A stretch of 64,000 nucleotides of DNA from Acidovorax facilis (lineage in GTDB: Bacteria; Pseudomonadota; Gammaproteobacteria; Burkholderiales; Burkholderiaceae_C), in assembly GCF_023913775.1 (NCBI RefSeq), contig NZ_JAMXAX010000006.1, positions 1-64,000 of the forward strand. The letters run 5' to 3'. Under the pieces are notes generated by a model. It was not told where the DNA came from. It was given only the letters and a program-made list of their open reading frames with translations, and searched no databases. Below are positions 1 to 64,000 of the stretch, one piece after another. The number at the start of each line of letters is the position of its first letter. The first letter of the stretch is position 1. A program made the translations under genes and the position numbers.

Positions 1-3
1 CCC

Positions 4-888
4 ATGCGCGATGGCGTGGGCCCCAGCTGCGTGGTGCTGCCCAGCCAGGGGCAGGGCAGCATGCTGGACTTTCTGGCGCAGCGTCTGCCCGTCGTGACCC
101 GCGACGAATGGCTGCAGCGTATGCAGGCGGGGGATGTGGTGGACGAACGCGGGGAGCCCGTGTCGCCCGGGCGGCCGTTTGAAGGCAGCTTGCGCGTGTA
201 CTACTACCGCAGCCTGCCCGCAGAGCCCGCCTTGCCTTTCACAGAAACGGTGCTGTACCAGGACGAGCACCTCGTGGTGGCCGACAAGCCCCATTTCATG
301 CCCGTGACACCGTCGGGCCGCTATCTGCACAACACACTGCTGGTGCGCCTCAAGCGACAGCTGGGGTTGCCTGAACTGTCGCCCCTGCACCGCATCGACC
401 GGGACACGGCGGGGCTGGTGCTGCTGTCGGTGCAGCAGCGCACACGCGGGGCCTACCAGGCGCTGTTCCGTGACAAGCAGATCACCAAACATTACGACGC
501 GATTGCGCCGTGGCGCGAAGACCTCGTGTTCCCGCGCGAACACATGAGCCGCCTGGAGGAAAGCCCTCAGTTCTTTCGCATGCAGGAAGTGCCCGGCGAG
601 CCCAACAGCCACACGCAGATGCAGATGCTGGAGGTGGCAAGGTCTGGCGCCTGGGCCCGGTACCGCCTCATGCCGATCACCGGCAAGCGGCACCAACTGC
701 GCATACACATGGCCGCGCTGGGCCTGCCCCTGCGCAACGACCCGTTCTATCCGGTGGTCAACGATCCTCCCGAAGGGGACTACTCGCGCCCTCTGCAACT
801 GCTGGCGCGGTCCTTGGCCTTTGTCGACCCGGTATCGGGTGCGCAGCGGATGTTCGAGAGCAGACGCCGCCTGCGTCTGGAAGACTAG
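4..888 (+). CDS. RluA-family pseudouridine synthase
   Basis: This protein probably isomerises uridine to pseudouridine in rRNA or tRNA. The family motif HRIDRDTAG places the catalytic Asp at residue 132. It is followed by the usual family segments, including GKRHQLRIHMAALGLPL near residue 225. The first 75 residues resemble a short S4-like RNA-binding lead-in. The frame is open to the first base of the window, so the true start may lie upstream and the length (294 aa from the ATG at 4) is a minimum. It is an ordinary chromosomal gene outside the ICE and convergent with the next gene. The exact subfamily (RluA, RluC or RluD) cannot be set from the sequence alone. Confidence 0.85.
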   Translation: MRDGVGPSCVVLPSQGQGSMLDFLAQRLPVVTRDEWLQRMQAGDVVDERGEPVSPGRPFEGSLRVYYYRSLPAEPALPFTETVLYQDEHLVVADKPHFMPVTPSGRYLHNTLLVRLKRQLGLPELSPLHRIDRDTAGLVLLSVQQRTRGAYQALFRDKQITKHYDAIAPWREDLVFPREHMSRLEESPQFFRMQEVPGEPNSHTQMQMLEVARSGAWARYRLMPITGKRHQLRIHMAALGLPLRNDPFYPVVNDPPEGDYSRPLQLLARSLAFVDPVSGAQRMFESRRRLRLED

Positions 889-945
889 GATTTATCGATG
901 GTGTCTGCCATTGCGCAGTTCAATCTGGGTGGCGCCAGTGCCAAC

Positions 946-1023
946 CCCGGTTTGCCAAACCGGGCGCGTGGGGGCTTCCGCAACCCGGCAATCTCCGGCT
1001 GAACGCCCGCACACTCGCGGGCG
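946..1023. terminator. Paired hairpins between convergent genes
   Basis: Two perfect hairpins lie between the converging pseudouridine synthase and the small conserved gene. One is CCCGGTTT/AAACCGGG with a 3-nt loop (946-964). The other is CGCCCGC/GCGGGCG with a 6-nt loop (1004-1023). Neither is followed by a clear T-run, so a terminator role is inferred from position and stem strength. Confidence 0.4.
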
Positions 1024-1048
1024 CTAGCGGAGCTTCGCTATGGCAGGA

Positions 1049-1411
1049 TCAGCGAAACGGAATGGGCTTGCCCTTGGCAGGCGCGCTTTTTGGAAGCCGT
1101 GAATTGAAGAATTCAGCCAATGCCCGCTGGGTGTCGGGATGCAGCCGCCATGCGGTCCAGCCCAGGCCGATACTGCGCAGGTACACGGTGACGTGCGCGT
1201 CTTCCAGCGGGTACTGGATGGCGAGCGTGGGGTTGTCCTGCGACATCGTCGGAACTCCGGCTCCATTGCTGTCCTGGGGGGCCGGGGTGACTTCGGGCGT
1301 CATCTGCGAGCGCAACATGGCCAACTCACGAATCAGATTTTCGATCTCTGGCGCTGTGAGCGTTTTGTTGATTGCCAGGGTGGCCTGCGTGCGGTCGTCG
1401 CTCAGTTGCAT
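1049..1411 (-). CDS. Conserved hypothetical protein (120 aa)
   Basis: This is a small soluble protein that I do not assign to a named family. The start at 1411 is preferred over upstream methionines because AAGGA lies about 8 nt before the ATG. The protein is acidic and Thr/Pro-rich in the middle. Its C-terminal half contains VYLRSIGLGWTAWRLHPDT and ends in a Lys/Pro tail. It has no signal peptide or membrane segment. It lies between the pseudouridine synthase and the tRNA-Gly gene, on the chromosomal side of the ICE boundary. Confidence 0.6.
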   Translation of the reverse strand: MQLSDDRTQATLAINKTLTAPEIENLIRELAMLRSQMTPEVTPAPQDSNGAGVPTMSQDNPTLAIQYPLEDAHVTVYLRSIGLGWTAWRLHPDTQRALAEFFNSRLPKSAPAKGKPIPFR

Positions 1412-1521
1412 GGGGCTTTTCCTTCTTTCGCGGGTAGTTGTGAAGGCTCCATTGTGCTGCCTTCGGTCTGCATCCCGCCGAAGGGGCGCAAACATGGGAC
1501 GCAAGCCTCTGGCCAAACCCG

Positions 1522-1550
1522 TTTCGGGCGCGCCGCCGCGTGGCTACAAT
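1522..1550 (+). promoter_or_regulatory. Putative sigma-70 promoter for tRNA-Gly
   Basis: TACAAT (1545-1550) in the context TGGCTACAAT is a good -10 element. TTTCGG (1522-1527) lies 17 nt upstream as a weak -35. The tRNA begins about 95 nt downstream. A small hairpin CCGTTG/CAACGG (1618-1634) lies in the leader. Confidence 0.4.
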
Positions 1551-1644
1551 ACGGCTGCTGATGAAACTCTGGCGCGGCAGCTGCCAACCCGGTGTTTTCA
1601 CAGGCCTCACTGAAATACCGTTGTCCATCAACGGCTTACAGAAG

Positions 1645-1718
1645 GCGGGTGTAGTTCAATGGTAGAACGGCAGCTTCCCAAGCTTCATACGAGGGTTCGA
1701 TTCCCTTCACCCGCTCCA
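1645..1718 (+). tRNA. tRNA-Gly (anticodon CCC)
   Basis: A full cloverleaf is visible. The acceptor GCGGGTG (1645-1651) pairs with CACCCGC (1708-1714), a discriminator T and encoded CCA follow, and the T-arm is GAGGGTTCGATTCCCTT-like. The anticodon loop TTCCCAA (1675-1681) gives anticodon CCC at 1677-1679. The anticodon stem GCAGC/GCTTC has one C-T mismatch (1671 with 1685), which is unusual. The 3' end is the ICE attachment site, and integration rebuilds the gene end. Confidence 0.9.
1701..1718 (+). other. Putative ICE attachment site within tRNA 3' end
   Basis: The last 18 nt of tRNA-Gly, including CCA, correspond in position to the 18-bp direct repeat used by clc-family ICEs at tRNA-Gly genes. 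The integrase gene starts about 240 nt inside. The partner repeat is not in this window, as expected if the element extends beyond 64 kb. Confidence 0.6.
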
Positions 1719-1728
1719 CTGCATCAAT

Positions 1729-1750
1729 CTGCGGACTTCCGCAGAAGTCC
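1729..1750. promoter_or_regulatory. Inverted repeats just inside the att site
   Basis: CTGCGGA-CT-TCCGCAG is a perfect 7-bp inverted repeat (1729-1744). It overlaps a second one, GGACTT/AAGTCC (1733-1750), and begins 11 nt after the tRNA CCA. The location suits a recombinase or excisionase arm site or an operator for the integrase promoter. The function is inferred from position only. Confidence 0.35.
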
Positions 1751-1956
1751 AAGAGAGTCTGCAAGTCGTTGCCACACAAAGACTTTTCCTCTCTTTGACG
1801 TTCTGCCGTGGTCCACTGCGATCCGCCTACAGCCGGGACTTTTGAGTCCATAAACAAGTCCATTTTTGAGGGCGCGGCTGATTCCGGATTGTTGATGGAG
1901 GGGCGAGGTCGACGTGACCAGTATCTGGTTCCTGACTCATGTTCAGGAGCAAGAGC

Positions 1957-3810
1957 ATGGCACTCTCAGACCTGGCCGTTCGGCAGGCCAAGGCAACTGG
2001 CAAGGCATACACCCTTCCCGACTTGGATGGCCTCTCCCTGGCCGTCACGGCTGCAGGGGGCAGGACTTGGCACTACCGCTACTACTGGGCGGGCAAGCAG
2101 AAGCGGATGTCGCTCGGCACCTACCCGGAGGTGACGCTTCGCGAGGCCCGCAGCCTACGCGATGAAGCGCGCGCCCTGCTGGCCAAAGGCATCAATCCTC
2201 GCGTTCACCGCAAGCAGAAGCGCACCGCTGTCCGGCTCGCCGACGAAAACACCTTCGAGGCGGTGTATCGCAAGTGGCTCAAGCATCGCGGGCTCAGCCT
2301 CAAGGAAGGCCGGCAGACGACCCTCTCGATACTTCCGCGCATCTTCGACAAGGATGTGTTGCCGACCTTGGGCAAGCGGTCGATCTATGAGATCAAGCGT
2401 CCCGACCTCTTGGAGGTGATCGCCAGAATCGAGAAACGCAGGGCGCTCTCCGTCGCCGAGAAAGTCAGGGCGTGGTTCAACCAACTGTTCCGCTACGCAC
2501 TGGTGATCGTGCCGGGCCTGGAGCAGAACCCTGCCTCCGATCTCGACGTGGTGGCGCTGCCACTGCCGCCCGTCAACCACAACCCGTTCCTGCGCATGGC
2601 CGAGTTGCCAAAGCTGCTGCAGAGGCTGCGCAGCTATCGCGGCAGGCGGCAGACCCAGCTCGGGCTGCGGCTATTGCTGCTGACCGGCGTGCGAACCGGA
2701 GAGCTGCGACAGGCGATGCCGGATCAATTCGACCTGGACCGTGGGCTGTGGATCATCCCGCCCGACGTCGTGAAGCAACTCCAGGTGGATATGCGCAAGA
2801 AGCGGCAGCAGCCGAAGGACATCCCGCCATACATCGTGCCGCTGTCGATTCAGGCCGTGGAGATCGTCCGGCACCTGCTGGATGAGTTCAAGCCGGCGCA
2901 GCGCTACCTGTTCCGGCACGACAGCGACTTGAAGAAGCGCATCAGCGAGAACACGCTCAATGGTGCGCTCAAACGCATGGGCTATCAGGAACGCCTGACC
3001 GGACACGGTATCCGTGGCACGATGTCCACTGCGCTCAACGAGATCGGCTACCCGAAGGTCTGGGTGGATGCGCAGCTCTCGCATGTCGATCCCAACAAGG
3101 TCAGCGCGACCTACAACCATGCCGAGTACGTGGAGCAGCGTCGTCGCATGATGCAGGACTGGGCCGATCGACTCGACCTCTTCGAGCAGAGCCAGGTCGA
3201 GGCGGCCAGCATGCCGCTCACCGTGCATCTGGAAGGCGTGCCCGCATTCCCGAGTGAGCAAACCGCAAGCGCACCCTCCACGCCGGTTGCCGCTTCGCCA
3301 ATCCTGCTCGTGACGAAGCCGGGTGACGCCATGCCGTTGGTTTCTGCCGCCGCGCATCGGCTGCCGGCGGTTCCACCCCCTCGATCGGCCGCGCCGCTGG
3401 TGCCTTCGGACATTCAGCGCGAGAGGATGGAGCTGTTCGATGTCTTCGAAGCGCCGCACAACCTCCCCGTCGCTGCGTTTGCCAAGATGGCGGGCAAATC
3501 CCGCAGATGGATCAGCTACGAGATCAAGGCGGGCAACTTGCTGGCGTTGAACGTAGGCAACCGCGGCCAGCGCGTGCCGGACTGGCACCTCGACCCACTC
3601 AAGCACGAGCTGATCCAGTCCGTCCTGAAGCTGACCAGGGGTGCGGACCCCTGGCAGATCTACCATGCACTGCTGCAACCGCGCTCGATGCTGCGGGAGC
3701 GTTCGGCACTGGAGGGTGTGACTGCCAGCAATCTCGACAAGCTCGTCATGGCCGTGAGCACAGCCGTGAAGGAAAGCGAATGGACCCCGCAACGAGTCGG
3801 GGCTGCCTAG
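1957..3810 (+). CDS. int: P4-type tyrosine integrase of the ICE
   Basis: This is the site-specific recombinase for ICE integration and excision at tRNA-Gly. The start at 1957 is chosen over an upstream ATG because AGGAG sits 7-8 nt before it. The encoded N-terminus MALSDLAVRQAKATGK is the usual DUF4102 arm-binding domain. Catalytic residues are visible: R246 (TGVRTGEL), H350 and R353 (HGIRG), H376 (QLSHVD) and Y386 (TYNHAEY). A roughly 200-residue extension follows the catalytic domain, as in the long IntB13-type integrases (617 aa here). It is transcribed away from the tRNA into the element. The next gene is convergent. Confidence 0.93.
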   Translation: MALSDLAVRQAKATGKAYTLPDLDGLSLAVTAAGGRTWHYRYYWAGKQKRMSLGTYPEVTLREARSLRDEARALLAKGINPRVHRKQKRTAVRLADENTFEAVYRKWLKHRGLSLKEGRQTTLSILPRIFDKDVLPTLGKRSIYEIKRPDLLEVIARIEKRRALSVAEKVRAWFNQLFRYALVIVPGLEQNPASDLDVVALPLPPVNHNPFLRMAELPKLLQRLRSYRGRRQTQLGLRLLLLTGVRTGELRQAMPDQFDLDRGLWIIPPDVVKQLQVDMRKKRQQPKDIPPYIVPLSIQAVEIVRHLLDEFKPAQRYLFRHDSDLKKRISENTLNGALKRMGYQERLTGHGIRGTMSTALNEIGYPKVWVDAQLSHVDPNKVSATYNHAEYVEQRRRMMQDWADRLDLFEQSQVEAASMPLTVHLEGVPAFPSEQTASAPSTPVAASPILLVTKPGDAMPLVSAAAHRLPAVPPPRSAAPLVPSDIQRERMELFDVFEAPHNLPVAAFAKMAGKSRRWISYEIKAGNLLALNVGNRGQRVPDWHLDPLKHELIQSVLKLTRGADPWQIYHALLQPRSMLRERSALEGVTASNLDKLVMAVSTAVKESEWTPQRVGAA

Positions 3811-3855
3811 CAACAGGTGCGGGATCGTGGCGAAACCGCGATCCCCGCGCGTCTG

Positions 3856-4632
3856 TCAGGACACCAAGCGCGCGCGGCGGGCGAATCTTGCCTGGGTGTC
3901 CGACAAGGAAGCGTTGCGACGGAGCAGGTAAGCCATCACGATCGTTGGTGCGCCCGCCAGCGGCCGCACGGCGATACCTCGGCGTAGGTAGCTCGCCAGT
4001 CTCGCGGCAGGCGCAATGGCGATCCCGTACCCGGCGGCAACCAGCGTCATTGCCACGTCGAATGTCTCCACCGTTTGCTCTCGCTCTTGCAGCGCGTTCT
4101 CGAACACGCGCTGCACGGTCATGCGCCATGGTTCATCGGCGGTGGACTGCGAGCAGATCGAGGGCTGCTTGAGCACTTCCTGGCACGGCACTTCACGGTA
4201 GGCCAGCAGGTGGGAGCGCTTGGCCACGGCGACCGCCAGCGTGTCATGCCACAGCGGCTCGCATATCCAGCCAGGCCACTGCCAGGCAGCCGCAGACAGG
4301 GCGAAGTCGAAGCCGTCGCCCGGCAGCTCCGCGCCTCGACCGGGATCTGTCCATCCGGCCAGGACGGCATGGGTCTCCGGCTCTTCGGCACGCTGCAGGG
4401 CGAGCACGTCGGCGAGTTGGGGAGGCACCCATTCGCCGAGGACGGCCATGCGAATTTCGGCGGTGATGTCACTCGATTCCACGTCCAGCTCTCCCCAGGC
4501 GGTGAACTCGTCGCAACTGATCTCGAAACCGTTGAATGAGTTAAGTTTAACGTGGTTTAAATATTGACCATGTTCGACGCTTTTGGCAATGCAAAAGCGA
4601 TCGATCCAAAGAGGCCGCCCCACCGGCACCAC
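3856..4632 (-). CDS. LysR-type substrate-binding domain protein without HTH
   Basis: From about residue 45 the protein looks like a LysR effector-binding domain (GELDVESSDITAEI, then a periplasmic-binding-like fold with ETFDVAMTLVAAGYGIAIAP). The N-terminal winged helix-turn-helix expected of a full LysR regulator is absent. The start is uncertain: the only upstream ATG (4632) overlaps the divergent XRE gene by about 44 nt, and no internal ATG is well placed. It may be a truncated regulator, or a stand-alone ligand-binding protein retained near the integrase. It is convergent with int, with only 45 nt between the stops. Confidence 0.6.
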   Translation of the reverse strand: MVPVGRPLWIDRFCIAKSVEHGQYLNHVKLNSFNGFEISCDEFTAWGELDVESSDITAEIRMAVLGEWVPPQLADVLALQRAEEPETHAVLAGWTDPGRGAELPGDGFDFALSAAAWQWPGWICEPLWHDTLAVAVAKRSHLLAYREVPCQEVLKQPSICSQSTADEPWRMTVQRVFENALQEREQTVETFDVAMTLVAAGYGIAIAPAARLASYLRRGIAVRPLAGAPTIVMAYLLRRNASLSDTQARFARRARLVS

Positions 4633-4888
4633 TACCTATGAAGCGGAACCAGCCATCGCGTTTGGGGCTGCCGTGCGGGAAGAAAGAACCAACCAGGGTA
4701 TCGCTCAGGAAACGCTGGCCCACATGGCCGGCATCGAACGGTCGCACATGGGCAAGATCGAGCGCGGCGAGCATGTCCCCACGCTCCCTCTCATCCTCAG
4801 GATCGCCCGTGCGCTGAAATGCAGTTCCGCCCACTTGATGACTCTGACCGAAGCCAAGCTGGCAGAGTCGGCCCCATCCGCGGATTGA
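4589..4888 (+). CDS. XRE-family helix-turn-helix regulator
   Basis: This is a small (99 aa) cytoplasmic DNA-binding protein with a Cro/CI-type HTH over residues 25-80 (REERTNQGIAQETLAHMAG, then GKIERGEHVPTLPLILRIA). ATG 4589 is preferred to the TTG at 4583, although no strong ribosome-binding site precedes it. It is divergent from, and overlaps the 5' end of, the LysR-like gene, and it is convergent with the relaxase gene. It probably regulates ICE genes near the integrase. The target is unknown. Confidence 0.75.
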   Translation: MQKRSIQRGRPTGTTTYEAEPAIAFGAAVREERTNQGIAQETLAHMAGIERSHMGKIERGEHVPTLPLILRIARALKCSSAHLMTLTEAKLAESAPSAD

Positions 4889-4914
4889 AGCCGGCCTGCG
4901 CAGCGGCCGCATGC

Positions 4915-6763
4915 CTACCCCTGATCGTCGTTGTCCTTGCCCCCAAGGGCTGAATCTTCGCTCTTTGCGGCCTCGTTGAGTAGCCGCAGGTAAGGGTTGT
5001 CTGGCGGCGTCTCCCGGAACAGCGCATCCGGGCTGGCGAGCAGATAGCCGTGCAGCCGGCGCGACTTGCGCGGCCCGGTGACTTCGCAGGTCCAGATGTT
5101 CAGCCCACTGGGCTGCTTGCGGTGCTGCCCCAGCTTCTCGAAGCGCTTCTGTACCCACTGCCAACCCTCCAGCTTCTCCTGCTTGGCCAGCGCGGCGACT
5201 TGAAGGTACTCCTGCGCGTAGCGCTGGAACACGCCGGGGCTGACGAGGTAGGTCGTACCGGCGACGGTATGCACTAGGGCCTTGGCGTCGTTGATGATGA
5301 GCTTGCGCGTCTGGATGCCCTGACGTAGCCAGGCCATGAAGTGCGCCCCGGAGGGCTCCGCGCGATCCTGGGAAGGCGCGAGGCTCATCTGCGGCGGGGG
5401 CACGGTCGAAGGGGCCGACTCGGCCTCGGCAACCGGGCAACGCGGGATCTCCGGTGCCGTGGGGGGGGGCGGTGTCGCCCAGCAGGTCGAGCAGCGCGGC
5501 CACGCCGGTGTCTGTGGCTGCGGATGCGATCGGCGCCTTGCTCGCGGGTGCAGCTTCGATGCCTTCCACGTGCGGCCCATCGGCCACCGCCGGCGGCGTC
5601 TGCTCCGCCTGTTCCTCTTCGAGCTGCACACGGCCTGCGAACGGCGCCGGCCGGTCGACGGCATCCCAGATCATCGCCGGCGAGAGTTTCAGGAAGGTGA
5701 ATGCGTACGACCAGCCGGCGTCGCTGGTGACGGCAGCCTTCCAGATCGCCTTGCCATCCGGCGTCGGTTGCACGATGCCGTGATCCTGCAGCACGTTGAA
5801 CACCGCCGTATTGCTCGCCGGGATGCCGTCGATGCCCTGCGACAGCAGATGTGCGCGCAGCTTGTCGGAGACGGTCTTGCTCACCAGCCAAAGGGCGTCT
5901 TGGGTCAGCCAACCGTCCGCCGGGCCGGCCTGGTTCAACTTGAACTCTTCCTTGAGCAGGTAGCGCAAGCCGTCGAGCAATTTGCGTTGCAGCGCATGCT
6001 TGGGCGCCGCCAGCGCCTTGCTGGGATCGCCGCCGAGTTCCTGGGCGACTGATGCCTGGTCGGCCTGCACGACCAGCTCGCCGAGCGTGCCGGCGTGCTC
6101 GTACTGGCCTGCCAGCACGTACAGCAGCGCGGCCCAGAGGTCGGGATAGCCGCTGAGCCAGTCGAAGATGTCCCGATCGAGAAGGCGCACGTAGAGCAGC
6201 CCGGTGGCGGCGCTGTGCAGGCGGTACTCGCGCTCCTTTCGGTAACGGAAGCGGTAGGGCTTTCGCAGTGGGCCGTGCCAGGGATGCCAAGCGCTGCCGT
6301 CGGCATGCTCGACGTGCAGATCGACCGCGATCTTGCCGATGTCGTGCAGCAGGGCCGCGTAGGCCGTGCCTGCGGTCCAGGCTTCGGCCTGGGCCGCCTG
6401 TGCCTCTGGCGTGACGCCCGCAGGCAGCAGGTAAGACTGCCGCAATTTCAGCGCGTAGGCGACGATCTCCAGGCCGTGGTCCAGCATGCCGCCCGGATAG
6501 GCGTGGTGGTGGCTCTCGGAGGCCGGGAACTGCTGGACCAGCTCGGCGTAGCGCTCCAGTGGGGCGAGGTAGAGCGTGGCGAACTGTCGGCGCGAGAGCG
6601 ATGTGCGCTGCCAGATGTGTTCCAGCAGTTTCTGCCGGCGCGGCGTCGCCAGCAGCGATGCGGCCGACTCCGGCCGCATCAACCCTTTCGGAGTTTCGAT
6701 GGCGGATGTGGGCGGTGTGCCGGCGGTGGGTGGCACCCGTTTGCGCTGGAACAGCGAGAGCAT
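4915..6763 (-). pseudogene. traI: TraI/MobH relaxase, frameshifted at a C9 run
   Basis: This is the relaxase that nicks oriT and pilots the strand in conjugation (TraI_2, PFGI-1 class, TIGR03760-like). The start ATG is at 6763 (MLSLFQRKRVPP). The N-terminal HD-type metal site is clear (HHHAYPGGMLDH near residue 78, LLHDIGKIAVD near 130). The C-terminal TraI_2_C domain (FMAWLRQGIQTRKLIINDAK) is in another frame. The switch occurs at a run of nine C on the coding strand (5461-5469). With 8 or 11 C the two halves join in one frame through a Pro-rich linker, giving about 615 aa. As written, the N-terminal frame misses the C-terminal domain. It could be real inactivation, slippage-regulated expression or a sequencing error. 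Confidence 0.8.
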
Positions 6764-6796
6764 GACGAACCCCGGATGACGGGCTGCTCGGGGGCG

Positions 6797-6895
6797 CCTT
6801 TTGGCCTTTTCAGGATAGGGCCTTTCCCCTTGGCGCCCTTCCCTTGCCCCTTCCCAGCCCTTTGGCCTTTGTCGGAAGCCTTTGGGTATAGGGCC
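6797..6895. other. Repeat-rich gap upstream of traI; candidate oriT
   Basis: Within the 203-nt gap between traI and abiEii there are two imperfect copies of a CTTTTGGCCTTT...ATAGGGCC block (6797-6822 and 6858-6895), each ending in ATAGGGCC, separated by CCCTT-type repeats. In clc-family ICEs the transfer origin lies next to traI, so this is the best oriT candidate in the window. No nic site can be read directly. Confidence 0.35.
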
Positions 6896-6966
6896 GCTGC
6901 TTCGCGGGTGCCACGATGAATGCGGCATGGGGCAATCCCGGCAAGCCGGAAGCTGCGGGATGCTCG

Positions 6967-7887
6967 TCAGCTCTGGCCCAAGCCGGTGTTGAGGGCGGCA
7001 GCTTGCGCTGCGAAGTCGTCGGGACGACGCTTGCGGAAGGTTTCGAGATTGCTCAGCTTCCAGCGCAGTGCCGGCAGTTGAGCGGCGTGCGGGCATTGCA
7101 CCAGCGACCAGTCCGGTTCTGCGCGCACCAGCCCGCTCAGAAACTGCTTGTGCGCGGTGCTCAGTCGCTGTGGCAGCTCGCGCCGCAGCCTGGCGCGAGC
7201 GTCGAGCAGTATCTCCAGGGAGCAGTCCACTTCGGTCATGCCGACAAAGGCCCGCTCGTACTCGCCTGCGATGTCCTTGTCGTTGCCGAACAGCACTTCG
7301 TGGGGCGGCCGGTTGTGGCCCGCCAGATAGATCACGAAGCACTCGACCATGCCGTCGCTGATGTCGCCCGATTCGTAGAGCTGCCACACGTCGAACAGGT
7401 CGCGGGGGTGCTGCCGATCCAGCGCCGCCACCAGCTTGCTGGCGTACAACTCGTCCGGTGCCAGAACCGGCAGCTCGAACTCGACGCCGAACAGATCGCT
7501 GGTCTTGGCGCTCAGCGGCCGCCGCTCGACGGGCAGCACGCTGCCTCGGAACACGACGTTGACCTCGATCTTCACCTGGTTGGCGTCGTTCTCGACGATC
7601 AGCTTGGTGTCCCCCAGGTCCTTGGCGCGAACCAGGCGTGTCTGCACGCCCAGTGGTGCAACGCGCGTGGCGATGGCGGCCAGCTCCTGGTTGATGGCTT
7701 GCAGCGCTTCGTCGCGCGGCGTCTGCCACGGGAGGTACACCACGTCGATGTCTACCGACAGGCGCGGCATGTCCCGCACGAAGAGGTTGATGGCCGTGCC
7801 GCCCTTCATGGCGAAGATGTCATTGGCGAACACGTCGGGCGCGACGGCCAGCAGCAGGCGAACGGTGTCCGCGTAGGTCTTATCCAT
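6967..7887 (-). CDS. abiEii: AbiEii nucleotidyltransferase toxin
   Basis: This is the toxin of the AbiE type IV toxin-antitoxin/abortive-infection family, a DUF1814 nucleotidyltransferase. The nucleotidyltransferase signature is present: MKGGTAINLF (G29-T31), then RLSVDIDVVY (D46, D48). Length (306 aa) is normal for the family. Its start overlaps the end of abiEi by 8 nt, the standard antitoxin-first, coupled arrangement. The pair interrupts the usual traI to DUF3742 order of the ICE, so it is cargo, and it could also stabilise the element. Both genes look intact. Confidence 0.88.
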   Translation of the reverse strand: MDKTYADTVRLLLAVAPDVFANDIFAMKGGTAINLFVRDMPRLSVDIDVVYLPWQTPRDEALQAINQELAAIATRVAPLGVQTRLVRAKDLGDTKLIVENDANQVKIEVNVVFRGSVLPVERRPLSAKTSDLFGVEFELPVLAPDELYASKLVAALDRQHPRDLFDVWQLYESGDISDGMVECFVIYLAGHNRPPHEVLFGNDKDIAGEYERAFVGMTEVDCSLEILLDARARLRRELPQRLSTAHKQFLSGLVRAEPDWSLVQCPHAAQLPALRWKLSNLETFRKRRPDDFAAQAAALNTGLGQS

Positions 7888-8638
7888 GAGGTTTCAGGCT
7901 CAGCAAGGTGCCGTCATCGAACCGGCTCATCCAGCGCGTGTTGCTGCCGGTGCGAACCGGGTACTGCTCCAGTAGAGCATCGACATCCACGAGGCTGGTC
8001 TCGCGCGCCCAGGTGAGGAACAGGCGCACGGCCTTCACGCTGGCGCAGCAGGACAGCAGTTGCCCTAGCAAGTCCTTGCGGGGGGAACGCAGTCCGTCAA
8101 AGAGGTTACGGGCCTCTTCGAGGCTCTGCTTTACGCCGGCTTCGTACAGCATCTCCAGAACGGCACGCTCGGGGGCTGCCACCCGCAGATCCTCGGGCAG
8201 ACCAGGCGGCGTGGTCAGAGTCTTGCCGACCAGCGCCGTGTCCGGCCAGTCGAACAGGCGGGCGTGGACGTAGCGGGCCGGAAAGCGCGAAGTGAACCAG
8301 GCCGGCAACGCGAAACGACCGTCGCCCCACAGCACCAGGACCTCCCGGCTGCCCAGGTTGTGCCGCACGCCCTGCAGGGCCAGGGCGCTCTTGCCGCCGA
8401 CGTGCAGGCCGGGCACTCGCTGTTGCAGGAACTTCAGCGCACCGTAGACCCCGAACTCATCGTTCGGGAAGGCATAGACGCCATGGGCCAGGCGCACGAG
8501 CCACCCGCCGTCGGCATAGTGGGCGGCGAGCTGGGGCGACACCCCGAACTGGCTCAGGGTGGCAAGGTCGAACGGCGCCCCGCGGGGGAGCCCCACTTGC
8601 AGCCGCTTGATTACCTGGTGCCTAGAATTTCCATCCAT
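7880..8638 (-). CDS. abiEi: AbiEi antitoxin / transcriptional repressor
   Basis: This protein neutralises AbiEii and, in characterised members, represses its own operon by binding inverted repeats. The start MDGNSRHQVIKRLQ at 8638 is chosen. An upstream ATG (8707) would add an atypical hydrophobic stretch. The N-terminal winged helix (residues 20-65, ending LVRLAHGVYAFP) is followed by the AbiEi C-terminal domain with APERAVLEML near residue 157. Length 252 aa. Perfect inverted repeats lie immediately upstream. Confidence 0.82.
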   Translation of the reverse strand: MDGNSRHQVIKRLQVGLPRGAPFDLATLSQFGVSPQLAAHYADGGWLVRLAHGVYAFPNDEFGVYGALKFLQQRVPGLHVGGKSALALQGVRHNLGSREVLVLWGDGRFALPAWFTSRFPARYVHARLFDWPDTALVGKTLTTPPGLPEDLRVAAPERAVLEMLYEAGVKQSLEEARNLFDGLRSPRKDLLGQLLSCCASVKAVRLFLTWARETSLVDVDALLEQYPVRTGSNTRWMSRFDDGTLLSLKPHG

Positions 8639-8732
8639 GCTATAAAAATAGCACGGAATCCAATCAACCCTTAGGGGTATCGCAAGAATTCGCAGGGAAA
8701 GTAGCATAAGGTTTGATTTTCAGTGCAAAATC
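8639..8732 (-). promoter_or_regulatory. abiE promoter/operator region
   Basis: There are two perfect inverted repeats: GCTAT-AAAA-ATAGC (8639-8652), ending at the abiEi start codon, and GATTTT-CAGTGC-AAAATC (8715-8732). The stretch is markedly more AT-rich than the flanks. These are candidate AbiEi binding sites. The -10/-35 assignment is unclear. Confidence 0.4.
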
Positions 8733-8868
8733 TAATCATATTGGCGACACCCGAGCCAGCCTGGCTCTGCCAGCCGCAACCCACCCGCCCTCCTGGTCGC
8801 GGTCTATGCTGGAGGGCAAGCCCGAACCGGCCGCTCCATGAGGTGAGGCACCACTGAAGCCGAGGCAC

Positions 8869-9238
8869 ATGAACATGACCACCAACACGCACAACGGGCG
8901 CTGGAGCCACCGGCTGGGCCGGGGGGGCTGGCCGTGCCTGGCGTGGATACCTGCGCCGCGAGCAGCGTGTCGCCAGCTGGCTGGTGACGCGCGGGGTGCC
9001 CGCGGGCGCGGCGACGGCGGTGCTCTGGATCGTCAAGCTGGCCGTGCTTGGCATGCTGCTCTACACCGTATCCTGGCTCGTCCTGCTGCTGGCCTTTGCG
9101 GTAGTCGCGGCATGGCTCGCGCGGAATGCCGATGCGGATGATGAGAACCAGCCAGAGTGGCGTGAAGGACACTCTGGCCATGGTCTGTACGACAAGAACG
9201 AGTGGCGCCACGACATGGGCGACTCTGACGAGTCGTAG
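8869..9238 (+). pseudogene. DUF3742 ICE protein, frameshifted at a G7 run
   Basis: This is a small membrane protein found at this place in clc-class ICEs, convergent with the TraG-like gene. The N-terminus MNMTTNTHNGRWSHRLGRG is in one frame. The rest (RGYLRREQRVASWLVTRG, then a hydrophobic helix VLWIVKLAVLGMLLY and a charged tail) is in another. The break is at seven G (8921-8927), and eight G would restore one roughly 123-residue frame. The GTG at 8984 could start the C-terminal 84 residues alone. The role in transfer is not established. Confidence 0.7.
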
Positions 9239-9249
9239 CTGCCCCATTC

Positions 9250-9279
9250 GGTGCGAAAGGATGCGTTTTACTTCGCACC
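9250..9279. terminator. Hairpin between convergent DUF3742 and TraG-like genes
   Basis: GGTGCGAA/TTCGCACC is a perfect 8-bp stem with a 14-nt loop, spanning the end of the TraG-like gene. The position between converging genes suggests bidirectional termination. There is no strong T-run. Confidence 0.4.
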
Positions 9280-10800
9280 GCCCTTCGATGCAGCCGTCAT
9301 CGCAAGGCGAGAGCCACTACCTCCAGCCGCCTTTGCGTCGCCGGTAGCAACGGTAAGCGCTCCAAGGATATTGCCTGCCCGTACACCAGCCCAGGCCAGT
9401 GCCATCACCCAAAACGTCGGCAGCACGATGAACATCATCGCCATGACGAAGTTCAGCAGCATGTCACCGAACGCATTGTTCAGGCCGATCAATGGGTCGA
9501 AGTTGGCGTGCGGCCTGTCCGCGCCAAACCCCCAGCCGTAGAGCGCGTCCAGGATCGTGCTGTCGATCCAACGTGCGAGCTGGAACCAGAAATCCACGAA
9601 GAACAGCGCGAACTGGACGCAGCTCACCGTCACCACCGTCTTCAGGTCGTAGGTGCCGATCAGCAGCACCAGCGGGATGCAGATGACGAGCGCCATCTTG
9701 AGCATCGTCAGCACTATCGGCAGCGCCTGGCGCACCACGTCCATCGCGGGAAAGAAGCCCAGCGAGCCGACGGTCAGCCCCAGGTCGCCCGCGCCGCGCG
9801 TGACGATGTTCGGCAGCGTCTTGTCGATCTGGCCGCCGTAGTCGGTGTAGACGGCACCCTTGTTCATCTTCTGCTGTCGCGGTGAGACCACGGCACGGAT
9901 CACCGAGTCATTGACCTCGCTCTGCGACAGGAAGCCCGCCCAGCGCCCAATGCGGGTCAGCAGATCCGGGTCGACCTGCGCCAGCAGCCGACTGCGCAGT
10001 CCCTGGCCGCCATCGGCCCACCACTGTCGGCAGGACGGATAGCCGCCGCCGCTGTCCACCTGTGCCAGCCCCGCATCGCGGGTCGCGTCGTAGGGCCAGG
10101 CCGTGCGTGGGGTCTTGGCGCGATAGGTGTCATAGAAGCCGGGCGTGTCGAGGAAATAACTCGACCCGATCCAGGTGACGTCGTTCATCTGTTCCTCGGA
10201 GAGCGTCGGCCGGTTCATGAACAGCTTGGCTCGCGACGGCCCGTAGCAGTCGTGCGTGAAGTCGGCGACCTCCTGTGCCAGCACCGGATCGTCGATGCGC
10301 GTGGCATCCACATCCATGCGAACCTGACGCAGGTCCGTGCCGCAGGGAATCGCCGCCACCGCGGAGCCCGTCACGGCTTTCGACAGCGCATGCATGAAGA
10401 ACCACCACACCGGCACCAGCGCGCTCTGGTTGTTGAGCGCCGTGTAGACGTTGGACCAGCCCGTGTCGTTGGGCAGCGGGACGTTGACCTGGCATTGCGC
10501 GGAGCGCGTGGTGTCGAACTTGATCGTGGCGAGATCCACCGGGATGAACGGGATGCCGGCGAACATGATGACCACGATCGCCACCCACACCCGGTTCTCG
10601 ATGCGCATCGACGACAGCACGCCCTTGTTGCCCTCGTCCGCGCCTTCGCTGCGGGCCTTGAGCCATTCCTGGATCACGATGGCCACGAACGGCAGCGCGA
10701 ACACGCCGCTGGTCACAAGGATGCTCCAGATGCCGTTGTTGACCACCCAAGCCACCAGGGTCAGGTAATACTCCAGGTAGTCCGTGGTGTAGAGCGTCAT
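9268..10800 (-). CDS. traG: TraG-like mating-pair/pore membrane protein
   Basis: This is an inner-membrane protein of the conjugation machine with a TraG N-terminal-type domain (510 aa). Hydrophobic segments occur near residues 15-45 and 75-90, and a cluster lies at about 345-470 (ALPIVLTMLKMALVICIPLV and following). A large Cys-containing periplasmic region lies between. A GGGAGG ribosome-binding site precedes the ATG at 10800. It is the last gene of the minus-strand transfer operon and converges with DUF3742, the usual order in this ICE class. In related systems the protein stabilises mating pairs. Confidence 0.85.
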   Translation of the reverse strand: MTLYTTDYLEYYLTLVAWVVNNGIWSILVTSGVFALPFVAIVIQEWLKARSEGADEGNKGVLSSMRIENRVWVAIVVIMFAGIPFIPVDLATIKFDTTRSAQCQVNVPLPNDTGWSNVYTALNNQSALVPVWWFFMHALSKAVTGSAVAAIPCGTDLRQVRMDVDATRIDDPVLAQEVADFTHDCYGPSRAKLFMNRPTLSEEQMNDVTWIGSSYFLDTPGFYDTYRAKTPRTAWPYDATRDAGLAQVDSGGGYPSCRQWWADGGQGLRSRLLAQVDPDLLTRIGRWAGFLSQSEVNDSVIRAVVSPRQQKMNKGAVYTDYGGQIDKTLPNIVTRGAGDLGLTVGSLGFFPAMDVVRQALPIVLTMLKMALVICIPLVLLIGTYDLKTVVTVSCVQFALFFVDFWFQLARWIDSTILDALYGWGFGADRPHANFDPLIGLNNAFGDMLLNFVMAMMFIVLPTFWVMALAWAGVRAGNILGALTVATGDAKAAGGSGSRLAMTAASKGGAK

Positions 10801-10815
10801 GCCTGCCTCCCGGTC

Positions 10816-11169
10816 TCAGCCGTGCCGCAACAGTTGGCTGGCTTCCAGCGCGACCACGGAGATCACGGCCGCGATCTCCGTGCGCAGCAGGCGCTTATGC
10901 GCCTCGGCCGACGGTTCACGTTGCCGCAGGCGCCCGCGCATCCAACACCAGCCGTAGGCTGTTGCTGCGTAGAGCAGAAGCCGCCACAGGAAGAAGTGGC
11001 CCGCATGCGCCCTCAACCAGTTCTCCCAGCCATCGACGCCGCCGACCACGTGGATGCCCGCGATGTTCACCGCCACCGCGGCGGCGACCACCAGCAAGGT
11101 CCACAGCAGCGCCACGCCGACGCGGCGGTTGAACAGCCACGGTAGCCGCAGCCAGGCCAGCCGGCTCAT
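10816..11169 (-). CDS. Small ICE membrane protein (117 aa)
   Basis: The protein has two to three predicted membrane helices (VALLWTLLVVAAAVAVNI at 18-36, FFLWRLLLYAATAYGW around 60-75 and a weaker C-terminal one). Its start overlaps the stop of the upstream PFL_4711-type gene in an ATGA, so the two are translationally coupled. It sits between that gene and traG, as in related ICEs. The exact role is unknown. Confidence 0.7.
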   Translation of the reverse strand: MSRLAWLRLPWLFNRRVGVALLWTLLVVAAAVAVNIAGIHVVGGVDGWENWLRAHAGHFFLWRLLLYAATAYGWCWMRGRLRQREPSAEAHKRLLRTEIAAVISVVALEASQLLRHG

Positions 11170-12572
11170 GGCGTGCCGCTCCGCGGCTTCTCGATCTCCC
11201 GCAGCCGGTCGCGCGTGGTGTCGCCCTCGAAGACACCGCGCGAACCGGCGGCGCGGGTGCTGTGGCGCTGGATGATCGCCATCGCCGAGTTGCCGGCCAA
11301 CGTGCGCCGCAGCTCCAGTTCGGTCTTGAGGTTGTTGATCTCTTGCTCCAGCGCGGCGTTCTCCTGATCGACCGCCTGCACGGCCAGCTCGTTGGCTGCG
11401 ACGTTGGGCTCCTTCTTGCCCGTCAGCAGCGTGCGCTGCAACAGCAAGGCTTTCTCCAGCACGCTCGACAGTGCGGCCTCGGATGCGAGACGCCGGCCCA
11501 GCACGTCCTGATCGGGCTCGTCGCGTAGCGCTTCGATCACGCCACGGGTGATCGGCAGCGAGCTGCTTCCGGCGGCTTCGAGATGGGCCGGCGTCGTCGG
11601 CCGCGCCCCTGTCACCAGCTCTTGCAGCGCCTGCAGCTTGGTTTCGTACTCTTCCTGGATCATCGGCGTGAGCCCGACGCCTGGCGTGGTCTGCGTCTTG
11701 GTGCAGCTCTCGCAGGTGCGCTGCTCACGCTCGCCCAGCACGCGGATCGCCCAGGCCGAGGCCGCCTGCGGCGATGGCCAAGTCTGGCAGGTCAGGCGGT
11801 TGCCGCAGGCGCTGGACGCAATCGGCGACGTATCGCCGATGCTGCGGCCGTTGAGCAGGTTGTAGCCCGCACGCGTCACGTCGCCCACCACCTTGATCGA
11901 GCTTTGGCCGTTGCCGCCGGCATTGCTGCCGCCAACCCAGGGCACGCCGTTGTTGCCCCGGTTGGTCTCGGCCTGCTCGATGGCGGATACGGCATCGGTG
12001 CTGGCGACCGCATCGCGCAGCGCCAGGCCCTCGGCGAGCTGGTTCCAGCCGGCTTGGCCGCCAGCCATGTCGGCCATCCGCTCGGCGATCGCACGGCAGG
12101 TCATCTTGGAGCGGTCGAAGTCCAGCCGCGCCTGCAGGATGCCGTTGGTGAGCAGGTTGTAGAGCCCGGGATCTGCGCGCTGGATGATCAGCGCCGGCAG
12201 CGACGCCACCGCTGCCGTAGCGTTCTGGATCACGTTCGACATGATCGTCTGGAAGCCGTTGGTGATGCCGTTCAACTGGTTCTGCAGCGTCGTGGTGATG
12301 CTCATGTCGCCGCAGATGAGGTTGCTGTTCCAGCCGATGCCGACACCGATGCTCTGCATGTTTCCCGCACCGCCCATGGATACGGCGCGGCCACCGCCGA
12401 TGCTGTAGAGCACGTCGTCGCCGATCACGCTGCCGCTGACGTTCACGCCATTGGGGTCGATGCGAGTCTGCGCCCAGGCGACGCCGACGACCAGCGTGAT
12501 GGCCGCCACGAGCAGCGTGGCCCGCAGGTGCGACTTCGAGCGGCGCAGGAAGTCAGGGAAGGATGCGTTCAT
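11166..12572 (-). CDS. ICE transfer protein, PFL_4711 type (TIGR03755)
   Basis: This is an exported protein of the mating apparatus. The start at 12572 has GAGGA upstream and gives a signal peptide ending near ALA-like VAWAQ (residues 20-36). The body contains Cys-rich patches (CGNRLTCQTW, CESCTKTQTTPG) and a long C-terminal helical/coiled stretch. Length 468 aa. By position and features it matches the TraH-like PFL_4711 family. It follows the TraU-like gene by 10 nt. Confidence 0.8.
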   Translation of the reverse strand: MNASFPDFLRRSKSHLRATLLVAAITLVVGVAWAQTRIDPNGVNVSGSVIGDDVLYSIGGGRAVSMGGAGNMQSIGVGIGWNSNLICGDMSITTTLQNQLNGITNGFQTIMSNVIQNATAAVASLPALIIQRADPGLYNLLTNGILQARLDFDRSKMTCRAIAERMADMAGGQAGWNQLAEGLALRDAVASTDAVSAIEQAETNRGNNGVPWVGGSNAGGNGQSSIKVVGDVTRAGYNLLNGRSIGDTSPIASSACGNRLTCQTWPSPQAASAWAIRVLGEREQRTCESCTKTQTTPGVGLTPMIQEEYETKLQALQELVTGARPTTPAHLEAAGSSSLPITRGVIEALRDEPDQDVLGRRLASEAALSSVLEKALLLQRTLLTGKKEPNVAANELAVQAVDQENAALEQEINNLKTELELRRTLAGNSAMAIIQRHSTRAAGSRGVFEGDTTRDRLREIEKPRSGTP

Positions 12573-12582
12573 CGTGGGTTCC

Positions 12583-13527
12583 TCACATGAAATCGACGCT
12601 GCCGAGGAAGACCTGGCCACGGCGCCGGCAGCAGGAGTACGGCCGCCACAAGGCCCAGGCGTAGTCGCCTTGCTGGGCCTGCACGCGGGTGCGGCTGTGC
12701 GGGAAGACCACACAACTGTTCGAGAGCGTGGGCGTCAGCTCCTGCCACTTGCCCGTCGAGGCGTTGGTCTCCATCAGCGCGCCGGCCGGCCAGTAGCCGT
12801 CGCGGGCGTCGGCCAGCAGCGGCTGGTACACGTGGATCTGGCCGCGGCGCGTCACGATGTCACCCGCACGCTGCGCGACCACGGCACCGCTCTTGTGGTC
12901 GTCGGTCTGGTGCAGGAAACCGCCACGCGGATAGACGTTGCCCCACAGGTTCAGGCCGGCGCGCGTGCCGATCTCGCGCCGTCCGGGAATCAGCGCTTCG
13001 GGGTAGAACGCTTCGGGGATGTTGTAGCGCCAGGCGATGGTATCGAGCGTGCTCAGCAGGTAGGGCATGAAGGCCGTGCCCGCACCCTCGCAGGAGTAGC
13101 CGGAGGCGGCGGCGAACTGGCTGAACACCAGGCCGGCGGGGTGGCCGATCACGTCAGCGTTCTTGAATTTCGCCAGGTTGTTCTCGTTGTCGTGGTTGGT
13201 GGTGCCGTCGCCGCCGGCCTTGGCGGTCGGATTCGGCATGCTCATCGCCCGCACTTCCAGCCAGGGGTTCTCGCCCGTGTTGCTGTAGCTCGACACGACG
13301 GCATCGGGCACGTAGTGGCGTACCTTCACCGAGGTGCGCACCGAGCAGCCGAACGGCGTGCAGTACAGCCAGTAGCAGATGCCGACGACGCGGTACTCCA
13401 GGCAGTCGGGCGACAACGCTGACGAGACGATGGTGGCGGTGTTCAGGGCGAACGCCGAGGTGGCCGCGCCCAGCATCAGCGAGGCGACGATGGCGCGCAG
13501 GCGCCGGGAAGTCATCAGGCGGCTCAT
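12583..13527 (-). CDS. TraU-like ICE protein, PFL_4710 type (TIGR03756)
   Basis: This is a periplasmic mating-pair protein of 314 aa. A signal peptide spans residues 1-28 (VASLMLGAATSAFA). The Cys-rich body (CLEYRVVGICYWLYCTPFGC near 42-61) implies several disulphides, which fits the DsbA-like protein encoded in the same operon. Its start overlaps the stop of the upstream PFL_4709-type gene in an ATGA. The assignment rests on synteny and the CYWL.C..FGC-type motif. Confidence 0.82.
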   Translation of the reverse strand: MSRLMTSRRLRAIVASLMLGAATSAFALNTATIVSSALSPDCLEYRVVGICYWLYCTPFGCSVRTSVKVRHYVPDAVVSSYSNTGENPWLEVRAMSMPNPTAKAGGDGTTNHDNENNLAKFKNADVIGHPAGLVFSQFAAASGYSCEGAGTAFMPYLLSTLDTIAWRYNIPEAFYPEALIPGRREIGTRAGLNLWGNVYPRGGFLHQTDDHKSGAVVAQRAGDIVTRRGQIHVYQPLLADARDGYWPAGALMETNASTGKWQELTPTLSNSCVVFPHSRTRVQAQQGDYAWALWRPYSCCRRRGQVFLGSVDFM

Positions 13528-13961
13528 GGCCGTGCGCTCCGATAGGCGTCGATGCGCGCGACGGCGTGGGCCACGTCGGGCTCGCCGTAGACCACGTAGC
13601 GCTGATCGACCACCACTGCAGGGATCTTGACGATGCCCAGTCCCCAGGCATCGGCGACGCCCTGGTAGGCCTGGCCGATGCGGCGCTGCAGGTCGGCGCC
13701 GCCATCGAGCAGCCGCTGCCGTACCAGGGCCTCCGCCTGGGCTGGGTCAGCGGGCAAGCGCGCCGTGAGTTCGGCCTCGATGTGCGCCGGCTGGTCCAGC
13801 TCGATGACGCGCACGCCGGCCGGGGCCTGCACCGGATGACGGCTGTCGGTGACGACGAGCACGTCCGCCGCCACCGCGACCGGCGCGAGCAGCGCCAGGC
13901 ACAGCACGGCGGCCAGAGGGCGCCGTGAGGCGGCGGGAAGGTTGAGGGAAAGAGCCGGCAT
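13524..13961 (-). CDS. ICE protein, PFL_4709 type (TIGR03757), TrbC-like
   Basis: This is a small exported thioredoxin-fold-like protein of 145 aa. The start at 13961 is supported by GGAGG about 7 nt upstream. A signal peptide (PLAAVLCLALLAPVAVA) precedes a domain ending GLGIVKIPAVVVDQRYVVYG, which resembles TrbC/TraW-associated proteins. It is first of the block downstream of radC and is followed by the TraU-like gene with an overlapping start. Confidence 0.78.
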   Translation of the reverse strand: MPALSLNLPAASRRPLAAVLCLALLAPVAVAADVLVVTDSRHPVQAPAGVRVIELDQPAHIEAELTARLPADPAQAEALVRQRLLDGGADLQRRIGQAYQGVADAWGLGIVKIPAVVVDQRYVVYGEPDVAHAVARIDAYRSARP

Positions 13962-14076
13962 GTCGCGCCTCCGCGGAGTCGATGCAGCCCGTAGTCGAGC
14001 GCAAGGCCAGCCCTTGAGCGACAAAGAAACCGACACCGGTCGGCTCCGATTTCCTGCAGGCCGGCGCCCAAAGAGA

Positions 14077-14097
14077 ACGGGAGCCGAAGGCTCCCGT
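14077..14097 (-). terminator. Rho-independent terminator after radC-like gene
   Basis: ACGGGAGCC-TTC-GGCTCCCGT is a perfect 9-bp stem with a 3-nt loop. On the minus strand it is followed by a pyrimidine-rich TCTCTTT tail, about 45 nt after the radC-like stop. Confidence 0.6.
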
Positions 14098-14143
14098 GGA
14101 GGACAACAGACGAGCACCGTTGCGGCGCGGTGGAAGGCCGCGG

Positions 14144-14641
14144 CTACAGCAGGCCTTGCTCGGCGAACGAATACGGCGTGCCCTTGCCGACGATGAAGTG
14201 ATCCAGCACCCGGACATCGACGGTGGCCAGGGCGCTCTTCAGCCGCTCGGTGATCGCACGATCAGCGGCCGAGGGCTCGGTGTTCCCCGAGGGGTGCTGA
14301 TGCGCCAGGATCAGAGCCGAAGCGTTGAGCATCAGCGCACGCTGGACAACCACCCTCGGATACACCGAAGTCTGGTCGACCGTGCCCTTGAACAGCGGCT
14401 CAAAGGCGAGCACCTGGTGCTGGCTGTCGAGAAACACGACGGCGAAGATTTCGTTCGGCTCCGCGACCAGTTTCAGGCGCAGGTAGTCGCGCACGGCGGC
14501 GGGACTGCCCAGCGCCGGACCGGCCTTGAACACGCGGTTCTCCAGCAGGGTGATGGCCTGCCGGATGATCCAGTCTTCGTGCTGGGCGGCGATCAGGGTG
14601 AGCGACTCCGACGGGCGGGAGTCGGCGATGACAAAAGACAT
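14144..14641 (-). CDS. RadC-like JAB-domain protein
   Basis: This is a 165-aa protein with the RadC/DUF2466 JAMM motif [14 protein letters not shown] near residues 115-128 (H-x-H-x7-S-x2-D), preceded by [14 protein letters not shown]. The first His-x-His is HQH rather than the common HNH. The start at 14641 is supported by GGAGG 7 nt upstream. RadC-like proteins are common passengers in ICEs and islands, and their molecular role is not settled. It sits inside the transfer operon with its own downstream terminator and an upstream hairpin, so it may be a separate transcription unit. Confidence 0.85.
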
Positions 14642-14677
14642 GACGAACCTCCAATGGATGAGATCGGAGGGCGCCTG

Positions 14678-14703
14678 CCCCTGGAGGGCAAACCCTCCAG
14701 GGG
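14678..14703. other. Perfect 11-bp hairpin upstream of radC-like gene
   Basis: CCCCTGGAGGG-CAAA-CCCTCCAGGGG forms an 11-bp perfect stem with a 4-nt loop, in the 195-nt gap between the DsbA-like and radC-like genes. It has no T-run on either strand. It could attenuate read-through or protect transcript ends. The rest of the gap shows no gene. Confidence 0.5.
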
Positions 14704-14836
14704 ACGATGGGGATGGAACAGGTGACGAGCGGGCATCCACCACCGCGGATGCAGTGGCTGTTCGCGTCAAGGGATGCGATGCGAACGGGTTTCGATCAAC
14801 GCGGACAAGCCGCGCCGTAGCCTTGAAGATCGATGG

Positions 14837-15577
14837 CTACCTGGGCATGTCGCCAGCAACGCCGGCGGGCATGTCTGGGGAATGGGCGGGTTCGGCTACG
14901 GTCGTGCTGCCGGCGGCGAGCAGGTCGATGGCCGACAGCAAGGCATCGCCTTCGACGGGACCGTGAAGCAGGAGGGTCTTGCCAGTGTCGCGATCGCGCA
15001 GTAGCAGGGTTGGCGTGGCGGCAGTGCTCTGTCGTGCCGCCTCCGCGGCCTGGGCGCGGATCACGGTGTCGGGCCGCGCGCTGTCGAGGCACTGCTGCAG
15101 CGTTGGCGTGAGGTCGGGATAGCGCAGGCCCTCCGGCAGGCCCTGGCCGTCGCCGCGGGTGTGCGCGTAGAGCCACGCCACCGCCTGCCAGAACGCGGCA
15201 TGCCCGCCCACCTCGCCCGCGCACTCGGCCAGGCGTGCCCCGGCGGTCGCGGCTGGCTCGTGTATGGACAGCGGCAGGTGATGCCACTGCCAGTTCACCT
15301 CGGGGTGGGTGTCGATCCAGCGCTGGAGCGTCGGGAAGTACGCCCGGCAGTACGGGCACTCCAGGTCGGCGTAACCGACCACCGTGAAGCGGGCATCGCT
15401 GCGGCCGTACAGCCACGGCGGCCCAGCCGGCTTCGGTGGCTCGGGCACGGTCGTGATCGGATGCATGAACTCCGGGGCCGCATCGGGCGTGCGCAGGAGC
15501 AACCACCCGGCGGCGCCCACCGCCGCGACCAGCAGCGCGATCAGGGTATGGCGTCGAGTGACCGAAGGCAGACGCAT
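14837..15577 (-). CDS. DsbA-like thiol oxidoreductase/isomerase of the transfer operon
   Basis: This is a membrane-anchored periplasmic thioredoxin-fold protein of 246 aa. A single N-terminal helix (TLIALLVAAVGAAGWLLL, 11-28) is followed by a DsbA/DsbC-type domain with active site CPYC (C74, C77) in YADLECPYCRAYFP. It probably forms or repairs disulphides in the Cys-rich mating proteins encoded nearby. It lies 12 nt downstream of the VirB4-like ATPase gene, and a long hairpin follows its stop. Confidence 0.85.
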   Translation of the reverse strand: MRLPSVTRRHTLIALLVAAVGAAGWLLLRTPDAAPEFMHPITTVPEPPKPAGPPWLYGRSDARFTVVGYADLECPYCRAYFPTLQRWIDTHPEVNWQWHHLPLSIHEPAATAGARLAECAGEVGGHAAFWQAVAWLYAHTRGDGQGLPEGLRYPDLTPTLQQCLDSARPDTVIRAQAAEAARQSTAATPTLLLRDRDTGKTLLLHGPVEGDALLSAIDLLAAGSTTVAEPAHSPDMPAGVAGDMPR

Positions 15578-15589
15578 GCTGTTCCTCCT

Positions 15590-18475
15590 TCAGGCCAATG
15601 CATCCAGCGCCAGCGGCTCGATGCCGCGGGCGCGGTCGATCTTCTCGGCCACGCGGAAGGCGGCATCCAGCTCGCTGATGCCGTGCTGCTGCATCAACTG
15701 GAAGCGTTCGGCCTTCTCCTCGGGCTCGGTCATCGCCATCGCCAGGTAGAGGCTGGGCGGCACGGCGCGGAACAGCACTTCCATGCTCTTGGAGAGGATG
15801 ACGCCCTCGCTGAACTTGCCAGCTTCCTTGCGTGCCGACAGCATCAGCGCCTTCTGCGAAGCGTTGAGTTCGCGGAAGCGCGCGACCTTCTCCACCTCAT
15901 CCGGCGGCATCGACAGGCAGATCCACCACTCGATCATGTTGAGCATGGGCTCGGCCGCCTTGGGCAAGTCGTCGAGGTTTTGCGTGGCCAGCCAGAACCA
16001 GGCACCGAGCTTGCGCCACATCTTGGTGATCTTGACGATGTACGGCGAGAGCAGCGGGTTCTTGGTGATGATGTGGCCTTCGTCCGTCACGTTGACGATG
16101 GGTCGACCCAGGTACTGGTCCCGCTCGGCGATGTTGTTCACCGTGTTGATGAGCGAGATGTAGGCAATGGAGAGCTGCGCGTTGTAGCCCTCGCGGGCGA
16201 AGGTCGCCAGATCCACGATGGTGATGTCAGCCTCGGGCCACGGCGTTCCCGGACGGTCGAACATCTCACCGTCCACGCCCTGGCAGAACATATCCATCGC
16301 GTCCGCCATCTCCTGCAGCCGCGCCCGCCGCGCCTCCGGCAGCGTGGCATCGCGGCTGCGCTCGCGCAGCGCGTCGCGCACGTCACGCGTGAGCACCGTG
16401 CGTTGCTCGGCCACGCAGCGCGGCGCCGCGTCGAGGATGCACTGGCGGATCAGGCTCCGGTCGGCGCGCGTCATGCGCGCTTCCTCGCGCTCTTCGCCGC
16501 CCGTGATCATCAGTCGCGCCGTGATCTCCAACTCGCCGAGCACGTCGCGCTGCTCGTCGCCTTCCATCGCCGCGGCAGTTTCGGCGCGGTCCTCGTCGAG
16601 CGCGTCGGCGTCGAGCGTCCACACCTGGCCCGGCATATCGACCAAGCGCCATGCATCGGCAAACGGGGCCAGGCTGACGCCCGAGCCTGGTGCGAGCTTC
16701 ACGCGGTTGACGCTGAGCCCAAGGCGCGCGGCGAAGTCGCCGAACAGCCCGAACGAGTTGCCCGCCTCGACGATGAACAGCCGCGGTCGGTAGATGGCGG
16801 TGACCTGGTTGAGCAGGTTGTTGAGGGTCGCGGATTTGCCGGCACCCGTGGGACCGAACAAGAACAGATGCGCATTCATCTGCCGGTCGAGCCGATTCAG
16901 TGGATCGAAGCTGATCGTGCCGCCGCCGCGGTTGAAGAAGGTGATGCCGGGGTGGCCTGTGCCCTGACTGCGGCCCCAGACCGGCGCCAGGTTCGCGGCG
17001 TGCTGCGCGAACATGAGCTGCGTGTACCACCCACGCTTGTCGGCGGCCGGGTCGTAGACGCAGGGCAGCCAGCGCAGGTAGCTGTTCAGCGGCGCCACCT
17101 CGTCTTCCTCGCGCACCGGCTGCAGGCCCGCGTTGAGCATCACGTTGACGAGCTGCAGTCCGCGCACGTCGAGCTGGGCCTGATCTCGACCACGCAGGTA
17201 GAACGCCAGTGCGCCACGGTAGAGCTTGTGGGAGCTGCCGATCAGGCCGCGCGCCTGCTGCACGTCCGCACGCGTCTGTTCGGAGGCCAGGGTTTCGCCG
17301 ACGGCCTTCTTGGCCAGGTGATTGAGATGGCTTTCCAGCACGTCCTGCGGTGTCGCCACCACGGTCAGGCACATCACCGTGTCTTCCGGCATCTGGTCGA
17401 ACAGCGCGTTCATGGCGTCGCCGCCCTTGCGCGTCTCGCCCGTCAGGTGTCCGGTCGCCGGCGGCATGCGAAGGCGATCCATCACGATGACGCGATGCGG
17501 GAGCCCATCGAAGAACCACAGGCCCTGCTCGACATCCGAGCGCGGCGGGCCGAAGAACAGCCGCTGCGCGAAGTCGGTGCCGCTGGCGAGTTCGACTTCG
17601 CCCTCCTCGGGCTCGTCGGGGTAGCGGGTCAGCGCATAGAAGCGCTCGCGGTCTTCGGCGCTCGGGCCGAGCAGGGTCGGATGCGGGTTGAACCAGCGCA
17701 GCAGCCAGGCGTGGATGTCCGCCGCGCCGAGACGCCGGGCTTTCACGCCGGCATTCGCCAGCCCGCCAGCGAGGCGGTCGCAGATCGTGGTCAGCGCCTG
17801 CTCGGGCGACTGGCCGCGCCGCGAGGCCGGGGCCGCGGACGTGCGGCGATAGACCACCATGCGCACGCGCCGGACTTGGCCGCGCCACGGCAGGCGCGTC
17901 ACCGTGGTGTCCTCGAACAGGCCACCCGGCTTGGCGATGGCCCGCAGGTGATGGGCGAAGAAGCGCAGGTAGAAGTCGCTGAACGCGCTGCCCTGCGCAC
18001 GCGGCTGCACGTAGCCCGCCAAGTTACTCAGGTAGTGGTTCCAATCGGCTTCGTCCTGGGCATAGAGCTGCACCACCCAGGGGTTCTCATCGAGTTCGTC
18101 GAAGGAGTCCTGCAGGGCGTTCTCCAGCGCATCGCGGGCCTGCCACAGCCAGGCCAGCTCGCGGCCTTCAGTGCCCACCGGCAGCAGCTCGAAGAACGCG
18201 GCCACCGACTGCCCGTCTTCGAGCAGCATGGTCTTCGACCTCGGCAGGTACTCGACCCAGGGCAGCATGTCCGCGAACGACGGCGCGACGGTGTAGAGCG
18301 CATCGTGGTCGGCCTGGGTCGCTGGCCGGCGCTGGCCGGCGAGCGCGCCGCCGGGCTCGGGTATGCCCTGCGCGGCCAGCGTCGCGACATGCAGCGCCCA
18401 GGCGTCGTCCGCCGCCTGCGCACCATCCGTTGGAGGGGCGGCTCCCTTGCGCGGCCACGGCATCGACCAGGCCAT
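15590..18475 (-). CDS. Conjugative transfer ATPase, VirB4/TraC type (PFL_4706)
   Basis: This is the large ATPase that powers pilus assembly and substrate transfer (961 aa, TIGR03744-like). Walker A is FGPTGAGKSATLNNLL near residues 539-554. A Walker B-like segment and VTDEGHIITKNPL lie near 790-810. Start ATG 18475 is preferred to the TTG at 18478 because GGAGG sits 7 nt upstream. It overlaps the lipoprotein stop by one base (TGATG), so translation is coupled. It acts at the cytoplasmic face of the inner membrane. Confidence 0.92.
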   Translation of the reverse strand: MAWSMPWPRKGAAPPTDGAQAADDAWALHVATLAAQGIPEPGGALAGQRRPATQADHDALYTVAPSFADMLPWVEYLPRSKTMLLEDGQSVAAFFELLPVGTEGRELAWLWQARDALENALQDSFDELDENPWVVQLYAQDEADWNHYLSNLAGYVQPRAQGSAFSDFYLRFFAHHLRAIAKPGGLFEDTTVTRLPWRGQVRRVRMVVYRRTSAAPASRRGQSPEQALTTICDRLAGGLANAGVKARRLGAADIHAWLLRWFNPHPTLLGPSAEDRERFYALTRYPDEPEEGEVELASGTDFAQRLFFGPPRSDVEQGLWFFDGLPHRVIVMDRLRMPPATGHLTGETRKGGDAMNALFDQMPEDTVMCLTVVATPQDVLESHLNHLAKKAVGETLASEQTRADVQQARGLIGSSHKLYRGALAFYLRGRDQAQLDVRGLQLVNVMLNAGLQPVREEDEVAPLNSYLRWLPCVYDPAADKRGWYTQLMFAQHAANLAPVWGRSQGTGHPGITFFNRGGGTISFDPLNRLDRQMNAHLFLFGPTGAGKSATLNNLLNQVTAIYRPRLFIVEAGNSFGLFGDFAARLGLSVNRVKLAPGSGVSLAPFADAWRLVDMPGQVWTLDADALDEDRAETAAAMEGDEQRDVLGELEITARLMITGGEEREEARMTRADRSLIRQCILDAAPRCVAEQRTVLTRDVRDALRERSRDATLPEARRARLQEMADAMDMFCQGVDGEMFDRPGTPWPEADITIVDLATFAREGYNAQLSIAYISLINTVNNIAERDQYLGRPIVNVTDEGHIITKNPLLSPYIVKITKMWRKLGAWFWLATQNLDDLPKAAEPMLNMIEWWICLSMPPDEVEKVARFRELNASQKALMLSARKEAGKFSEGVILSKSMEVLFRAVPPSLYLAMAMTEPEEKAERFQLMQQHGISELDAAFRVAEKIDRARGIEPLALDALA

Positions 18476-18909
18476 CAATAGTCCTCCACCCGCTCGCCGG
18501 GCATTGCGTACTGCACGCGCTGGTACAACGGGAACACCGTGCTGTAGCCAGGCACCGGCACCGGGTCGGTGCCGGCCAGATGCGGGAACACGTACATCAC
18601 CAAGTCGGGATTCGGCAGGCGATGAAACTGCCGGTAGATTTCGTTGCTCGCGGTGCGCGTGTAGCGCTCTTGCACGGCGGGTGTGGCCTGCACGTCGGCT
18701 TCGGTCAGCGGCCGGCGCAGGCCCTGGCGTGCGTCGAGCAGTTGCCGTGCGGCGGGGCCGCCGCCTTCGCCGCCGCCGGTCTCCTGCTGCCAGATGTCGA
18801 GCATGGTGTTGTGGCCGTGGGGCAGGAGCTTCTCCTTGCTGGTCGCGCAGCCGCCGAGCAAGACGGCCGCCAGCAGCACGACGGCCGCGTCAATCCAGGT
18901 CCGAGGCAT
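18475..18909 (-). CDS. Conjugative transfer lipoprotein (TIGR03751)
   Basis: This is an outer-membrane lipoprotein of the mating apparatus (144 aa). A signal peptide with lipobox LLGGC places the lipidated Cys at about residue 21. The rest contains RYTRTASNEIYRQFHRLPNP and a Pro/Val-rich C-terminus. Its function is comparable to TraV-like lipoproteins by position. The start overlaps the end of the TraB-like gene, and GGAGA precedes the ATG. Confidence 0.85.
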   Translation of the reverse strand: MPRTWIDAAVVLLAAVLLGGCATSKEKLLPHGHNTMLDIWQQETGGGEGGGPAARQLLDARQGLRRPLTEADVQATPAVQERYTRTASNEIYRQFHRLPNPDLVMYVFPHLAGTDPVPVPGYSTVFPLYQRVQYAMPGERVEDY

Positions 18910-20353
18910 GGGCTTCTCCGATGCGGTGGTTCACCCGACGCCCCTGGGCGTCGCGGTCGATGTGGAGCGGCTGCTCCAGATGCACGGCGACCCTGGCGCC
19001 GGGCTGCACGTAGACGGCCGCGAAGGCCTGGCCATACAACTTGTTGACCCAATCGGCCATGTCGCGCACGCCACCGGCCAGGATGCGGCCCATCGCTTCG
19101 TTGCCGCCGATGCCGACCGTGCCGAGCGAGCCGTTGCCGTTGGCGACCACGGCGACGCTGCCGTTGTCGGATTTGATGAGCGAGGCCGCGCCCGCGCCGG
19201 CCGCGGTGATCAGCGCCTGGCTGCCGAGGTACTGCTGCGCGTTGCTGCGCCGCTCGCCGCTGACGCAGGGAATGCCGTAGGGATCGCTGATCCAGCCCAG
19301 GCCGCCTTGCGTGGCACTCGTCGTGCTGTTGGCACTGGCTTGCCCGCCGCGCTGGTCCCGGTTGCCGTCCTCGGGCACGGTGCGGATGGTGCCGTCGTGG
19401 AACACGAAAGTGACCGAACGGATTTGCCCGCGCACGCACGAAAGCGTCCAGTCCCCAGAGGCCGTGCCGCTGACCACGGCGCCGGCCACGTCGGGGATGT
19501 CGATGCCGTTTGCCGTCAGGTTGTCCGGGCCGATCAGCACCTTGAAGGGGTACGGGTCATTGACCGTGCCGTCGATAGGCACGCGGCCGATCAGCGCCGT
19601 CATCGCCACCGAACCCATCAGCGTTGCATTGCGCGGCACCGTGTAGAACGGCGTCGTGGTCGCGCCCACGGCGCCGACCACCGCCCGCCCGCCGGCATCG
19701 GCGACGGACTCCACGGCGGCCGACAGGGTTTTCTGCGCCGGGCCGAAGCTCAGCGGAAAGCTCGGTTCCTTGCTGCTGTTGCGGGCATCGGTCTTGGCAT
19801 CGCCTGGTTCGACCCAGTGTGTGCCGTTGCCTGCGCCGCTGCCGTCATCGTTGCCGAAGCGCTTGCCGTCGCCTTCTTCCAGACCCAGCCCGACGGGCAG
19901 GTCGATCTGGCCGCCTTTGCCGGAGAGGCCATCGAGCCGCTGCTGCAGATCCTGCAGCAGCCCCTGCGTCTGCTGCTTCTCGCTCGCCACCTGCTCTCGT
20001 TCCTGCTGCAAGCGGCTGCGTTCGCTTTCGAGCGCGGTCTGGATGCGCTGGTCGATCGCGCTCTCGCGGGTGCGCAGGCGCTCGTTCTCGGTCTTCTGCT
20101 GCCGGTTGTCGCCCAGCGCGGTCTGCAGCTCGGTGCGCAACTGTTTCACCTGCGCGACCAGCGTGGCCACCGTGTCGCGTGGCGTGTCGCCCTCGATGCC
20201 CAGGGCCTTCATCTCCTCGGGCGTGAGCGGGTTGGCCGTGCCCGATAGTGCGGGCCGCTGGCCGGTGGGGCCGGAGAACAGCTTGATGCCGACGAACACC
20301 AGCAGCAGGATCACGGGGATCAGCAGCCACTTGAGCAGCGGGTTACTTTTCAT
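18890..20353 (-). CDS. TraB/VirB10-like ICE protein, PFL_4705 type (TIGR03752)
   Basis: This protein is anchored in the inner membrane and spans the periplasm (487 aa). An N-terminal helix LLKWLLIPVILLLVFVGIKLF (residues 5-25) precedes a coiled coil at about 60-150 (repeated Q/E/R heptads). A C-terminal VirB10-like beta domain starts near 225 and includes VPIDGTVNDPYPFKVLIG. The start at 20353 has AGGAG upstream. It bridges inner and outer membrane parts of the transfer channel. Confidence 0.87.
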   Translation of the reverse strand: MKSNPLLKWLLIPVILLLVFVGIKLFSGPTGQRPALSGTANPLTPEEMKALGIEGDTPRDTVATLVAQVKQLRTELQTALGDNRQQKTENERLRTRESAIDQRIQTALESERSRLQQEREQVASEKQQTQGLLQDLQQRLDGLSGKGGQIDLPVGLGLEEGDGKRFGNDDGSGAGNGTHWVEPGDAKTDARNSSKEPSFPLSFGPAQKTLSAAVESVADAGGRAVVGAVGATTTPFYTVPRNATLMGSVAMTALIGRVPIDGTVNDPYPFKVLIGPDNLTANGIDIPDVAGAVVSGTASGDWTLSCVRGQIRSVTFVFHDGTIRTVPEDGNRDQRGGQASANSTTSATQGGLGWISDPYGIPCVSGERRSNAQQYLGSQALITAAGAGAASLIKSDNGSVAVVANGNGSLGTVGIGGNEAMGRILAGGVRDMADWVNKLYGQAFAAVYVQPGARVAVHLEQPLHIDRDAQGRRVNHRIGEAHASDLD

Positions 20354-21248
20354 CGGACGCTCCTCCTGCCGTGCCGGCGGCACCGGACGGCGGCAGATTC
20401 ACGCTGGCGTCGATGGGGCTCAGCCTGGGCAGCAGCGCCTCGGCCAGACCGCGGCCGCGCGTGACCAGATAGACCACGGTGGTGTCGGACGCCTGGCCGG
20501 CCGGCCCCAGGTTCGGGTGCTGGAAGGTGGCCGCCACGAAATTGCCCTGCAGCGAACGCGGATCGAGGTCCAGCCAGCGCGCCGCCGTGTTGGTGAGCCG
20601 CACCGCCGTCACCCACTGGTCTTCGAGCCGCCAGGCGGCCAAGGCCCGCGCCTGCACCGGCAGCGTCGGCAGCAGGGCGTCCAGCGAGAGGTCGCGGCGC
20701 AGGTTCACGCGGCCGATCCCGGCGACCGGCTCGACGGTACGCAACGGCGCGTACAGGTTCTGCGCGGCGTAACGCGTCAGCACGACCGGGACGGGTGTTT
20801 CGCGCTTGCGCACTTGCCGATCCGGTGCGGCGGCTTCCGTGGCGCTGGCCGTCTCGCCGCCGTAGCGCGTGGCGGGCGACTGCTGCGCGTCCACGATGCG
20901 CACTGGCTCCAGCGGGGGCTGTCCGTCCTGCGCTGGTTCGGCGGCGATGTCGAGCAGAATCAGCGCGCCGGACTCCACGTCCTGCAACTGCAGTCGCGTC
21001 GGCGGCAGCGGCTCGCTCGCCCGCAGGTAAATCGCACCGCCGGCGCTCTGCACCCGCAGGTGTGCGGCCGCGCTGTCCGGTACGCCGACACGCACGTTGC
21101 GGTCGATGAAGATCACGCGATCCTGGCCGACCACCAGCGGCACCGCCAGCGGCAGGCGTTCCCAGCGCAGGATTTCCACGGCCTGGGCGGGCGCGAGCGC
21201 GAGCCACAGCAAGATGCCGGCGAAGGCCGACAGGGCATGGCGTTTCAT
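20343..21248 (-). CDS. TraK/VirB9-like ICE protein, PFL_4704 type (TIGR03749)
   Basis: This is a secreted periplasmic protein of 301 aa with a clear signal peptide (SAFAGILLWLALAPAQA). The N-terminal beta-rich domain begins VEILRWERLPLAVPLVVGQD, as in TraK-like secretins of the outer-membrane core. The C-terminal half carries TTVVYLVTRGRGLAEALLP. Its start overlaps the preceding stop (ATGA). It would form part of the outer-membrane core with the TraB-like protein and the lipoprotein. Confidence 0.85.
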   Translation of the reverse strand: MKRHALSAFAGILLWLALAPAQAVEILRWERLPLAVPLVVGQDRVIFIDRNVRVGVPDSAAAHLRVQSAGGAIYLRASEPLPPTRLQLQDVESGALILLDIAAEPAQDGQPPLEPVRIVDAQQSPATRYGGETASATEAAAPDRQVRKRETPVPVVLTRYAAQNLYAPLRTVEPVAGIGRVNLRRDLSLDALLPTLPVQARALAAWRLEDQWVTAVRLTNTAARWLDLDPRSLQGNFVAATFQHPNLGPAGQASDTTVVYLVTRGRGLAEALLPRLSPIDASVNLPPSGAAGTAGGASDEK

Positions 21249-21919
21249 GGGGAGTCTCCCTGCGAGTGGCCGGATGCGGCGCCGGGCGTCGGCGACGTCT
21301 CGATGCGCTGAGGTGCGCTGGCATGGCAGTCCAGCGCCAGGCCGAAGGGGTTGCGCTCGGGATCGACGTCCATGCGCACAACCTTGAGGGCGTAGCGCAC
21401 CAGGGCGCGCTTGACCTGCTCGGAGCCGTGGTACTCATCGGCGCTCACGTCCAGCGTGACGATCCAATCGCGGTCGGAGACAGCCTTGACGCGCGTGCTG
21501 GGGCTGTCGCCATAGCCGCGTCCGGGAATCTCGTAGATGCCGCGCACGCGCTGCCGCAACTCGCCGCTTGAGCGACGGTACTCATAGTCCTGTGCCAGAA
21601 AGGCCCGGCAGCTCGGCGTCAGGTAGGCCGACAGCGCGTGCAGGTTGCGCGGGTAGTCGATCTCGCCGTTGGTGGGCCAGCGCTGCACCTGCTGCCAGAT
21701 ATAGAAGCTGAACGCATACACGCTCTCGGGCGGCACCTCCCACCACTTGCGCGTGCTGCCCGAGCGCAGGTCCGGCGGCACATGGATGGTCAGACTCTTC
21801 GGCGCACTCCACCAGCCGAAGCCGAGCAGCAGCGCCACCACGAACAGCGCCGCACCGCCCAGGCGCAGCGTCTTCACGTGTGCCTGCAGGTGCGCGACCT
21901 CATTCCTGAAACGGCTCAT
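21245..21919 (-). CDS. TraE/VirB8-like ICE protein, PFL_4703 type (TIGR03746)
   Basis: This is an inner-membrane protein of 224 aa. A single N-terminal helix (LGGAALFVVALLLGFGWW) is followed by a periplasmic domain with VYAFSFYIWQQVQRWPTNGE and YEYRRSSGELRQRVRGIYE. Its topology matches TraE/VirB8 scaffolding proteins. The start at 21919 has GAGGTG upstream. It is coupled to the TIGR03750 gene and to the TraK-like gene by short overlaps. Confidence 0.85.
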   Translation of the reverse strand: MSRFRNEVAHLQAHVKTLRLGGAALFVVALLLGFGWWSAPKSLTIHVPPDLRSGSTRKWWEVPPESVYAFSFYIWQQVQRWPTNGEIDYPRNLHALSAYLTPSCRAFLAQDYEYRRSSGELRQRVRGIYEIPGRGYGDSPSTRVKAVSDRDWIVTLDVSADEYHGSEQVKRALVRYALKVVRMDVDPERNPFGLALDCHASAPQRIETSPTPGAASGHSQGDSP

Positions 21920-22326
21920 GCCGCACCTCGGTCGGCCGTGCGCCGTGTGCTCCACCGGCCAGTGCGGGTGATCAGACGGCACCCGCCCAGGTGAGCGGCG
22001 AGCACTGGATAGCGCAAGGTCAACCGCCACTGAAGCTGCCGGTACAGCCAAGTGTCAGGACGGCCGCGCTTCTGGCTGCGCAGGAAGCCACCGCCGACGA
22101 AGACGCCGAGCGCGATGCCCGCGACGATCAGCGTGGGCACCATGGCAATGCTGCGCGTCAGCCAGGCCAGGGGCACACCGAGCACCAGCCCGGCGGCCGC
22201 CGACAGGCCGGCGCAGATCCACAGTTCATCGGCGGTCAGTCCGCGCACGACCACCGGCTGGCGATTCAACCGGTGCGGCAGGAACGTCACCAGCGCGTCG
22301 CGCGTTGTCTCCGCGGGGGTGGCCAT
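21916..22326 (-). CDS. TraL-like ICE membrane protein (TIGR03750)
   Basis: This is a small inner-membrane protein (136 aa) with two adjacent helices at about 34-90 (ELWICAGLSAAAGLVLGVPL, then MVPTLIVAGIALGVFVGGGF). A basic cytoplasmic tail follows. In the operon it sits directly before the TraE/VirB8-like gene, matching TraL/VirB3-like components. The start overlap with its downstream neighbour is 4 nt. Confidence 0.82.
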   Translation of the reverse strand: MATPAETTRDALVTFLPHRLNRQPVVVRGLTADELWICAGLSAAAGLVLGVPLAWLTRSIAMVPTLIVAGIALGVFVGGGFLRSQKRGRPDTWLYRQLQWRLTLRYPVLAAHLGGCRLITRTGRWSTRRTADRGAA

Positions 22327-22338
22327 CGCGCGCAGCCC

Positions 22339-22707
22339 TTACAGCACGCCGGTGGCTTTGGTCAGCAGCCAGATGCCGACCACCAACAGGATCGCACCCA
22401 CGGCGACCGTCAGGCCGAACTGGCCCCAGGTGGCGCGGCCGGTGTGGATCTCCGAGTAGCGTGTGTAGGCGTGATAACAGACACCGACGAACATCGAGGC
22501 GACCACGAGCAGCGCGATCAGCAGCACGATGTCGTAGCCGTAGTTCTGCAAGGTCTGCAGGATGCCACTGCCCTGGCCGCGCGATGGGTCTTCCATGGTC
22601 GGCAGGCCCTGCGCGAACGCGGATGGCGGCAGTCCCAGGAGCGCCAACGGCGCCAGCAGCGCGGCGATGCGCGAGGGAACGCGAGAAGTAGTCGGAGGCG
22701 TGTGCAT
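22339..22707 (-). CDS. Pilin-like ICE membrane protein (TIGR03745)
   Basis: This 122-aa protein has a signal peptide (ALLAPLALLGLPPSAFA) and two further hydrophobic helices (YDIVLLIALLVVASMFVGVC and LTVAVGAILLVVGIWLLT). This resembles TraA/VirB2-type pilin-like subunits in size and topology. It is encoded between TIGR03758 and TIGR03750. The pilin role is inferred from topology and position. Confidence 0.8.
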   Translation of the reverse strand: MHTPPTTSRVPSRIAALLAPLALLGLPPSAFAQGLPTMEDPSRGQGSGILQTLQNYGYDIVLLIALLVVASMFVGVCYHAYTRYSEIHTGRATWGQFGLTVAVGAILLVVGIWLLTKATGVL

Positions 22708-22729
22708 GATCGATGGCCCTTCGTGGTGG

Positions 22730-22963
22730 TCAGGAGAGGAGGAAGAAGGTCAGCACCAGGTACATCGCGACGAAGCGGATGCAGACGCCCAGGAACTGAC
22801 GTTGGTTGATGCGGTTCTCGGCCCAGCCCACGTAGGCCGTGCGCATGGCCCACACGCCCCACAGCAGCAGCACGGCGAACACGAAGCCGAGCACCACGAC
22901 GGACACCGCCGAGGGCGCAAAGCCACCGTTGGCCTGGAAGGCGGCGATCTGGTCGGCGGTCAT
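22730..22963 (-). CDS. Small ICE membrane protein, PFL_4701 type (TIGR03758)
   Basis: This 77-aa protein has two helices (VSVVVLGFVFAVLLLWGVWAM and FVAMYLVLTFFLL) separated by a short polar loop with RINQRQFLGV. Its start overlaps the RAQPRD stop (ATGA). It is a typical second gene of this transfer operon. The biochemical role is unknown. Confidence 0.82.
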   Translation of the reverse strand: MTADQIAAFQANGGFAPSAVSVVVLGFVFAVLLLWGVWAMRTAYVGWAENRINQRQFLGVCIRFVAMYLVLTFFLLS

Positions 22964-23313
22964 GGCGAGGGCTCCGCCTGTTCGTCGCGGCGCAGGTAGT
23001 CGCCGGCCAGCGGCACGGGATCGCGCGGCTGGGCGCGCTGGGGCACGAGGAAGTCCTGCACACCGGTGCGCACGCGCTTCAGGTCGGCGCGCAGCCGGGC
23101 GTAGTCGAAGTGATGGCGGGCGCGCGCCTGCGGCGCGGTGTTGGCGGCGTGCTCGGCCAGTCGGTCGATCAGGTCGAGCTGGCGCGCGAGCGCGGCGAGT
23201 TGCTCACGCTCCGGGGTGTCGTCGGCAATGGCGGGCTGCAGGGCCGAGAGCGACACGACCAGCAGCACGGCCAGCGAAGGCCATGCGGATGCGCGGCGGT
23301 TGGTCGGTCCCAT
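22960..23313 (-). CDS. RAQPRD-family ICE protein (TIGR01690)
   Basis: This is an exported 117-aa protein carrying the family's eponymous motif QRAQPRDPVPLAGDY at about 92-106, after a signal peptide ending ALQPAIA. It is the first gene of the large minus-strand transfer block. In related ICEs the PFL_4697-type membrane gene lies immediately upstream. Here the two are split by about 27 kb of defence genes, so this operon either has a new promoter in the gap above it or is transcribed across the junction. Confidence 0.85.
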   Translation of the reverse strand: MGPTNRRASAWPSLAVLLVVSLSALQPAIADDTPEREQLAALARQLDLIDRLAEHAANTAPQARARHHFDYARLRADLKRVRTGVQDFLVPQRAQPRDPVPLAGDYLRRDEQAEPSP

Positions 23314-23620
23314 CGTGCCATTCCTTCCAGCTAAGGCAATGGCGTGATGGTGTGGAAGAGCGGATGTCCATGCTGCAAAGAATCGGAATCGGTGCCGTAC
23401 CGGATTCCCGGTCTCACCTTCATATGTCAGGCCCGAAGCATCACGTCATGACTGGCCGCGTCTACATGCTGAGCCCAGGTGAGAGATGAGGCCGTCAAGC
23501 CCGATGAAATCCGTTCAAACCAGGTCCAATCCGGCCAATTCGGCTGTTCAAGTGGGCTGGTTGATGTAATATCTCAACATTGCCCGTACTCCGCCCCACT
23601 CTGTGATGGAAGCTCATGTC
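23314..23620. promoter_or_regulatory. Divergent gap between transfer operon and DISARM cluster
   Basis: This is a 307-nt gap without a convincing gene. It must hold outward promoters for RAQPRD (minus) and the HTH gene (plus). It contains a bulged hairpin GGAATCGGT/ACCGGATTCC (23385-23408). It also contains GTTGA-TGTAATATC-TCAAC (23560-23578), an inverted repeat whose centre includes TAATAT, a possible -10 for the DISARM operon. The small HTH protein could bind there. Confidence 0.4.
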
Positions 23621-23815
23621 ATGTCAGATCGCTGGTTGTCGGTCGAGGAGATCGCAGAGTATCTCGGCGTCAGTAAGGACACCGTCTATGCATGGATCAG
23701 CAAACGGAACATGCCGGCTCGCCGTATCGGCCGGCTGTGGAAGTTCAAAACCGAAGAAGTGGATGAATGGGTCCGTTCTGGAGGGGCGGCGGATGCCGAG
23801 AGCAAGGGCAAGTGA
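23621..23815 (+). CDS. Excisionase-type HTH regulator at head of DISARM cluster
   Basis: This is a 64-aa single-domain DNA-binding protein of the MerR/excisionase HTH_17 type: WLSVEEIAEYLGVSKDTVYAWI, then ARRIGRLWKFKTEEVDEWV (split here in two pieces). ATG 23621 is preferred over upstream GTG/ATG because GGAAG lies 8 nt before it. Such genes often head restriction-type clusters. A role as controller of the downstream methyltransferase operon is inferred. An inverted repeat lies in its promoter, and another (ACTTCG/CGAAGT, 23846-23866) lies between it and the methyltransferase gene. Confidence 0.75.
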   Translation: MSDRWLSVEEIAEYLGVSKDTVYAWISKRNMPARRIGRLWKFKTEEVDEWVRSGGAADAESKGK

Positions 23816-23884
23816 TGAAGTGCTGGTTTGCCATGGGTTTCGCCTACTTCGTTCAAGTATCGAAGTGGAAGCAGGAGATGTGAT

Positions 23885-24928
23885 GTGACAACGATTTCTT
23901 GCGTGGATTTGTTCTGCGGCGCGGGTGGGCTGACGCACGGCTTCGTCCTGGAGGGGCTGCCCGTGGTCGCCGGTATCGATCTGGACCCTGCATGCCGTTT
24001 CCCTTACGAGGCAAACAATCAAGCCCGATTTGTAGAGCGGGATATCAGCAAAGTCACGACGGCTGAACTGAAAGCGTTGTTCGGGGACGCCGATATGACG
24101 ATTCTCGCGGGCTGTGCTCCGTGCCAACCCTTCTCGACATACGCGCAGCGCTATGAGCTGGATGGCAAAGATGGCAAGTGGGGCTTGCTGTATGAGTTTG
24201 CGCGCCTTGCCAAAGGTGCCAGGCCCGATGTCATCACGATGGAAAACGTGCCCACGGTCGCGAAGCACGAGGTGTTTCATGACTTCGTCGATACCCTGAA
24301 ACGGCTTGGCTACAACGTTTGGTTCGACGTCGTCGATAGCTCTCGCTATGGCGTGCCGCAGATGCGGCGACGCATGGTGCTGCTGGCATCGAAACACGGC
24401 GACATCGAGATGATCGAACCGACCCAGGAAAAACCGAAGACGGTTCGTCAAGCCATTGGCCGCTTACGCCCATTGAGTGCAGGCGAGGCGGCGCCGAGAG
24501 ACAAATTGCACGTCACATCGACGCTGTCGGAAAAGAATCTCAAGCGGATCAAGGTATCGAAACCCGGTGGCACCTGGCGCGACTGGCCGAATGATCTGGT
24601 CGCCGACTGTCACCGCGCCGAGAGCGGACGCACCTACCCGGGCGTCTACGGCCGCATGGAGTGGGACAAGCCAGCCCCGACCATGACGACGCAGTGCTAC
24701 GGCTTTGGCAATGGCCGTTTCGGGCACCCGGAACAGGATCGAGCCATCTCATTGAGGGAGGCTGCGATCCTCCAGAGCTTCCCGCGCGACTACGCTTTCG
24801 TGCCGGATGACGGCGAAGTGAGCTTCAAGGTTCTCGGGCGGCTCATCGGCAACGCGGTTCCCGTCGATCTCGGCCGCGCCATCGCGCGGAGCATCAACAT
24901 GCATATCGCATCGGTCGCGGCCCGATGA
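23885..24928 (+). CDS. DNA cytosine-C5 methyltransferase (DrmMII/Dcm-like)
   Basis: This enzyme methylates cytosine in a specific DNA site. All main motifs are visible: DLFCGAGG (I), GCAPCQPFS with the catalytic Cys (IV), MENVP (VI), PQMRRRMVLL (VIII), and GNAVPVDLGRA (X). The start is GTG 23885 with AGGAG 8 nt upstream, giving 347 aa. In class 2 DISARM a 5mC methyltransferase marks self DNA. Here it heads a cluster that otherwise has class 1 genes, and it is followed at once by vsr. It may protect host DNA from the cluster or from the small nuclease downstream. The target site cannot be read. Confidence 0.9.
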   Translation: MTTISCVDLFCGAGGLTHGFVLEGLPVVAGIDLDPACRFPYEANNQARFVERDISKVTTAELKALFGDADMTILAGCAPCQPFSTYAQRYELDGKDGKWGLLYEFARLAKGARPDVITMENVPTVAKHEVFHDFVDTLKRLGYNVWFDVVDSSRYGVPQMRRRMVLLASKHGDIEMIEPTQEKPKTVRQAIGRLRPLSAGEAAPRDKLHVTSTLSEKNLKRIKVSKPGGTWRDWPNDLVADCHRAESGRTYPGVYGRMEWDKPAPTMTTQCYGFGNGRFGHPEQDRAISLREAAILQSFPRDYAFVPDDGEVSFKVLGRLIGNAVPVDLGRAIARSINMHIASVAAR

Positions 24929-24949
24929 CGAACTGACGAGGGCCTCCCG

Positions 24950-25408
24950 ATGTCGCGCATTCAGCCCTCGTCCCCCGAGACCAGTCGCCGCATGGCGAAG
25001 GTTCGGCAAAAGGGGACTGATGCCGAGATCGCGTTGCGAAGAGAGCTTTATCGCAGAGGCCTGCGCTACCGGGTCGACTTCGAGGTTCTGAAGAAACCGC
25101 GCCGCGTGGCGGACGTGGCCTTCCCGTCATTGAAGATCGCCATCTTCGTCGACGGATGCTTCTGGCACGGTTGCCCCGAGCATGCCACCTGGCCAAAGCA
25201 GAACGCAGAGTTCTGGCGGCAGAAGATCGAGGCGAATCGCCTCAGGGATGCCGACACGAATTCGAGGCTGCTCGACGTCGGTTGGTTGGTACTGCGATTT
25301 TGGGAGCACGAATCACCGATCGAAGCCACAGAAGCCGTCGTACAGACGGTGGTCATGGCGAGAGAGAGGCGCTGCACATCGCCTGCTGGCGAACACAAGA
25401 AGAACTGA
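24950..25408 (+). CDS. vsr: Very-short-patch repair endonuclease (Vsr)
   Basis: This endonuclease nicks at T:G mismatches formed by deamination of 5-methylcytosine. The family core VADVAFPSLKIAIFVDGCFW (catalytic Asp in RVADVAF near residue 53), then HGCPEHATWP, is intact, as are the zinc-binding His/Cys residues. Length 152 aa is normal. It follows the cytosine methyltransferase by 21 nt, the usual pairing, and precedes drmD by 8 nt, so it is co-transcribed with DISARM. The N-terminal RMAKVRQKGTDAEIALRREL is typical. Confidence 0.92.
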   Translation: MSRIQPSSPETSRRMAKVRQKGTDAEIALRRELYRRGLRYRVDFEVLKKPRRVADVAFPSLKIAIFVDGCFWHGCPEHATWPKQNAEFWRQKIEANRLRDADTNSRLLDVGWLVLRFWEHESPIEATEAVVQTVVMARERRCTSPAGEHKKN

Positions 25409-25416
25409 ACAGGACG

Positions 25417-28400
25417 ATGGCAGACCGCATGGAAATCTCGAACGATCAGAAGCACGAGACCTACCGTGCTCGTCCAGAGCCCGGCCAGTTGGTCGAGGTT
25501 CGTCGGCGCCAGTGGGTCGTGGCGGATGTCGCCTCCTCGAAATTGGAGTCGGCTTCGGCGTCGCAGAACTGCGTGACGCTTTCATCCATCGACGAGGACG
25601 GCCTCGGCGAGGAACTGGAGGTCATCTGGGAGATCGAGCCCGGCGCACAAGTCATCGAACGCGCAGGTTTGCCATCCATCACGGGGCAGGACGACTCGGA
25701 CACGCTCGAAGCCTTCCTCGATGCAGTCCGTTGGGGTGCCGCCACCAACGCCGACAGGGGATTTCTGCAGGCGCCTTTCCGCAGCGGCGTCAGCATCGAG
25801 GACTTCCAGCTCGACCCTCTGGTGCGTGCCATCGACATGGCACGCGTCAACTTGCTCATCGCCGACGACGTCGGTCTAGGCAAGACCATCGAGGCCGGGC
25901 TGATCATCCAGGAGATGCTGCTCCGGCACCGCGCTCGTACCGCATTGATCATCTGTCCTGCTTCGCTCCAGGAGAAATGGCGTGTCGAGATGTTGGAGAA
26001 GTTCGGCCTCGATTTCCGCGTGGTCGACACCTCCTACATCAAGCAGTTGCGACGTGAGCGCGGCATCCACGCCAACCCATGGACCTCCCACCCACGCCTG
26101 ATCGCCTCGATGGACTGGGTCAAGAGTGGAGAAGGCCTGCGCGCCATGCGTGACGTTCTTCCGTCGCATGCCGGCCATCCGCGCAAGTTCGATCTACTGG
26201 TAGTCGACGAGGCACACAACATCGCCCCGGCTGCTGGCGCGCACTACGCGCTCGAGAGCCAACGCACGCGGTTCATCCGTGCGATAAGCCCGCACTTCCA
26301 GCATCGCCTGTTCCTGACCGCAACACCCCACAACGGCTACACCGAGTCGTTCACCTCGCTGCTGGAATTGCTCGACGACCAGCGTTTCGCCCGCAACATC
26401 CTCCCCGACGCGAAGCAGTTGAGCCAGGTGATGATCCGTCGCCTGAAGAGCGATCTGGTCGACGCCCATGGCAAGCCGCTGTATGCCCAACGCAAGCTGC
26501 AGGCGCTGGCGGTCCCGTACACGGATGAGGAACGGGAGATCCATCAGAAGCTGAACGATTACTGTGCCAGTCGCGAGAACGACGCAGAGAAGAACGGCAG
26601 CACCTTCGGCACGTCGTTCGTCAATCAACTGCTCAAGAAGCGCTTGTTCTCGTCGCCTGCGGCGTTCGCCTCCACGCTCGAGAAACACATCGCCTCGCTG
26701 TCAAATGGCGCCAAGCCGAAAACGCAGGACGCCATGGCCGAGCGCATCCTGCGCAAAGCCATTCTGAAAGTGGATGAGGACTACGCCAACGATCAGGAGG
26801 TCGAGAACGCCCAATCGGAGGCCGTCGAGGAGGCTTCACGCCGAGCCCAGCCGCTGACTCAGGAACAGCAGCGGATGCTGGCCGATCTGAGGCAATGGGC
26901 GCAGCGAGCCAAGAATCAGACCGACTCCAAGGGCAGGGCCACCATCGAATGGCTCTCAGCCAACCTGAAACCGGGCGGCCAGTGGAACGATCGCCGGGTG
27001 ATCCTGTTCACCGAGTACCGCACCACACACCAGTGGATGCATGAGATCCTCGCCAGTCATGGCTTCGGCGGTGAACGCCTCGGGCTGCTCCACGGCGGAC
27101 TCACTCAGGATGAGCGGGAGCCCATCAAAGCCGCTTTCCAGGCATCTCCCAAGGTTTCCCCCGTCCGCATCCTGCTCGCCACCGATGCCGCCTCCGAAGG
27201 TATCGACCTGCAGAACCACTGCAATTGCCTCATCCACTTGGAGATCCCCTACAACCCCAACGTGATGGAGCAGCGTAACGGGCGTATCGACCGCCACGGG
27301 CAGCGCGAAAATGAGGTGCTGATCTGGCACCCGGTCGACGGTGGTGACAACGGCCATGCAACGGTCGGCGGCCACGGCGAGGACATCCTGCGTGCACTGC
27401 GCAAACTGGAGTCGATGCGTGCCGACATGGGCAGCGTCAACCCGGTCATCGCGCCTCAGATGTCCGGCCTCATCGAAGGCTCGCTGAAGGATCTGGACAC
27501 CCGCCTGGCGGAAGCCAAGATCGCCAAAGCCCGGCGCTTCGTGCGCGCCGAACGCGAACTGAAAGAACGCGTCGCCAAGCTCCACGAACGCCTCTTGGCC
27601 ACGCAGCAGGATTTTCACCTCACGCCCGATCACGTCCAGATGGCGGTCAAGACCGGCCTCGCGCTAGCGGGCCGCCCACCACTGGAACCCGTCGCCTTGG
27701 CCGGCGCGCCCACAGGCAACGTATTCAGAATGCCACCACTGTCGGGCTCCTGGGCGCGATGCCTGGAAGGCTTGCGACACCCCCATACCCAGCAGATACG
27801 CCCCATCACCTTCGACCACGCCGTGGCCAAGGGGCGGGACGATGTCGTACTCGTCCACCTGAACCATCGCCTGGTCCAGATGTGCCTGCGGCTGTTGCGT
27901 GCAGAAGTCTGGGCACAGGACGATGTCAAGAAACTGCATCGAATCACAGTGCGTACCGTGCGCGATGGACGCATCGAAGTCCCGGCCGTGGTCGTGATCT
28001 CGCGGCTGGTCATCACTGGCGGCAACCACCACCGGCTGCACGAGGAACTGACCGTCTCGGGCGGCTATTTGCGCGATCAGTCGTTCCGGCGCGAAGAGAG
28101 CGTCACCCGTGTCCAGCAGTGGCTGGACGAGGCGCAGCCAGTCTCGGCGAGTGATTCCCTGTTCGATGCCCTCCGGGTTCGCTTCGATCGTGCTCAGCCC
28201 GCCATCCTGCAGTCAGTCGATGCCCGCTCGAAGGATCGGCTCAAGTTTCTGGCCAACACGCTTCAGATCCGCAAGCAGCAAGAGATCGACGACATCGGCA
28301 CCGTACTCGACGAACTTGAGAAGGCGATCCAGAGCGAACTGAAGAAAGACGAGCAACCCGAGCAGCTGGCGCTGTTTACCGAAGACGAACGTACCCAGCT

Positions 28401-28566
28401 CAGACGCGACACCGCTGCGCTGGAGGCCCGCCTCGGACGCATCCCAGCCGAGCGTATCCAGGAAGTCGATGCCATCGAAACGCGCTACGCCAAGCTTGAT
28501 GACCGCACCTTCCCAGTAGCCATGGTGTTCATCATTCCCGAGTCGATGATGGGGGCGATGAAATGA
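25417..28566 (+). CDS. drmD: DrmD-like SNF2 helicase (class 1 DISARM)
   Basis: This is a 1049-aa SNF2/SWI2-type ATPase. Walker A IADDVGLGKTIEAGL lies near residues 148-161 and the DEAH box VVDEAHNIAP near 260-270. Motif III is LTATPHNGYTES, and the helicase C domain contains LATDAASEGIDLQ and RNGRIDRHGQ. The start at 25417 overlaps nothing but lies 8 nt after vsr, with AGGA upstream. DrmD is the gene that separates class 1 from class 2 DISARM. The long C-terminal region is of family-specific type. The stop overlaps the next start (ATGA). Confidence 0.85.
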   Translation: MADRMEISNDQKHETYRARPEPGQLVEVRRRQWVVADVASSKLESASASQNCVTLSSIDEDGLGEELEVIWEIEPGAQVIERAGLPSITGQDDSDTLEAFLDAVRWGAATNADRGFLQAPFRSGVSIEDFQLDPLVRAIDMARVNLLIADDVGLGKTIEAGLIIQEMLLRHRARTALIICPASLQEKWRVEMLEKFGLDFRVVDTSYIKQLRRERGIHANPWTSHPRLIASMDWVKSGEGLRAMRDVLPSHAGHPRKFDLLVVDEAHNIAPAAGAHYALESQRTRFIRAISPHFQHRLFLTATPHNGYTESFTSLLELLDDQRFARNILPDAKQLSQVMIRRLKSDLVDAHGKPLYAQRKLQALAVPYTDEEREIHQKLNDYCASRENDAEKNGSTFGTSFVNQLLKKRLFSSPAAFASTLEKHIASLSNGAKPKTQDAMAERILRKAILKVDEDYANDQEVENAQSEAVEEASRRAQPLTQEQQRMLADLRQWAQRAKNQTDSKGRATIEWLSANLKPGGQWNDRRVILFTEYRTTHQWMHEILASHGFGGERLGLLHGGLTQDEREPIKAAFQASPKVSPVRILLATDAASEGIDLQNHCNCLIHLEIPYNPNVMEQRNGRIDRHGQRENEVLIWHPVDGGDNGHATVGGHGEDILRALRKLESMRADMGSVNPVIAPQMSGLIEGSLKDLDTRLAEAKIAKARRFVRAERELKERVAKLHERLLATQQDFHLTPDHVQMAVKTGLALAGRPPLEPVALAGAPTGNVFRMPPLSGSWARCLEGLRHPHTQQIRPITFDHAVAKGRDDVVLVHLNHRLVQMCLRLLRAEVWAQDDVKKLHRITVRTVRDGRIEVPAVVVISRLVITGGNHHRLHEELTVSGGYLRDQSFRREESVTRVQQWLDEAQPVSASDSLFDALRVRFDRAQPAILQSVDARSKDRLKFLANTLQIRKQQEIDDIGTVLDELEKAIQSELKKDEQPEQLALFTEDERTQLRRDTAALEARLGRIPAERIQEVDAIETRYAKLDDRTFPVAMVFIIPESMMGAMK

Positions 28567-29201
28567 TGACGTGGCAGGAATATCAAGAGGCCGTCGCCGT
28601 GCTCTACGAGCAAGCCGATGGGTTCGGAAACGTCAGCAGGAATGTCATGGCGCCGGACAAGATTACCGGTCAGCCACGACAAATCGACGTTCTCATCGAA
28701 ATTGAGGCCAAGGGACACCCTCTAAAGATGATCGTCGATGCCAAGTTCCACGCCGTCCCGATAGATGTGAGGGAAGTCGAATCAGTCCTCGCGCTCGCCG
28801 ATGCAGTAGGAGCAAACAAAGCCATAGTCGTCGCGGCGAATGGCTGGACTGAGCCTGCCAAGAAGAAGGCCGACCATGTCGGATGTGATCTCGAACTGCT
28901 TTCAGTGGACGAGGCTTTGGACCTGATTGTTCCAGACAAATGGAAGATGTGTCCCTCCTGCGACGCTGACTGCATCGTGCTTGATCAGGAAGGAGCGGTT
29001 ACGTTCGAAGGTGGGGCATGGTTCTGGTGGCTGGCAGGGCAGTGCCGAGGATGCAAGTGCGCACGCATCCATTGCCAAGACTGTGGCCTGAAGGCGTACA
29101 TCGAGCTCCATGCCTCGATGGTTTGCGGGTGCGGCCACCGATGGTCGAGTACCGACGACGGCGTCACCATCGCATTTTTCGAGGTAGATCCTGAATGGTG
29201 A
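28563..29201 (+). CDS. PD-(D/E)xK-like nuclease with C-terminal zinc ribbons
   Basis: This is a 212-aa protein I do not match to a core DISARM gene. The N-terminal half looks like a restriction-endonuclease-like fold: QIDVLIEIEA, then MIVDAKF, giving a D...(D/E)xK-like active site near residues 40-62. The C-terminal half has several CxxC pairs (CPSCDADC, CRGCKC, CQDCG, CGCGH at about 125-200), suggesting two zinc ribbons. It is translationally coupled to drmD (ATGA) and overlaps the adenine methyltransferase start by 7 nt. It could be the nuclease or a DNA-recognition accessory of the cluster. Confidence 0.7.
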   Translation: MMTWQEYQEAVAVLYEQADGFGNVSRNVMAPDKITGQPRQIDVLIEIEAKGHPLKMIVDAKFHAVPIDVREVESVLALADAVGANKAIVVAANGWTEPAKKKADHVGCDLELLSVDEALDLIVPDKWKMCPSCDADCIVLDQEGAVTFEGGAWFWWLAGQCRGCKCARIHCQDCGLKAYIELHASMVCGCGHRWSSTDDGVTIAFFEVDPEW

Positions 29202-32200
29202 CGCCGACTCAACACCACGACTGGCTGGCACTCATCGAGATCTCCGGCCCGTTCCTCGCCGTTCCCGTACTCAAGGAAGCCTTTCCCCAAGGTCTGGAAG
29301 AACTAGACGGCCTCAAACGCAAACGGCTGCGTCAGGCCTACGAGGAATGGCGTGAGGCGCTGGAGACGGATGATCCGCAGTTCGCCGAGCTGCACGCGGC
29401 CTGGATCGACGAGGTGCTGTCCCATGGCCTGGAACTCGACGAGGATGGCAAAGGAGATGTTCTGAAGCGCGCCAACTGGTGTGCGGTCAACTTGAATGTC
29501 AGCCTGGCCGAGCATGGCGTGACGCTATCCCCGAACCTCGCCGTCATCGACGAGCAACGGGGCAACAAGCCGCTGATGCTCATCTATACCTACGCTCAGG
29601 ATGTCGACCTCGATGCCACCCTGAAGCTGGACGGATGGGCCGCCACCCCGGCCGATCGTATGGTTCAGTTGTGCCGCGCCACCGGTTGCCGCCTCGGGCT
29701 GGTGACCAATGGCGAGCGCTGGATGCTGGTCGACGCCCCGGTCGGCGCCGTCACCACCTTCGCCAGCTGGTACGCCCGCATCTGGAGCCAGGAGCCCATC
29801 ACCCTGCAGGCCTTCGTGCACCTGCTGGGCATCCGTCGCTTCTTCGTTGATGAAGCCGAACAACTGCCAGCGCTGTTCGATCGCTCGCTGAAGTATCAGG
29901 ACGAGGTGACTGATGCCCTCGGCGAGCAGGTACGGCGCGCCGTCGAAGTGCTGATCCAGGCTCTCGACAAGACCGACCAGGACCGCGACCGCGAGTTGCT
30001 GCGCAACGTGAAAGAGCCCGTGCTCTACGAAGCCGCGCTGACGGTGATGATGCGGTTGGTGTTCCTGCTCTCCGCCGAGGAGCGTGGCTTGCTGCTGCTC
30101 GGCGACGAACGCTACGAGGCCAATTACGCGCTCTCGACGCTGCGCATGCAGTTACGTAAGGAATCCGAAGAGATCCTCGAACGCCGCTGGGATGCCTGGT
30201 CGCGCTTGCTGGCGATCTTCCGTGCCGTGTTCGGCGGCATCGAACACGAGAACCTGCGCCTGCCCGCACTGGGCGGCTCGCTGTTCGACCCTGATCGGTT
30301 CCCCTTCCTCGAGGGCCGCGCCAAAGGCTCCGAATGGCGCACCGACACCGCCAAACCACTGCCGATCGACAACCGCACCGTGCTGCTGTTGCTCGAAGCC
30401 ATCCAGCAGTTCCAGGGTCGGACGCTGTCCTACCGCGCACTGGACGTGGAACAGATCGGCTACGTCTATGAGGGCCTGCTGGAGCGCACCGTCAAACGCA
30501 CCGCCGAGGTCACGCTGGAACTCGACGGCACCAAGAGTGCCAAGGCCCCCTGGGTCAAGTTGGCCGAGCTGGAGTCCGCCCGGCTGGATGGTGCCGAACG
30601 CCTCGCCGAATTGCTTCAGGAGCGTTCCGGCAGTTCCGCCAGCCGCGTACGCAACGATCTGGCCAAGTCAGTGGACGACACGCTGTCCGATCGCCTGCTG
30701 GCCGCCTGTCATGGGGACACAAACCTTCGTAATCGCATCAAGCCTTTTGCCCACTTGGTGCGCACCGATCCGTGGGGCTATCCGCTGATCTATCCCGCCG
30801 GGGCCTTCATCGTCACCACCGGTTCCGACCGGCGCGAGACGGGTACCCACTACACGCCGAAGTCGCTGACCGAAGCCATCGTCACCGAGACACTGACGCC
30901 GATCGCCTACGTGGGACCGGCGGAGGGCAAACCGCGCGAGCAGTGGGTGCTCAAGTCCCCCGCCGAATTGCTCGACCTGAAGATCTGCGACCCGGCCATG
31001 GGTTCGGGTGCCTTCCTGGTGCAAGCCTGCCGCTGGCTTGCCGATCGCCTCGTCGAGGCGTGGTCACAGGCAGAGGCGCAGGGCATGACGATCGGTGTCG
31101 ATGGGCGGGTGGCGGACGCGGACGCCAGCATCGAGGCGCTGCCACGCGACACCGAGGCGCGCACAATCGCCGCCCGCCGCCTCATCGCGGAACGTTGTCT
31201 CTACGGCGTCGATCTGAACCCGCTGGCGGTCGAACTGGCCAAGCTCTCCATCTGGTTGGTGACGCTGGCCAAGGGGCGACCCTTCGGCTTCCTCGACCAC
31301 AACCTGCGCTGTGGTGACAGCCTGCTCGGCATCCATCGACTGGAGCAACTAACGCAGCTTTCGATGAACCCCACGGGTCAAGGCCAGCTACGCCTGTTCG
31401 GCCAGAACGTCGAACGGGCCATGCGCGAGGCCATCGAATTGCGCTCGCTTCTGCGCGAAATGCCCATCCGCGACATCCGTGATGTCGAAGCCATGGCGCA
31501 TCTGGACGCCAACGCGCGCCGCACGCTCGAGGTGCCGGAAAGCATCGCCGATGCGTTCATCGGGGAGGTGTTCGCATCGGGCGGCGGCACGGCACTGGAG
31601 AAAACGCTGGGGTCGCTGACCATCCAAGCCGGGCAAGCCATCGATGGCGACCGCGAAGTGCTCGCCTCGATGCGCCGGAGATTGGTCGCTGCGCTCTCGA
31701 TCGATCTACCCGCCGACAAGTCCGCGCGTCGGCCTTTCCATTGGCCGTTGGAGTTTCCGGAGGTGTTCGCGCGCGAGGCCCATGGTTTCGACGTCATTGT
31801 CGGCAATCCTCCATTCAGCGGTGGACGCTGGATCGGGCGGCGCTTGGGCCTGACATATCAAGAGTATTTGAAGCTGGTGCGGAACGGCATAGTTGGTTCG
31901 CCCGATCTCTGCGTCTATTTCTATCTGCGAGCCTTTTCCTTGCTTGGATCGAAGGGCTGTTTTGGACTGCTGGCGACCAAGTCGATCACGGAGACCGGCT
32001 CCCGTATGGTTTGCCTGGATCAGATCATCGGAATGGGTGGAACCGTCTATCGTGGTTGCTCACGGATGGCTTGGCCGGGTAATGCAGCGGTGGTCGTTTC
32101 GATCGCATGGGTTGCCCGTGATGGCTGGCAAGGCCAGAGAGTCTTGGACGATCGAACGGTATCGGCCATCAACGGCGCGCTGGAAGAGGATTTCCAGATC

Positions 32201-33496
32201 AAGCGCCCGATGAAGCTCAAGGCGCTGAAAGGGAAGTTTTCGCAGGGCCAGGACATCATGGGGCGCGGTTTCGAACTTACAGCCGAAGAGCGTGCTGAGA
32301 TGCTCGCTGCCGATCCATCGTGTGCAGAAGTGATCTTCCCGCTGTTCAACGGGCAAGACCTCAATACCATGCCGAGGCTGGAACCCTACCGATGGGTCAT
32401 CTACTTCCGGGATTGGCCGGAAGAAAAGGCGCGGCAGTATGGTGCTGCATTCCATCGTGTTGAAGAGCTGGTCAAGCCCTATCGCGACTCGCTAACAGGA
32501 CAGATCCATCAAGACTGTTACTGGAAGTTTTGGGACCTTCGTCCTCAACTCATTTCTGAACTTGATGCGCGAATGACGGTGCTCGCATCAGCGATAAATA
32601 GCAAGTATGTGTCATTTCGACGTGTCCCCACTGGAAACGTATACAACAAGAAAACCAAACTCTATTTCATCGACGCATGGTGGGAGTTCGCGGTCCTCCA
32701 GTCTAGCTTCCATCAGGAATGGGCATTCTGGACCTGTGGCACCCTTGGTGCGTCAACGATCAACTATTCCACGTCCGTGGCATTTGAGACCTGGCCGATG
32801 CCGACAGTTGACAAGTACGCACAGGCTGGTTTGGAAAAGCTTGGCGAGGAGTATCACACTCTTCGGGAACAGGTCCTTCTTCAAAATGAATTCGGTCTGA
32901 CGAAGCTCTATAACCGCTTCCACGATCCTTCGGACGATGATTCTCGAATTGAGTTGATCCGCAGCCTGCATCGTGAAATCGACATCGCGGTCGCTCGCGC
33001 CTATGGCTGGGACGACCTCGATTTGGAGCATGGATTCCACGAAGTGCCGTATCTGCCAGAGAGCGACCGCGTTCGCTTCACCATCAGCGATCGTGTGCGC
33101 CTCGCAGTACTGCGCCGCTTGTCAGAGCTGAACCATCAGCGATACGAGGAAGAAGTCGCCCGAGGGCTGCATGCCGACGCCACACCGCGCACTTCGTCCC
33201 GTGCCCCGCGCGCCGGTCGCGCCACCAGAGCTGCTCCGGCGCAACCCTCGCTCGACTTCGATGCAGCGATGGCGGCCACCACCAATGGTGCGACTCCGGC
33301 CTCGGCGATTCTCGGGTTCCTGTGCGCGCACGACGGCTGGCACGCCAAGGCCGACGTCCTCGCCGCCACCGGCATCACGGATGGCCAGTGGAGCGCCGCG
33401 ATCGCCGACCTGATCGCGGGCGGCAGGGCCGAACGCCAAGGTGAAAGGCGCGGGGCGCGCTATCGAGCCATGACCGGAGTGGAGAGGTCACCATGA
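29195..33496 (+). CDS. drmMI: DrmMI-like N6-adenine methyltransferase (Eco57I/PglX type)
   Basis: This is a large (1433 aa) gamma-type adenine methyltransferase. The AdoMet motif CDPAMGSGAFLVQACRWL is near residue 598 and the catalytic NPPF motif (VIVGNPPFSGG) near 868. A roughly 580-residue N-terminal region of type-IIG/PglX character precedes it, and a small winged-helix-like C-terminus follows. In class 1 DISARM, DrmMI marks self DNA. From about 31850 to 32960 base composition falls well below the flanks, coinciding with the expected target-recognition domain. This suggests exchange of specificity. The start overlaps the previous gene and the stop overlaps the KAP start. Confidence 0.82.
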   Translation: MVTPTQHHDWLALIEISGPFLAVPVLKEAFPQGLEELDGLKRKRLRQAYEEWREALETDDPQFAELHAAWIDEVLSHGLELDEDGKGDVLKRANWCAVNLNVSLAEHGVTLSPNLAVIDEQRGNKPLMLIYTYAQDVDLDATLKLDGWAATPADRMVQLCRATGCRLGLVTNGERWMLVDAPVGAVTTFASWYARIWSQEPITLQAFVHLLGIRRFFVDEAEQLPALFDRSLKYQDEVTDALGEQVRRAVEVLIQALDKTDQDRDRELLRNVKEPVLYEAALTVMMRLVFLLSAEERGLLLLGDERYEANYALSTLRMQLRKESEEILERRWDAWSRLLAIFRAVFGGIEHENLRLPALGGSLFDPDRFPFLEGRAKGSEWRTDTAKPLPIDNRTVLLLLEAIQQFQGRTLSYRALDVEQIGYVYEGLLERTVKRTAEVTLELDGTKSAKAPWVKLAELESARLDGAERLAELLQERSGSSASRVRNDLAKSVDDTLSDRLLAACHGDTNLRNRIKPFAHLVRTDPWGYPLIYPAGAFIVTTGSDRRETGTHYTPKSLTEAIVTETLTPIAYVGPAEGKPREQWVLKSPAELLDLKICDPAMGSGAFLVQACRWLADRLVEAWSQAEAQGMTIGVDGRVADADASIEALPRDTEARTIAARRLIAERCLYGVDLNPLAVELAKLSIWLVTLAKGRPFGFLDHNLRCGDSLLGIHRLEQLTQLSMNPTGQGQLRLFGQNVERAMREAIELRSLLREMPIRDIRDVEAMAHLDANARRTLEVPESIADAFIGEVFASGGGTALEKTLGSLTIQAGQAIDGDREVLASMRRRLVAALSIDLPADKSARRPFHWPLEFPEVFAREAHGFDVIVGNPPFSGGRWIGRRLGLTYQEYLKLVRNGIVGSPDLCVYFYLRAFSLLGSKGCFGLLATKSITETGSRMVCLDQIIGMGGTVYRGCSRMAWPGNAAVVVSIAWVARDGWQGQRVLDDRTVSAINGALEEDFQIKRPMKLKALKGKFSQGQDIMGRGFELTAEERAEMLAADPSCAEVIFPLFNGQDLNTMPRLEPYRWVIYFRDWPEEKARQYGAAFHRVEELVKPYRDSLTGQIHQDCYWKFWDLRPQLISELDARMTVLASAINSKYVSFRRVPTGNVYNKKTKLYFIDAWWEFAVLQSSFHQEWAFWTCGTLGASTINYSTSVAFETWPMPTVDKYAQAGLEKLGEEYHTLREQVLLQNEFGLTKLYNRFHDPSDDDSRIELIRSLHREIDIAVARAYGWDDLDLEHGFHEVPYLPESDRVRFTISDRVRLAVLRRLSELNHQRYEEEVARGLHADATPRTSSRAPRAGRATRAAPAQPSLDFDAAMAATTNGATPASAILGFLCAHDGWHAKADVLAATGITDGQWSAAIADLIAGGRAERQGERRGARYRAMTGVERSP

Positions 33497-35634
33497 CCGC
33501 ATTGTCTGCCGACCGCCCCAGCACTGACCCGAAAGACGATCTGTTTGGGCATGCGCCGTTTGCAAAGAGCCTGGCCGACAGTATTTGTCGTTACCCCGGC
33601 AGTGATGGGCTGGTACTCGCACTCTACGGTCCGTGGGGCTCCGGGAAGTCCACAGTGCTGAGCTACGTGAGCCACTACCTCGATCAACAGCCCAATGGGG
33701 ACCGGCCCGCCGTTGTGACCTTCAACCCTTGGTGGTTCTCCGGGCAGGAAAACCTGGCCCGCGCCTTCCTTGGCCAGCTACAGGCCGTGCTGCCTACGAA
33801 GAGCGACAAGTTCAAAAAGCTGGGCGATCTGCTGGGTGATTTCGCCGAAGGCGTCGGGGGTTTGATAGACCTTTCCGGCATGACCGGGGGCGCGGCGGGC
33901 AAGTTCGGGAAACTCATCGGGATGGTGACCAAGCGAAAGCCGAAAGACGTACCTGCGCTCAAATCCCAGATCAGCAAAACACTGAAGGAAGCCGGAAAAC
34001 GCATCCTGGTCGTCATCGACGACATTGATCGCCTGACTCCAGAAGAGACGCGCCAGCTCTTCACGGTCATCAAGGCGCTGGCGGATTTCCCGAATGTTGT
34101 CTACCTGCTGGCCTTCGACCGCGACGTCGCCGCCCAGGCCATCGAGCAGCAGAGCGGCCTACCCGGTGAACGCTATCTGGAGAAGATCATCCAGGTGCCG
34201 TTCGAGCTGCCGCCGGTCGATCGCGTGGCCCTGCGCGCGGCGCTGTTCAAGCGCCTCGACGAGGTGCTGGGTGATACGCCTGAAGGCTCGCTCGATCAGT
34301 CGTACTGGACGAACGTCTACCACGATGGAATCGATCCACTGATTCAGGTGCCTCGCGACGTAGTGCGCCTCACCAATACGTTGGCCGTCACTTACCCGGC
34401 CGTGCGTGGTGAGGTGAATCCAGTCGATTTCATTGCGCTGGAATCGCTACGCGTCTTCCTACCGGCCCTTTATGACGTCGTCCGCACGAATCCGGACCGG
34501 TTCTCGGGTCATAGCAGGGATGACAGATACGAAGGGGATCGGAAGACCGCTCAAGCCTTTCACGAGCAGTGGATCAATGAAATACCGGAAGCGTTTCGGG
34601 CGAGCACTCAAGCGCTGTTGGAGCGCATCTTTCCGAAGATCGGTCAGATGGGCTACGGCTCGGATTGGCTGGCTGAATGGCGGCGAAACCTGCGGGCCAG
34701 CCATCCGGATGTATTCCCGATCTATTTTCGGCTCACCGTTCCTCCCGGAGCCATCCGCCGTAGCGAGATGTTGACACTGCTGAATCTGGCCGCGTCGCCA
34801 TCAGACTTTGGCAATGCACTCGTTCAAGCCAAGGAAAAACGGCGGCCTGATGGCATGTCAAGGGCGCGGGCACTGCTCGAACGACTGATGGACCACGTCG
34901 AGAAGGACATCCCGGACGCGCAGATCTCATCGGTCATCCAAGCGCTTTTCGATGTCGGTGACGCATTGATCGATTCCAGAGACGAGCGCGGAATGTTCGA
35001 CTTCGGCAATGTCTCGCGCGCTTCGCGCCCCGTCTATCACCTTCTGAAGCGACTCACCGTCGATCAACGTGTGGCAGTGCTGGAGGCGGCAATACGTTCC
35101 GGCAGCGCCGTTGCAGTGCAGTTGTGGCTCTTGCAAGCGCTGGACGAGGCGGTCACGAAGGCAATGGAGTCCAGCGAATCCACACTACTTGGGGCCGATG
35201 AAGTCGAACGACTGAAGGCGGCGTGGCTGGATCGAGTGAGGACGATGTCGGGTGAGGCGAACTTCTTGCACCATCCTGAATTGCCAAGACTTCTCGCCAT
35301 TTGGAGACGTTGGGCAAACGACGCCGAGGTACGGGCGTGGTGCGATCGAACCACTGCGTCAGATGAAGGCCTGCTGAGCTTTCTGCCGCGATTCCTGCAG
35401 CACACCAGATCGCAAACCGTCGGAGATTGGGCGGTTCGACTGCAACCTCGCCTCAATCCTACTTGGTTGGAAACCTACATCGACACGGCCGCCTGCGCAG
35501 ACCGACTTCGCATCTTGCAGCGAAACGACAAGGCGCCTACCGGTGCACAGGAGGCGGTATCACAGTACCTGACAGAGTTCGAGATGCTCCAGGCAGGCAA
35601 GAACCCGGATGGTATCGGCGCGTTTGACGACTAG
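33493..35634 (+). CDS. KAP-family P-loop NTPase
   Basis: This is a 713-aa STAND-like NTPase. It has Walker A ALYGPWGSGKSTVLSYVS (about 43-60), then VTFNPWWFSGQENLARAFLG, typical of KAP ATPases, and Walker B KRILVVIDDIDRLTPEE (about 169-185). A Gly-rich insertion around residues 115-145 (GGLIDLSGMTGGAAGKFGKL) may be membrane-active, as in many KAP proteins. The C-terminal half is helical without a recognised domain. It is coupled to drmMI by an ATGA overlap and sits between drmMI and drmA, where a core DISARM operon has no such gene. It may sense or gate the system, or pair with the next gene. Confidence 0.85.
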   Translation: MTALSADRPSTDPKDDLFGHAPFAKSLADSICRYPGSDGLVLALYGPWGSGKSTVLSYVSHYLDQQPNGDRPAVVTFNPWWFSGQENLARAFLGQLQAVLPTKSDKFKKLGDLLGDFAEGVGGLIDLSGMTGGAAGKFGKLIGMVTKRKPKDVPALKSQISKTLKEAGKRILVVIDDIDRLTPEETRQLFTVIKALADFPNVVYLLAFDRDVAAQAIEQQSGLPGERYLEKIIQVPFELPPVDRVALRAALFKRLDEVLGDTPEGSLDQSYWTNVYHDGIDPLIQVPRDVVRLTNTLAVTYPAVRGEVNPVDFIALESLRVFLPALYDVVRTNPDRFSGHSRDDRYEGDRKTAQAFHEQWINEIPEAFRASTQALLERIFPKIGQMGYGSDWLAEWRRNLRASHPDVFPIYFRLTVPPGAIRRSEMLTLLNLAASPSDFGNALVQAKEKRRPDGMSRARALLERLMDHVEKDIPDAQISSVIQALFDVGDALIDSRDERGMFDFGNVSRASRPVYHLLKRLTVDQRVAVLEAAIRSGSAVAVQLWLLQALDEAVTKAMESSESTLLGADEVERLKAAWLDRVRTMSGEANFLHHPELPRLLAIWRRWANDAEVRAWCDRTTASDEGLLSFLPRFLQHTRSQTVGDWAVRLQPRLNPTWLETYIDTAACADRLRILQRNDKAPTGAQEAVSQYLTEFEMLQAGKNPDGIGAFDD

Positions 35635-35643
35635 GTGGAGCAG

Positions 35644-37599
35644 ATGACAGACATATACAAGATGACGGTCGACCTGAACGTGCTCGACCACCTCGGGATC
35701 AACCTGTACAGCAACATCGCCGCCGTTCTGACCGAGGCCGTTGCGAACGCCTGGGATGCCGACGCAGAAACCGTAGACATCAAGATCGACCCGGAAGGCA
35801 ACTGGATCGAGATCGTCGATGACGGTATCGGCATGTCGGTCGACGACATGAACGGCAAATACCTGCGAGTCGGGTATCGGCGGCGTGATGAAGATGTTGA
35901 ACATGGCAAGACCACTGCGAAGGGCCGACCGGTGATGGGCCGCAAAGGGCTCGGCAAGCTCTCGCTGTTCTCGATCGCCAACGTCATCGAAGTCGAGTCG
36001 GCCAGGGATGGAGCAGCTCATGGCCTCCGCATGTCTGTGGCTGGAATCCACGAATCGGTTCAGAAGAAGGAACCGTTCTATGGCCCCGAAGCCTTACCTG
36101 CTGACAAGATTGGCGTAACCAAGGGCACGCGCATCGTCTTGCGCGACATCAAGCGGCAGCGTCTCGGCCGTGGAGCGCTGGCGCTGCGTAAACGCCTGGC
36201 TCGCCGCTTCTCGGTGATCGGCGAGGCGCACGGGTTCAAGATCGATCTCGACGGCCAGCCCATCACGCCCTCCGACCGGGGAGACCTACCGATGGTGCAG
36301 TTCCTCTGGCAGTTCGGCGATGACGCGCTCGACCTGACTCCCGCCAGTCAGCTCCTTGAGCAGGAATCGCTACCGAACCGCTTCGATGCCTGGGACACCG
36401 GATGGAAGGTCAGCGGCTGGATCGGCACGGCCAGGTTCCCCAAGCAACTGGACAGTGAGGATGCCGGTAACCTAAATGGCATCGTCGTGTTCGCCCGTGG
36501 CCGGCTGTTTCACGAGAACATCCTCGACAAACTGAATGACGGGCGGCTCTACACGAAGTACCTCACGGGGCAGATCGAGGCCGATTTCCTCGATGCTGAC
36601 GACGCGCCAGACATCGCGACCAGCGACCGACAGCGCGTGCAGGAGGATGACCCTCGATATGGGCAGCTCATCGCCTTTTTGAAATCGCGTCTGACGCAGG
36701 TCGAGAAGCGCTGGACGGAGTGGCGCAAAAAGCACGAGGTCGAGAAGGCGAAAGAAACTTCGCCCGCTCTCGCCGAGTGGCTCGACACGCTGCCCGAGGG
36801 GTACAAGAAAAGTGCGGAGACGCTGATCGCCAAGCTCAGTGCGCTGCCGGTCGATGAAGAAGAGGACCGGAAGCTCATGTATCGGCATGGCATCCTGGCC
36901 TTCGAGCGCATGAAGTTGCGCGGATCGACCGAGGAGTTCGTGACCAGCATCGAGAGTGCCGACAGGCTCCTGGCCGTGCTCGCCGACAGGGACTCTCTCG
37001 AAGCATCCCTCTACCGGGACATCGTCAAATCGCGTCTGGATGCGATCCGGGATTTCCAGACCATCATCGATGAAGACGCGAAAGAACGCGTGCTCCAGAA
37101 GTACCTGTTCGATCACCTCTGGTTGCTGGACCCGGCATGGGAGCGCGCCACCGGCAGCTCGATCATGGAATCGCGCCTCACGACGGAAGGCGTGCTCATC
37201 GACGACATGACCGAGAAAGAGCGTTTGGGCCGCGTCGACCTCGCCTATCGCACCAATGCAGGCAAGCACGTCATCGTCGAACTCAAGAAGGTCGGCCGCA
37301 AGATGGGATTGCTCGAGCTGGTGGAGCAAGGCCAGACCTACGTCGACAAGCTGAGAAAGATCCTGCGCGAGCAAAACGATGCCAGCCCCAACATCGAGGT
37401 GATCTTCGTGCTCGGTAAAACCGTCGACGAAGAGGCATCGAACCCCGACCGCCTCAAGTCATCGATGACGTCGATCTCGCCAGGCAGCCGCATCGTCCAT
37501 TACGACACTTTGATTCGGGGCGCTCAAGAGGCGTATTCGGCGTACATCGAAAAGAGCAAGTCACTCGACAAGCTCGAAAAGATCGTGGACAGAATTTGA
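35644..37599 (+). CDS. GHKL (MORC/Hsp90-like) ATPase fused to nuclease-like domain
   Basis: This is a 651-aa protein with a Bergerat-fold ATPase at the N-terminus. The N-box is LTEAVANAWDADAE (about 28-41), the G1 box IVDDGIGM (about 57-64), and the G2 box GRKGLGKLSLFSIAN (about 99-113). The C-terminal 150 residues contain LGRVDLAYR followed by KHVIVELKKVGRKMG (about 527-553), which reads as a PD-(D/E)xK nuclease core (DUF-type). ATG 35644 with a nearby GGAG is preferred over GTG 35635. The protein resembles ATP-gated nucleases. It follows the KAP gene by 9 nt and precedes drmA by 12 nt. Confidence 0.8.
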   Translation: MTDIYKMTVDLNVLDHLGINLYSNIAAVLTEAVANAWDADAETVDIKIDPEGNWIEIVDDGIGMSVDDMNGKYLRVGYRRRDEDVEHGKTTAKGRPVMGRKGLGKLSLFSIANVIEVESARDGAAHGLRMSVAGIHESVQKKEPFYGPEALPADKIGVTKGTRIVLRDIKRQRLGRGALALRKRLARRFSVIGEAHGFKIDLDGQPITPSDRGDLPMVQFLWQFGDDALDLTPASQLLEQESLPNRFDAWDTGWKVSGWIGTARFPKQLDSEDAGNLNGIVVFARGRLFHENILDKLNDGRLYTKYLTGQIEADFLDADDAPDIATSDRQRVQEDDPRYGQLIAFLKSRLTQVEKRWTEWRKKHEVEKAKETSPALAEWLDTLPEGYKKSAETLIAKLSALPVDEEEDRKLMYRHGILAFERMKLRGSTEEFVTSIESADRLLAVLADRDSLEASLYRDIVKSRLDAIRDFQTIIDEDAKERVLQKYLFDHLWLLDPAWERATGSSIMESRLTTEGVLIDDMTEKERLGRVDLAYRTNAGKHVIVELKKVGRKMGLLELVEQGQTYVDKLRKILREQNDASPNIEVIFVLGKTVDEEASNPDRLKSSMTSISPGSRIVHYDTLIRGAQEAYSAYIEKSKSLDKLEKIVDRI

Positions 37600-37611
37600 G
37601 GTGACCAAGGT

Positions 37612-40600
37612 ATGACGAAAACATCCAACGCATGGATCGCCATTGATCATGGCCTCGGCACCGACCACAGGCTCCAGCCCTACGTCCTGGTTCTGAAGGG
37701 TGAGCGTTCTCTCTATCGAAGTATCGAAGAAGACGACTGGGTCCTGGTCCTGAACCCCACTGGCGGCATCACCCGTGTCGGGCGTGTGCTGCGGGTTCGT
37801 TCGAACCTCGACACCACCACGCTCTATTTCGACCGAGTGCTGTCGGCCACAGAACCGGTTTCGATCGGCGTCACTTCGCTCACTCTGCCGTCGTCGGGAA
37901 GCATCGGTCGCGTCCAGTGGATCGATTTCGTCGAAGCACTGCCCAAGGCACTGCATAAGACCATTGCCGAAGTTCCGACGGTCGGCTCTGACGCCCGTTC
38001 AACCCAGCATCAGCAGGAGCTCGCCTACATCCGCGAACTGCTGCAACTGGCGGTGATGGACGATCTGCTCGGCCCTGCTGGCGGCCCTCACGAACGCATC
38101 GTCGATATGGGCGTGCGCGATCGCTACCTGGTCGGCAAGCTCGCCCCGCGTGAGGCGGCACAGGGTGGCATCGAGGGGCTCGAAGGGCCGCTGGCGAATG
38201 ACGAGGCCGAGGAGCCTACCGACCCCAAGGCACCTGGTCAGCATGAACCCGGTGCGGAATTCGGCACGGCGACAGGCCGAGTCGAGCCCGAGTCCGACGC
38301 CACCGATGAGATCGACGCCGCCAGCAATCAGTCGCTGGTGCCGAGCAGTCTGGGCATGACCTTTTGCGTGGATGGCGATGCCGAGCGGATCGAGATAGAG
38401 GTGCGCTGGGGTCGCTATGAGCGCAGTGACGAGCACGAAATCTTTCGCACCCGCAAGAACAGAGAAACCGGCGCCGAGGAGCAGACCAAGGCTAAGGTTT
38501 GGCAACGCATTCCCTGCGGCGGCAAGCTGGTGCTGCCGCTAACCGAAGGCGTGATCCCCCATCAGGCGCCGGACAAGACCTATCCCGAAGTGCGGGTGCA
38601 GGGCTCCGTGAGGGCCAAGAACGCGAATGGCGATCGCTTGGTGACGCTGTTCCTGGTCAACGCACAGGAGGAGCCCGACACCAACCGTGATACAGCCTGG
38701 GTGTTCCAGCCGGAGCTGATCGTGCGTTCGGAAGCGGAAGCGCCCAAGCGCGCGATCTTCCGCCGCCGGCCCGTGCTGGATGCCGACGGCATGGACCCGG
38801 AGCGCGAGTCGCTGGAGATGATCTACCGCAACCGGGTAGAGTTCGCGGTGGGGCACGGCGTCGCCGTCCATGCCGAAGCGGCGGATGACGTGACGCTGGC
38901 CACCGAGGTGCGCATCACCGTCATGCCGCAGTACGAGGTGCAGGTCACCGAGACACCGGGGCTGGACCCCGCCGACCGGCCGGCGATGAAGGAAATGGTG
39001 AGCAGTGGCCTGCTCGACATGCAGCGCCTCGCCACACTGGACATCGATCCGCTGGTCGACGCCCTCAACCTGTTGACCAAGGATTACGCCGCGTGGATCA
39101 ATGAGCAGCGTGCTCGGGTCGGCATCGACGTGCTTGGCTACGACGCGCAGTCGCAACAGGCAATGGATCGATGCCAGGAGATCCACACTCGCCTGCAGCA
39201 GGGTATCGATACGCTGAAGAGCGACGCGAATGCCCTGGCGGCCTTCCGTTTCGCTAACCGGGCAATGGCCACGCAGCGCGTGCGTAGCCAATACGCCCTC
39301 GAAATCCGGCGCGGCAAGGATGTCACCGTCGAGCAGTTCGACGTGCTGAAGAACCGCAGCTGGCGCCCGTTCCAGTTGGCGTTCCTGCTGCTGTCGATCC
39401 CTTCGCTGGCCGAACCGACGCACCCGGACCGCGTACAACCGGTCGAAGCCTATGCCGACCTGTTGTGGTTCCCCACCGGCGGCGGCAAGACCGAGGCCTA
39501 CTTGGGTGTGGCCGCCTTCACCATGGCCATTCGGCGCATGCAGGGCAACCTGGGCGGGTACGACGGCTCGCGTGGTCTGGCCGTGATCATGCGTTACACC
39601 CTACGCCTGCTTACGCTGCAACAGTTCCAACGTGCCACCGCGCTGATATGCGCGATGGAAGTGCTGCGACGCGAGGCGCTGGCCAAGGGCGACGAGTCAC
39701 TCGGCACCGAGCCCTTCACCATCGGCCTGTGGGTGGGCAATAAGGTGACGCCGGGCGCGACCGAGGACAGCCATCGTGCCATCGAGGACATCCGCAACCC
39801 CGGCAAGTACAACGCCGGGGCGGCGTCTCCCGCTCAACTGACCAGTTGCCCCTGGTGTGGCTCGGAAGTCGCCCCTGGGCGCGACGTCGAGGTCGACAAG
39901 GGGCGTGGGCGCACCTTCGTCTACTGTGGCGACAAGAGGGGCCGTTGCGACTTCTCGAAGGGCAAGTCCAGCAAGCTCCCTCACGCGGGTATTCCGGTGC
40001 TGGTCGTAGACGAGGAGATCTACCACCGCCCCCCGACCATGATGATCGCCACGGTGGACAAGTTCGCCATGATGGCGTGGCGGGGCCAGGTGCGCACGCT
40101 GTTCGGTCGGGTGGGCCAGGAATGCGAGCGGCACGGCCTGCTATGGCAGGGCGCGGACTGCAATGGCAATCATCAGGCAGGCAAGGGTCTTGCTGCCTCC
40201 AAGGTCAAGAACATCAGCCCGATTCGCCCGCCTGATCTGATCATTCAGGATGAGTTCCACCTGATCAGCGGACCGCTTGGAACCATGGTCGGCTTGTACG
40301 AGACGGCCGTGGATGAGCTTTGCGGCTGGAAACTTGGCGAGCATACGGTCAAGCCGAAGATCATCGCGTCGACCGCCACGGTGCGAAAGGCCCGCGAGCA
40401 GGTGAACAACGTCTTCATGCGGCGCGTGTCGGTGTTCCCCCCGCATGGGCTGGACGTAGAGGACAACTACTTTTCAGTCCAGCGATCGATCGAGGACAAA
40501 CCGGGTCGGCGGTACCTCGGGGTCTGCTCCCCGGGTAGTTCGCGACCTGCGATGTTGATTCGGGTCTACACGGCCTTCCTGACCGCCGCGCAAGGGTTGT

Positions 40601-41631
40601 TCGATCGCTTCGGCGAGCCAGCAGACCCGTACATGACCATGGTCGGCTACTTCAACTCGCTGCGTGAGCTGGGCGGAATGAAGCGCTTGGCCGAGGACGA
40701 CGTGCAGACGCGTTCCTACCGGGTGCAGATGAGCATGGTCGAGCGGCCAGCATTGGCACAACGCAGCGTCAGCAATATTCGCGAGTTGACGTCTCGAGTC
40801 TCCAGCCAGGACATCCCGAAGTACCTCGATCAGTTGGAGGTGAAGTTCAAGTCCGAGTTCGACGTTGCCGCCGGCAAGTACGTGACCAAGTGGCAGGATG
40901 GCGACACCCGGGCAATCGACGTAGTGTTGGCGACCAACATGCTGTCGGTGGGTGTCGACGTCAATCGACTGGGGCTGATGGCAGTCAATGGCCAACCCAA
41001 GGGCACGGCCGAGTACATCCAGGCCACCAGTCGTGTGGGCCGTTCCTTCCCCGGCTTGGTGTGCACCGTGCTCACGTGGGCGAGACCACGCGACCTCTCG
41101 CACTACGAAACCTTCGAGCACTACCACGCCACCTTCTACAAACACGTCGAAGCGCAATCGGTAACGCCTTTCTCGCCGCGCGCGATGGATCGTGGGCTGA
41201 CAGGCTCGTTGCTCAGCCTGATGCGCCTCGATAACGATGCGTTCAGCCCCAACGAGGGTGCAGGCAAGTTGGACAAATCTGACCAGACCGAGATCACCGA
41301 TGCTATCGATGTGCTGGTCAAGCGCGCCTGGAACGTCAGCGAGCTGTCCAGTACCAAGAGCCTGGCCAAACAGGAACTCAAGGAGCGCGCAGACGAGTGG
41401 GCTAAGGAAGTGGGCAAAGGCGGCCGTATCCTGGCCTATGAGAAGCGCGGTCCCGAGAAGGACAAGACCGTTGCATTGATCAGGTCACCGGGCATCCAAG
41501 CCTGGGACAACTGGACCGTGCCCATGTCGATGCGTGAGGTGGAGCCTGGCGTGCGCTTGATCATGAACACCAGCCACATCACGGACGACCACGATTGGAA
41601 GCCTCGTCCCGCGACGAAGGATGAGGATTGA
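37612..41631 (+). CDS. drmA: DrmA-like helicase
   Basis: This is a very large (1339 aa) superfamily-2 helicase, one of the three core DISARM genes. Walker A LLWFPTGGGKTEAYLGVAAF lies near residues 617-636, and a DEFH box (IIQDEFHLISGPLGTM) near 876-891. Helicase C motifs TNMLSVGVDVNRLGLM and QATSRVGRSFPGLV follow. Between the two halves lies a zinc-binding insert CPWCG...CGDKRGRC (about 746-783). The N-terminal 600 residues include an OB-like start and an acidic linker at about 190-240. It overlaps the drmB frame region by a few bases, so translation is probably coupled. Confidence 0.9.
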   Translation: MTKTSNAWIAIDHGLGTDHRLQPYVLVLKGERSLYRSIEEDDWVLVLNPTGGITRVGRVLRVRSNLDTTTLYFDRVLSATEPVSIGVTSLTLPSSGSIGRVQWIDFVEALPKALHKTIAEVPTVGSDARSTQHQQELAYIRELLQLAVMDDLLGPAGGPHERIVDMGVRDRYLVGKLAPREAAQGGIEGLEGPLANDEAEEPTDPKAPGQHEPGAEFGTATGRVEPESDATDEIDAASNQSLVPSSLGMTFCVDGDAERIEIEVRWGRYERSDEHEIFRTRKNRETGAEEQTKAKVWQRIPCGGKLVLPLTEGVIPHQAPDKTYPEVRVQGSVRAKNANGDRLVTLFLVNAQEEPDTNRDTAWVFQPELIVRSEAEAPKRAIFRRRPVLDADGMDPERESLEMIYRNRVEFAVGHGVAVHAEAADDVTLATEVRITVMPQYEVQVTETPGLDPADRPAMKEMVSSGLLDMQRLATLDIDPLVDALNLLTKDYAAWINEQRARVGIDVLGYDAQSQQAMDRCQEIHTRLQQGIDTLKSDANALAAFRFANRAMATQRVRSQYALEIRRGKDVTVEQFDVLKNRSWRPFQLAFLLLSIPSLAEPTHPDRVQPVEAYADLLWFPTGGGKTEAYLGVAAFTMAIRRMQGNLGGYDGSRGLAVIMRYTLRLLTLQQFQRATALICAMEVLRREALAKGDESLGTEPFTIGLWVGNKVTPGATEDSHRAIEDIRNPGKYNAGAASPAQLTSCPWCGSEVAPGRDVEVDKGRGRTFVYCGDKRGRCDFSKGKSSKLPHAGIPVLVVDEEIYHRPPTMMIATVDKFAMMAWRGQVRTLFGRVGQECERHGLLWQGADCNGNHQAGKGLAASKVKNISPIRPPDLIIQDEFHLISGPLGTMVGLYETAVDELCGWKLGEHTVKPKIIASTATVRKAREQVNNVFMRRVSVFPPHGLDVEDNYFSVQRSIEDKPGRRYLGVCSPGSSRPAMLIRVYTAFLTAAQGLFDRFGEPADPYMTMVGYFNSLRELGGMKRLAEDDVQTRSYRVQMSMVERPALAQRSVSNIRELTSRVSSQDIPKYLDQLEVKFKSEFDVAAGKYVTKWQDGDTRAIDVVLATNMLSVGVDVNRLGLMAVNGQPKGTAEYIQATSRVGRSFPGLVCTVLTWARPRDLSHYETFEHYHATFYKHVEAQSVTPFSPRAMDRGLTGSLLSLMRLDNDAFSPNEGAGKLDKSDQTEITDAIDVLVKRAWNVSELSSTKSLAKQELKERADEWAKEVGKGGRILAYEKRGPEKDKTVALIRSPGIQAWDNWTVPMSMREVEPGVRLIMNTSHITDDHDWKPRPATKDED

Positions 41632-41633
41632 AC

Positions 41634-43493
41634 ATGATCATCAATGACAAAACTCCAGTCGGAGAAGTACGACCCAGCCAGCTGCTCTGGACCTACGGCC
41701 CCGGGGCGTTGATCGATCTACCGAGCCTGTCAGTTGTGACGCTTGGCATCGACCGTTGGGAAAAGGACCGTTGCCAGCCGATCCAGGAAGCCAGACTGCT
41801 GGCCGCCGTCCGGAAGGTACTGGGAGCACAGGTCGAAAACCTGCGGATGCCGCCATTCCAGAAAAGCGAGCTCGTCGACGTCTGGTCGGCAGAGGCGAAC
41901 ATCGGCGTTCCCGTCCGGCCATTCCCGCGCTGGATGCGCTGCGTGAAATGCGGCCTGCTATCCCCCTTCGATGCCGGACTGTTCGAGATCAAGGAGAACC
42001 GTTTCAGGCCCGAGCGAACTCGGTTCGTCCACAAGGGCTGCCGAGGTTCAAAGGGCGATCAACCCGCGAAGGATGCCGATGCGGTGCCGGCGCGCTTCCT
42101 GCTAGCCTGCCGCGATGGTCACCTCGACGACTTCCCTTGGCACTACTTCGTCCACGGCGGCAACAGTTCATGCAAGGGCACGCTGCGCTTCTTCGAGAGC
42201 GGCGCCTCGCTGCAAACCGAAAACCTGTGGGTGAAGTGTGATGCGTGTGGGGCATCGAGAAGCATGGCCCACGCCTTCGGCAAGGCGGGGAAAGAGAATC
42301 TACCCGCCTGCCGTGGACGCCACCCGCACCTTGATCACTTCGACCATGAATGCGACGAGGAGGCGCGTGCCGTTTTGCTGGGCGCCACGAATAGCTGGTT
42401 CCCGATCACGCTCTCGGCGCTCGCGATTCCCCAGAGCAAGGACCCGCTCAGTCAGCTGGTTCAAGATGGCTGGGAGTTCTTCGAAGAGCTGGAATCCGAA
42501 GCCGAAGTGTCGTTGACGGTGAAGACCTTGAAGAAGACCGGCGCGCTGCCAGGGATCGACAAATATCCCGCGGCGTCGATCTGGTCAGCCATCGAGGTGC
42601 ACCGCACCGGTGGCGGACAGGAGGTCGTGGGTGAAGCCGATATCAAGGGTCCAGAGTGGGACGTGCTGACGGAGGCCGATCCGCCCACGGACTACCCGCA
42701 TTTCATGAGCAAGAAGGTCGGCACGCCGCCGGCCTTTGCAAAGCACATCAGCAGAGTGTTGCTCCTGGAGCGACTGCGCGAGGTCAATGCCTTGCTGGGC
42801 TTCACTCGGGTGGAGGCGCCCGAAGAAACGGGTGACCCGAACGAGCGGCCGCAGATGGCCAACCTCTCGCGAAGCAAGCCGGATTGGGTTCCCGCGAACC
42901 AAGTCCATGGCGAGGGCATCTTCATCCAGTTCGACGAACAGGCGCTCGTGGTGTGGGAGGCGCTACTGGCGGTGAATAAGGTCGATCAGATGCTCCGAGG
43001 TGGCCACAGGGGGTGGCGCAACTCACGTCATCTCGACCCGGATGAGGGCTACCCCGGCATTCGCTACGCCATGCTTCATACGCTCTCACACCTGCTGATC
43101 CGTGAGCTGGCGCTGGAGTGCGGCTACAACGCCGCGAGTATCCGCGAACGGATCTATGCCGACACTTCAGGCGATAGTCCGCAGGCCGGCATCCTCATCT
43201 ACACCGCAGCAGCCGACTCTGATGGAACACTGGGCGGCCTCGTCGATCTCGGCAAACCGGAGAACCTCGGGCGCCTGCTGGAACAGGCCTTGAACCGTTC
43301 GAAGATCTGCTCATCCGACCCGCTTTGCTCCGAGCACGATCCCGAGAAAGATCGCTCACTTCATGCTGCGGCTTGCCACGCTTGTAGCTTGGTGGCCGAG
43401 ACCTCCTGCGAGCGCGGCAATCGCTACCTGGATCGGTCATTGTTGGTTCCGACCCTGGAACGCATCGACGCGGCTTTCTTCAAGGGCTTGTGA
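41634..43493 (+). CDS. drmB: DrmB, DUF1998 protein
   Basis: This is the second core DISARM protein (619 aa), the partner of DrmA. ATG 41634 with GAGG 7 nt upstream is preferred over TTG 41628. The N-terminus PVGEVRPSQLLWTYGPGALI is the family start. Zinc ligands occur as CVKCG (about 103), CDACG (about 202) and a C-terminal cluster (CSSDPLCSEHDP, CHACS, about 556-590). DUF1998 is marked by MLHTLSHLLIRELALECGY (about 480). It ends one base before drmC. Confidence 0.92.
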   Translation: MIINDKTPVGEVRPSQLLWTYGPGALIDLPSLSVVTLGIDRWEKDRCQPIQEARLLAAVRKVLGAQVENLRMPPFQKSELVDVWSAEANIGVPVRPFPRWMRCVKCGLLSPFDAGLFEIKENRFRPERTRFVHKGCRGSKGDQPAKDADAVPARFLLACRDGHLDDFPWHYFVHGGNSSCKGTLRFFESGASLQTENLWVKCDACGASRSMAHAFGKAGKENLPACRGRHPHLDHFDHECDEEARAVLLGATNSWFPITLSALAIPQSKDPLSQLVQDGWEFFEELESEAEVSLTVKTLKKTGALPGIDKYPAASIWSAIEVHRTGGGQEVVGEADIKGPEWDVLTEADPPTDYPHFMSKKVGTPPAFAKHISRVLLLERLREVNALLGFTRVEAPEETGDPNERPQMANLSRSKPDWVPANQVHGEGIFIQFDEQALVVWEALLAVNKVDQMLRGGHRGWRNSRHLDPDEGYPGIRYAMLHTLSHLLIRELALECGYNAASIRERIYADTSGDSPQAGILIYTAAADSDGTLGGLVDLGKPENLGRLLEQALNRSKICSSDPLCSEHDPEKDRSLHAAACHACSLVAETSCERGNRYLDRSLLVPTLERIDAAFFKGL

Positions 43494-43494
43494 C

Positions 43495-44256
43495 ATGGAA
43501 AAGCTCTTGGACGCCGTCGCAGCCGTGGTCTGTCTGGTCTCTCCAGAGAAGGTCCAGGCCATAGCTAGCCGGATTCGTCGGACCGATGCCAGCAAAACAG
43601 CCGGTGCGCTGTCGGGCGTGGTCAGCACCCCCGTTGCTGCTGAGGTTGTGGATCAGCTCATCGATGCTTGGCGAGCCAGTGAGGTCGGCGCCGATGAGCT
43701 TGCATCGATGCTGCTCGCCGCCGGCCATGTTTTCACCAAGGCTACGAATCAACAATCCACCGAACTCGTGTGGACGGGACCGACGACACCCTTCGTCTCG
43801 GCTCGACGAACCGAGCAGGCGCTACTGCAGGTCATCAACGCCGCTGAGCAGACCCTGTTCATCACCAGCTTCGTGGCCTATAACGTCTCGACCATCGTCA
43901 AGGCGCTGAATGCGGCAAGTTCCCGCGGAGTGGTCATCTCCATGCTGCTCGAGTTGTCTCAGGACCACGGCGGCAGCATCACCTTCGATGCGATAGGCAA
44001 GATGAGAACGCTGGTCCCCGCCGCACGACTCTACGCCTGGCGTGATAAGGCCGACCTATTTTCCGACGGGCGCGTCCACGCCAAAGTCGCCGTAGCCGAC
44101 GGCAGGATGTGTTTCATCACCAGCGCGAACCTTACCGGGCACGCGATGGACAGGAACATGGAGGCCGGGCTACTGATCTCCAGGGGGCATATTCCCCCAA
44201 CGCTGGATGAGCATCTGCGCGCGTTGGTCTCCATGAGGATCGTATCCCCGGTATGA
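43495..44256 (+). CDS. drmC: DrmC, phospholipase D-like protein
   Basis: This is the third core DISARM protein (253 aa) with one PLD/HKD motif, VHAKVAVADGRMCFITSANL (H196, K198, D203), so an active site would need a dimer. An earlier segment AEQTLFITSFVAYNVS resembles the first half of a PLD repeat without HKD. The start ATG 43495 is 1 nt after the drmB stop. Its family includes nucleases, but the catalytic role in DISARM is not settled. It closes the plus-strand cluster, and the next feature is a transfer-gene relic on the other strand. Confidence 0.88.
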   Translation: MEKLLDAVAAVVCLVSPEKVQAIASRIRRTDASKTAGALSGVVSTPVAAEVVDQLIDAWRASEVGADELASMLLAAGHVFTKATNQQSTELVWTGPTTPFVSARRTEQALLQVINAAEQTLFITSFVAYNVSTIVKALNAASSRGVVISMLLELSQDHGGSITFDAIGKMRTLVPAARLYAWRDKADLFSDGRVHAKVAVADGRMCFITSANLTGHAMDRNMEAGLLISRGHIPPTLDEHLRALVSMRIVSPV

Positions 44257-44281
44257 CACGATTGCGATGCCCTCGGGTGAT

Positions 44282-44542
44282 TCACAGATACTTCTTAAAG
44301 CTCCCCGCCGCAATATCCATCGCCACCCCAAGCAGCACGGCGCTGGGCAGCAGGATCAGCAGCGGGTTCACGCTGACCGGCAGTGCCAGGTAAGTCACCC
44401 ACGGCAGCACGGCCAGCGGGATCAGGCTGGCCTTGGCGCGGTGATAGATGAACCCCGACTCGCGTCCCGCGCCGAAGCGGCGGACGTCCCGGCGTACCAA
44501 GCCGTCCACCAGCCCGACGAAGGTGGCACGCTGGGACGACAT
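44282..44542 (-). pseudogene. Truncated 3' fragment of PFL_4697-type (TIGR03747) ICE gene
   Basis: Seventy-nine of 86 residues (from FVGLVDGLVRR to IAAGSFKKYL) match the C-terminus of the intact gene at 50700-51449, with seven substitutions. The first seven residues (MSSQRAT) come from the junction. The 5' two thirds are missing. At the DNA level it is about 90% identical to the intact copy over 240 bp, so it is not a recent duplication. It marks an old ICE-cargo junction. Confidence 0.88.
44284..44523. repeat. Direct repeat copy 1 (240 bp, about 90% identical)
   Basis: This aligns without gaps to 50702-50941 with about 23 differences. It lies in the same orientation and bounds the CBASS and CapH/CapP module on the left. 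Confidence 0.88.
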
Positions 44543-44557
44543 TGGTTTGTTGTGTCG

Positions 44558-45025
44558 CTATTCCACAGGGAAAAATACTGATCCTTGGCCTGAACTTGGC
44601 ACCAACTCAATATACAGGGCATTTCGGCCAACAATGACAGCGAGCGTTGGTCGCTTATCCCGACGCTTGGCCGTCAGATGCTTCCATTCCGATCTATCGA
44701 GGCCAGACGGGTTGGGGATGCCTTCCGGATGGGTGTGCCATTCGCCCAAATAGCGGATGGTTCCCTGGCTCGCCGTCCATCGAGCCAGTGCAATGGCTTC
44801 GTGGCCGAATGGCATTCTCTCGAACAGGTAGCGAAACCGTTTGTCCCATTCCGTAGGAACCGTTGCCTGCTCAATGAGCATGTGAGTTCCATGGACAGAG
44901 CCGAGTAGCAGCCCGCCAGCTTCGCAGTCAGAATCACTGGCCTGAACATGCTGGTAGAAGGTCTCCAGCGTGGTCTTCGAGAAATGCAGCAGCGTTCTGT
45001 TGTCGTCGGCCGCCCAAGAACTCAT
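44558..45025 (-). CDS. cap3: Cap3, JAMM/JAB deconjugating protease of CBASS
   Basis: This is a 155-aa isopeptidase-like metalloprotease that, in type II CBASS, removes the CD-NTase from its conjugates and opposes Cap2. The JAMM motif is GEWHTHPEGIPNPSGLD (H-x-H-x7-S-x2-D), with the upstream Glu in EAGGLLLG. Start 45025 is chosen because its ATG overlaps the cap2 stop in ATGA. In-frame ATGs at 45034 and 45043 are possible. It is the last gene of the operon and ends 15 nt before the truncated transfer-gene fragment. Confidence 0.88.
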   Translation of the reverse strand: MSSWAADDNRTLLHFSKTTLETFYQHVQASDSDCEAGGLLLGSVHGTHMLIEQATVPTEWDKRFRYLFERMPFGHEAIALARWTASQGTIRYLGEWHTHPEGIPNPSGLDRSEWKHLTAKRRDKRPTLAVIVGRNALYIELVPSSGQGSVFFPVE

Positions 45026-46653
45026 GAACTGCATAAGGGACATTCCCGATCCCGCAGCGGATCGCAATCGGGTGTGGCAAGCTGCTGGGAGCTGTCGATC
45101 AACCTGGTACGCAACGCGGGGGAATAGACGCCGTTGACCCAATCAAGGGTCATCTCAGCGCCCAGGCTGGCAGCGTGCACCGACACCGAAGCGGGGAATG
45201 GCACGTACAAGCCCTCGCATCCATGCCCCGCCAAAATGGCAGGAAGAGGATCAATGGTAGAACGGAGTTCGCCCCTTCTGTTGCTATGCCAAAGACATCG
45301 ATAGCACGCATCAGATGCGTTCGTCCTCAGGAGCGCACGGACAGCCGTTCCCGGCCCCTCGATCCAGACCGAAAGCATGGGCGTCGGAGGCGGATAGTGG
45401 CTGCACAGCCAATGCCCGAGGGATTCTTCCCCGGTGGCATCTACAAGCAGGTCCAGCTCTCCCAATTCGGCCTGCCTGACATCCACGGGCAGCGCGCGAA
45501 TCTCGGCGCCTGGCGCCAAGCGCTTGAGTTCCTTCGCCATAGCCTCGGCTTTGTTCGACAGCAAGTCTGGGAATCCCAGGCGATGGCGCCCGATGTTTTG
45601 CGGGAGAAGGCAATCGAAATCCACCAACGTGAGTTTTCCGCCGCATGTCCCCGCCCCAGCCTTGACAAGCATATCCGACAGATAGCCGCCAATCGTGCCG
45701 CATCCAACGACGGTGATGTTCTTCCCTGCAAGCGTCTTTGACTTCGGCATGTTCCGCTGGGCAAGATACCGATCGTCAATTCTGACCACAGAGATGGGCA
45801 TCACCTTCAACCCAAAGCTCGAATCCCTGCGATCTACGAGCTTGCCCTTTTGGACAGGACGTTGGCGGTCATAGAGAACCGCAAAGCCATAGGTCATCAG
45901 CGGAGACTCGATGACGATCAGAACTCCGTTGGCCTTCTTCCTTTCCCCTTCCTTGATACGCTCGTGAATCTTGCGCCGGCACCGGGGGTCAAGGGTGCTT
46001 TGCCACGCCAAGATATCCCCAACTGTTTCAGGAGGCCAATGGCTGGTCAAAGGGCGGGGTTGAGCACCAGTCTTTACCCGGTAAGTCAGCACCGTTCTAT
46101 CGGTGACTTGGTAGCCGAGCGACTTCAGCTTCTCAGTTGTTCGATCTTCGTTGTCGGTGATGAACCACAAAGGGCACCCATTGGCCTGCGCGACTATGCA
46201 GTTCTGTCGGCCTAGATCCTCGCCCTGCATGTCCACGAAACAATGCCAGCCGTGCCAATAGGCGAAGAACTCTTCCGCGAGGTCTTCGATCATCTCCCCC
46301 TGCATGATCTGCCCGAACACGACGGCCGCGCGTTGCAGGCACGCTAGCGACTGTCCGACAGGATCGTAGATGTCCAGAACGACGGTGCCCTTGGCGAGAT
46401 AGCAAAGCCCGCCATCCGCGCCAAGATGAGGAACCGCTGCGGGCAGCTCAGGAGGGATTTCCAGCAGCCGGATGCGAGGCAAGTCGAAGAACGTGGGGTC
46501 GAGCTGGACTTCGCACGGACAACCCTTCTCCGCTTGGGGCGGGATCAAACGCCCGTGCAGCCTGAACCAGCCGTCATCCGTCTTGCCAACAAACTCGAAG
46601 CCTCGCTGCTTGAATGCCTCGATCACGTCTGCGACTGCTGCGGTGCTGCTCAT
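45022..46653 (-). CDS. cap2: Cap2, E2-E1 ubiquitin-transfer-like enzyme of CBASS
   Basis: This 543-aa protein joins an E2-like N-terminal domain (catalytic Cys candidate C84 in [12 protein letters not shown]) to an E1/ThiF adenylation domain. The latter shows the nucleotide motif [18 protein letters not shown] (about 313-330), the acidic [10 protein letters not shown] and a Cys pair C450/C453 in DACYRCLW. In type II CBASS it conjugates the C-terminus of the CD-NTase to target molecules and primes cGAMP-type signalling. Start and stop overlap both neighbours in ATGA. Confidence 0.9.
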
Positions 46654-47792
46654 CCAGCCTTCGTTCGCCCGATAAGTTCGCTAGGACCAGCAGCGGCGGG
46701 AGCCGCGGCAATGGTGGCGGCAACGGACACCACCTTGACCCGATCCGGCTCGTTCGGAAAGCGCGGGCCGAACTCGCCTCGCATCCAGATGCAGGCCTGT
46801 GAAGGACTGCCAGCGCCGGTTGCTCCGCGCAGCACCTTCTCAAATTCTTCGAAGGCGTTTGCCGCTTCTTCGAGACCCGCCTGACCAAGTCGCTCTGTGA
46901 GCGACTCGGACTCATCCACGGGGTTGTTCACTCCCGCACGCAACCGGGCCGGCAGTGCAGCGACAACATCCACCAAGGCGAGGTCGTCGCGCCGGTCGCG
47001 CTTCTCAAAGAGCGGAGCTGCGGCAGCCATCAACAGGATCGAGGCGGGTCCTCCGCTGGACCACCTCCAATCGCGGAAGGCTTTCAGGTAACGAACCACA
47101 CGCCGGAACTGCTCCCCCTTGGCTTCCACCTCGCCCAGGAACCATTCCTTGACGGGCCTAGGGTCGGAGGGCATCCAGTTGCATTCCCGGTGGGCGAGGA
47201 GCACCTTTTCGCGAGGCAATGCCGTCCAAGCATCCCGCTCCGCTTTGATCACGGCGTCCATCAGCGAGTCATACCCAAAGCGCCTCATAGAGGCCTCTGC
47301 CAGATTGACAAATTCCTGATCGGGGATCGCGTACAGCGGGATGTCAATGTGTGCATAGCTGGCAATGACGATGCGGATGCACGTTGGCTTGTCGGTGACA
47401 AGCCTCCACCTCTTTTCCTCGACCAGCGGCTTCAAGGCTTCTTCCGCAGCGGCAAAGAACACCGTCGCCGCAGTGCTGGGACGCCTCGTCTGCGAGACGA
47501 AACTCATTGGGAGATAGCAGCCATCATCGACATCCGCCTGCTGAGGGCGTTGTGCCGGTGAGTTCAGGGTCTTGTATGCCCATGACCCTTGCGTGAAGAA
47601 GCGCGGCTGCGGCACGTCTTCCGTGTATCCGCTTGCCCGCAGCACGCGAGGGATGCCTGAGCGCAGGCAGTCCCTGACATCAGTGCGTGCACTGGCGATC
47701 CATTCGCGTTGCTCAGACGTCAGATCCAGCTCGTCATGCATGCAGGATTCGTCATCAACGGTGGTGAAGAAAAGCGGGCTCAGGTTCAGCAT
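46650..47792 (-). CDS. CBASS CD-NTase (DncV-like cyclic dinucleotide synthase)
   Basis: This is a cGAS/DncV-like nucleotidyltransferase (380 aa) that makes a cyclic dinucleotide on phage sensing. The signature is complete: [11 protein letters not shown] (G69, S70), then [10 protein letters not shown] (D87, D89) and the third acid D150 in [14 protein letters not shown] 47792 overlaps the capV stop. The protein ends in Ala-Gly, which suits C-terminal conjugation by Cap2. The product cannot be read, but with a CapV effector a cGAMP-type dinucleotide is likely. Confidence 0.9.
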
Positions 47793-48787
47793 GCGGCCTC
47801 CGGAACATTCTTGTTGGGGCCGTGATAGAAGATGGGAGCGCCGGCCTGGTGCGCTCGAAACGGTTGGAAAAGAGGATCGCCGAGCGCACGCTGCGCCGCG
47901 TGGTTGCCGCGATCCTTGAGCGTATTCGTGGCGCCAATGGAAACCCGATCCAGCGACTTCACGTCCTTGCTTTGATCCGGCGTCGCCTTGTCGTCGATCT
48001 GGAAGTAGTTGTTCCCCAGCGCCTGCCGCAGCATGTAGTCCACCGACGACTCCTGGGCGGAGATCACGAGGTCGAAGAGCCCGCCGCGCCACTTGCCGAA
48101 TCCGCGGTCAAGGCTGGCGCCGCCGCGAACGGTCGCACCGATGGTCATCGTGCCGATGGCGAGGACCCGAACCAGCGCATCCTGTTTCGGCGCCAGGAAC
48201 GTCTTGACTTCGTGCAACCCGAACAGGCCCGGGGCGTTGCCCACCAGCCCCCCGTCCGCGAAGACACCACGGTCGTTGCGCGCCAGAGGAAAGTAGACGG
48301 GCGCAGCGGCGGTTGCCAACGCGACATCGACGATCTTCATGCGGTGATCCAACTCGAAGGAAGGATGGTGAGGCGTCTTGAAGAACTGCCCACGTCCCGT
48401 CGAGTAGTTGACTGCCGGCACAAGAACACGATGCTTCAGGTCGCCGATCGTGGTCCCTTGGAAGCGCTCGGTCAGCACCTCTTTCAATCCCGCTGAGTCA
48501 TGCTTTGCGGTCAACCAGAATCCCAGAAGCTGGCGTGGAAGGCTGCGGTAACCAAAGATGCGGCTGCCCTGTTCTTCAAACAGTGCCTTGAGTTCGTGGG
48601 CCGGAATTTCCGCAGCCAGCCCCAAAGCCAGCATCCCTCCTGCCGATGTGCCGCAAATCAGATCAAAGTGCGAAGCGATAGGACGGCCCAGCACGGTTTC
48701 GAGTTCGGCGAGAACCGTGGCGGTGTACAGGCCGCGATAACCGCCCCCTGACAGGGCGAGCACGTGGTAGGTAGGGATGTTCGTCAT
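47786..48787 (-). CDS. capV: CapV, patatin-like phospholipase effector of CBASS
   Basis: This is a 333-aa phospholipase that degrades the inner membrane when activated by the cyclic dinucleotide, killing the infected cell. The patatin signature is [14 protein letters not shown] (oxyanion, 14-19). The nucleophile elbow is GTSAGG (S48) and the dyad acid lies in [11 protein letters not shown] (D178). The C-terminal region after residue 190 would bind the nucleotide. It is preceded by a DUF2188 gene only 6 nt upstream. Its order before the CD-NTase, cap2 and cap3 is the standard type II arrangement. Confidence 0.92.
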
Positions 48788-48793
48788 GGCACT

Positions 48794-49018
48794 TCAGCCC
48801 TTCGGCGGGAAGGAGTCGTTGCCGTGGCTGTCCTTGTCACGAATACGGCCATCCGGACGATGGATGACGAGTTCGGACTGCTGGTTGCGCGCGATATCCC
48901 TCGCTGCGTCAATGGCCTGTTGCTGCGTGTCGTGCACGGAGGTCGCCCGCTGATTGCCGGCTCCCTTGACGGCCCAACCATCCTGATGAGGAACAACATG
49001 CTGATTCTTGCCTGCCAT
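48794..49018 (-). CDS. DUF2188 small protein, first gene of CBASS operon
   Basis: This is a 74-aa soluble, basic protein with the DUF2188 pattern: HQDGWAVKGAGNQRATSVHD, then ARDIARNQQSELVIHRPDGR and IRDKDS. The start at 49018 has GGAG 8 nt upstream. It ends only 6 nt before capV, so it is co-transcribed with CBASS. DUF2188 proteins have no settled function. It is not a standard CBASS core gene and may be a passenger or a regulator. Confidence 0.8.
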   Translation of the reverse strand: MAGKNQHVVPHQDGWAVKGAGNQRATSVHDTQQQAIDAARDIARNQQSELVIHRPDGRIRDKDSHGNDSFPPKG

Positions 49019-49305
49019 GATGGCTCTCCTACAGTGGAACTATCGAAGTCCCAGCCGCTCGGCTGGGTTGTCAACGGCCGCCCGCTGTAGCACAATTCGT
49101 TGCTCATGCAGACAACAGGAAGGCCGAGCCAATCCAACCTGGAGCAGGCGTAAAACCCACATCTGTTGTCTGGCTGGACAACAATGTATCAGAGCACGTG
49201 CGCCGGCGCAACTGGCGTGCGGCGTGCGCCTTTGAACATCAACCGGATGTGGAGGGGCAACAGAGGGCTTGGCCCTTCTTCCCGCAACCGCAAGGATCAG
49301 AACTC
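49019..49305. promoter_or_regulatory. Divergent CBASS/CapH promoter with inverted repeats
   Basis: This 287-nt gap lies between the DUF2188-CBASS operon (minus) and the XRE gene (plus). TGTTGTC-N6-GACAACA is a perfect inverted repeat (49164-49183). Single half-sites occur at 49111-49117 (GACAACA) and 49067-49072 (GTTGTC). A separate perfect repeat, CCCAGCCG-CT-CGGCTGGG, lies at 49050-49067. The TGTTGTC palindrome is the best operator candidate for the XRE protein. Promoter hexamers are not clear. Confidence 0.55.
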
Positions 49306-49692
49306 ATGCCGCAAACAGGCCTAGGCGTCGCCCTCAAGACGCTACGCGAACGCAGAACCCTTTCCCTGCGTGAGATCGGCCAGCTATCGTCAGTTGATCA
49401 TGCTTATGTCCACCGCCTCGAAACAGGCGAGAAGACAAACCCATCCCAAGACTTGGTCGAGAAGCTGTTGAAGGTTCTCAAGCCGGGAGAAAGAGATGCC
49501 GCACTCGTGATGTGGCTGGTTGACCACGCAGACGCTGATCCCAGCCTTGTTGAGTTCGTGCTACAAGATCCCTCGATCAGCATCGATATTTTTTCGGCCG
49601 CGGCTGGAGTCAGGCATCGGGGAAATGCAAGGCCTGACCCCGCGACGCTCATCGCCCGAATCAAAAAGGCCTTCGACGACGAGGACGACTGA
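49306..49692 (+). CDS. capH: CapH-like XRE repressor
   Basis: This is a 128-aa helix-turn-helix protein. The HTH lies at residues 8-62 (LKTLRERRTLSLREIGQLSS, then HAYVHRLETGEKTNPSQDLV). An extended C-terminal region suited to dimerisation and cleavage follows. ATG 49306 with AGGA upstream is the best start. It is divergent from the CBASS operon and followed 2 nt later by a metallopeptidase gene, which matches the known CapH-CapP control pair, where CapH represses CBASS until CapP cuts it. The CapH assignment is from context. The fold alone would be generic XRE. Confidence 0.7.
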   Translation: MPQTGLGVALKTLRERRTLSLREIGQLSSVDHAYVHRLETGEKTNPSQDLVEKLLKVLKPGERDAALVMWLVDHADADPSLVEFVLQDPSISIDIFSAAAGVRHRGNARPDPATLIARIKKAFDDEDD

Positions 49693-49694
49693 AC

Positions 49695-50564
49695 ATGGAC
49701 GAGGCGGATGTCAGGCAAAGAGCGCGCGCGTTTGTCGCGAGAGTCGATGCTTCGAACATCCGGGAAGACCTGTCTCCGTACGTGATTGCGGCTAACGCCA
49801 AGGTCAAGAAGGATGAGCTTGGCGAGGGGGAGTCTGGCTATACCGTTACCAAGCCGAACGGGAAGCACATCATCACTGTGAATTCGCTGGAGACTGACGA
49901 GCGCCAGCGCTTCACTGTCTGCCACGAAATAGCTCATATCGTGCTCGGCTTGGAATCAAGCCACGACGAGGTGCCGTCATGGTCCTATGCAAAGCGACAT
50001 CCGAACGAGATCGCCTGCGACACGTTTGCCGCTGAGCTGCTGATGCCCTATCAGCAATGGCTCTCCGCTGTTCCCAAGGAAGAACCCTCCCTGGAACTCA
50101 TCCAACACATGGCCGACTTGTTCGGCACATCATTCCCTGCGGCGGCGTCAAGGTTCGCCAGTCTCAGCGATATGCCGTGCGCATTCGTCACCATGGAGCG
50201 CGGTGCGGTGCGGTATGCCGCACGCTCCACGGCCCTGCGGCAAGCAGGGGCCTGGATACCTCCCAGGTCGGTAATTCCAGCAGGCTCCGTGGCTCACCGA
50301 ATCCGCTCTTCAGGGAATAGCGCTACTGAGACGGGGGAAGTTGCACAGGACGTCTGGTTCGACAACTGGGAAAAGTGCCTTGACCTCTGGGAGCTTTCAA
50401 GGCACTACCTGCGCACCGATACCACCATCTCCTTGCTATGGTTCGACAGTGACGATTTGCCGGAGGTGGAGGTAAACCGGTTCGGCGCGCGTGTCGAAGA
50501 CGATGGAGGCTTGGCTGAACTGACGGGAGAACTGCCATGGCCGGGGCGAAGCAGGCGCCGCTGA
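49695..50564 (+). CDS. capP: CapP-like ImmA/IrrE zinc metallopeptidase
   Basis: This 289-aa protein has the zinc site HEIAH (H77, H81 in FTVCHEIAHIVLGL) and the third ligand Glu in RHPNEIACDTFAAELLMP (about 101-118), the COG2856 pattern. The C-terminal 130 residues form a second, sensor-like domain. In characterised pairs CapP is switched on by single-stranded DNA and cleaves CapH, raising CBASS expression after DNA damage or infection. It lies 2 nt after the XRE gene and is convergent with the intact PFL_4697-type gene. Confidence 0.75.
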   Translation: MDEADVRQRARAFVARVDASNIREDLSPYVIAANAKVKKDELGEGESGYTVTKPNGKHIITVNSLETDERQRFTVCHEIAHIVLGLESSHDEVPSWSYAKRHPNEIACDTFAAELLMPYQQWLSAVPKEEPSLELIQHMADLFGTSFPAAASRFASLSDMPCAFVTMERGAVRYAARSTALRQAGAWIPPRSVIPAGSVAHRIRSSGNSATETGEVAQDVWFDNWEKCLDLWELSRHYLRTDTTISLLWFDSDDLPEVEVNRFGARVEDDGGLAELTGELPWPGRSRRR

Positions 50565-50699
50565 AAAGCAATCACGGCCACGACCGCAAGGAGGTTTCTC
50601 TTGTACGCCATAGCAGATTGTGCCGATGGGTATTGAGATTCCTCATTCCTCCATGCAGGGTACCCACGGAGTCCGAGATGGAGAATCTATCGCGCGCTC

Positions 50700-51449
50700 T
50701 TACAGGTACTTCTTGAACGTCGCCGCCGCGATGCACACGGCCACGCCGAGCAGTGCGGCGCTGGGCAGCAGGATCAGCAGCGGGTTCACGCTGACCGGCA
50801 GTGCCAGGTAAGTTACCCACGGCAGCACGGCCAGCGGGATCAGGCTGGCCCTGGCGCGGTGATAGATGAAACCCGATTCGCGGCCCGCGCCGAAGCGGCG
50901 GATGTCCCGGCGCACCAGGCCGTCCACCAGCCCGACGAAGGCAGCCATCAGGAACAGCGGCAGGGTCAGGCACAGCACCAGCAGCCGCACGAGGAAGACC
51001 AGCGTCGTGTAGGCCGCCGCGATCAGGTAGCTCTCCACGTTCACGTAGACCAGGCCGATGTAGTAGCGGAAATCCTTGGTCGGGCGGTGGCTGCCGGCGC
51101 TGGCCTGCGCCGAGGCGTCGCGTATCCAGTCCAGCAGACCGCTCTTCACGAACAGCCAGTCGTAGCCCTGCTCGACCAGCCGGTGCGCGGTGCGCCCCGG
51201 CTCCTGCACCAGCGCGCTGCGCGTGAAATGCGTGGAGAGCTGATCCAGCTCGTAGTGCAGCATGCCCTGCGCGTGGCGCCAGCCCTGATCGGGCCAGAAG
51301 AAGTGCATGCCGACGCATTCGATCAGGATGCACAGCAGCAGCGCGCCGCACAGCACGCCGAAGAAGCGGAACGGCAACGTGACCAGGCCGGCGATCAGCC
51401 CCTGCTGTCGTTGCTGCTGGCGCTGTGCCGCGACGACCGGGTCGCTCAT
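50700..51449 (-). CDS. ICE membrane protein, PFL_4697 type (TIGR03747), intact
   Basis: This 249-aa inner-membrane protein has about four helices (TLPFRFFGVLCGALLLCILI near 24-43, LIAAAYTTLVFLVRLLVLCL near 145-165 and two near the C-terminus). A soluble domain lies between. Its start overlaps the traD stop (ATGA). In related ICEs RAQPRD follows directly. Here cargo begins about 135 nt after the stop. Its 3' 240 bp are repeated at 44284-44523. Confidence 0.85.
   Translation of the reverse strand: MSDPVVAAQRQQQRQQGLIAGLVTLPFRFFGVLCGALLLCILIECVGMHFFWPDQGWRHAQGMLHYELDQLSTHFTRSALVQEPGRTAHRLVEQGYDWLFVKSGLLDWIRDASAQASAGSHRPTKDFRYYIGLVYVNVESYLIAAAYTTLVFLVRLLVLCLTLPLFLMAAFVGLVDGLVRRDIRRFGAGRESGFIYHRARASLIPLAVLPWVTYLALPVSVNPLLILLPSAALLGVAVCIAAATFKKYL
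50702..50941. repeat. Direct repeat copy 2 (within intact PFL_4697-type gene)
   Basis: This is the counterpart of 44284-44523, about 90% identical, ungapped and in the same orientation. It bounds the CBASS module on the right. Confidence 0.88.
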
Positions 51450-53617
51450 GCTTCCACTCCGTCAGCGGCGGTCACCATCTGCTTGAAGTCGTCCAGCAGG
51501 TCGGCGGGCAATGCGCCGTCCTGCAGGCCCTGCAGGCCCTGCAGGCCCTGGTTCTCCCACCAGTCGCCGGCCTCGACGTAGTGCTGGCGCATGTAGCCGG
51601 CCAGCTGCTGCAGATCCTGGGGCATGGCCTCGTCGGGGTCGGGGGCCGGCAAGGGCATGCGCACCTTCCAGAGCGTGCCGCCCTCGATCAGCGCGAAGCA
51701 CTGCCCCTTGGGCAAGGCCACCACATTTGCGGGCTCGATCAGCGGCACGCTGGTCGTGCTGATGCGGTCCTGGGTGCTGGACGTGAAGGCGGTGTTGCCG
51801 AGCGGATCGGAGCTGTCGGTGGCGCCGCTCATGATCGCGGTGGCGTGGACATCGACCTTGGGCAGTTGCCGCGTCAGCAGTTCTGCGGTGGCGGTCTCGC
51901 GCACGCGCAGAATGAACAGGTTGTTGAAGTTGCCGATCACCTGGCCTGCCTTGGCGCGGTTACCAATGCGCGCCTCGATGTCCGAGAGTGTCTGCGTGTA
52001 GGCCGTCACCTGCACGCCCGCGCCGCCGCCCTTGTTGACCATCGGGATGAACTCGTCGCCCATCAGTTCGTTGAACTCGTCCGCGTGGACGTTGATGGGC
52101 ACCTTCACGCCGGCCGACGCACCCGGCAGGCCGTCGTCGATGCCGAATTTGTAGATGTGCCCCGCGACGGAAACGAGATCGGAGAACATGGAGTTGCCAA
52201 CCGCTGCGGCCACTTCGGCATCGGACAACGCATCCAGCCCCACGTAGACCACCGCGCGTTTGCGGATGATTTGCATCCAGTCGAAGATCGGCCGCGGGTC
52301 GGACAGGTCCGAATAGTTCGGTGCGAGCAGTTGCGCGATCTTGCCGGTGGTCAGCTTCTCCAGCAGCGGCAGGAGGCTGGCGACGATCTTGTCGAAGTAG
52401 GTCCGGTCGTAACGCACAGCCGACCGCAGGCCGTCGAGCACCGGGTCGTAGACGCGCACCTGCGACAGGTACTGCTCCAGCGCCACGACGCGCTTCTCGC
52501 GCCCGATCATGTTGCGCGGGATGTTCTTGTCGTTGAGCCTGGCTTCGAGCTGGACGATGATCTCCCAGGCCTTCGGCTCGTTCTTGGCGAAGTAGTGCTG
52601 GGCGTACTCGATGAACAGCGCGTCGATGTTGATGACGTGGCGCTGGATCAGCAGGTAGTCGGGCCGCTGCCCCAGCTCCACCAGGGCGCGGGCGATGATG
52701 TTGACGAAGCGCCAGGCAAACTCCCGGAAAGCCGCCGAATTGCCCTCGCCCGAGAGCTGGCCCGCGATGCGGGTGGCGACCTCGGAGATGCGGCCGAAGC
52801 GGCCTACCGCGTTGTAGCGCGCGCTGATGTCCGGCCAGCCCAGGTGGAAGACGTAGAACTCGCCTTCGCGCCCGGCGCGCTTGGCCTCCACGTACATGCG
52901 CTTGAGCAGGTCGGCGTCGCCCTTGGGGTCGAAAACGATCACCACGTCGTACTCGCCTGCCGCATTGCGGCGGCGGATGTCCTGCGTGATGAACAGCTCG
53001 GCCAGCCGCGTCTTGCCCACGCGCGTGGTGCCGAGCACCAGCGAGTGGCCCACGCGCTCGCCCAGCGGCAGCGTCACGTCGGTCTCGTGGGGTTCGATGC
53101 CGTGCAGCCGTGGCTGTCCGCCCACCGGTGGCAGCGGCCGGGCCGGGTTGAAGGGGCTGTCCCAGGCCAGGACCCGCGCGAGCTTCGATAGTGGAAACGG
53201 CGCGAACTCCAGCCGCTCCTCCATCCGCCGCGCCGCGCGATAGATCGCGGTCGGCTCCACGAAGCGGCGGAACTCCGGACGGTAGGTCTGCATCAACCGG
53301 TGCGTGTGCCGCTGCTCCCACTTGAAGCCCCGGCCAATGAACAGGCGCTGCTGGCTCACCGGCACGTTGCGGCTGGTCATTACATAGCGCGGCAGGCGGC
53401 GGATGTTGCGCCGGTAGCGCAGGATCACCCAGGCGTCATGCAGGCGGATGGCGCCGAAGGTCAGGAAGGCCAGTGCCGTTCCCAGGCCCAGCAGCGGATT
53501 CAGCGCGAGCGACCACGGTGCCACCAGGCACAGAAGCGCGGCGCCGGCGCAGACCGCCACGGTGTAAAGCTCCACCGCGGGACGGAGCAGAACTTCCACC
53601 GCATGCGGCTGCGCCAT
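51446..53617 (-). CDS. traD: TraD conjugative coupling ATPase (TIGR03743)
   Basis: This is the type IV coupling protein (723 aa) that delivers the relaxase-DNA complex to the channel. Two N-terminal helices (about 12-55) anchor it. The P-loop LVLGTTRVGKTRLAELFIT lies near residues 191-209, Walker B VVIFDPKGDADLLKRM near 225-240, and a VHADEFNELMGDEF motif near 510. Synteny and size match the SXT/TOL subfamily. It is coupled to the downstream membrane protein and starts 4 nt after the PFL_4695-type gene. Confidence 0.93.
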   Translation of the reverse strand: MAQPHAVEVLLRPAVELYTVAVCAGAALLCLVAPWSLALNPLLGLGTALAFLTFGAIRLHDAWVILRYRRNIRRLPRYVMTSRNVPVSQQRLFIGRGFKWEQRHTHRLMQTYRPEFRRFVEPTAIYRAARRMEERLEFAPFPLSKLARVLAWDSPFNPARPLPPVGGQPRLHGIEPHETDVTLPLGERVGHSLVLGTTRVGKTRLAELFITQDIRRRNAAGEYDVVIVFDPKGDADLLKRMYVEAKRAGREGEFYVFHLGWPDISARYNAVGRFGRISEVATRIAGQLSGEGNSAAFREFAWRFVNIIARALVELGQRPDYLLIQRHVINIDALFIEYAQHYFAKNEPKAWEIIVQLEARLNDKNIPRNMIGREKRVVALEQYLSQVRVYDPVLDGLRSAVRYDRTYFDKIVASLLPLLEKLTTGKIAQLLAPNYSDLSDPRPIFDWMQIIRKRAVVYVGLDALSDAEVAAAVGNSMFSDLVSVAGHIYKFGIDDGLPGASAGVKVPINVHADEFNELMGDEFIPMVNKGGGAGVQVTAYTQTLSDIEARIGNRAKAGQVIGNFNNLFILRVRETATAELLTRQLPKVDVHATAIMSGATDSSDPLGNTAFTSSTQDRISTTSVPLIEPANVVALPKGQCFALIEGGTLWKVRMPLPAPDPDEAMPQDLQQLAGYMRQHYVEAGDWWENQGLQGLQGLQDGALPADLLDDFKQMVTAADGVEA

Positions 53618-53621
53618 CGTC

Positions 53622-54155
53622 TCACTGCTCGATGCCGGTGGCGGTGATGAGCACCGGGTAGTGGCGCAGGCCCAGGCGCTGGGCCAGGTCGTCGCCCGAG
53701 GCCGGCGCGAGGGTCAGGCCGGGCGCCAGGCGGCGCAGCTCGACCAGCGCCGCCGTCGACTCCACGTTGACCACCAAGCCCACGGCGCCCAGCTCCCGCA
53801 GCGCGGCGTGGCGCTGCCGCAGCCAGGCGCGCGAGCGTGCGTCGTCGCCGACCAGGAACAGCGGCGTCAGGCCCGGCGCGCGGATCACGCGGCGCGGCAC
53901 GTCACCCGGCGACAGGTTCGCCGAGCGCACTGGCAGCATCGCGGCTTCGGCCTCGGCCGAGTTGCCCACGCGCGGGCGTGGCAGCGGGGCTGGCCGCGCG
54001 GTGTCGTCCGGCTGCGGATTCAAGGGCTGGTAGTACGGCAAGGCGGACGCGCCGCCACGGTCCTCGACCACGATCAGCGGCGCAGAGGCGGTTTGGGCGA
54101 AGACGGTGGTCGCGGACAGCAGCCCGATGGCGGCGATGAGGACGATGTGGTTCAT
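53622..54155 (-). CDS. ICE protein, PFL_4695 type (TIGR03765)
   Basis: This is an exported 177-aa protein with a signal peptide MNHIVLIAAIGLLSATTVFA. A Pro-rich stretch (residues 40-65) precedes a thioredoxin-like C-terminal domain ending LRHYPVLITATG. ATG 54155 overlaps the transglycosylase stop (ATGA). It sits between the lytic transglycosylase and traD, as in related ICEs. The molecular role is unknown. Confidence 0.83.
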   Translation of the reverse strand: MNHIVLIAAIGLLSATTVFAQTASAPLIVVEDRGGASALPYYQPLNPQPDDTARPAPLPRPRVGNSAEAEAAMLPVRSANLSPGDVPRRVIRAPGLTPLFLVGDDARSRAWLRQRHAALRELGAVGLVVNVESTAALVELRRLAPGLTLAPASGDDLAQRLGLRHYPVLITATGIEQ

Positions 54156-54751
54156 GGCGTGGTGGCCTGGAAGGTTGTAACGGGAACGACGGGGTCGAGC
54201 ACGCGGGTCAGGTGCCGATGCACGCTGCGCCGGTAGCGCGCTGCGGGGGCGCCCCCGGCCGGGCGGTGGTAGCGGCCGATGGCGAGCAGCCAGTCCTCGC
54301 CCGGCGTGTGCTGCTCGCGCAGGATTTCCGCAGCGATGGCGAGGTTGCGATACGGGTCCAGCAGCTCGCAGGGCTGCGCATAGCGCTGCGTGTGGTAGCC
54401 GAGATTGACCTGGCCGAGCCCGGCGTCGATGCGGGTGGCGGACGTGCGCTTGAGTGCCTGGCGCAGTCCCGCGCAGGCCTCGGCGCGGGTGGCATAGCGG
54501 TACGGCTTGCCGGCGACGTTGAGCGTCCACGGCCAGGGCACCAGGCGCCCGCGCAGCTGGGTGCCGCTCTCCTGCAGGGCCACGGCGTACAGCACCGCCG
54601 CCGGCACGTCCGCACGCTGGGCCGCCAGTTGATAGGCCGGCGGCGGGACTTCGCGCGGCGGCGTGGCAAAGGCCGAGGCGCCGGTGGCGAGCAGCGCGGC
54701 GCAGGCGCCCCACAGGGCGCGGCGGCGTTGAGTGGCTACTGGCGCTGCCAT
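54152..54751 (-). CDS. Lytic transglycosylase (SLT-type) of the transfer system
   Basis: This is a periplasmic peptidoglycan-cleaving enzyme (199 aa) that opens the wall for the mating channel. The signal region WGACAALLATGASAFA is followed by the SLT core VLYAVALQESGTQ with catalytic E61, then RIDAGLGQVNLGYH and the PYRNLAIAAEILREQ helix. It overlaps the end of the PFL_4693-type gene by 16 nt. It corresponds to VirB1-like proteins. Confidence 0.9.
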   Translation of the reverse strand: MAAPVATQRRRALWGACAALLATGASAFATPPREVPPPAYQLAAQRADVPAAVLYAVALQESGTQLRGRLVPWPWTLNVAGKPYRYATRAEACAGLRQALKRTSATRIDAGLGQVNLGYHTQRYAQPCELLDPYRNLAIAAEILREQHTPGEDWLLAIGRYHRPAGGAPAARYRRSVHRHLTRVLDPVVPVTTFQATTP

Positions 54752-55455
54752 TGCCCGTTCACCTCGCGCACCACGGCCGGCAGTTCACCGGGCAGGCCGA
54801 GCGACAGCCAGCGCCCGGCGTCGTGGTTGAGCGTGATGGTGCGGGCGCGCACCCGGGCCGGGTCGATGCCCGCCTGGGTGGCCCACTGGCGGATGCGCGC
54901 ATCGTCCTGGCGGCTGCCGACCATGTAGAGATCGAAGGCGGTGCCCGCGCCCTGCAGCTGCTGCACGCGCTGCGCGCAGGAAGCGCAGTCGGCCTTGACG
55001 AAGACGGCGAGCCGGCCGGAACCGGTGTTGCCGGCGGCCGGCGTCTTTGCGCCGGGCAGGTTCACGCGCTGCTGGCCGGGCACGAGACGCTGCCAGGCTG
55101 CGTCATAGGCGCGCTGGTAGGCGAGCAGCTTCTCGACGCGCCGGGCCTCCATCCGTACCTGCAGCTCCGCGTAGCGCCTGCGTTCCTCGTCACTGCGGGC
55201 CTCGATGCCCAGGGCCGTGAGCGGGTCGATCTGGGGGGAATGCACGCCGAGCGGCCCCTGCATCAATTGTCGGAAGCGTGCCCACTCCTCGGGTTGCAGA
55301 CCCCAGTCCCGCGCCTGGCGCTCGTCGAGCGCCGCATCGGTGTTGGGCTGCACCTGGCTGGGCACCACGCGGGCATTCGTTACCGGAGCCGGCTGTGCGG
55401 ATGCGCCCATGGCGGTGAACAGCAGAACGGCTGCGAGCATCGGCCGCAGAGTCAT
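54736..55455 (-). CDS. ICE protein, PFL_4693 type (TIGR03759)
   Basis: This is an exported 239-aa protein with a signal peptide ending AMGASA. The N-terminal half is helical (DWGLQPEEWARFRQLMQGP and an R/E-rich helix). The C-terminal half is thioredoxin-like with CASC (C157, C160) in FVKADCASCAQRVQQL. It lies between the coiled-coil protein and the transglycosylase in the usual PFL_469x order. It may act in disulphide exchange of mating proteins. Confidence 0.85.
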   Translation of the reverse strand: MTLRPMLAAVLLFTAMGASAQPAPVTNARVVPSQVQPNTDAALDERQARDWGLQPEEWARFRQLMQGPLGVHSPQIDPLTALGIEARSDEERRRYAELQVRMEARRVEKLLAYQRAYDAAWQRLVPGQQRVNLPGAKTPAAGNTGSGRLAVFVKADCASCAQRVQQLQGAGTAFDLYMVGSRQDDARIRQWATQAGIDPARVRARTITLNHDAGRWLSLGLPGELPAVVREVNGQWQRQ

Positions 55456-55464
55456 GGTGGCCCC

Positions 55465-56112
55465 CTACGGCACGGCAAGGCGCTGCACCTGGCCGTCCAC
55501 GCGGAACACGGCGGCGCGAGCCTCGATGGATTGCAGGTGCCAGCCGCCCTCGGCATCGCCCTCGCGCAGCAGCCGGGCGCCCGCGAGCGAGGGCGCGGCG
55601 GTAGAGGTGATCGACAGAAAGCGTTCGCCTCCCCGCAACTCCACGCCGAGCACCCGGAACGGCGGCTCCGGCATCTTGGGTTTCGTCGCAACCGGAGCGC
55701 GCGGGCGAGCGGCGGATGCCACCTGCCGGGTCTTCTCCAGGCGGGTTTCGATTCCGTTCACACGCGCCTGCAGCGTCTGCAGGTCGACGGCCAGGGCCCC
55801 CGCCTCCTCGGCCTCTTCGAGGCGCGTCATCCGTTCGTCCAGCGCCTGCTGCGCGGTGGCGAAATCGGCCTGGCTGATCGGCGCCGGCCGGCGCTTGTCC
55901 GCATCGATCTGTTGTTCGAGATCGGCCACACGCAGGCCCAGCGCCTTGACCTGCGCATCCTGTGCGCTGCTCTGGGTCTGTTCGGCGAGCCGCGACAGGC
56001 CGACGCTGTTGATGAGTGCCACGGCACTGATGAGCAGCAGCCCGAAGGCTGCAGCGATCTTGAGCCAGCGCGTGCGGGAATTGCGCTCGGATGGCGCTTG
56101 GGGAAAGGTCAT
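55465..56112 (-). CDS. ICE coiled-coil membrane protein (PFL_4692-like position)
   Basis: This 215-aa protein has one N-terminal helix (KIAAAFGLLLISAVALINSV), a long coiled coil at about 45-130 with heptads (LGLRVADLEQQID, TRLEEAEE), and a compact C-terminal periplasmic domain (FRVLGVELRGGERFLSI). The architecture resembles PilP/GspC-type scaffolds. Its start overlaps the PilL stop (ATGA). The family name is inferred from synteny. Confidence 0.72.
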   Translation of the reverse strand: MTFPQAPSERNSRTRWLKIAAAFGLLLISAVALINSVGLSRLAEQTQSSAQDAQVKALGLRVADLEQQIDADKRRPAPISQADFATAQQALDERMTRLEEAEEAGALAVDLQTLQARVNGIETRLEKTRQVASAARPRAPVATKPKMPEPPFRVLGVELRGGERFLSITSTAAPSLAGARLLREGDAEGGWHLQSIEARAAVFRVDGQVQRLAVP

Positions 56113-56657
56113 GGCTGCAGCTCCTCGGGCCGGTCTGCGTCCGGCACGGGTGTGGCGGTGCCTGGCGGGTTGGCGGAAAGGAAGGTGGGAGCACCGTGCC
56201 GGCTGAAGCAGACCTGGCGGGTCAAGTCATCGACCGACAGCTCCCAGGCGGGGCCGGCAAGGGTCAGCAAGGCATCGCGCAGCATCAGCGGGCCCAGGCG
56301 CAGGTGTGCGACGGGCAGCGGCAGCGCGTAGAGCGTGGCGGCCTCGGCCGCATCGCAGAGCCGATAGCCGGAGCGCAGCAACACGTGGCGCATGGCATCG
56401 CCCACGCTGGCATCGAGCATGGGCGGAATCGAGACCTCCACCGCCTGCTGCAACAGATCACGCTGCGCAGGTTCCGGCACCAGCTCGACCAGGGTGTAGC
56501 GGCCGTAGCGGGCCACGGGCACCAGTCGCTGCTCCGAAGCTGGCTCGGCGGGCGGCGCTTCTATGTGGTCAGGGGTGGCCGGTGTCGTCGTGCAGCCGGA
56601 CAGCAGGCCGCTGAGCACAGCGAAGATGCAGAGAAAACGAGGCAGAGACGGCAGCAT
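56109..56657 (-). CDS. pilL: PilL N-terminal-type ICE lipoprotein (TIGR03748)
   Basis: This is an outer-membrane lipoprotein of 182 aa linked to the element's type IV pilus or mating apparatus. ATG 56657 with GGGGTG upstream is preferred over GTG 56669. The signal peptide carries lipobox LLSGC. The body RYGRYTLVELVPEPAQRDLL and the secretin-like MLRDALLTLAGPAWELSVDD are typical of PilL N-terminal proteins. It is the first gene of this transfer block, and cargo starts about 250 nt upstream. Confidence 0.82.
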   Translation of the reverse strand: MLPSLPRFLCIFAVLSGLLSGCTTTPATPDHIEAPPAEPASEQRLVPVARYGRYTLVELVPEPAQRDLLQQAVEVSIPPMLDASVGDAMRHVLLRSGYRLCDAAEAATLYALPLPVAHLRLGPLMLRDALLTLAGPAWELSVDDLTRQVCFSRHGAPTFLSANPPGTATPVPDADRPEELQP

Positions 56658-56905
56658 GTGGCACCCCACGGTGACGGGATGCCTTCACCATTGCAGAACC
56701 TTGCTGCGCGGGATGCCGAAAATCCGAAACGCGCGGCGCCCCCTTTCCCAAAGGAGGGGCACATATCAATCAGCCAGCGTGACTGGCTCGCTGCTGGGCA
56801 GGAACTGCAACAACGGGCCTATGGCGGCTGGAAAGTGCTGCCGGGGCTGGTAGCTCGGCGGGAGGCAGGGCAACGCTCTTTCTCACATAGACGGGAAGAC
56901 AGGTG
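56658..56905. other. Gap between PilL and accessory operon; possible gene relic
   Basis: No full gene is supported. On the plus strand about 40 codons from roughly 56765 read as protein-like (SQRDWLAAGQELQQRAYGGW and on), without a plausible start or end, and may be a decayed gene. AGCCAG/CTGGCT and CCTTT/AAAGG inverted repeats occur near 56745-56790. The gap must hold the pilL promoter. Confidence 0.35.
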
Positions 56906-57184
56906 TCATCGAATCATCGCCAAGAGGCCAATGGCGACAACGACGCCAATGACGCTTGAAACAGCGACAGCTCCCCATGTTCCCAGCTTCGGCTTGAGCC
57001 AGTAGTAGCAGCCAAAGGTGACCAGCCCACCGACGAGTCCGAACACCTTGACGATGATGACCGCAACAATGGACGGCCACAGCCAGTCCCATGAGCCGGA
57101 CTTCCTTTCGGGCGTGGTCGCTGGTGCTGTTGCGGGAGCAGGCGTCGGCGGCTGCGACGGCACGTTCGGGTCTTCGTATGCCAT
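56906..57184 (-). CDS. Small membrane protein with MAYEDPN N-terminus
   Basis: This is a 92-aa protein of unknown function, last in a minus-strand operon. The N-terminus MAYEDPNVPSQPP is followed by a Pro/Ala/Thr linker, then two membrane helices (WPSIVAVIIVKVFGLVGGLV and WGAVAVSSVIGVVVAIGLLA). The first nine residues are almost the same as those of the next protein upstream, with AGGA before each ATG. It lies 20 nt after the RDD gene. Confidence 0.75.
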   Translation of the reverse strand: MAYEDPNVPSQPPTPAPATAPATTPERKSGSWDWLWPSIVAVIIVKVFGLVGGLVTFGCYYWLKPKLGTWGAVAVSSVIGVVVAIGLLAMIR

Positions 57185-57204
57185 TCGTTCCTCCTTGTTG
57201 GCTA

Positions 57205-57831
57205 TCACTTTCCTGCCGCGTTCAATGCGCTCATCAGAATCAGCACGGCGAAGACGGCGGCGGTACACACAAGCGCGCGAAACACTCCCCACTTCGTGTG
57301 GAGCACCACTGCGCTAGCGGATGTATCCCACAGCGTCGTGCCGGTTTTCGTGAGCCGCCGATACGCGAACAGTTGCGTGAACAGTGCGACGAATGGAATG
57401 CCGAACCCAACGCCCTGAACAAAGACCAGAAATGAGCGGTTCAGCGCATCTGAAAAGGACAGCAAGTCGCCGCCCGGATGCGCGACCCGGATGCCAAACA
57501 GCCACTTCGCCGGGGTGGTTCCGAACAACGAGAGCAGCAATGCCTCGGCAGGCAGCCAAATCAGATACAGCACCACACTGGCGATGATCGGGTTCTCTAT
57601 AGCCTTTGCGAAACCCGCTGCCTGTTCGGGCATCGTCGCGCTGAAAGCAAATATCAGAAGCAGGAACAGCACGAGCCCCGCAGTGCAGATGTCAACCGTG
57701 CGCGCAAACAATCGCCTCCACGGGTGATGCTCTCCGCCAAGAAAGGTCTTGCTTTGATCGACGGGTGCGTTTGATTGTTGGGCGACGTCGCCGGGTGCTG
57801 GCGACGGTGCGTTGGGATCTTCGTAGGCCAT
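57205..57831 (-). CDS. RDD-family membrane protein with MAYEDPN N-terminus
   Basis: This 208-aa membrane protein has four to five helices. It shows the RDD pattern: an early Arg-Asp pair in RRLFARTVDICTAGLVLFLL (about 38-57) and GTTPAKWLFGIRVAHPGG near 115-132. RDD proteins are membrane proteins of mostly unknown transport function. A disordered cytosolic head begins MAYEDPNAPSPAP. It lies 18 nt after the exported protein gene, in one operon with the flanking genes. Confidence 0.8.
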   Translation of the reverse strand: MAYEDPNAPSPAPGDVAQQSNAPVDQSKTFLGGEHHPWRRLFARTVDICTAGLVLFLLLIFAFSATMPEQAAGFAKAIENPIIASVVLYLIWLPAEALLLSLFGTTPAKWLFGIRVAHPGGDLLSFSDALNRSFLVFVQGVGFGIPFVALFTQLFAYRRLTKTGTTLWDTSASAVVLHTKWGVFRALVCTAAVFAVLILMSALNAAGK

Positions 57832-57849
57832 GGGCTGCTCCTGTTCTTC

Positions 57850-58497
57850 TTATCGGATCACGATGCTGCTCTTCAATCGGTTGTGCGCTGCTGACGCTTG
57901 CGGATCGCGTTCGATGTACGAAAGCGTGATCAGGGCTTTCTCCGCGCCCAGCGGCACATGGTATTGAGTCACCCTCATGGTTTCCGCTGGATTGGCCGTG
58001 GAGGTGCGTCCGTAGCTGATGATCAAAGCGGTTTGACCGCCAATGGGTTCGACAGCAAAACGCGGACGCCCAACTTCCTTCACGCCGTTCTTGGCCAAGC
58101 CCGCCCACATCGTCGGCGACTCCTCTCGCCAGACATCCGCCAAGTCCTGGAGCACCTGCTGCTTGTTGGCCTGAACCTCCTGCCGGACATCCGTTTGGGT
58201 GAGCGGAGGCTCCATAGGAATGAACGACACCCTGACCATCGTTCGTGACGGCGCTGGGTAGGACTGCGCGGCAAGCGAGGCAGTGTGCTGAGTTGGAATC
58301 CCGACAAGCTTCTCTCCAAGCTCTTTGACGCGCTTCCGTTGCTCCGCATCGCTGATTGTCCAGTCGCTCGGAATTTCGAGTTGAACTCGCCCCTTGACGT
58401 TGAGCTTGGTGTACCCCGCCGTCTGCGCGACGACCGGCAGGGCGACCGCAGCAAGCCAGCAGAGGCACAGGTTGGTGAGTATTGTTCTTGCATTCAT
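57850..58497 (-). CDS. Exported protein of unknown function (215 aa)
   Basis: A signal peptide (LTNLCLCWLAAVALPVVAQ) precedes a mixed alpha/beta domain starting YTKLNVKGRVQLEIPSDWTI, reminiscent of DcrB/PsbP-like exported domains (weak). No catalytic motif is recognised. It lies 2 nt downstream of the anchored Pro-rich protein gene and so is probably translated with it. Confidence 0.7.
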   Translation of the reverse strand: MNARTILTNLCLCWLAAVALPVVAQTAGYTKLNVKGRVQLEIPSDWTISDAEQRKRVKELGEKLVGIPTQHTASLAAQSYPAPSRTMVRVSFIPMEPPLTQTDVRQEVQANKQQVLQDLADVWREESPTMWAGLAKNGVKEVGRPRFAVEPIGGQTALIISYGRTSTANPAETMRVTQYHVPLGAEKALITLSYIERDPQASAAHNRLKSSIVIR

Positions 58498-58499
58498 CG

Positions 58500-59549
58500 T
58501 CAGTTCTCGGTGAGGAGGCTGTTCAGCAGTTCCTGCTGGACAGCTTGCAACTGGCCACGGCTCTGCGGTGATCCGGTTCCTTCATAAACGTTGACCGACA
58601 GAGGGAGAGAGTTCAGGAGCGTGATCCCGCTGATCCCGGAAATCGGTCGGCTGGTTTCCCCAACGCTCATGTTCATGCGCATGGAAAAATAGACCGCGTT
58701 CCCGTCCCGCCCAATCGGCTCGAACTTCATGTCAGACAGGTTGATGTCGCTGTTCTCGAACGACGCCTTCAGCCGTCGATTGAGTTCGGCGGCGTTCACC
58801 CGTGGACTCGACTTGGAAAGGCCGGAAAGGAATGCCTCACGCGGCATCTCGATTCGCTGGAAATTCCCCTTCGGGCCGATAAGCTGGATTTGCAGCCAGT
58901 GATCCAGCATTTCCCTGCGCCCCTTCCGGTAGTCCTCCAGTTCGGAGCAACGGACTGCCGCATGTACGAGGCGGGAGCCTTCGCCGAGGGAACGTTGTGC
59001 CAAGTTCATCAGCTCCACTTCGCGCGCGGACTTGCCCGGCGTGCAGTAGCCGCCCGGATTCGAGAACGCGATTTGCTGGCCGAGCACGTTCACCGATTCC
59101 GTGGCCGCGCTTCGCTGGATGATTGCCTCTTGGGCAGGCTGCTGCCTCGGCGTGGCTGGCGCGGCAGTTGGTGGTGGGTAGGCGGGGGCAGCCGTGGTGG
59201 GTGCTTGCGCAACCGGGGCCGTCGTCGAATGGGTGGGCTCGTTCTTGGTTGCGTTGACGAAGATGATGAGCAGAAGCCCGATTCCCAATCCGATGCCGAC
59301 CATCCACTTGCCAGTGGTCACATCGGAAGAACTGCCGCTCTTTCCCTTGGGCGATTGAGGTGCGGTGGATGCGGCCGGGGCTTCCTCGGACTGCAACGGC
59401 GGAGGCTCTGGGGGTGGGGTGCTCGGCGGCCGGGCGGCTTCCGGCGCAGGTTTGCTGGCAGGACGGTTGTCTTCGACATCCGAGACGAGCGCCGAAAGGC
59501 CAGAGAAGCCTGTGGCGTTTCCTTTTTGTTTGTCGTCAGCAGCAGCCAC
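58500..59549 (-). CDS. Single-pass membrane protein with Pro-rich cytosolic head
   Basis: This 349-aa protein starts at GTG 59549 with GAGG upstream. A disordered Pro/Ala/Ser-rich cytosolic region (residues 20-85) is followed by one helix (WMVGIGLGIGLLLIIFVNAT near 88-107). A Pro/Ala-rich linker and a C-terminal periplasmic domain of about 190 residues follow. No family is recognised. The two-sided layout suggests signal passage or anchoring across the inner membrane. Confidence 0.7.
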   Translation of the reverse strand: MAAADDKQKGNATGFSGLSALVSDVEDNRPASKPAPEAARPPSTPPPEPPPLQSEEAPAASTAPQSPKGKSGSSSDVTTGKWMVGIGLGIGLLLIIFVNATKNEPTHSTTAPVAQAPTTAAPAYPPPTAAPATPRQQPAQEAIIQRSAATESVNVLGQQIAFSNPGGYCTPGKSAREVELMNLAQRSLGEGSRLVHAAVRCSELEDYRKGRREMLDHWLQIQLIGPKGNFQRIEMPREAFLSGLSKSSPRVNAAELNRRLKASFENSDINLSDMKFEPIGRDGNAVYFSMRMNMSVGETSRPISGISGITLLNSLPLSVNVYEGTGSPQSRGQLQAVQQELLNSLLTEN

Positions 59550-59566
59550 GGCCCCTCATCTCCATC

Positions 59567-60055
59567 TCATAGCCGCAGCTTGGTGTAGACGGCTTCGACC
59601 ATGCAGTCGTCGCCATCCTCAAATCGCAACTGTCCGAAGCCTGAAGGCGAAATCGTCAGGTAGGCCTCCTCGCCGAGCGCGAGGGACAGGCAACTCGATG
59701 TCTTGATGTACGAGTTCGTCCCGAAGACCTCATACCAGTCATCGTCCTCGTGACTGACCGTCACCACGTATTTCCCCGGCTCCTGCTTCGACAGGCCAAA
59801 GACCGCCTTCACATCGCACTTGTCCTTGCTGTCGAAGAAGATGACCTCGCCGCCATAGCCTGACGTCTTGAGGATGGCCTCCTCAGAGTAGGCGTAGACG
59901 TAGCAGTAGCGCGTCTGGATGAAGATGTCCTTGCCATCGATCTTGTAGACGTTGCTGCCCTTGCGGGTCAGGTTCACCTCGTAGTTGTCGGCCAGAGCAG
60001 GCGCTGCCAGAAGGCTCATCAATGTGGCGAGCGTCGCCAGAAGTGACTTCTTCAT
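59567..60055 (-). CDS. Small secreted protein (162 aa)
   Basis: ATG 60055 (MKKSLLATLATLMSLLAAPA) is preferred because AGGTG lies at the right distance. Longer starts at 60061 or 60064 crowd it. After the signal peptide the mature part is acidic and rich in Tyr and Cys (IQTRYCYVYAYSEEA, KDKCDVKAVFG, DGDDCMVEAVYTKL), suggesting disulphide-stabilised beta structure. The family is not recognised. Confidence 0.7.
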   Translation of the reverse strand: MKKSLLATLATLMSLLAAPALADNYEVNLTRKGSNVYKIDGKDIFIQTRYCYVYAYSEEAILKTSGYGGEVIFFDSKDKCDVKAVFGLSKQEPGKYVVTVSHEDDDWYEVFGTNSYIKTSSCLSLALGEEAYLTISPSGFGQLRFEDGDDCMVEAVYTKLRL

Positions 60056-60064
60056 CGGCATCAC

Positions 60065-60709
60065 CTATTGGGATTGAACGCTCGACAAGCGGCTCTTCAC
60101 GAGGTCGAGCTTGGCCTTGTGGGCCAACGGCCTGTTGAAGACACGGTTCTGGATTTGGTCGGACACTTTGCTGATGGCGATGTACGCCATGCTCAGGCCC
60201 GACTCGCGCTCGGACGCCTTCTTCTCGACGAAGTCGTAGGGGAAGTTCTCGCAGAACTTGTGGAAGCCGGAGAACTGGGCGACATCCTTCGTGAACCGGA
60301 AGCCGTCCGGGGTGAGGCGCGAACGCCGGGGATGGTATAGATCGACGAACAGAATGAACCACTCTGCCCCGTTGAATGACACGGCCTCGAACACATCCAC
60401 CGTGCCGATGGCACCGAGACGATGGAAGAGGATGCGCTGGCCTGACTGGGTTTCGAGTCTGGACAGATACGCCAGTTGGCCGATTGGCCCGTTGACCGGA
60501 ATCGGATTCGTCTCGATGAAGCCAAACGGGCCGGTGCCGTTCGGGTCTTTGTCGTAGGCCGGAGCGGATTCCAGCATCGCCTTCATCGCCGGATGAACGA
60601 GTTCCATTTGAAACTTCTCGTCATCAAGGGTGCGGTGGATGTGCGCCAACGCCTCGCGCAGCGCCTTGTCTTCTTTGTTGCCTCCGAATAGGTTGGAAAG
60701 AAATCCCAT
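60065..60709 (-). CDS. Cytosolic protein of unknown function (214 aa)
   Basis: The protein has no signal peptide or membrane helix. The start MGFLSNLFGGNKEDK is followed by a helical segment and a domain with GPIGQLAYLSRLETQSGQRI and WFILFVDLYHPRRSR. The C-terminus is helical and basic. It has no recognised family. It ends 9 nt before the secreted protein start and begins 30 nt after the J-domain-like gene stop, so it shares the operon. Confidence 0.68.
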   Translation of the reverse strand: MGFLSNLFGGNKEDKALREALAHIHRTLDDEKFQMELVHPAMKAMLESAPAYDKDPNGTGPFGFIETNPIPVNGPIGQLAYLSRLETQSGQRILFHRLGAIGTVDVFEAVSFNGAEWFILFVDLYHPRRSRLTPDGFRFTKDVAQFSGFHKFCENFPYDFVEKKASERESGLSMAYIAISKVSDQIQNRVFNRPLAHKAKLDLVKSRLSSVQSQ

Positions 60710-60739
60710 AACGCTGCTCCGCTGAATTCTTGGACTAAA

Positions 60740-62770
60740 TCACTGTAACAAATCGCTCAAGCGGCGCATTCCCGGCTTCTTGAAGGCCATGCGAATGGCC
60801 TGCTCCAGAATGTGGGTGTTCGCCCCGTGAATGTAGGAAATTCCGGCGTTGACCTTCTTGTCGTCCTTGGCTCCGATGCAGAACGAACCATCGGCGCTCC
60901 ACACATGGACTTGACCCCATGAGCAGCGCACCTTCTCGTTGGAGCCCAGGAACTTGCGCCTCACGAGCGTGATGCCGTCGTCGTGAAGGAGCGCGTCGCC
61001 GAAGTGCAGGTCGCGCCCAGCTTTCAGGGCTTCGAGAATTTCGGCGAGTAGGCGCACGCAGACCGCACGCCAGAGCTTGTCAATGAACGTGGTGTAGATG
61101 TCTTGCTTCTTCAGGTCCACGACCGCTTCGGAGTTCCGGTTGCCGAACGCAATCGTGTAGGTCGTCCCCGTGGGGATGCCATTGACAGAATGGCTAACGC
61201 CACCCCAACGAACGCGCGTGATCGAGTCGAGCGGAAAGTTCTGGCCCTTCCACGAAACGCCGTCTGGGGAAATGCTCAAGGCATCCTTGAACATCACGCC
61301 AATCTCGGCGCGGTAAGTGATTTCGCGCGCCCACTCGTCTTTACGCGATGCCGCCTGCTTGCGTTGTTGGAAAATGTCCGCGAGCGCGTCCGCGTCCTCC
61401 TCGACGCGATCAGCGATTTCTGGAACCTCAGAAAAAAGTTCCTGAATCAACCCGGTCAGTCGCTTCGAATGAGCGAGCATGTCGTGCTTGTTGAACAGGT
61501 CGATGGCAAGGCCGCGAATTTCGTAGGCCAAGTCGCGGCTCGCTTCGTGGTCGATGCCGCGCGCTTTCGAACTCAGTTGAATGGGCTGGGCGATCTTGTC
61601 CCAATTACGCGCAACTGCATCGAGCTTGTCCACGTAGGGCTTGACGGCGGCTTCGCCGGAGCCAGCGTGGTCTCTGGCCGCCTTGATGAGCTTGTGGACG
61701 TTCTCCGCCTCCTTTTGCAGGATGCCGTGAGTCTCTACCTCGTAGCTGTCCACTAGGTCATCGATCAGTCCCGGCGCATGATCCTCGCCGCCAGAGGTCA
61801 CGCCATCCACTGTTTCGGTCATCACTTGGATGAGCGTCATCGGCGGCAGCCTGTCGAGCGCATCCTTGATGGCACCACGGTAGTACCGCTTGCGCTCGGT
61901 CAGTTCGGCTTCGATCTGTTCGAGCGCACGCACTTCCGGAAAGCCGGACACGGCGCGATCTTCATTTATGTCGCGCAGCACCTCTTCCGGGGTCAGCTCC
62001 TCGGCGAGGTAGGCGGCCTCCATGATGAACCCGGCCAAGTCGTCCGCATCGTGCTCACCATCCACGGCTTCGAACGCGGCAGCCAGTAGATTCAGGTGGG
62101 CGAGCGTCGGCAGGCCTGATTCCTCTCGGATGGCCATCGGGTCGTTGAGCAGGTTCTCGACCAACTGGGTCGCCTTGCGCGGCGAGACGCCGGGAAGCCA
62201 CGCGATCTCCGCGCTCAAACGGGTGCGCGGGTTGGTCAGGTCGGATCGCGCCTTCTGGCAAACGTCGTGATCCAGCTCCAGAGACTTCTCTTCCGCCAAC
62301 TCGACGATGCGCTTGCGGTTGTCGCGGGTCGTCACGCCCAAGACCGCGAACGCCGACTGATGCAGCGCGGTTGTGGTGAGGCGAGGCTCCTGCTTGATCG
62401 GCGGTGGCGGCGGAGCGACCCGCTGCGGGGCTGCCGGAGGAACGGGCGGAGGCTGCCGTGTCGCTGTTGGGGTCGATGGGGCTGGCATGGGCGTTGCCGG
62501 TTGAGGTTGCGCACCGAGCATCGCCAGAAGTTGCGGGTCTTTCAGCGCATCGAGCGCCTGCACGAGTGCTTCGCGCGGGACGGATAGCTTCTTGCCGCTG
62601 CGCAACTCATGGCTGTACTGCGCAAGCTGATCTTTTGACGACAGGTGATCGGACAGGGCGAGCGAAACAGCATATTCGCTGTTCGCGCGCGGCGCAGCAT
62701 TACAGCTCCGGCAGGCGACCAGTGCGCCGGATTTCGCGGAACCGCATTTGAAGCAGATTGCCATGCCCAT
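60740..62770 (-). CDS. Zinc-ribbon / J-domain-like multidomain protein
   Basis: This is a 676-aa protein. An N-terminal zinc ribbon has CFKCG...CRSC (residues 6-23). A Pro-rich linker lies at 90-130. A J-domain-like segment lies at about 140-195 (SAFAVLGVTTRDNRKRIVEL, DLTNPRTRLSAEIAWLPG). A long helical region follows to about 480. A C-terminal PH-like beta domain contains DGVSWKGQNFPLDSITRVRW. HPD, needed to stimulate Hsp70, is not visible, so the J-like part may be structural. No known system is recognised. Confidence 0.7.
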   Translation of the reverse strand: MGMAICFKCGSAKSGALVACRSCNAAPRANSEYAVSLALSDHLSSKDQLAQYSHELRSGKKLSVPREALVQALDALKDPQLLAMLGAQPQPATPMPAPSTPTATRQPPPVPPAAPQRVAPPPPPIKQEPRLTTTALHQSAFAVLGVTTRDNRKRIVELAEEKSLELDHDVCQKARSDLTNPRTRLSAEIAWLPGVSPRKATQLVENLLNDPMAIREESGLPTLAHLNLLAAAFEAVDGEHDADDLAGFIMEAAYLAEELTPEEVLRDINEDRAVSGFPEVRALEQIEAELTERKRYYRGAIKDALDRLPPMTLIQVMTETVDGVTSGGEDHAPGLIDDLVDSYEVETHGILQKEAENVHKLIKAARDHAGSGEAAVKPYVDKLDAVARNWDKIAQPIQLSSKARGIDHEASRDLAYEIRGLAIDLFNKHDMLAHSKRLTGLIQELFSEVPEIADRVEEDADALADIFQQRKQAASRKDEWAREITYRAEIGVMFKDALSISPDGVSWKGQNFPLDSITRVRWGGVSHSVNGIPTGTTYTIAFGNRNSEAVVDLKKQDIYTTFIDKLWRAVCVRLLAEILEALKAGRDLHFGDALLHDDGITLVRRKFLGSNEKVRCSWGQVHVWSADGSFCIGAKDDKKVNAGISYIHGANTHILEQAIRMAFKKPGMRRLSDLLQ

Positions 62771-62788
62771 ATCTTTGCTCGCTCACTA

Positions 62789-64000
62789 TCACCGTAGTCT
62801 TGCCAACTGCTGAGACAAGCATCTGTTGTATGCCGCTGGCCCATTGACATATTTGTCCGTCGAACAGGCAGACTCAATTGACCTCCTATCTGCCGTCGAA
62901 AGCCGGGACAAGTCCGGCCCGCCTCCTTGTTGATCTAGCGCGGCGAGTTGGGTATTGAGGCATCTGTTGTATGCAGCAGGGCCATTTACGTACTTGTCAG
63001 TCGAGCACGCAGCTTCGATAGATTGCCGCTCAGAATTGGAGAGTCGGGAAAGATCAGGTCTCCTGCTTCCTTGTCCTGACATGGCCGCCAGTTGGCGCGA
63101 TAGGCATTGGTTGTATGCAGCAGGCCCATTGACATACTTGTCCGTCGAACAAGCGGCCTCAATGGACTGCTGCTCGGAGGAGGACAAAGCACTGAGGCTC
63201 GGCCTCCGCACACCTGCCGCCAAAGCTGCCTTCTGGCGTTCCACACACGCACGATACGCGGCAGGGCCATTGACATACTTGTCTGTTGAGCACGCCGCTT
63301 CTAGCGAAGCCGCTTCTGCGGATGACAACTGCACTGATGCGGCGGCAGGACGACTCTCTGCCGGTGAAGGCGACGTGAGTGCAGGCGCACGCTGAAGCTG
63401 AAGCAGCAACGCTTGATCTGCCAGGCCGCTCGCGGCCAAGCCTCTGTCCTGCTGGAAAGCGATGATGGCCGAACGTGTGCCTCGTCCCATTAAGCCGTCA
63501 GCGGTGCCAGGGTCGTAACCGAGTTCGTTAAGTTTGCGCTGGATCGCTTGCACCGTCGCATCTGGAGCAGGACGCGATGGCGGTGGTGTCGACAGCGAGC
63601 CAGTGGATGGACGAGCGAACTTGCTCCTGCCTTCAGACTGAAGCTGGCTCCGGTACGGCTCGATGTCACGCCGCGCACTCTCCAGCGCGCCGCTGCGGTA
63701 ACGGAAGCTCCCGCAGCGGCTGTTGTAGTCGGCCACCATCGCGTTGAAGCGATCCACGTCTGAGTCGATGTAGTTGTTGAGAGCCGATTTCGCACCCTCC
63801 ATGCGGATGTCCTCGGCCAGGCAGTAGCGAATCTGCGCCGGTGAAAACACCAAGTCTTGCCCAACAGGTGGCATCGATTCCTGTGGGCGAGATGGCGCTT
63901 GCGGTTCAGCAGGCGGCGGCGAGTAACTTGGCGTCGCGGTCTGCGCGGGAGGCGAGTAGGCCGGAGCTGGAGAGGTCGTGCTCTTGTCCGACTGACCGAT
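62789..64000 (-). CDS. Peptidoglycan-binding repeat protein (partial, runs off window)
   Basis: The frame stays open to the last base, so the N-terminus is missing. From the window edge inward come a Pro-rich stretch with YSPP repeats and a helical region with SALNNYIDSDVDRFNAMVAD. A PG_binding_1 domain (VQAIQRKLNELGYDPGTADG, then GRGTRSAIIAFQQDRGL) follows, and then four 46-48-residue repeats, each with CSTDKYVNGPAAY and a second Cys 4-6 residues later. It is probably exported and wall-bound. It lies 18 nt upstream of the J-domain-like gene. Confidence 0.75.
   Translation of the reverse strand: MGQSDKSTTSPAPAYSPPAQTATPSYSPPPAEPQAPSRPQESMPPVGQDLVFSPAQIRYCLAEDIRMEGAKSALNNYIDSDVDRFNAMVADYNSRCGSFRYRSGALESARRDIEPYRSQLQSEGRSKFARPSTGSLSTPPPSRPAPDATVQAIQRKLNELGYDPGTADGLMGRGTRSAIIAFQQDRGLAASGLADQALLLQLQRAPALTSPSPAESRPAAASVQLSSAEAASLEAACSTDKYVNGPAAYRACVERQKAALAAGVRRPSLSALSSSEQQSIEAACSTDKYVNGPAAYNQCLSRQLAAMSGQGSRRPDLSRLSNSERQSIEAACSTDKYVNGPAAYNRCLNTQLAALDQQGGGPDLSRLSTADRRSIESACSTDKYVNGPAAYNRCLSQQLARLR
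62792..63332 (-). repeat. Four tandem ~47-residue coding repeats
   Basis: Each repeat reads LSxxExxSIEAACSTDKYVN, then GPAAYNxCLxxQLAAL and a Gly/Arg spacer ending PDLSR. The central CSTDKYVNGPAAY is invariant in all four. The DNA of the units has diverged at silent sites, so the repeats are old and kept at the protein level. Confidence 0.85.

Follow-up and report, generated by a model that had tools for sequence, protein, structure and literature searches.

The KAP NTPase and GHKL ATPase genes nested between drmMI and drmA in a class 1 DISARM operon of Acidovorax facilis very probably do not form a unit: the GHKL protein would be the enzyme of an interleaved type II-like 5mC restriction-modification (R-M) system, and the KAP gene an optional cargo. 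This explanation is based on observed family assignments, conserved active-site residues, the neighbourhood pattern and the separate histories of the genes. What had looked like a new two-gene system thereby becomes a testable claim: that DISARM contains a restriction enzyme that can be named, has a predicted site and keeps an intact GHKL ATPase.

The window, that is, the whole 64,000-nucleotide stretch analysed (contig NZ_JAMXAX010000006.1, positions 1 to 64,000), contained the operon on the forward strand. The host operon was assigned to class 1 DISARM, with drmD, drmMI, drmA, drmB and drmC all matched in this order by PADLOC. At its front lie a 5mC DNA methyltransferase gene of the Dcm/DrmMII type (23828..24928; Pfam DNA_methylase 7.9e-57; PADLOC DrmMII/MTase_II; TIGR00675 136.6 bits, cut-off 100.65) and a Vsr mismatch endonuclease gene (24950..25408; Pfam Vsr 3.9e-15; TIGR00632 110.2 bits, cut-off 97.85). 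The SNF2-like helicase gene drmD (25156..28566; PADLOC DrmD, E=0) probably starts downstream of the Vsr gene; several homologues align with it from about residue 91 only. It is followed by an Mrr-like restriction endonuclease gene (28563..29201; Pfam Mrr_cat 6.7e-9), an optional occupant of the drmD/drmMI junction also present in L011 and L024, and by drmMI, encoding an MmeI-like methyltransferase (29195..33496; PADLOC DrmMI, E=0). The PifA-like KAP gene (33493..35634; Pfam PF07693, KAP_NTPase, 1.3e-61) and the GHKL ATPase-nuclease gene (35635..37599) then lie between drmMI and drmA, where the sequence-only reading had placed them, and both reading frames are open and complete. The start of the GHKL gene is likely the ATG at 35644, where the homologues begin. 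The operon continues with the drmA helicase gene (37612..41631; PADLOC DrmA, E=0), drmB (41628..43493; PADLOC DrmB 1.2e-83; NF038324 774.9 bits) and drmC, encoding a PLD-type nuclease (43363..44256; PADLOC DrmC 8.2e-118; Pfam PLDc_2 7.3e-18). Since there is a 4-bp overlap between KAP and the drmMI stop, the GHKL reading frame abuts KAP and only 12 bp separate it from drmA, the genes were read as one operon. As the methyltransferase and Vsr genes head the operon that also holds the enzyme gene, an R-M system was read as interleaved with class 1 DISARM. The window thus keeps the gene order of class 1 DISARM but adds the front methyltransferase and Vsr genes and cargo at the drmD/drmMI and drmMI/drmA junctions. 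The two front genes, and the Mrr-like gene between drmD and drmMI, were absent from the sequence-only reading.

By its sequence, the GHKL protein is a full-length restriction enzyme of the BbrUII/HgiDII family, alias paraMORC3, related to type I-D Shedu. It matched NCBIfam NF050001 (BbrUII/HgiDII) over residues 8-654, its full length, at 863.5 bits (1.1e-259), the curated equivalog cut-off being 550, and PADLOC REase_II with 2.9e-113. The proposal of an embedded defence function is supported. All 26 members of set A1 matched NF050001 at E<=1e-20, and 8 of 9 more distant homologues scored above its cut-off; L135, the ninth, scored 281 bits. The GHKL ATPase domain (35716..36054, forward strand; residues 28-140) was matched by PF13589 (8.7e-16), and its residues E34, N38, D62, G64, G66, G102, G105 and G107 were invariant across all 64 sequences (three of them from one contig). 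In the predicted model, the ATPase and middle domains matched the fold of MORC3 (Z 17.9, rmsd 5.2 over 282 residues), and residues 13-364, which matched MORC3 and MutL in fold, include the S5-type middle domain. The MORC-like ATPase module postulated earlier is supported. In the PDB profile search with this protein, the best 60 of 67 matches all fell in the ATPase part and were mostly Hsp90-type chains. ATP use by a restriction enzyme of a type II family is unusual. The paraMORC3 proteins of Iyer, Abhiman and Aravind (2008, PMC2292703) are described with the same architecture of GHKL domain, S5-like module and C-terminal restriction-endonuclease fold with D and ExK, and the R-M neighbourhoods described there for MORC/paraMORC genes include Vsr and SFII helicases. 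The difference lies in the context: KAP has no occurrence in the main text of that paper, which is older than the name DISARM.

The C-terminal region (36940..37596, forward strand; residues 436-654) is PD-(D/E)xK-like, with the putative nuclease residues D535, E549, K551 and Q565; D535 was kept in 63, E549 in 62 and K551 in 61 of the 64 sequences. Because the full-length model had low confidence at residues 499-542, the C-terminus was modelled by itself, with a moderate mean pLDDT of 67.7. Its best fold match in VIA-align was E. coli SduA (8ps5; rmsd 5.4 over 177 residues) with Z 9.1, which exceeds only modestly what unmatched models usually reach at best. SduA/Shedu structures took the leading places (Z 9.1, 9.0, 8.7 and 8.5), followed by N.BspD6I, NucS/EndoMS and FokI, down to 6.7. 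Foldseek returned nothing at E<=0.001 for this model; Shedu chains were nonetheless top-ranked. The conserved D/ExK residues together with the SduA fold match agree with the nuclease-like C-terminus that had been read from the sequence.

The regular companion of the enzyme is a 5mC methyltransferase rather than KAP. The methyltransferase gene adjoins the enzyme gene in all 29 non-DISARM viral contigs (of which 27, grouped into 20 clusters at 90% identity, carry a near-complete enzyme) as well as in all three genome loci outside DISARM. Among the enzyme-bearing DISARM loci with a visible region it was present in 16 of 17, a count that leaves out 7 of 24 loci short of the methyltransferase region (L008, L013, L014, L016, L017, L019, L096). 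In L010, with the enzyme in DISARM, no methyltransferase was found within the fetched 21.9 kb. The putative target-recognition stretch of the methyltransferase is among its best conserved parts and is common to DISARM and stand-alone homologues, and the recognition site of M.HgiDII and M.BbrUII is given as GTCGAC (PMC5867850, PMC5005818). The front methyltransferase, with Vsr, is likely the modification partner of the GHKL restriction enzyme and presumably its cognate. The R-M system of the window resembles the BbrUII/HgiDII systems in the full-length enzyme match, the 5mC methyltransferase company and the common recognition stretch, but its methyltransferase lies ~10.7 kb upstream of the enzyme, separated from it by Vsr, DISARM genes, Mrr and KAP, and its site is predicted. 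No avoidance of GTCGAC was seen within the window (27 observed vs 25.2 expected). The methyltransferase and Vsr genes were still kept in all five close DrmA-found operons without the enzyme (L093, L138, L139, L141, L153), which argues that they are not solely partners of this enzyme.

In the mechanism that we propose, the GTCGAC site, ATP gating, division of labour and KAP function are predicted. The GHKL module would dimerise on ATP, as in MutL, MORC and VcSduA, and the ATP-bound dimer would license the C-terminal PD-(D/E)xK nuclease for cleavage of incoming DNA at unmethylated GTCGAC. The 5mC methyltransferase would shield the GTCGAC sites of the host, and T:G mismatches arising by deamination of the methylated site would be mended by Vsr. 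DISARM would work in parallel, possibly with the same methyl mark as readout. KAP would dock between drmMI and the enzyme gene as one of several defence genes in the internal junctions of the operon.

The junction between drmMI and drmA appears to serve as an insertion slot. The statement that core DISARM operons hold no genes here was true for half of the distant class 1 loci: the junction was empty in 4 of 8 (L142, L095, L163, L165), and the other four (L094, L161, L164, L166) held unrelated small, opposite-strand or hypothetical genes. These eight are the opened loci with an intact junction, only part of the distant DrmA matches having been opened; L162 (drmA apart from drmD/drmMI), L144 (a 5.4-kb contig), and L151 and L160 (no DrmMI match) stand outside them. 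In close relatives, the junction contained a MORC-type GHKL pair, or a UvrD helicase with DUF2290, or a UG5 reverse transcriptase. Among the six close operons found via DrmA (DrmA at least 60% identical and junction visible, which excluded L140, whose contig starts at drmA, and L143, a drmA fragment), the operon of the window was the sole carrier of the enzyme. In L029 (DrmA 54%), counted in neither the close nor the distant group, the junction was empty and the enzyme, methyltransferase and Vsr genes were beside drmC. The DrmA-based searches gave a less biased sample than the scan of genome contigs by exact peptide patterns, which reached close relatives only and biased its counts towards this enzyme. 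The components are known; a limited literature search found no description of the R-M/DISARM interleaving or of the slot.

Sequence comparison suggests that the KAP gene is probably an independently moving, optional defence gene, single-gene and PifA-like; its function is presumed, and its defence mode is perhaps abortive. The motifs W48-G49-x-G51-K52 and D177-I-D-R-L181, which we take to be Walker A and Walker B, were identical in 10 of 10 aligned sequences, the window included. The protein fits the PADLOC model of PifA, the KAP NTPase of F-like plasmids, over its full length (7.4e-117, residues 3-687), and a tblastn search linked it to a record annotated as pifA (23.7% identical over 87%). 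It differs from PifA in being distant in sequence and located inside DISARM. A PDB sequence search gave no match up to E 0.1. As a candidate membrane protein KAP was rejected, with a top 19-residue hydropathy mean of 1.5 and no clear membrane segment. Phage records contained no match to KAP and one to the enzyme. On the enzyme tree at least 4 gains or losses of KAP were required, and a single clade of DISARM-borne KAPs was rejected (p-AU 2.4e-6). Duplicates and short copies were dropped from the KAP tree (L001, L063, L035, L108, L064, L065, L066, L088) and from the enzyme tree (L001, L063, L035, L108, L036-L038). L026 and L002 differ cleanly in the presence and absence of KAP.

In the sequence-only reading the two genes looked like a self-contained sensor-effector pair. 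In a dedicated pair, KAP would sense infection and unleash the GHKL nuclease independently of methylation. The genes are indeed adjacent, abutting and in the same orientation; inside DISARM KAP always lies directly 5' of the enzyme gene (6 of 6), and its carriers group together on the enzyme tree, where 4 of 500 shuffles came out as low. Against this, only 6 of 24 enzyme-bearing DISARM loci have KAP, whereas 18 are without it, one of them (L024) with a C-terminal KAP remnant ahead of the enzyme gene, and KAP occurred in none of the 29 non-DISARM viral loci within the fetched flanks. In two genomes with close non-DISARM KAPs (70% and 50% identity), neither the enzyme nor DrmA had a match (0 of 2), and the junction is also taken by other, unrelated genes. 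The KAP of L145 lies 1.1 kb from a contig end, and those 1.1 kb have no similarity to the enzyme. The KAP-enzyme distance correlation was low (0.27; 15 pairs, 6 loci) with little power, as the enzyme gave -0.04 with DrmD across the same six loci. The pair did not appear as a stand-alone unit in the 29 viral loci or the two genomes. The refuting condition named in the sequence-only reading, occurrence only inside DISARM with a co-evolving phylogeny, gave a split outcome: the pair was seen nowhere but in DISARM, yet its two genes have separate histories there. A dedicated pair is very unlikely on this evidence, and a switch controlling DISARM may be named as a bare possibility.

It is unlikely, too, that the GHKL nuclease is an integral effector or gate of DISARM with its R-M role secondary or lost, although several observations fit such a role. 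The enzyme lies within the drmMI-drmA junction in 20 of 24 DISARM loci, and another GHKL ATPase, of the MORC type, fills the junction in L138, L093 and L016. Enzyme distances track the whole DISARM operon across ten loci (Pearson 0.83-0.92; 0.88-0.92 with drmD, drmA and drmB across a wide range; 0.85 with the methyltransferase), with the methyltransferase tied no more closely to it than other DISARM genes are, and such tracking is also expected if the enzyme is an integrated DISARM part. On the other side, the enzyme was missing from 5 of 6 close DrmA-found operons and from 8 of 8 distant ones that were opened and had an intact junction, it lies outside the junction in L029 and L010, and it occurs outside DISARM with the methyltransferase alone. 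A plain type I-D Shedu next to a KAP gene, acting on phage DNA without a methyl mark, seems improbable as well. In its favour, VcSduA shares the domain order: as described in PMC12137116, a GHKL ATPase precedes a DUF4263/SduA-like nuclease and both active sites are required. The SduA-like fold of the C-terminus agrees with this, as do the weak SduA_C matches (E<=0.1, the best at 3.3e-4) seen for 29 of 43 homologues. VcSduA is, as described, a single-gene system, whereas the window protein travels with a methyltransferase, and it scored 15.2 bits with SduA_C, under the cut-off of 27, while far exceeding that of the BbrUII/HgiDII model.

The preferred reading, an R-M enzyme with KAP as cargo, points to the inside of the operon as a place where other defence genes dock. 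As a tentative extension, the class 1 junctions (drmD/drmMI, drmMI/enzyme, enzyme/drmA) might be a recurrent platform for exchangeable defence modules, each set exactly between coding sequences, with a single 5mC mark from the front methyltransferase as self-signal for DISARM and for the interleaved, ATP-gated type II restriction enzyme alike, and KAP perhaps as a back-up should both fail. Self-marking common to two systems, if true, would explain the persistence of the 5mC methyltransferase in class 1 DISARM. Uncharacterised genes in the junctions encode proteins of 594 aa (L004), 541-547 aa (L004, L011, L017) and 238 aa (L007), those of L004 and L007 having no match in Pfam or PADLOC; if the junctions are truly a cargo platform, these unassigned genes are candidate defence genes.

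The PifA-like KAP NTPase gene (33493-35634, +) and the GHKL ATPase-nuclease gene (35635-37599, +) lay between drmMI (29195-33496) and drmA (37612-41631), and the positions given for them in the sequence-only reading were confirmed, as was their place in one operon with drmD, drmMI, drmA, drmB, and drmC. Pfam agreed that KAP is a P-loop NTPase, the PADLOC PifA model matched it over its full length, and the GHKL ATPase identity of its neighbour was confirmed by domain search. That reading had overlooked a 5mC methyltransferase gene (23828-24928) and a Vsr endonuclease gene (24950-25408) at the operon front, as well as an Mrr-like gene (28563-29201) between drmD and drmMI. Although the observation itself was confirmed, the proposal that KAP and the GHKL protein form a self-contained sensor-effector pair was not borne out.

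The GHKL protein matched NCBIfam NF050001, the BbrUII/HgiDII family of restriction enzymes, over its full length with 863.5 bits (cut-off 550). The same model matched each of the 26 close-alignment members at E<=1e-20 and scored above its cut-off in eight of nine further homologues, the ninth (L135) reaching 281 bits; in the same search, the MORC-type GHKL of locus L093 gave no match. A wider alignment comprised 64 sequences, with one gene represented three times. The GHKL motif residues were identical in all of them, and of the nuclease residues, D535 was kept in 63, E549 in 62, and K551 in 61. Fold comparison showed the ATPase and middle domains to be MORC3-like (Z 17.9, rmsd 5.2, 282 residues), with MutL at Z 15.3 (rmsd 4.3, 267 residues). 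The C-terminus, modelled separately (mean pLDDT 67.7), matched E. coli SduA (Z 9.1, rmsd 5.4, 177 residues) as well as B. cereus Shedu, N.BspD6I, NucS, and FokI chains; Foldseek with this model returned nothing at E<=0.001, and Pfam SduA_C matched weakly in 29 of 43 homologues. The GHKL-nuclease architecture was already named paraMORC3 in 2008 (PMC2292703), and in VcSduA, which has the same architecture, both ATPase and nuclease residues are required for defence (PMC12137116).

The neighbourhoods of this enzyme pointed to the methyltransferase as its companion. In all 29 non-DISARM viral contigs (L109-L137; the 27 with a near-complete enzyme form 20 clusters at 90% identity), a 5mC methyltransferase gene either adjoined the enzyme gene or was separated from it by a Vsr gene, with ORFs below 130 aa ignored. 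It lay directly upstream in three of three genome loci whose fetched flanks held no DISARM homologues (L020, L022, L023) and was adjacent in four of the five annotated records opened (L027, L029, L030, L031), while the fifth, L028, carried a methyltransferase-Vsr pair about 11 kb upstream of the enzyme. Enzyme-bearing DISARM loci had the methyltransferase at the front in 16 of the 17 with this region visible, the exception being L010. Against an exclusive partnership, close DISARM operons without the enzyme retained both methyltransferase and Vsr (5/5), and these two proteins therefore probably serve DISARM too. The stretch around PGGTWRDW...CH...YGRM, presumably within the target-recognition region, was among the best conserved parts between DISARM-borne and stand-alone methyltransferases, which suggests one common site for both. 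The site recognised by M.HgiDII and M.BbrUII is GTCGAC (PMC5867850, PMC5005818).

KAP was optional and had a history of its own. It occurred in only 6 of 24 enzyme-bearing DISARM loci (the window, L005, L006, L008, L017, L026), in each immediately ahead of the enzyme gene. L026 and L002 were colinear on both sides with 86-90% DNA identity, and KAP was the sole difference there. In L024, which has no KAP, the stretch directly before the enzyme gene matched the last 43 residues of KAP (56% identity, E 1e-7) and, judged by this match, is a remnant of KAP loss; of the 21 regions preceding enzyme genes without KAP, in or outside DISARM, this was the only one with such a match. Outside DISARM, L145 carried a KAP beside GAP1 and double-GTPase genes. 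This KAP shared 84-85% identity with the KAPs of L005 and L006, and the latter two shared 71-72% with the window KAP. The KAPs of L145, L005, and L006 grouped together in the KAP tree (support 100/100), a single clade of DISARM KAPs was rejected (p-AU 2.4e-6), and searches of the genomes of L145 and L152 detected neither the enzyme nor DrmA in either genome. On the enzyme tree, KAP presence required at least four changes, two of them forced by well-supported branches, and was more clustered than chance, with 4 of 500 shuffles as low. The correlation of KAP and enzyme distances over the six loci (0.27) says little, because these loci gave -0.04 for enzyme and DrmD. The window's own genome also has another, distant KAP gene (30% identity) on a different contig, contig 69 (L104).

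The drmMI-drmA junction appeared as an insertion slot. The DrmA search covered 72,556 plasmids together with 399 genomes from the order and 369 from the class, and among close operons (DrmA at least 60% identical) the junction was visible in six, counting the window, and occupied in all of them: by KAP and the BbrUII-type enzyme in the window, a MORC-type GHKL with Methyltransf_35 in L138 and L093, a UvrD-like helicase with DUF2290 in L139 and L141, and a UG5 reverse transcriptase-nitrilase in L153, where drmMI was broken by an IS66 transposase gene. In enzyme-bearing loci, the junction held further genes: a PRTase-CE and reverse transcriptase resembling retron type III-A between drmMI and the enzyme gene (L096, 7371-9920), together with a YhcG nuclease; a DUF4209 protein (PADLOC PDC-S39; L018); an AspBHI-like enzyme (PADLOC methyl-directed; L021); a second DrmD-like helicase with a 541-547-aa protein (L004, L011, L017); and additional genes of no assigned family (L004, L007). 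The drmD/drmMI junction of L003, L096, and L141 contained a Schlafen-type helicase. L019, L010, and L029 had no gene in the drmMI-drmA junction; their enzyme genes lay elsewhere beside DISARM. In the fetched stretches of eight distant operons with intact junctions (L094, L095, L142, L161, L163-L166), tblastn detected neither the enzyme nor KAP, Vsr, or a related 5mC methyltransferase; the cytosine methyltransferase annotated in L164, downstream of drmB, is too dissimilar for tblastn to detect.

From these observed families, residues, neighbourhoods, and phylogenies, we infer the following roles. The enzyme would be an ATP-controlled nuclease that cuts GTCGAC lacking methylation, with the front methyltransferase providing protection and Vsr repair; DISARM would act in parallel, and KAP would be an independent PifA-like defence. 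The components are individually known; the interleaved restriction-modification system and cargo slot make a new arrangement of them as far as our limited literature searching went.

Other features of the island were also observed. DNA similarity to L002, L007, L026, and L024, which are otherwise similar DISARM loci, ended inside drmMI at about 31.8-32.1 kb, leaving its 3' part (about 31828-33490), and DrmMI of close loci was 62-81% identical in the best segment vs 79-97% for DrmD and DrmA; the target-recognition half of DrmMI was likely exchanged. A CBASS-like operon (45022-48787, -) with a patatin phospholipase, a DncV-like nucleotidyltransferase, and an E2-ThiF fusion adjoined DISARM and was followed by an IrrE-type peptidase gene (49695-50564, +). 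When window 44266-53028 was compared with 19624-21953 of L002 (Rhodanobacter), L002 shared the right-hand sequence but not the CBASS stretch, so DISARM and CBASS appear to be distinct cargo of a single element. The island resembles an integrative conjugative element (1645-22051 and 51446-53617), with tRNA-Gly (1645-1718) beside a tyrosine integrase gene (1939-3810) and with genes for TraI_2, TraG_N, DUF2895, a TraD/TraG coupling protein, and an AbiE antitoxin. In the record of Escherichia phage PhiR44_1 (L027), which uses P2-type gene names, the enzyme, under the annotation ParaMORC3, and a Dcm gene converging on it lay between the portal and replication genes. The IMG/VR contig with DISARM, KAP, and enzyme (L026/L035/L108) may be a conjugative element wrongly classed as a virus.
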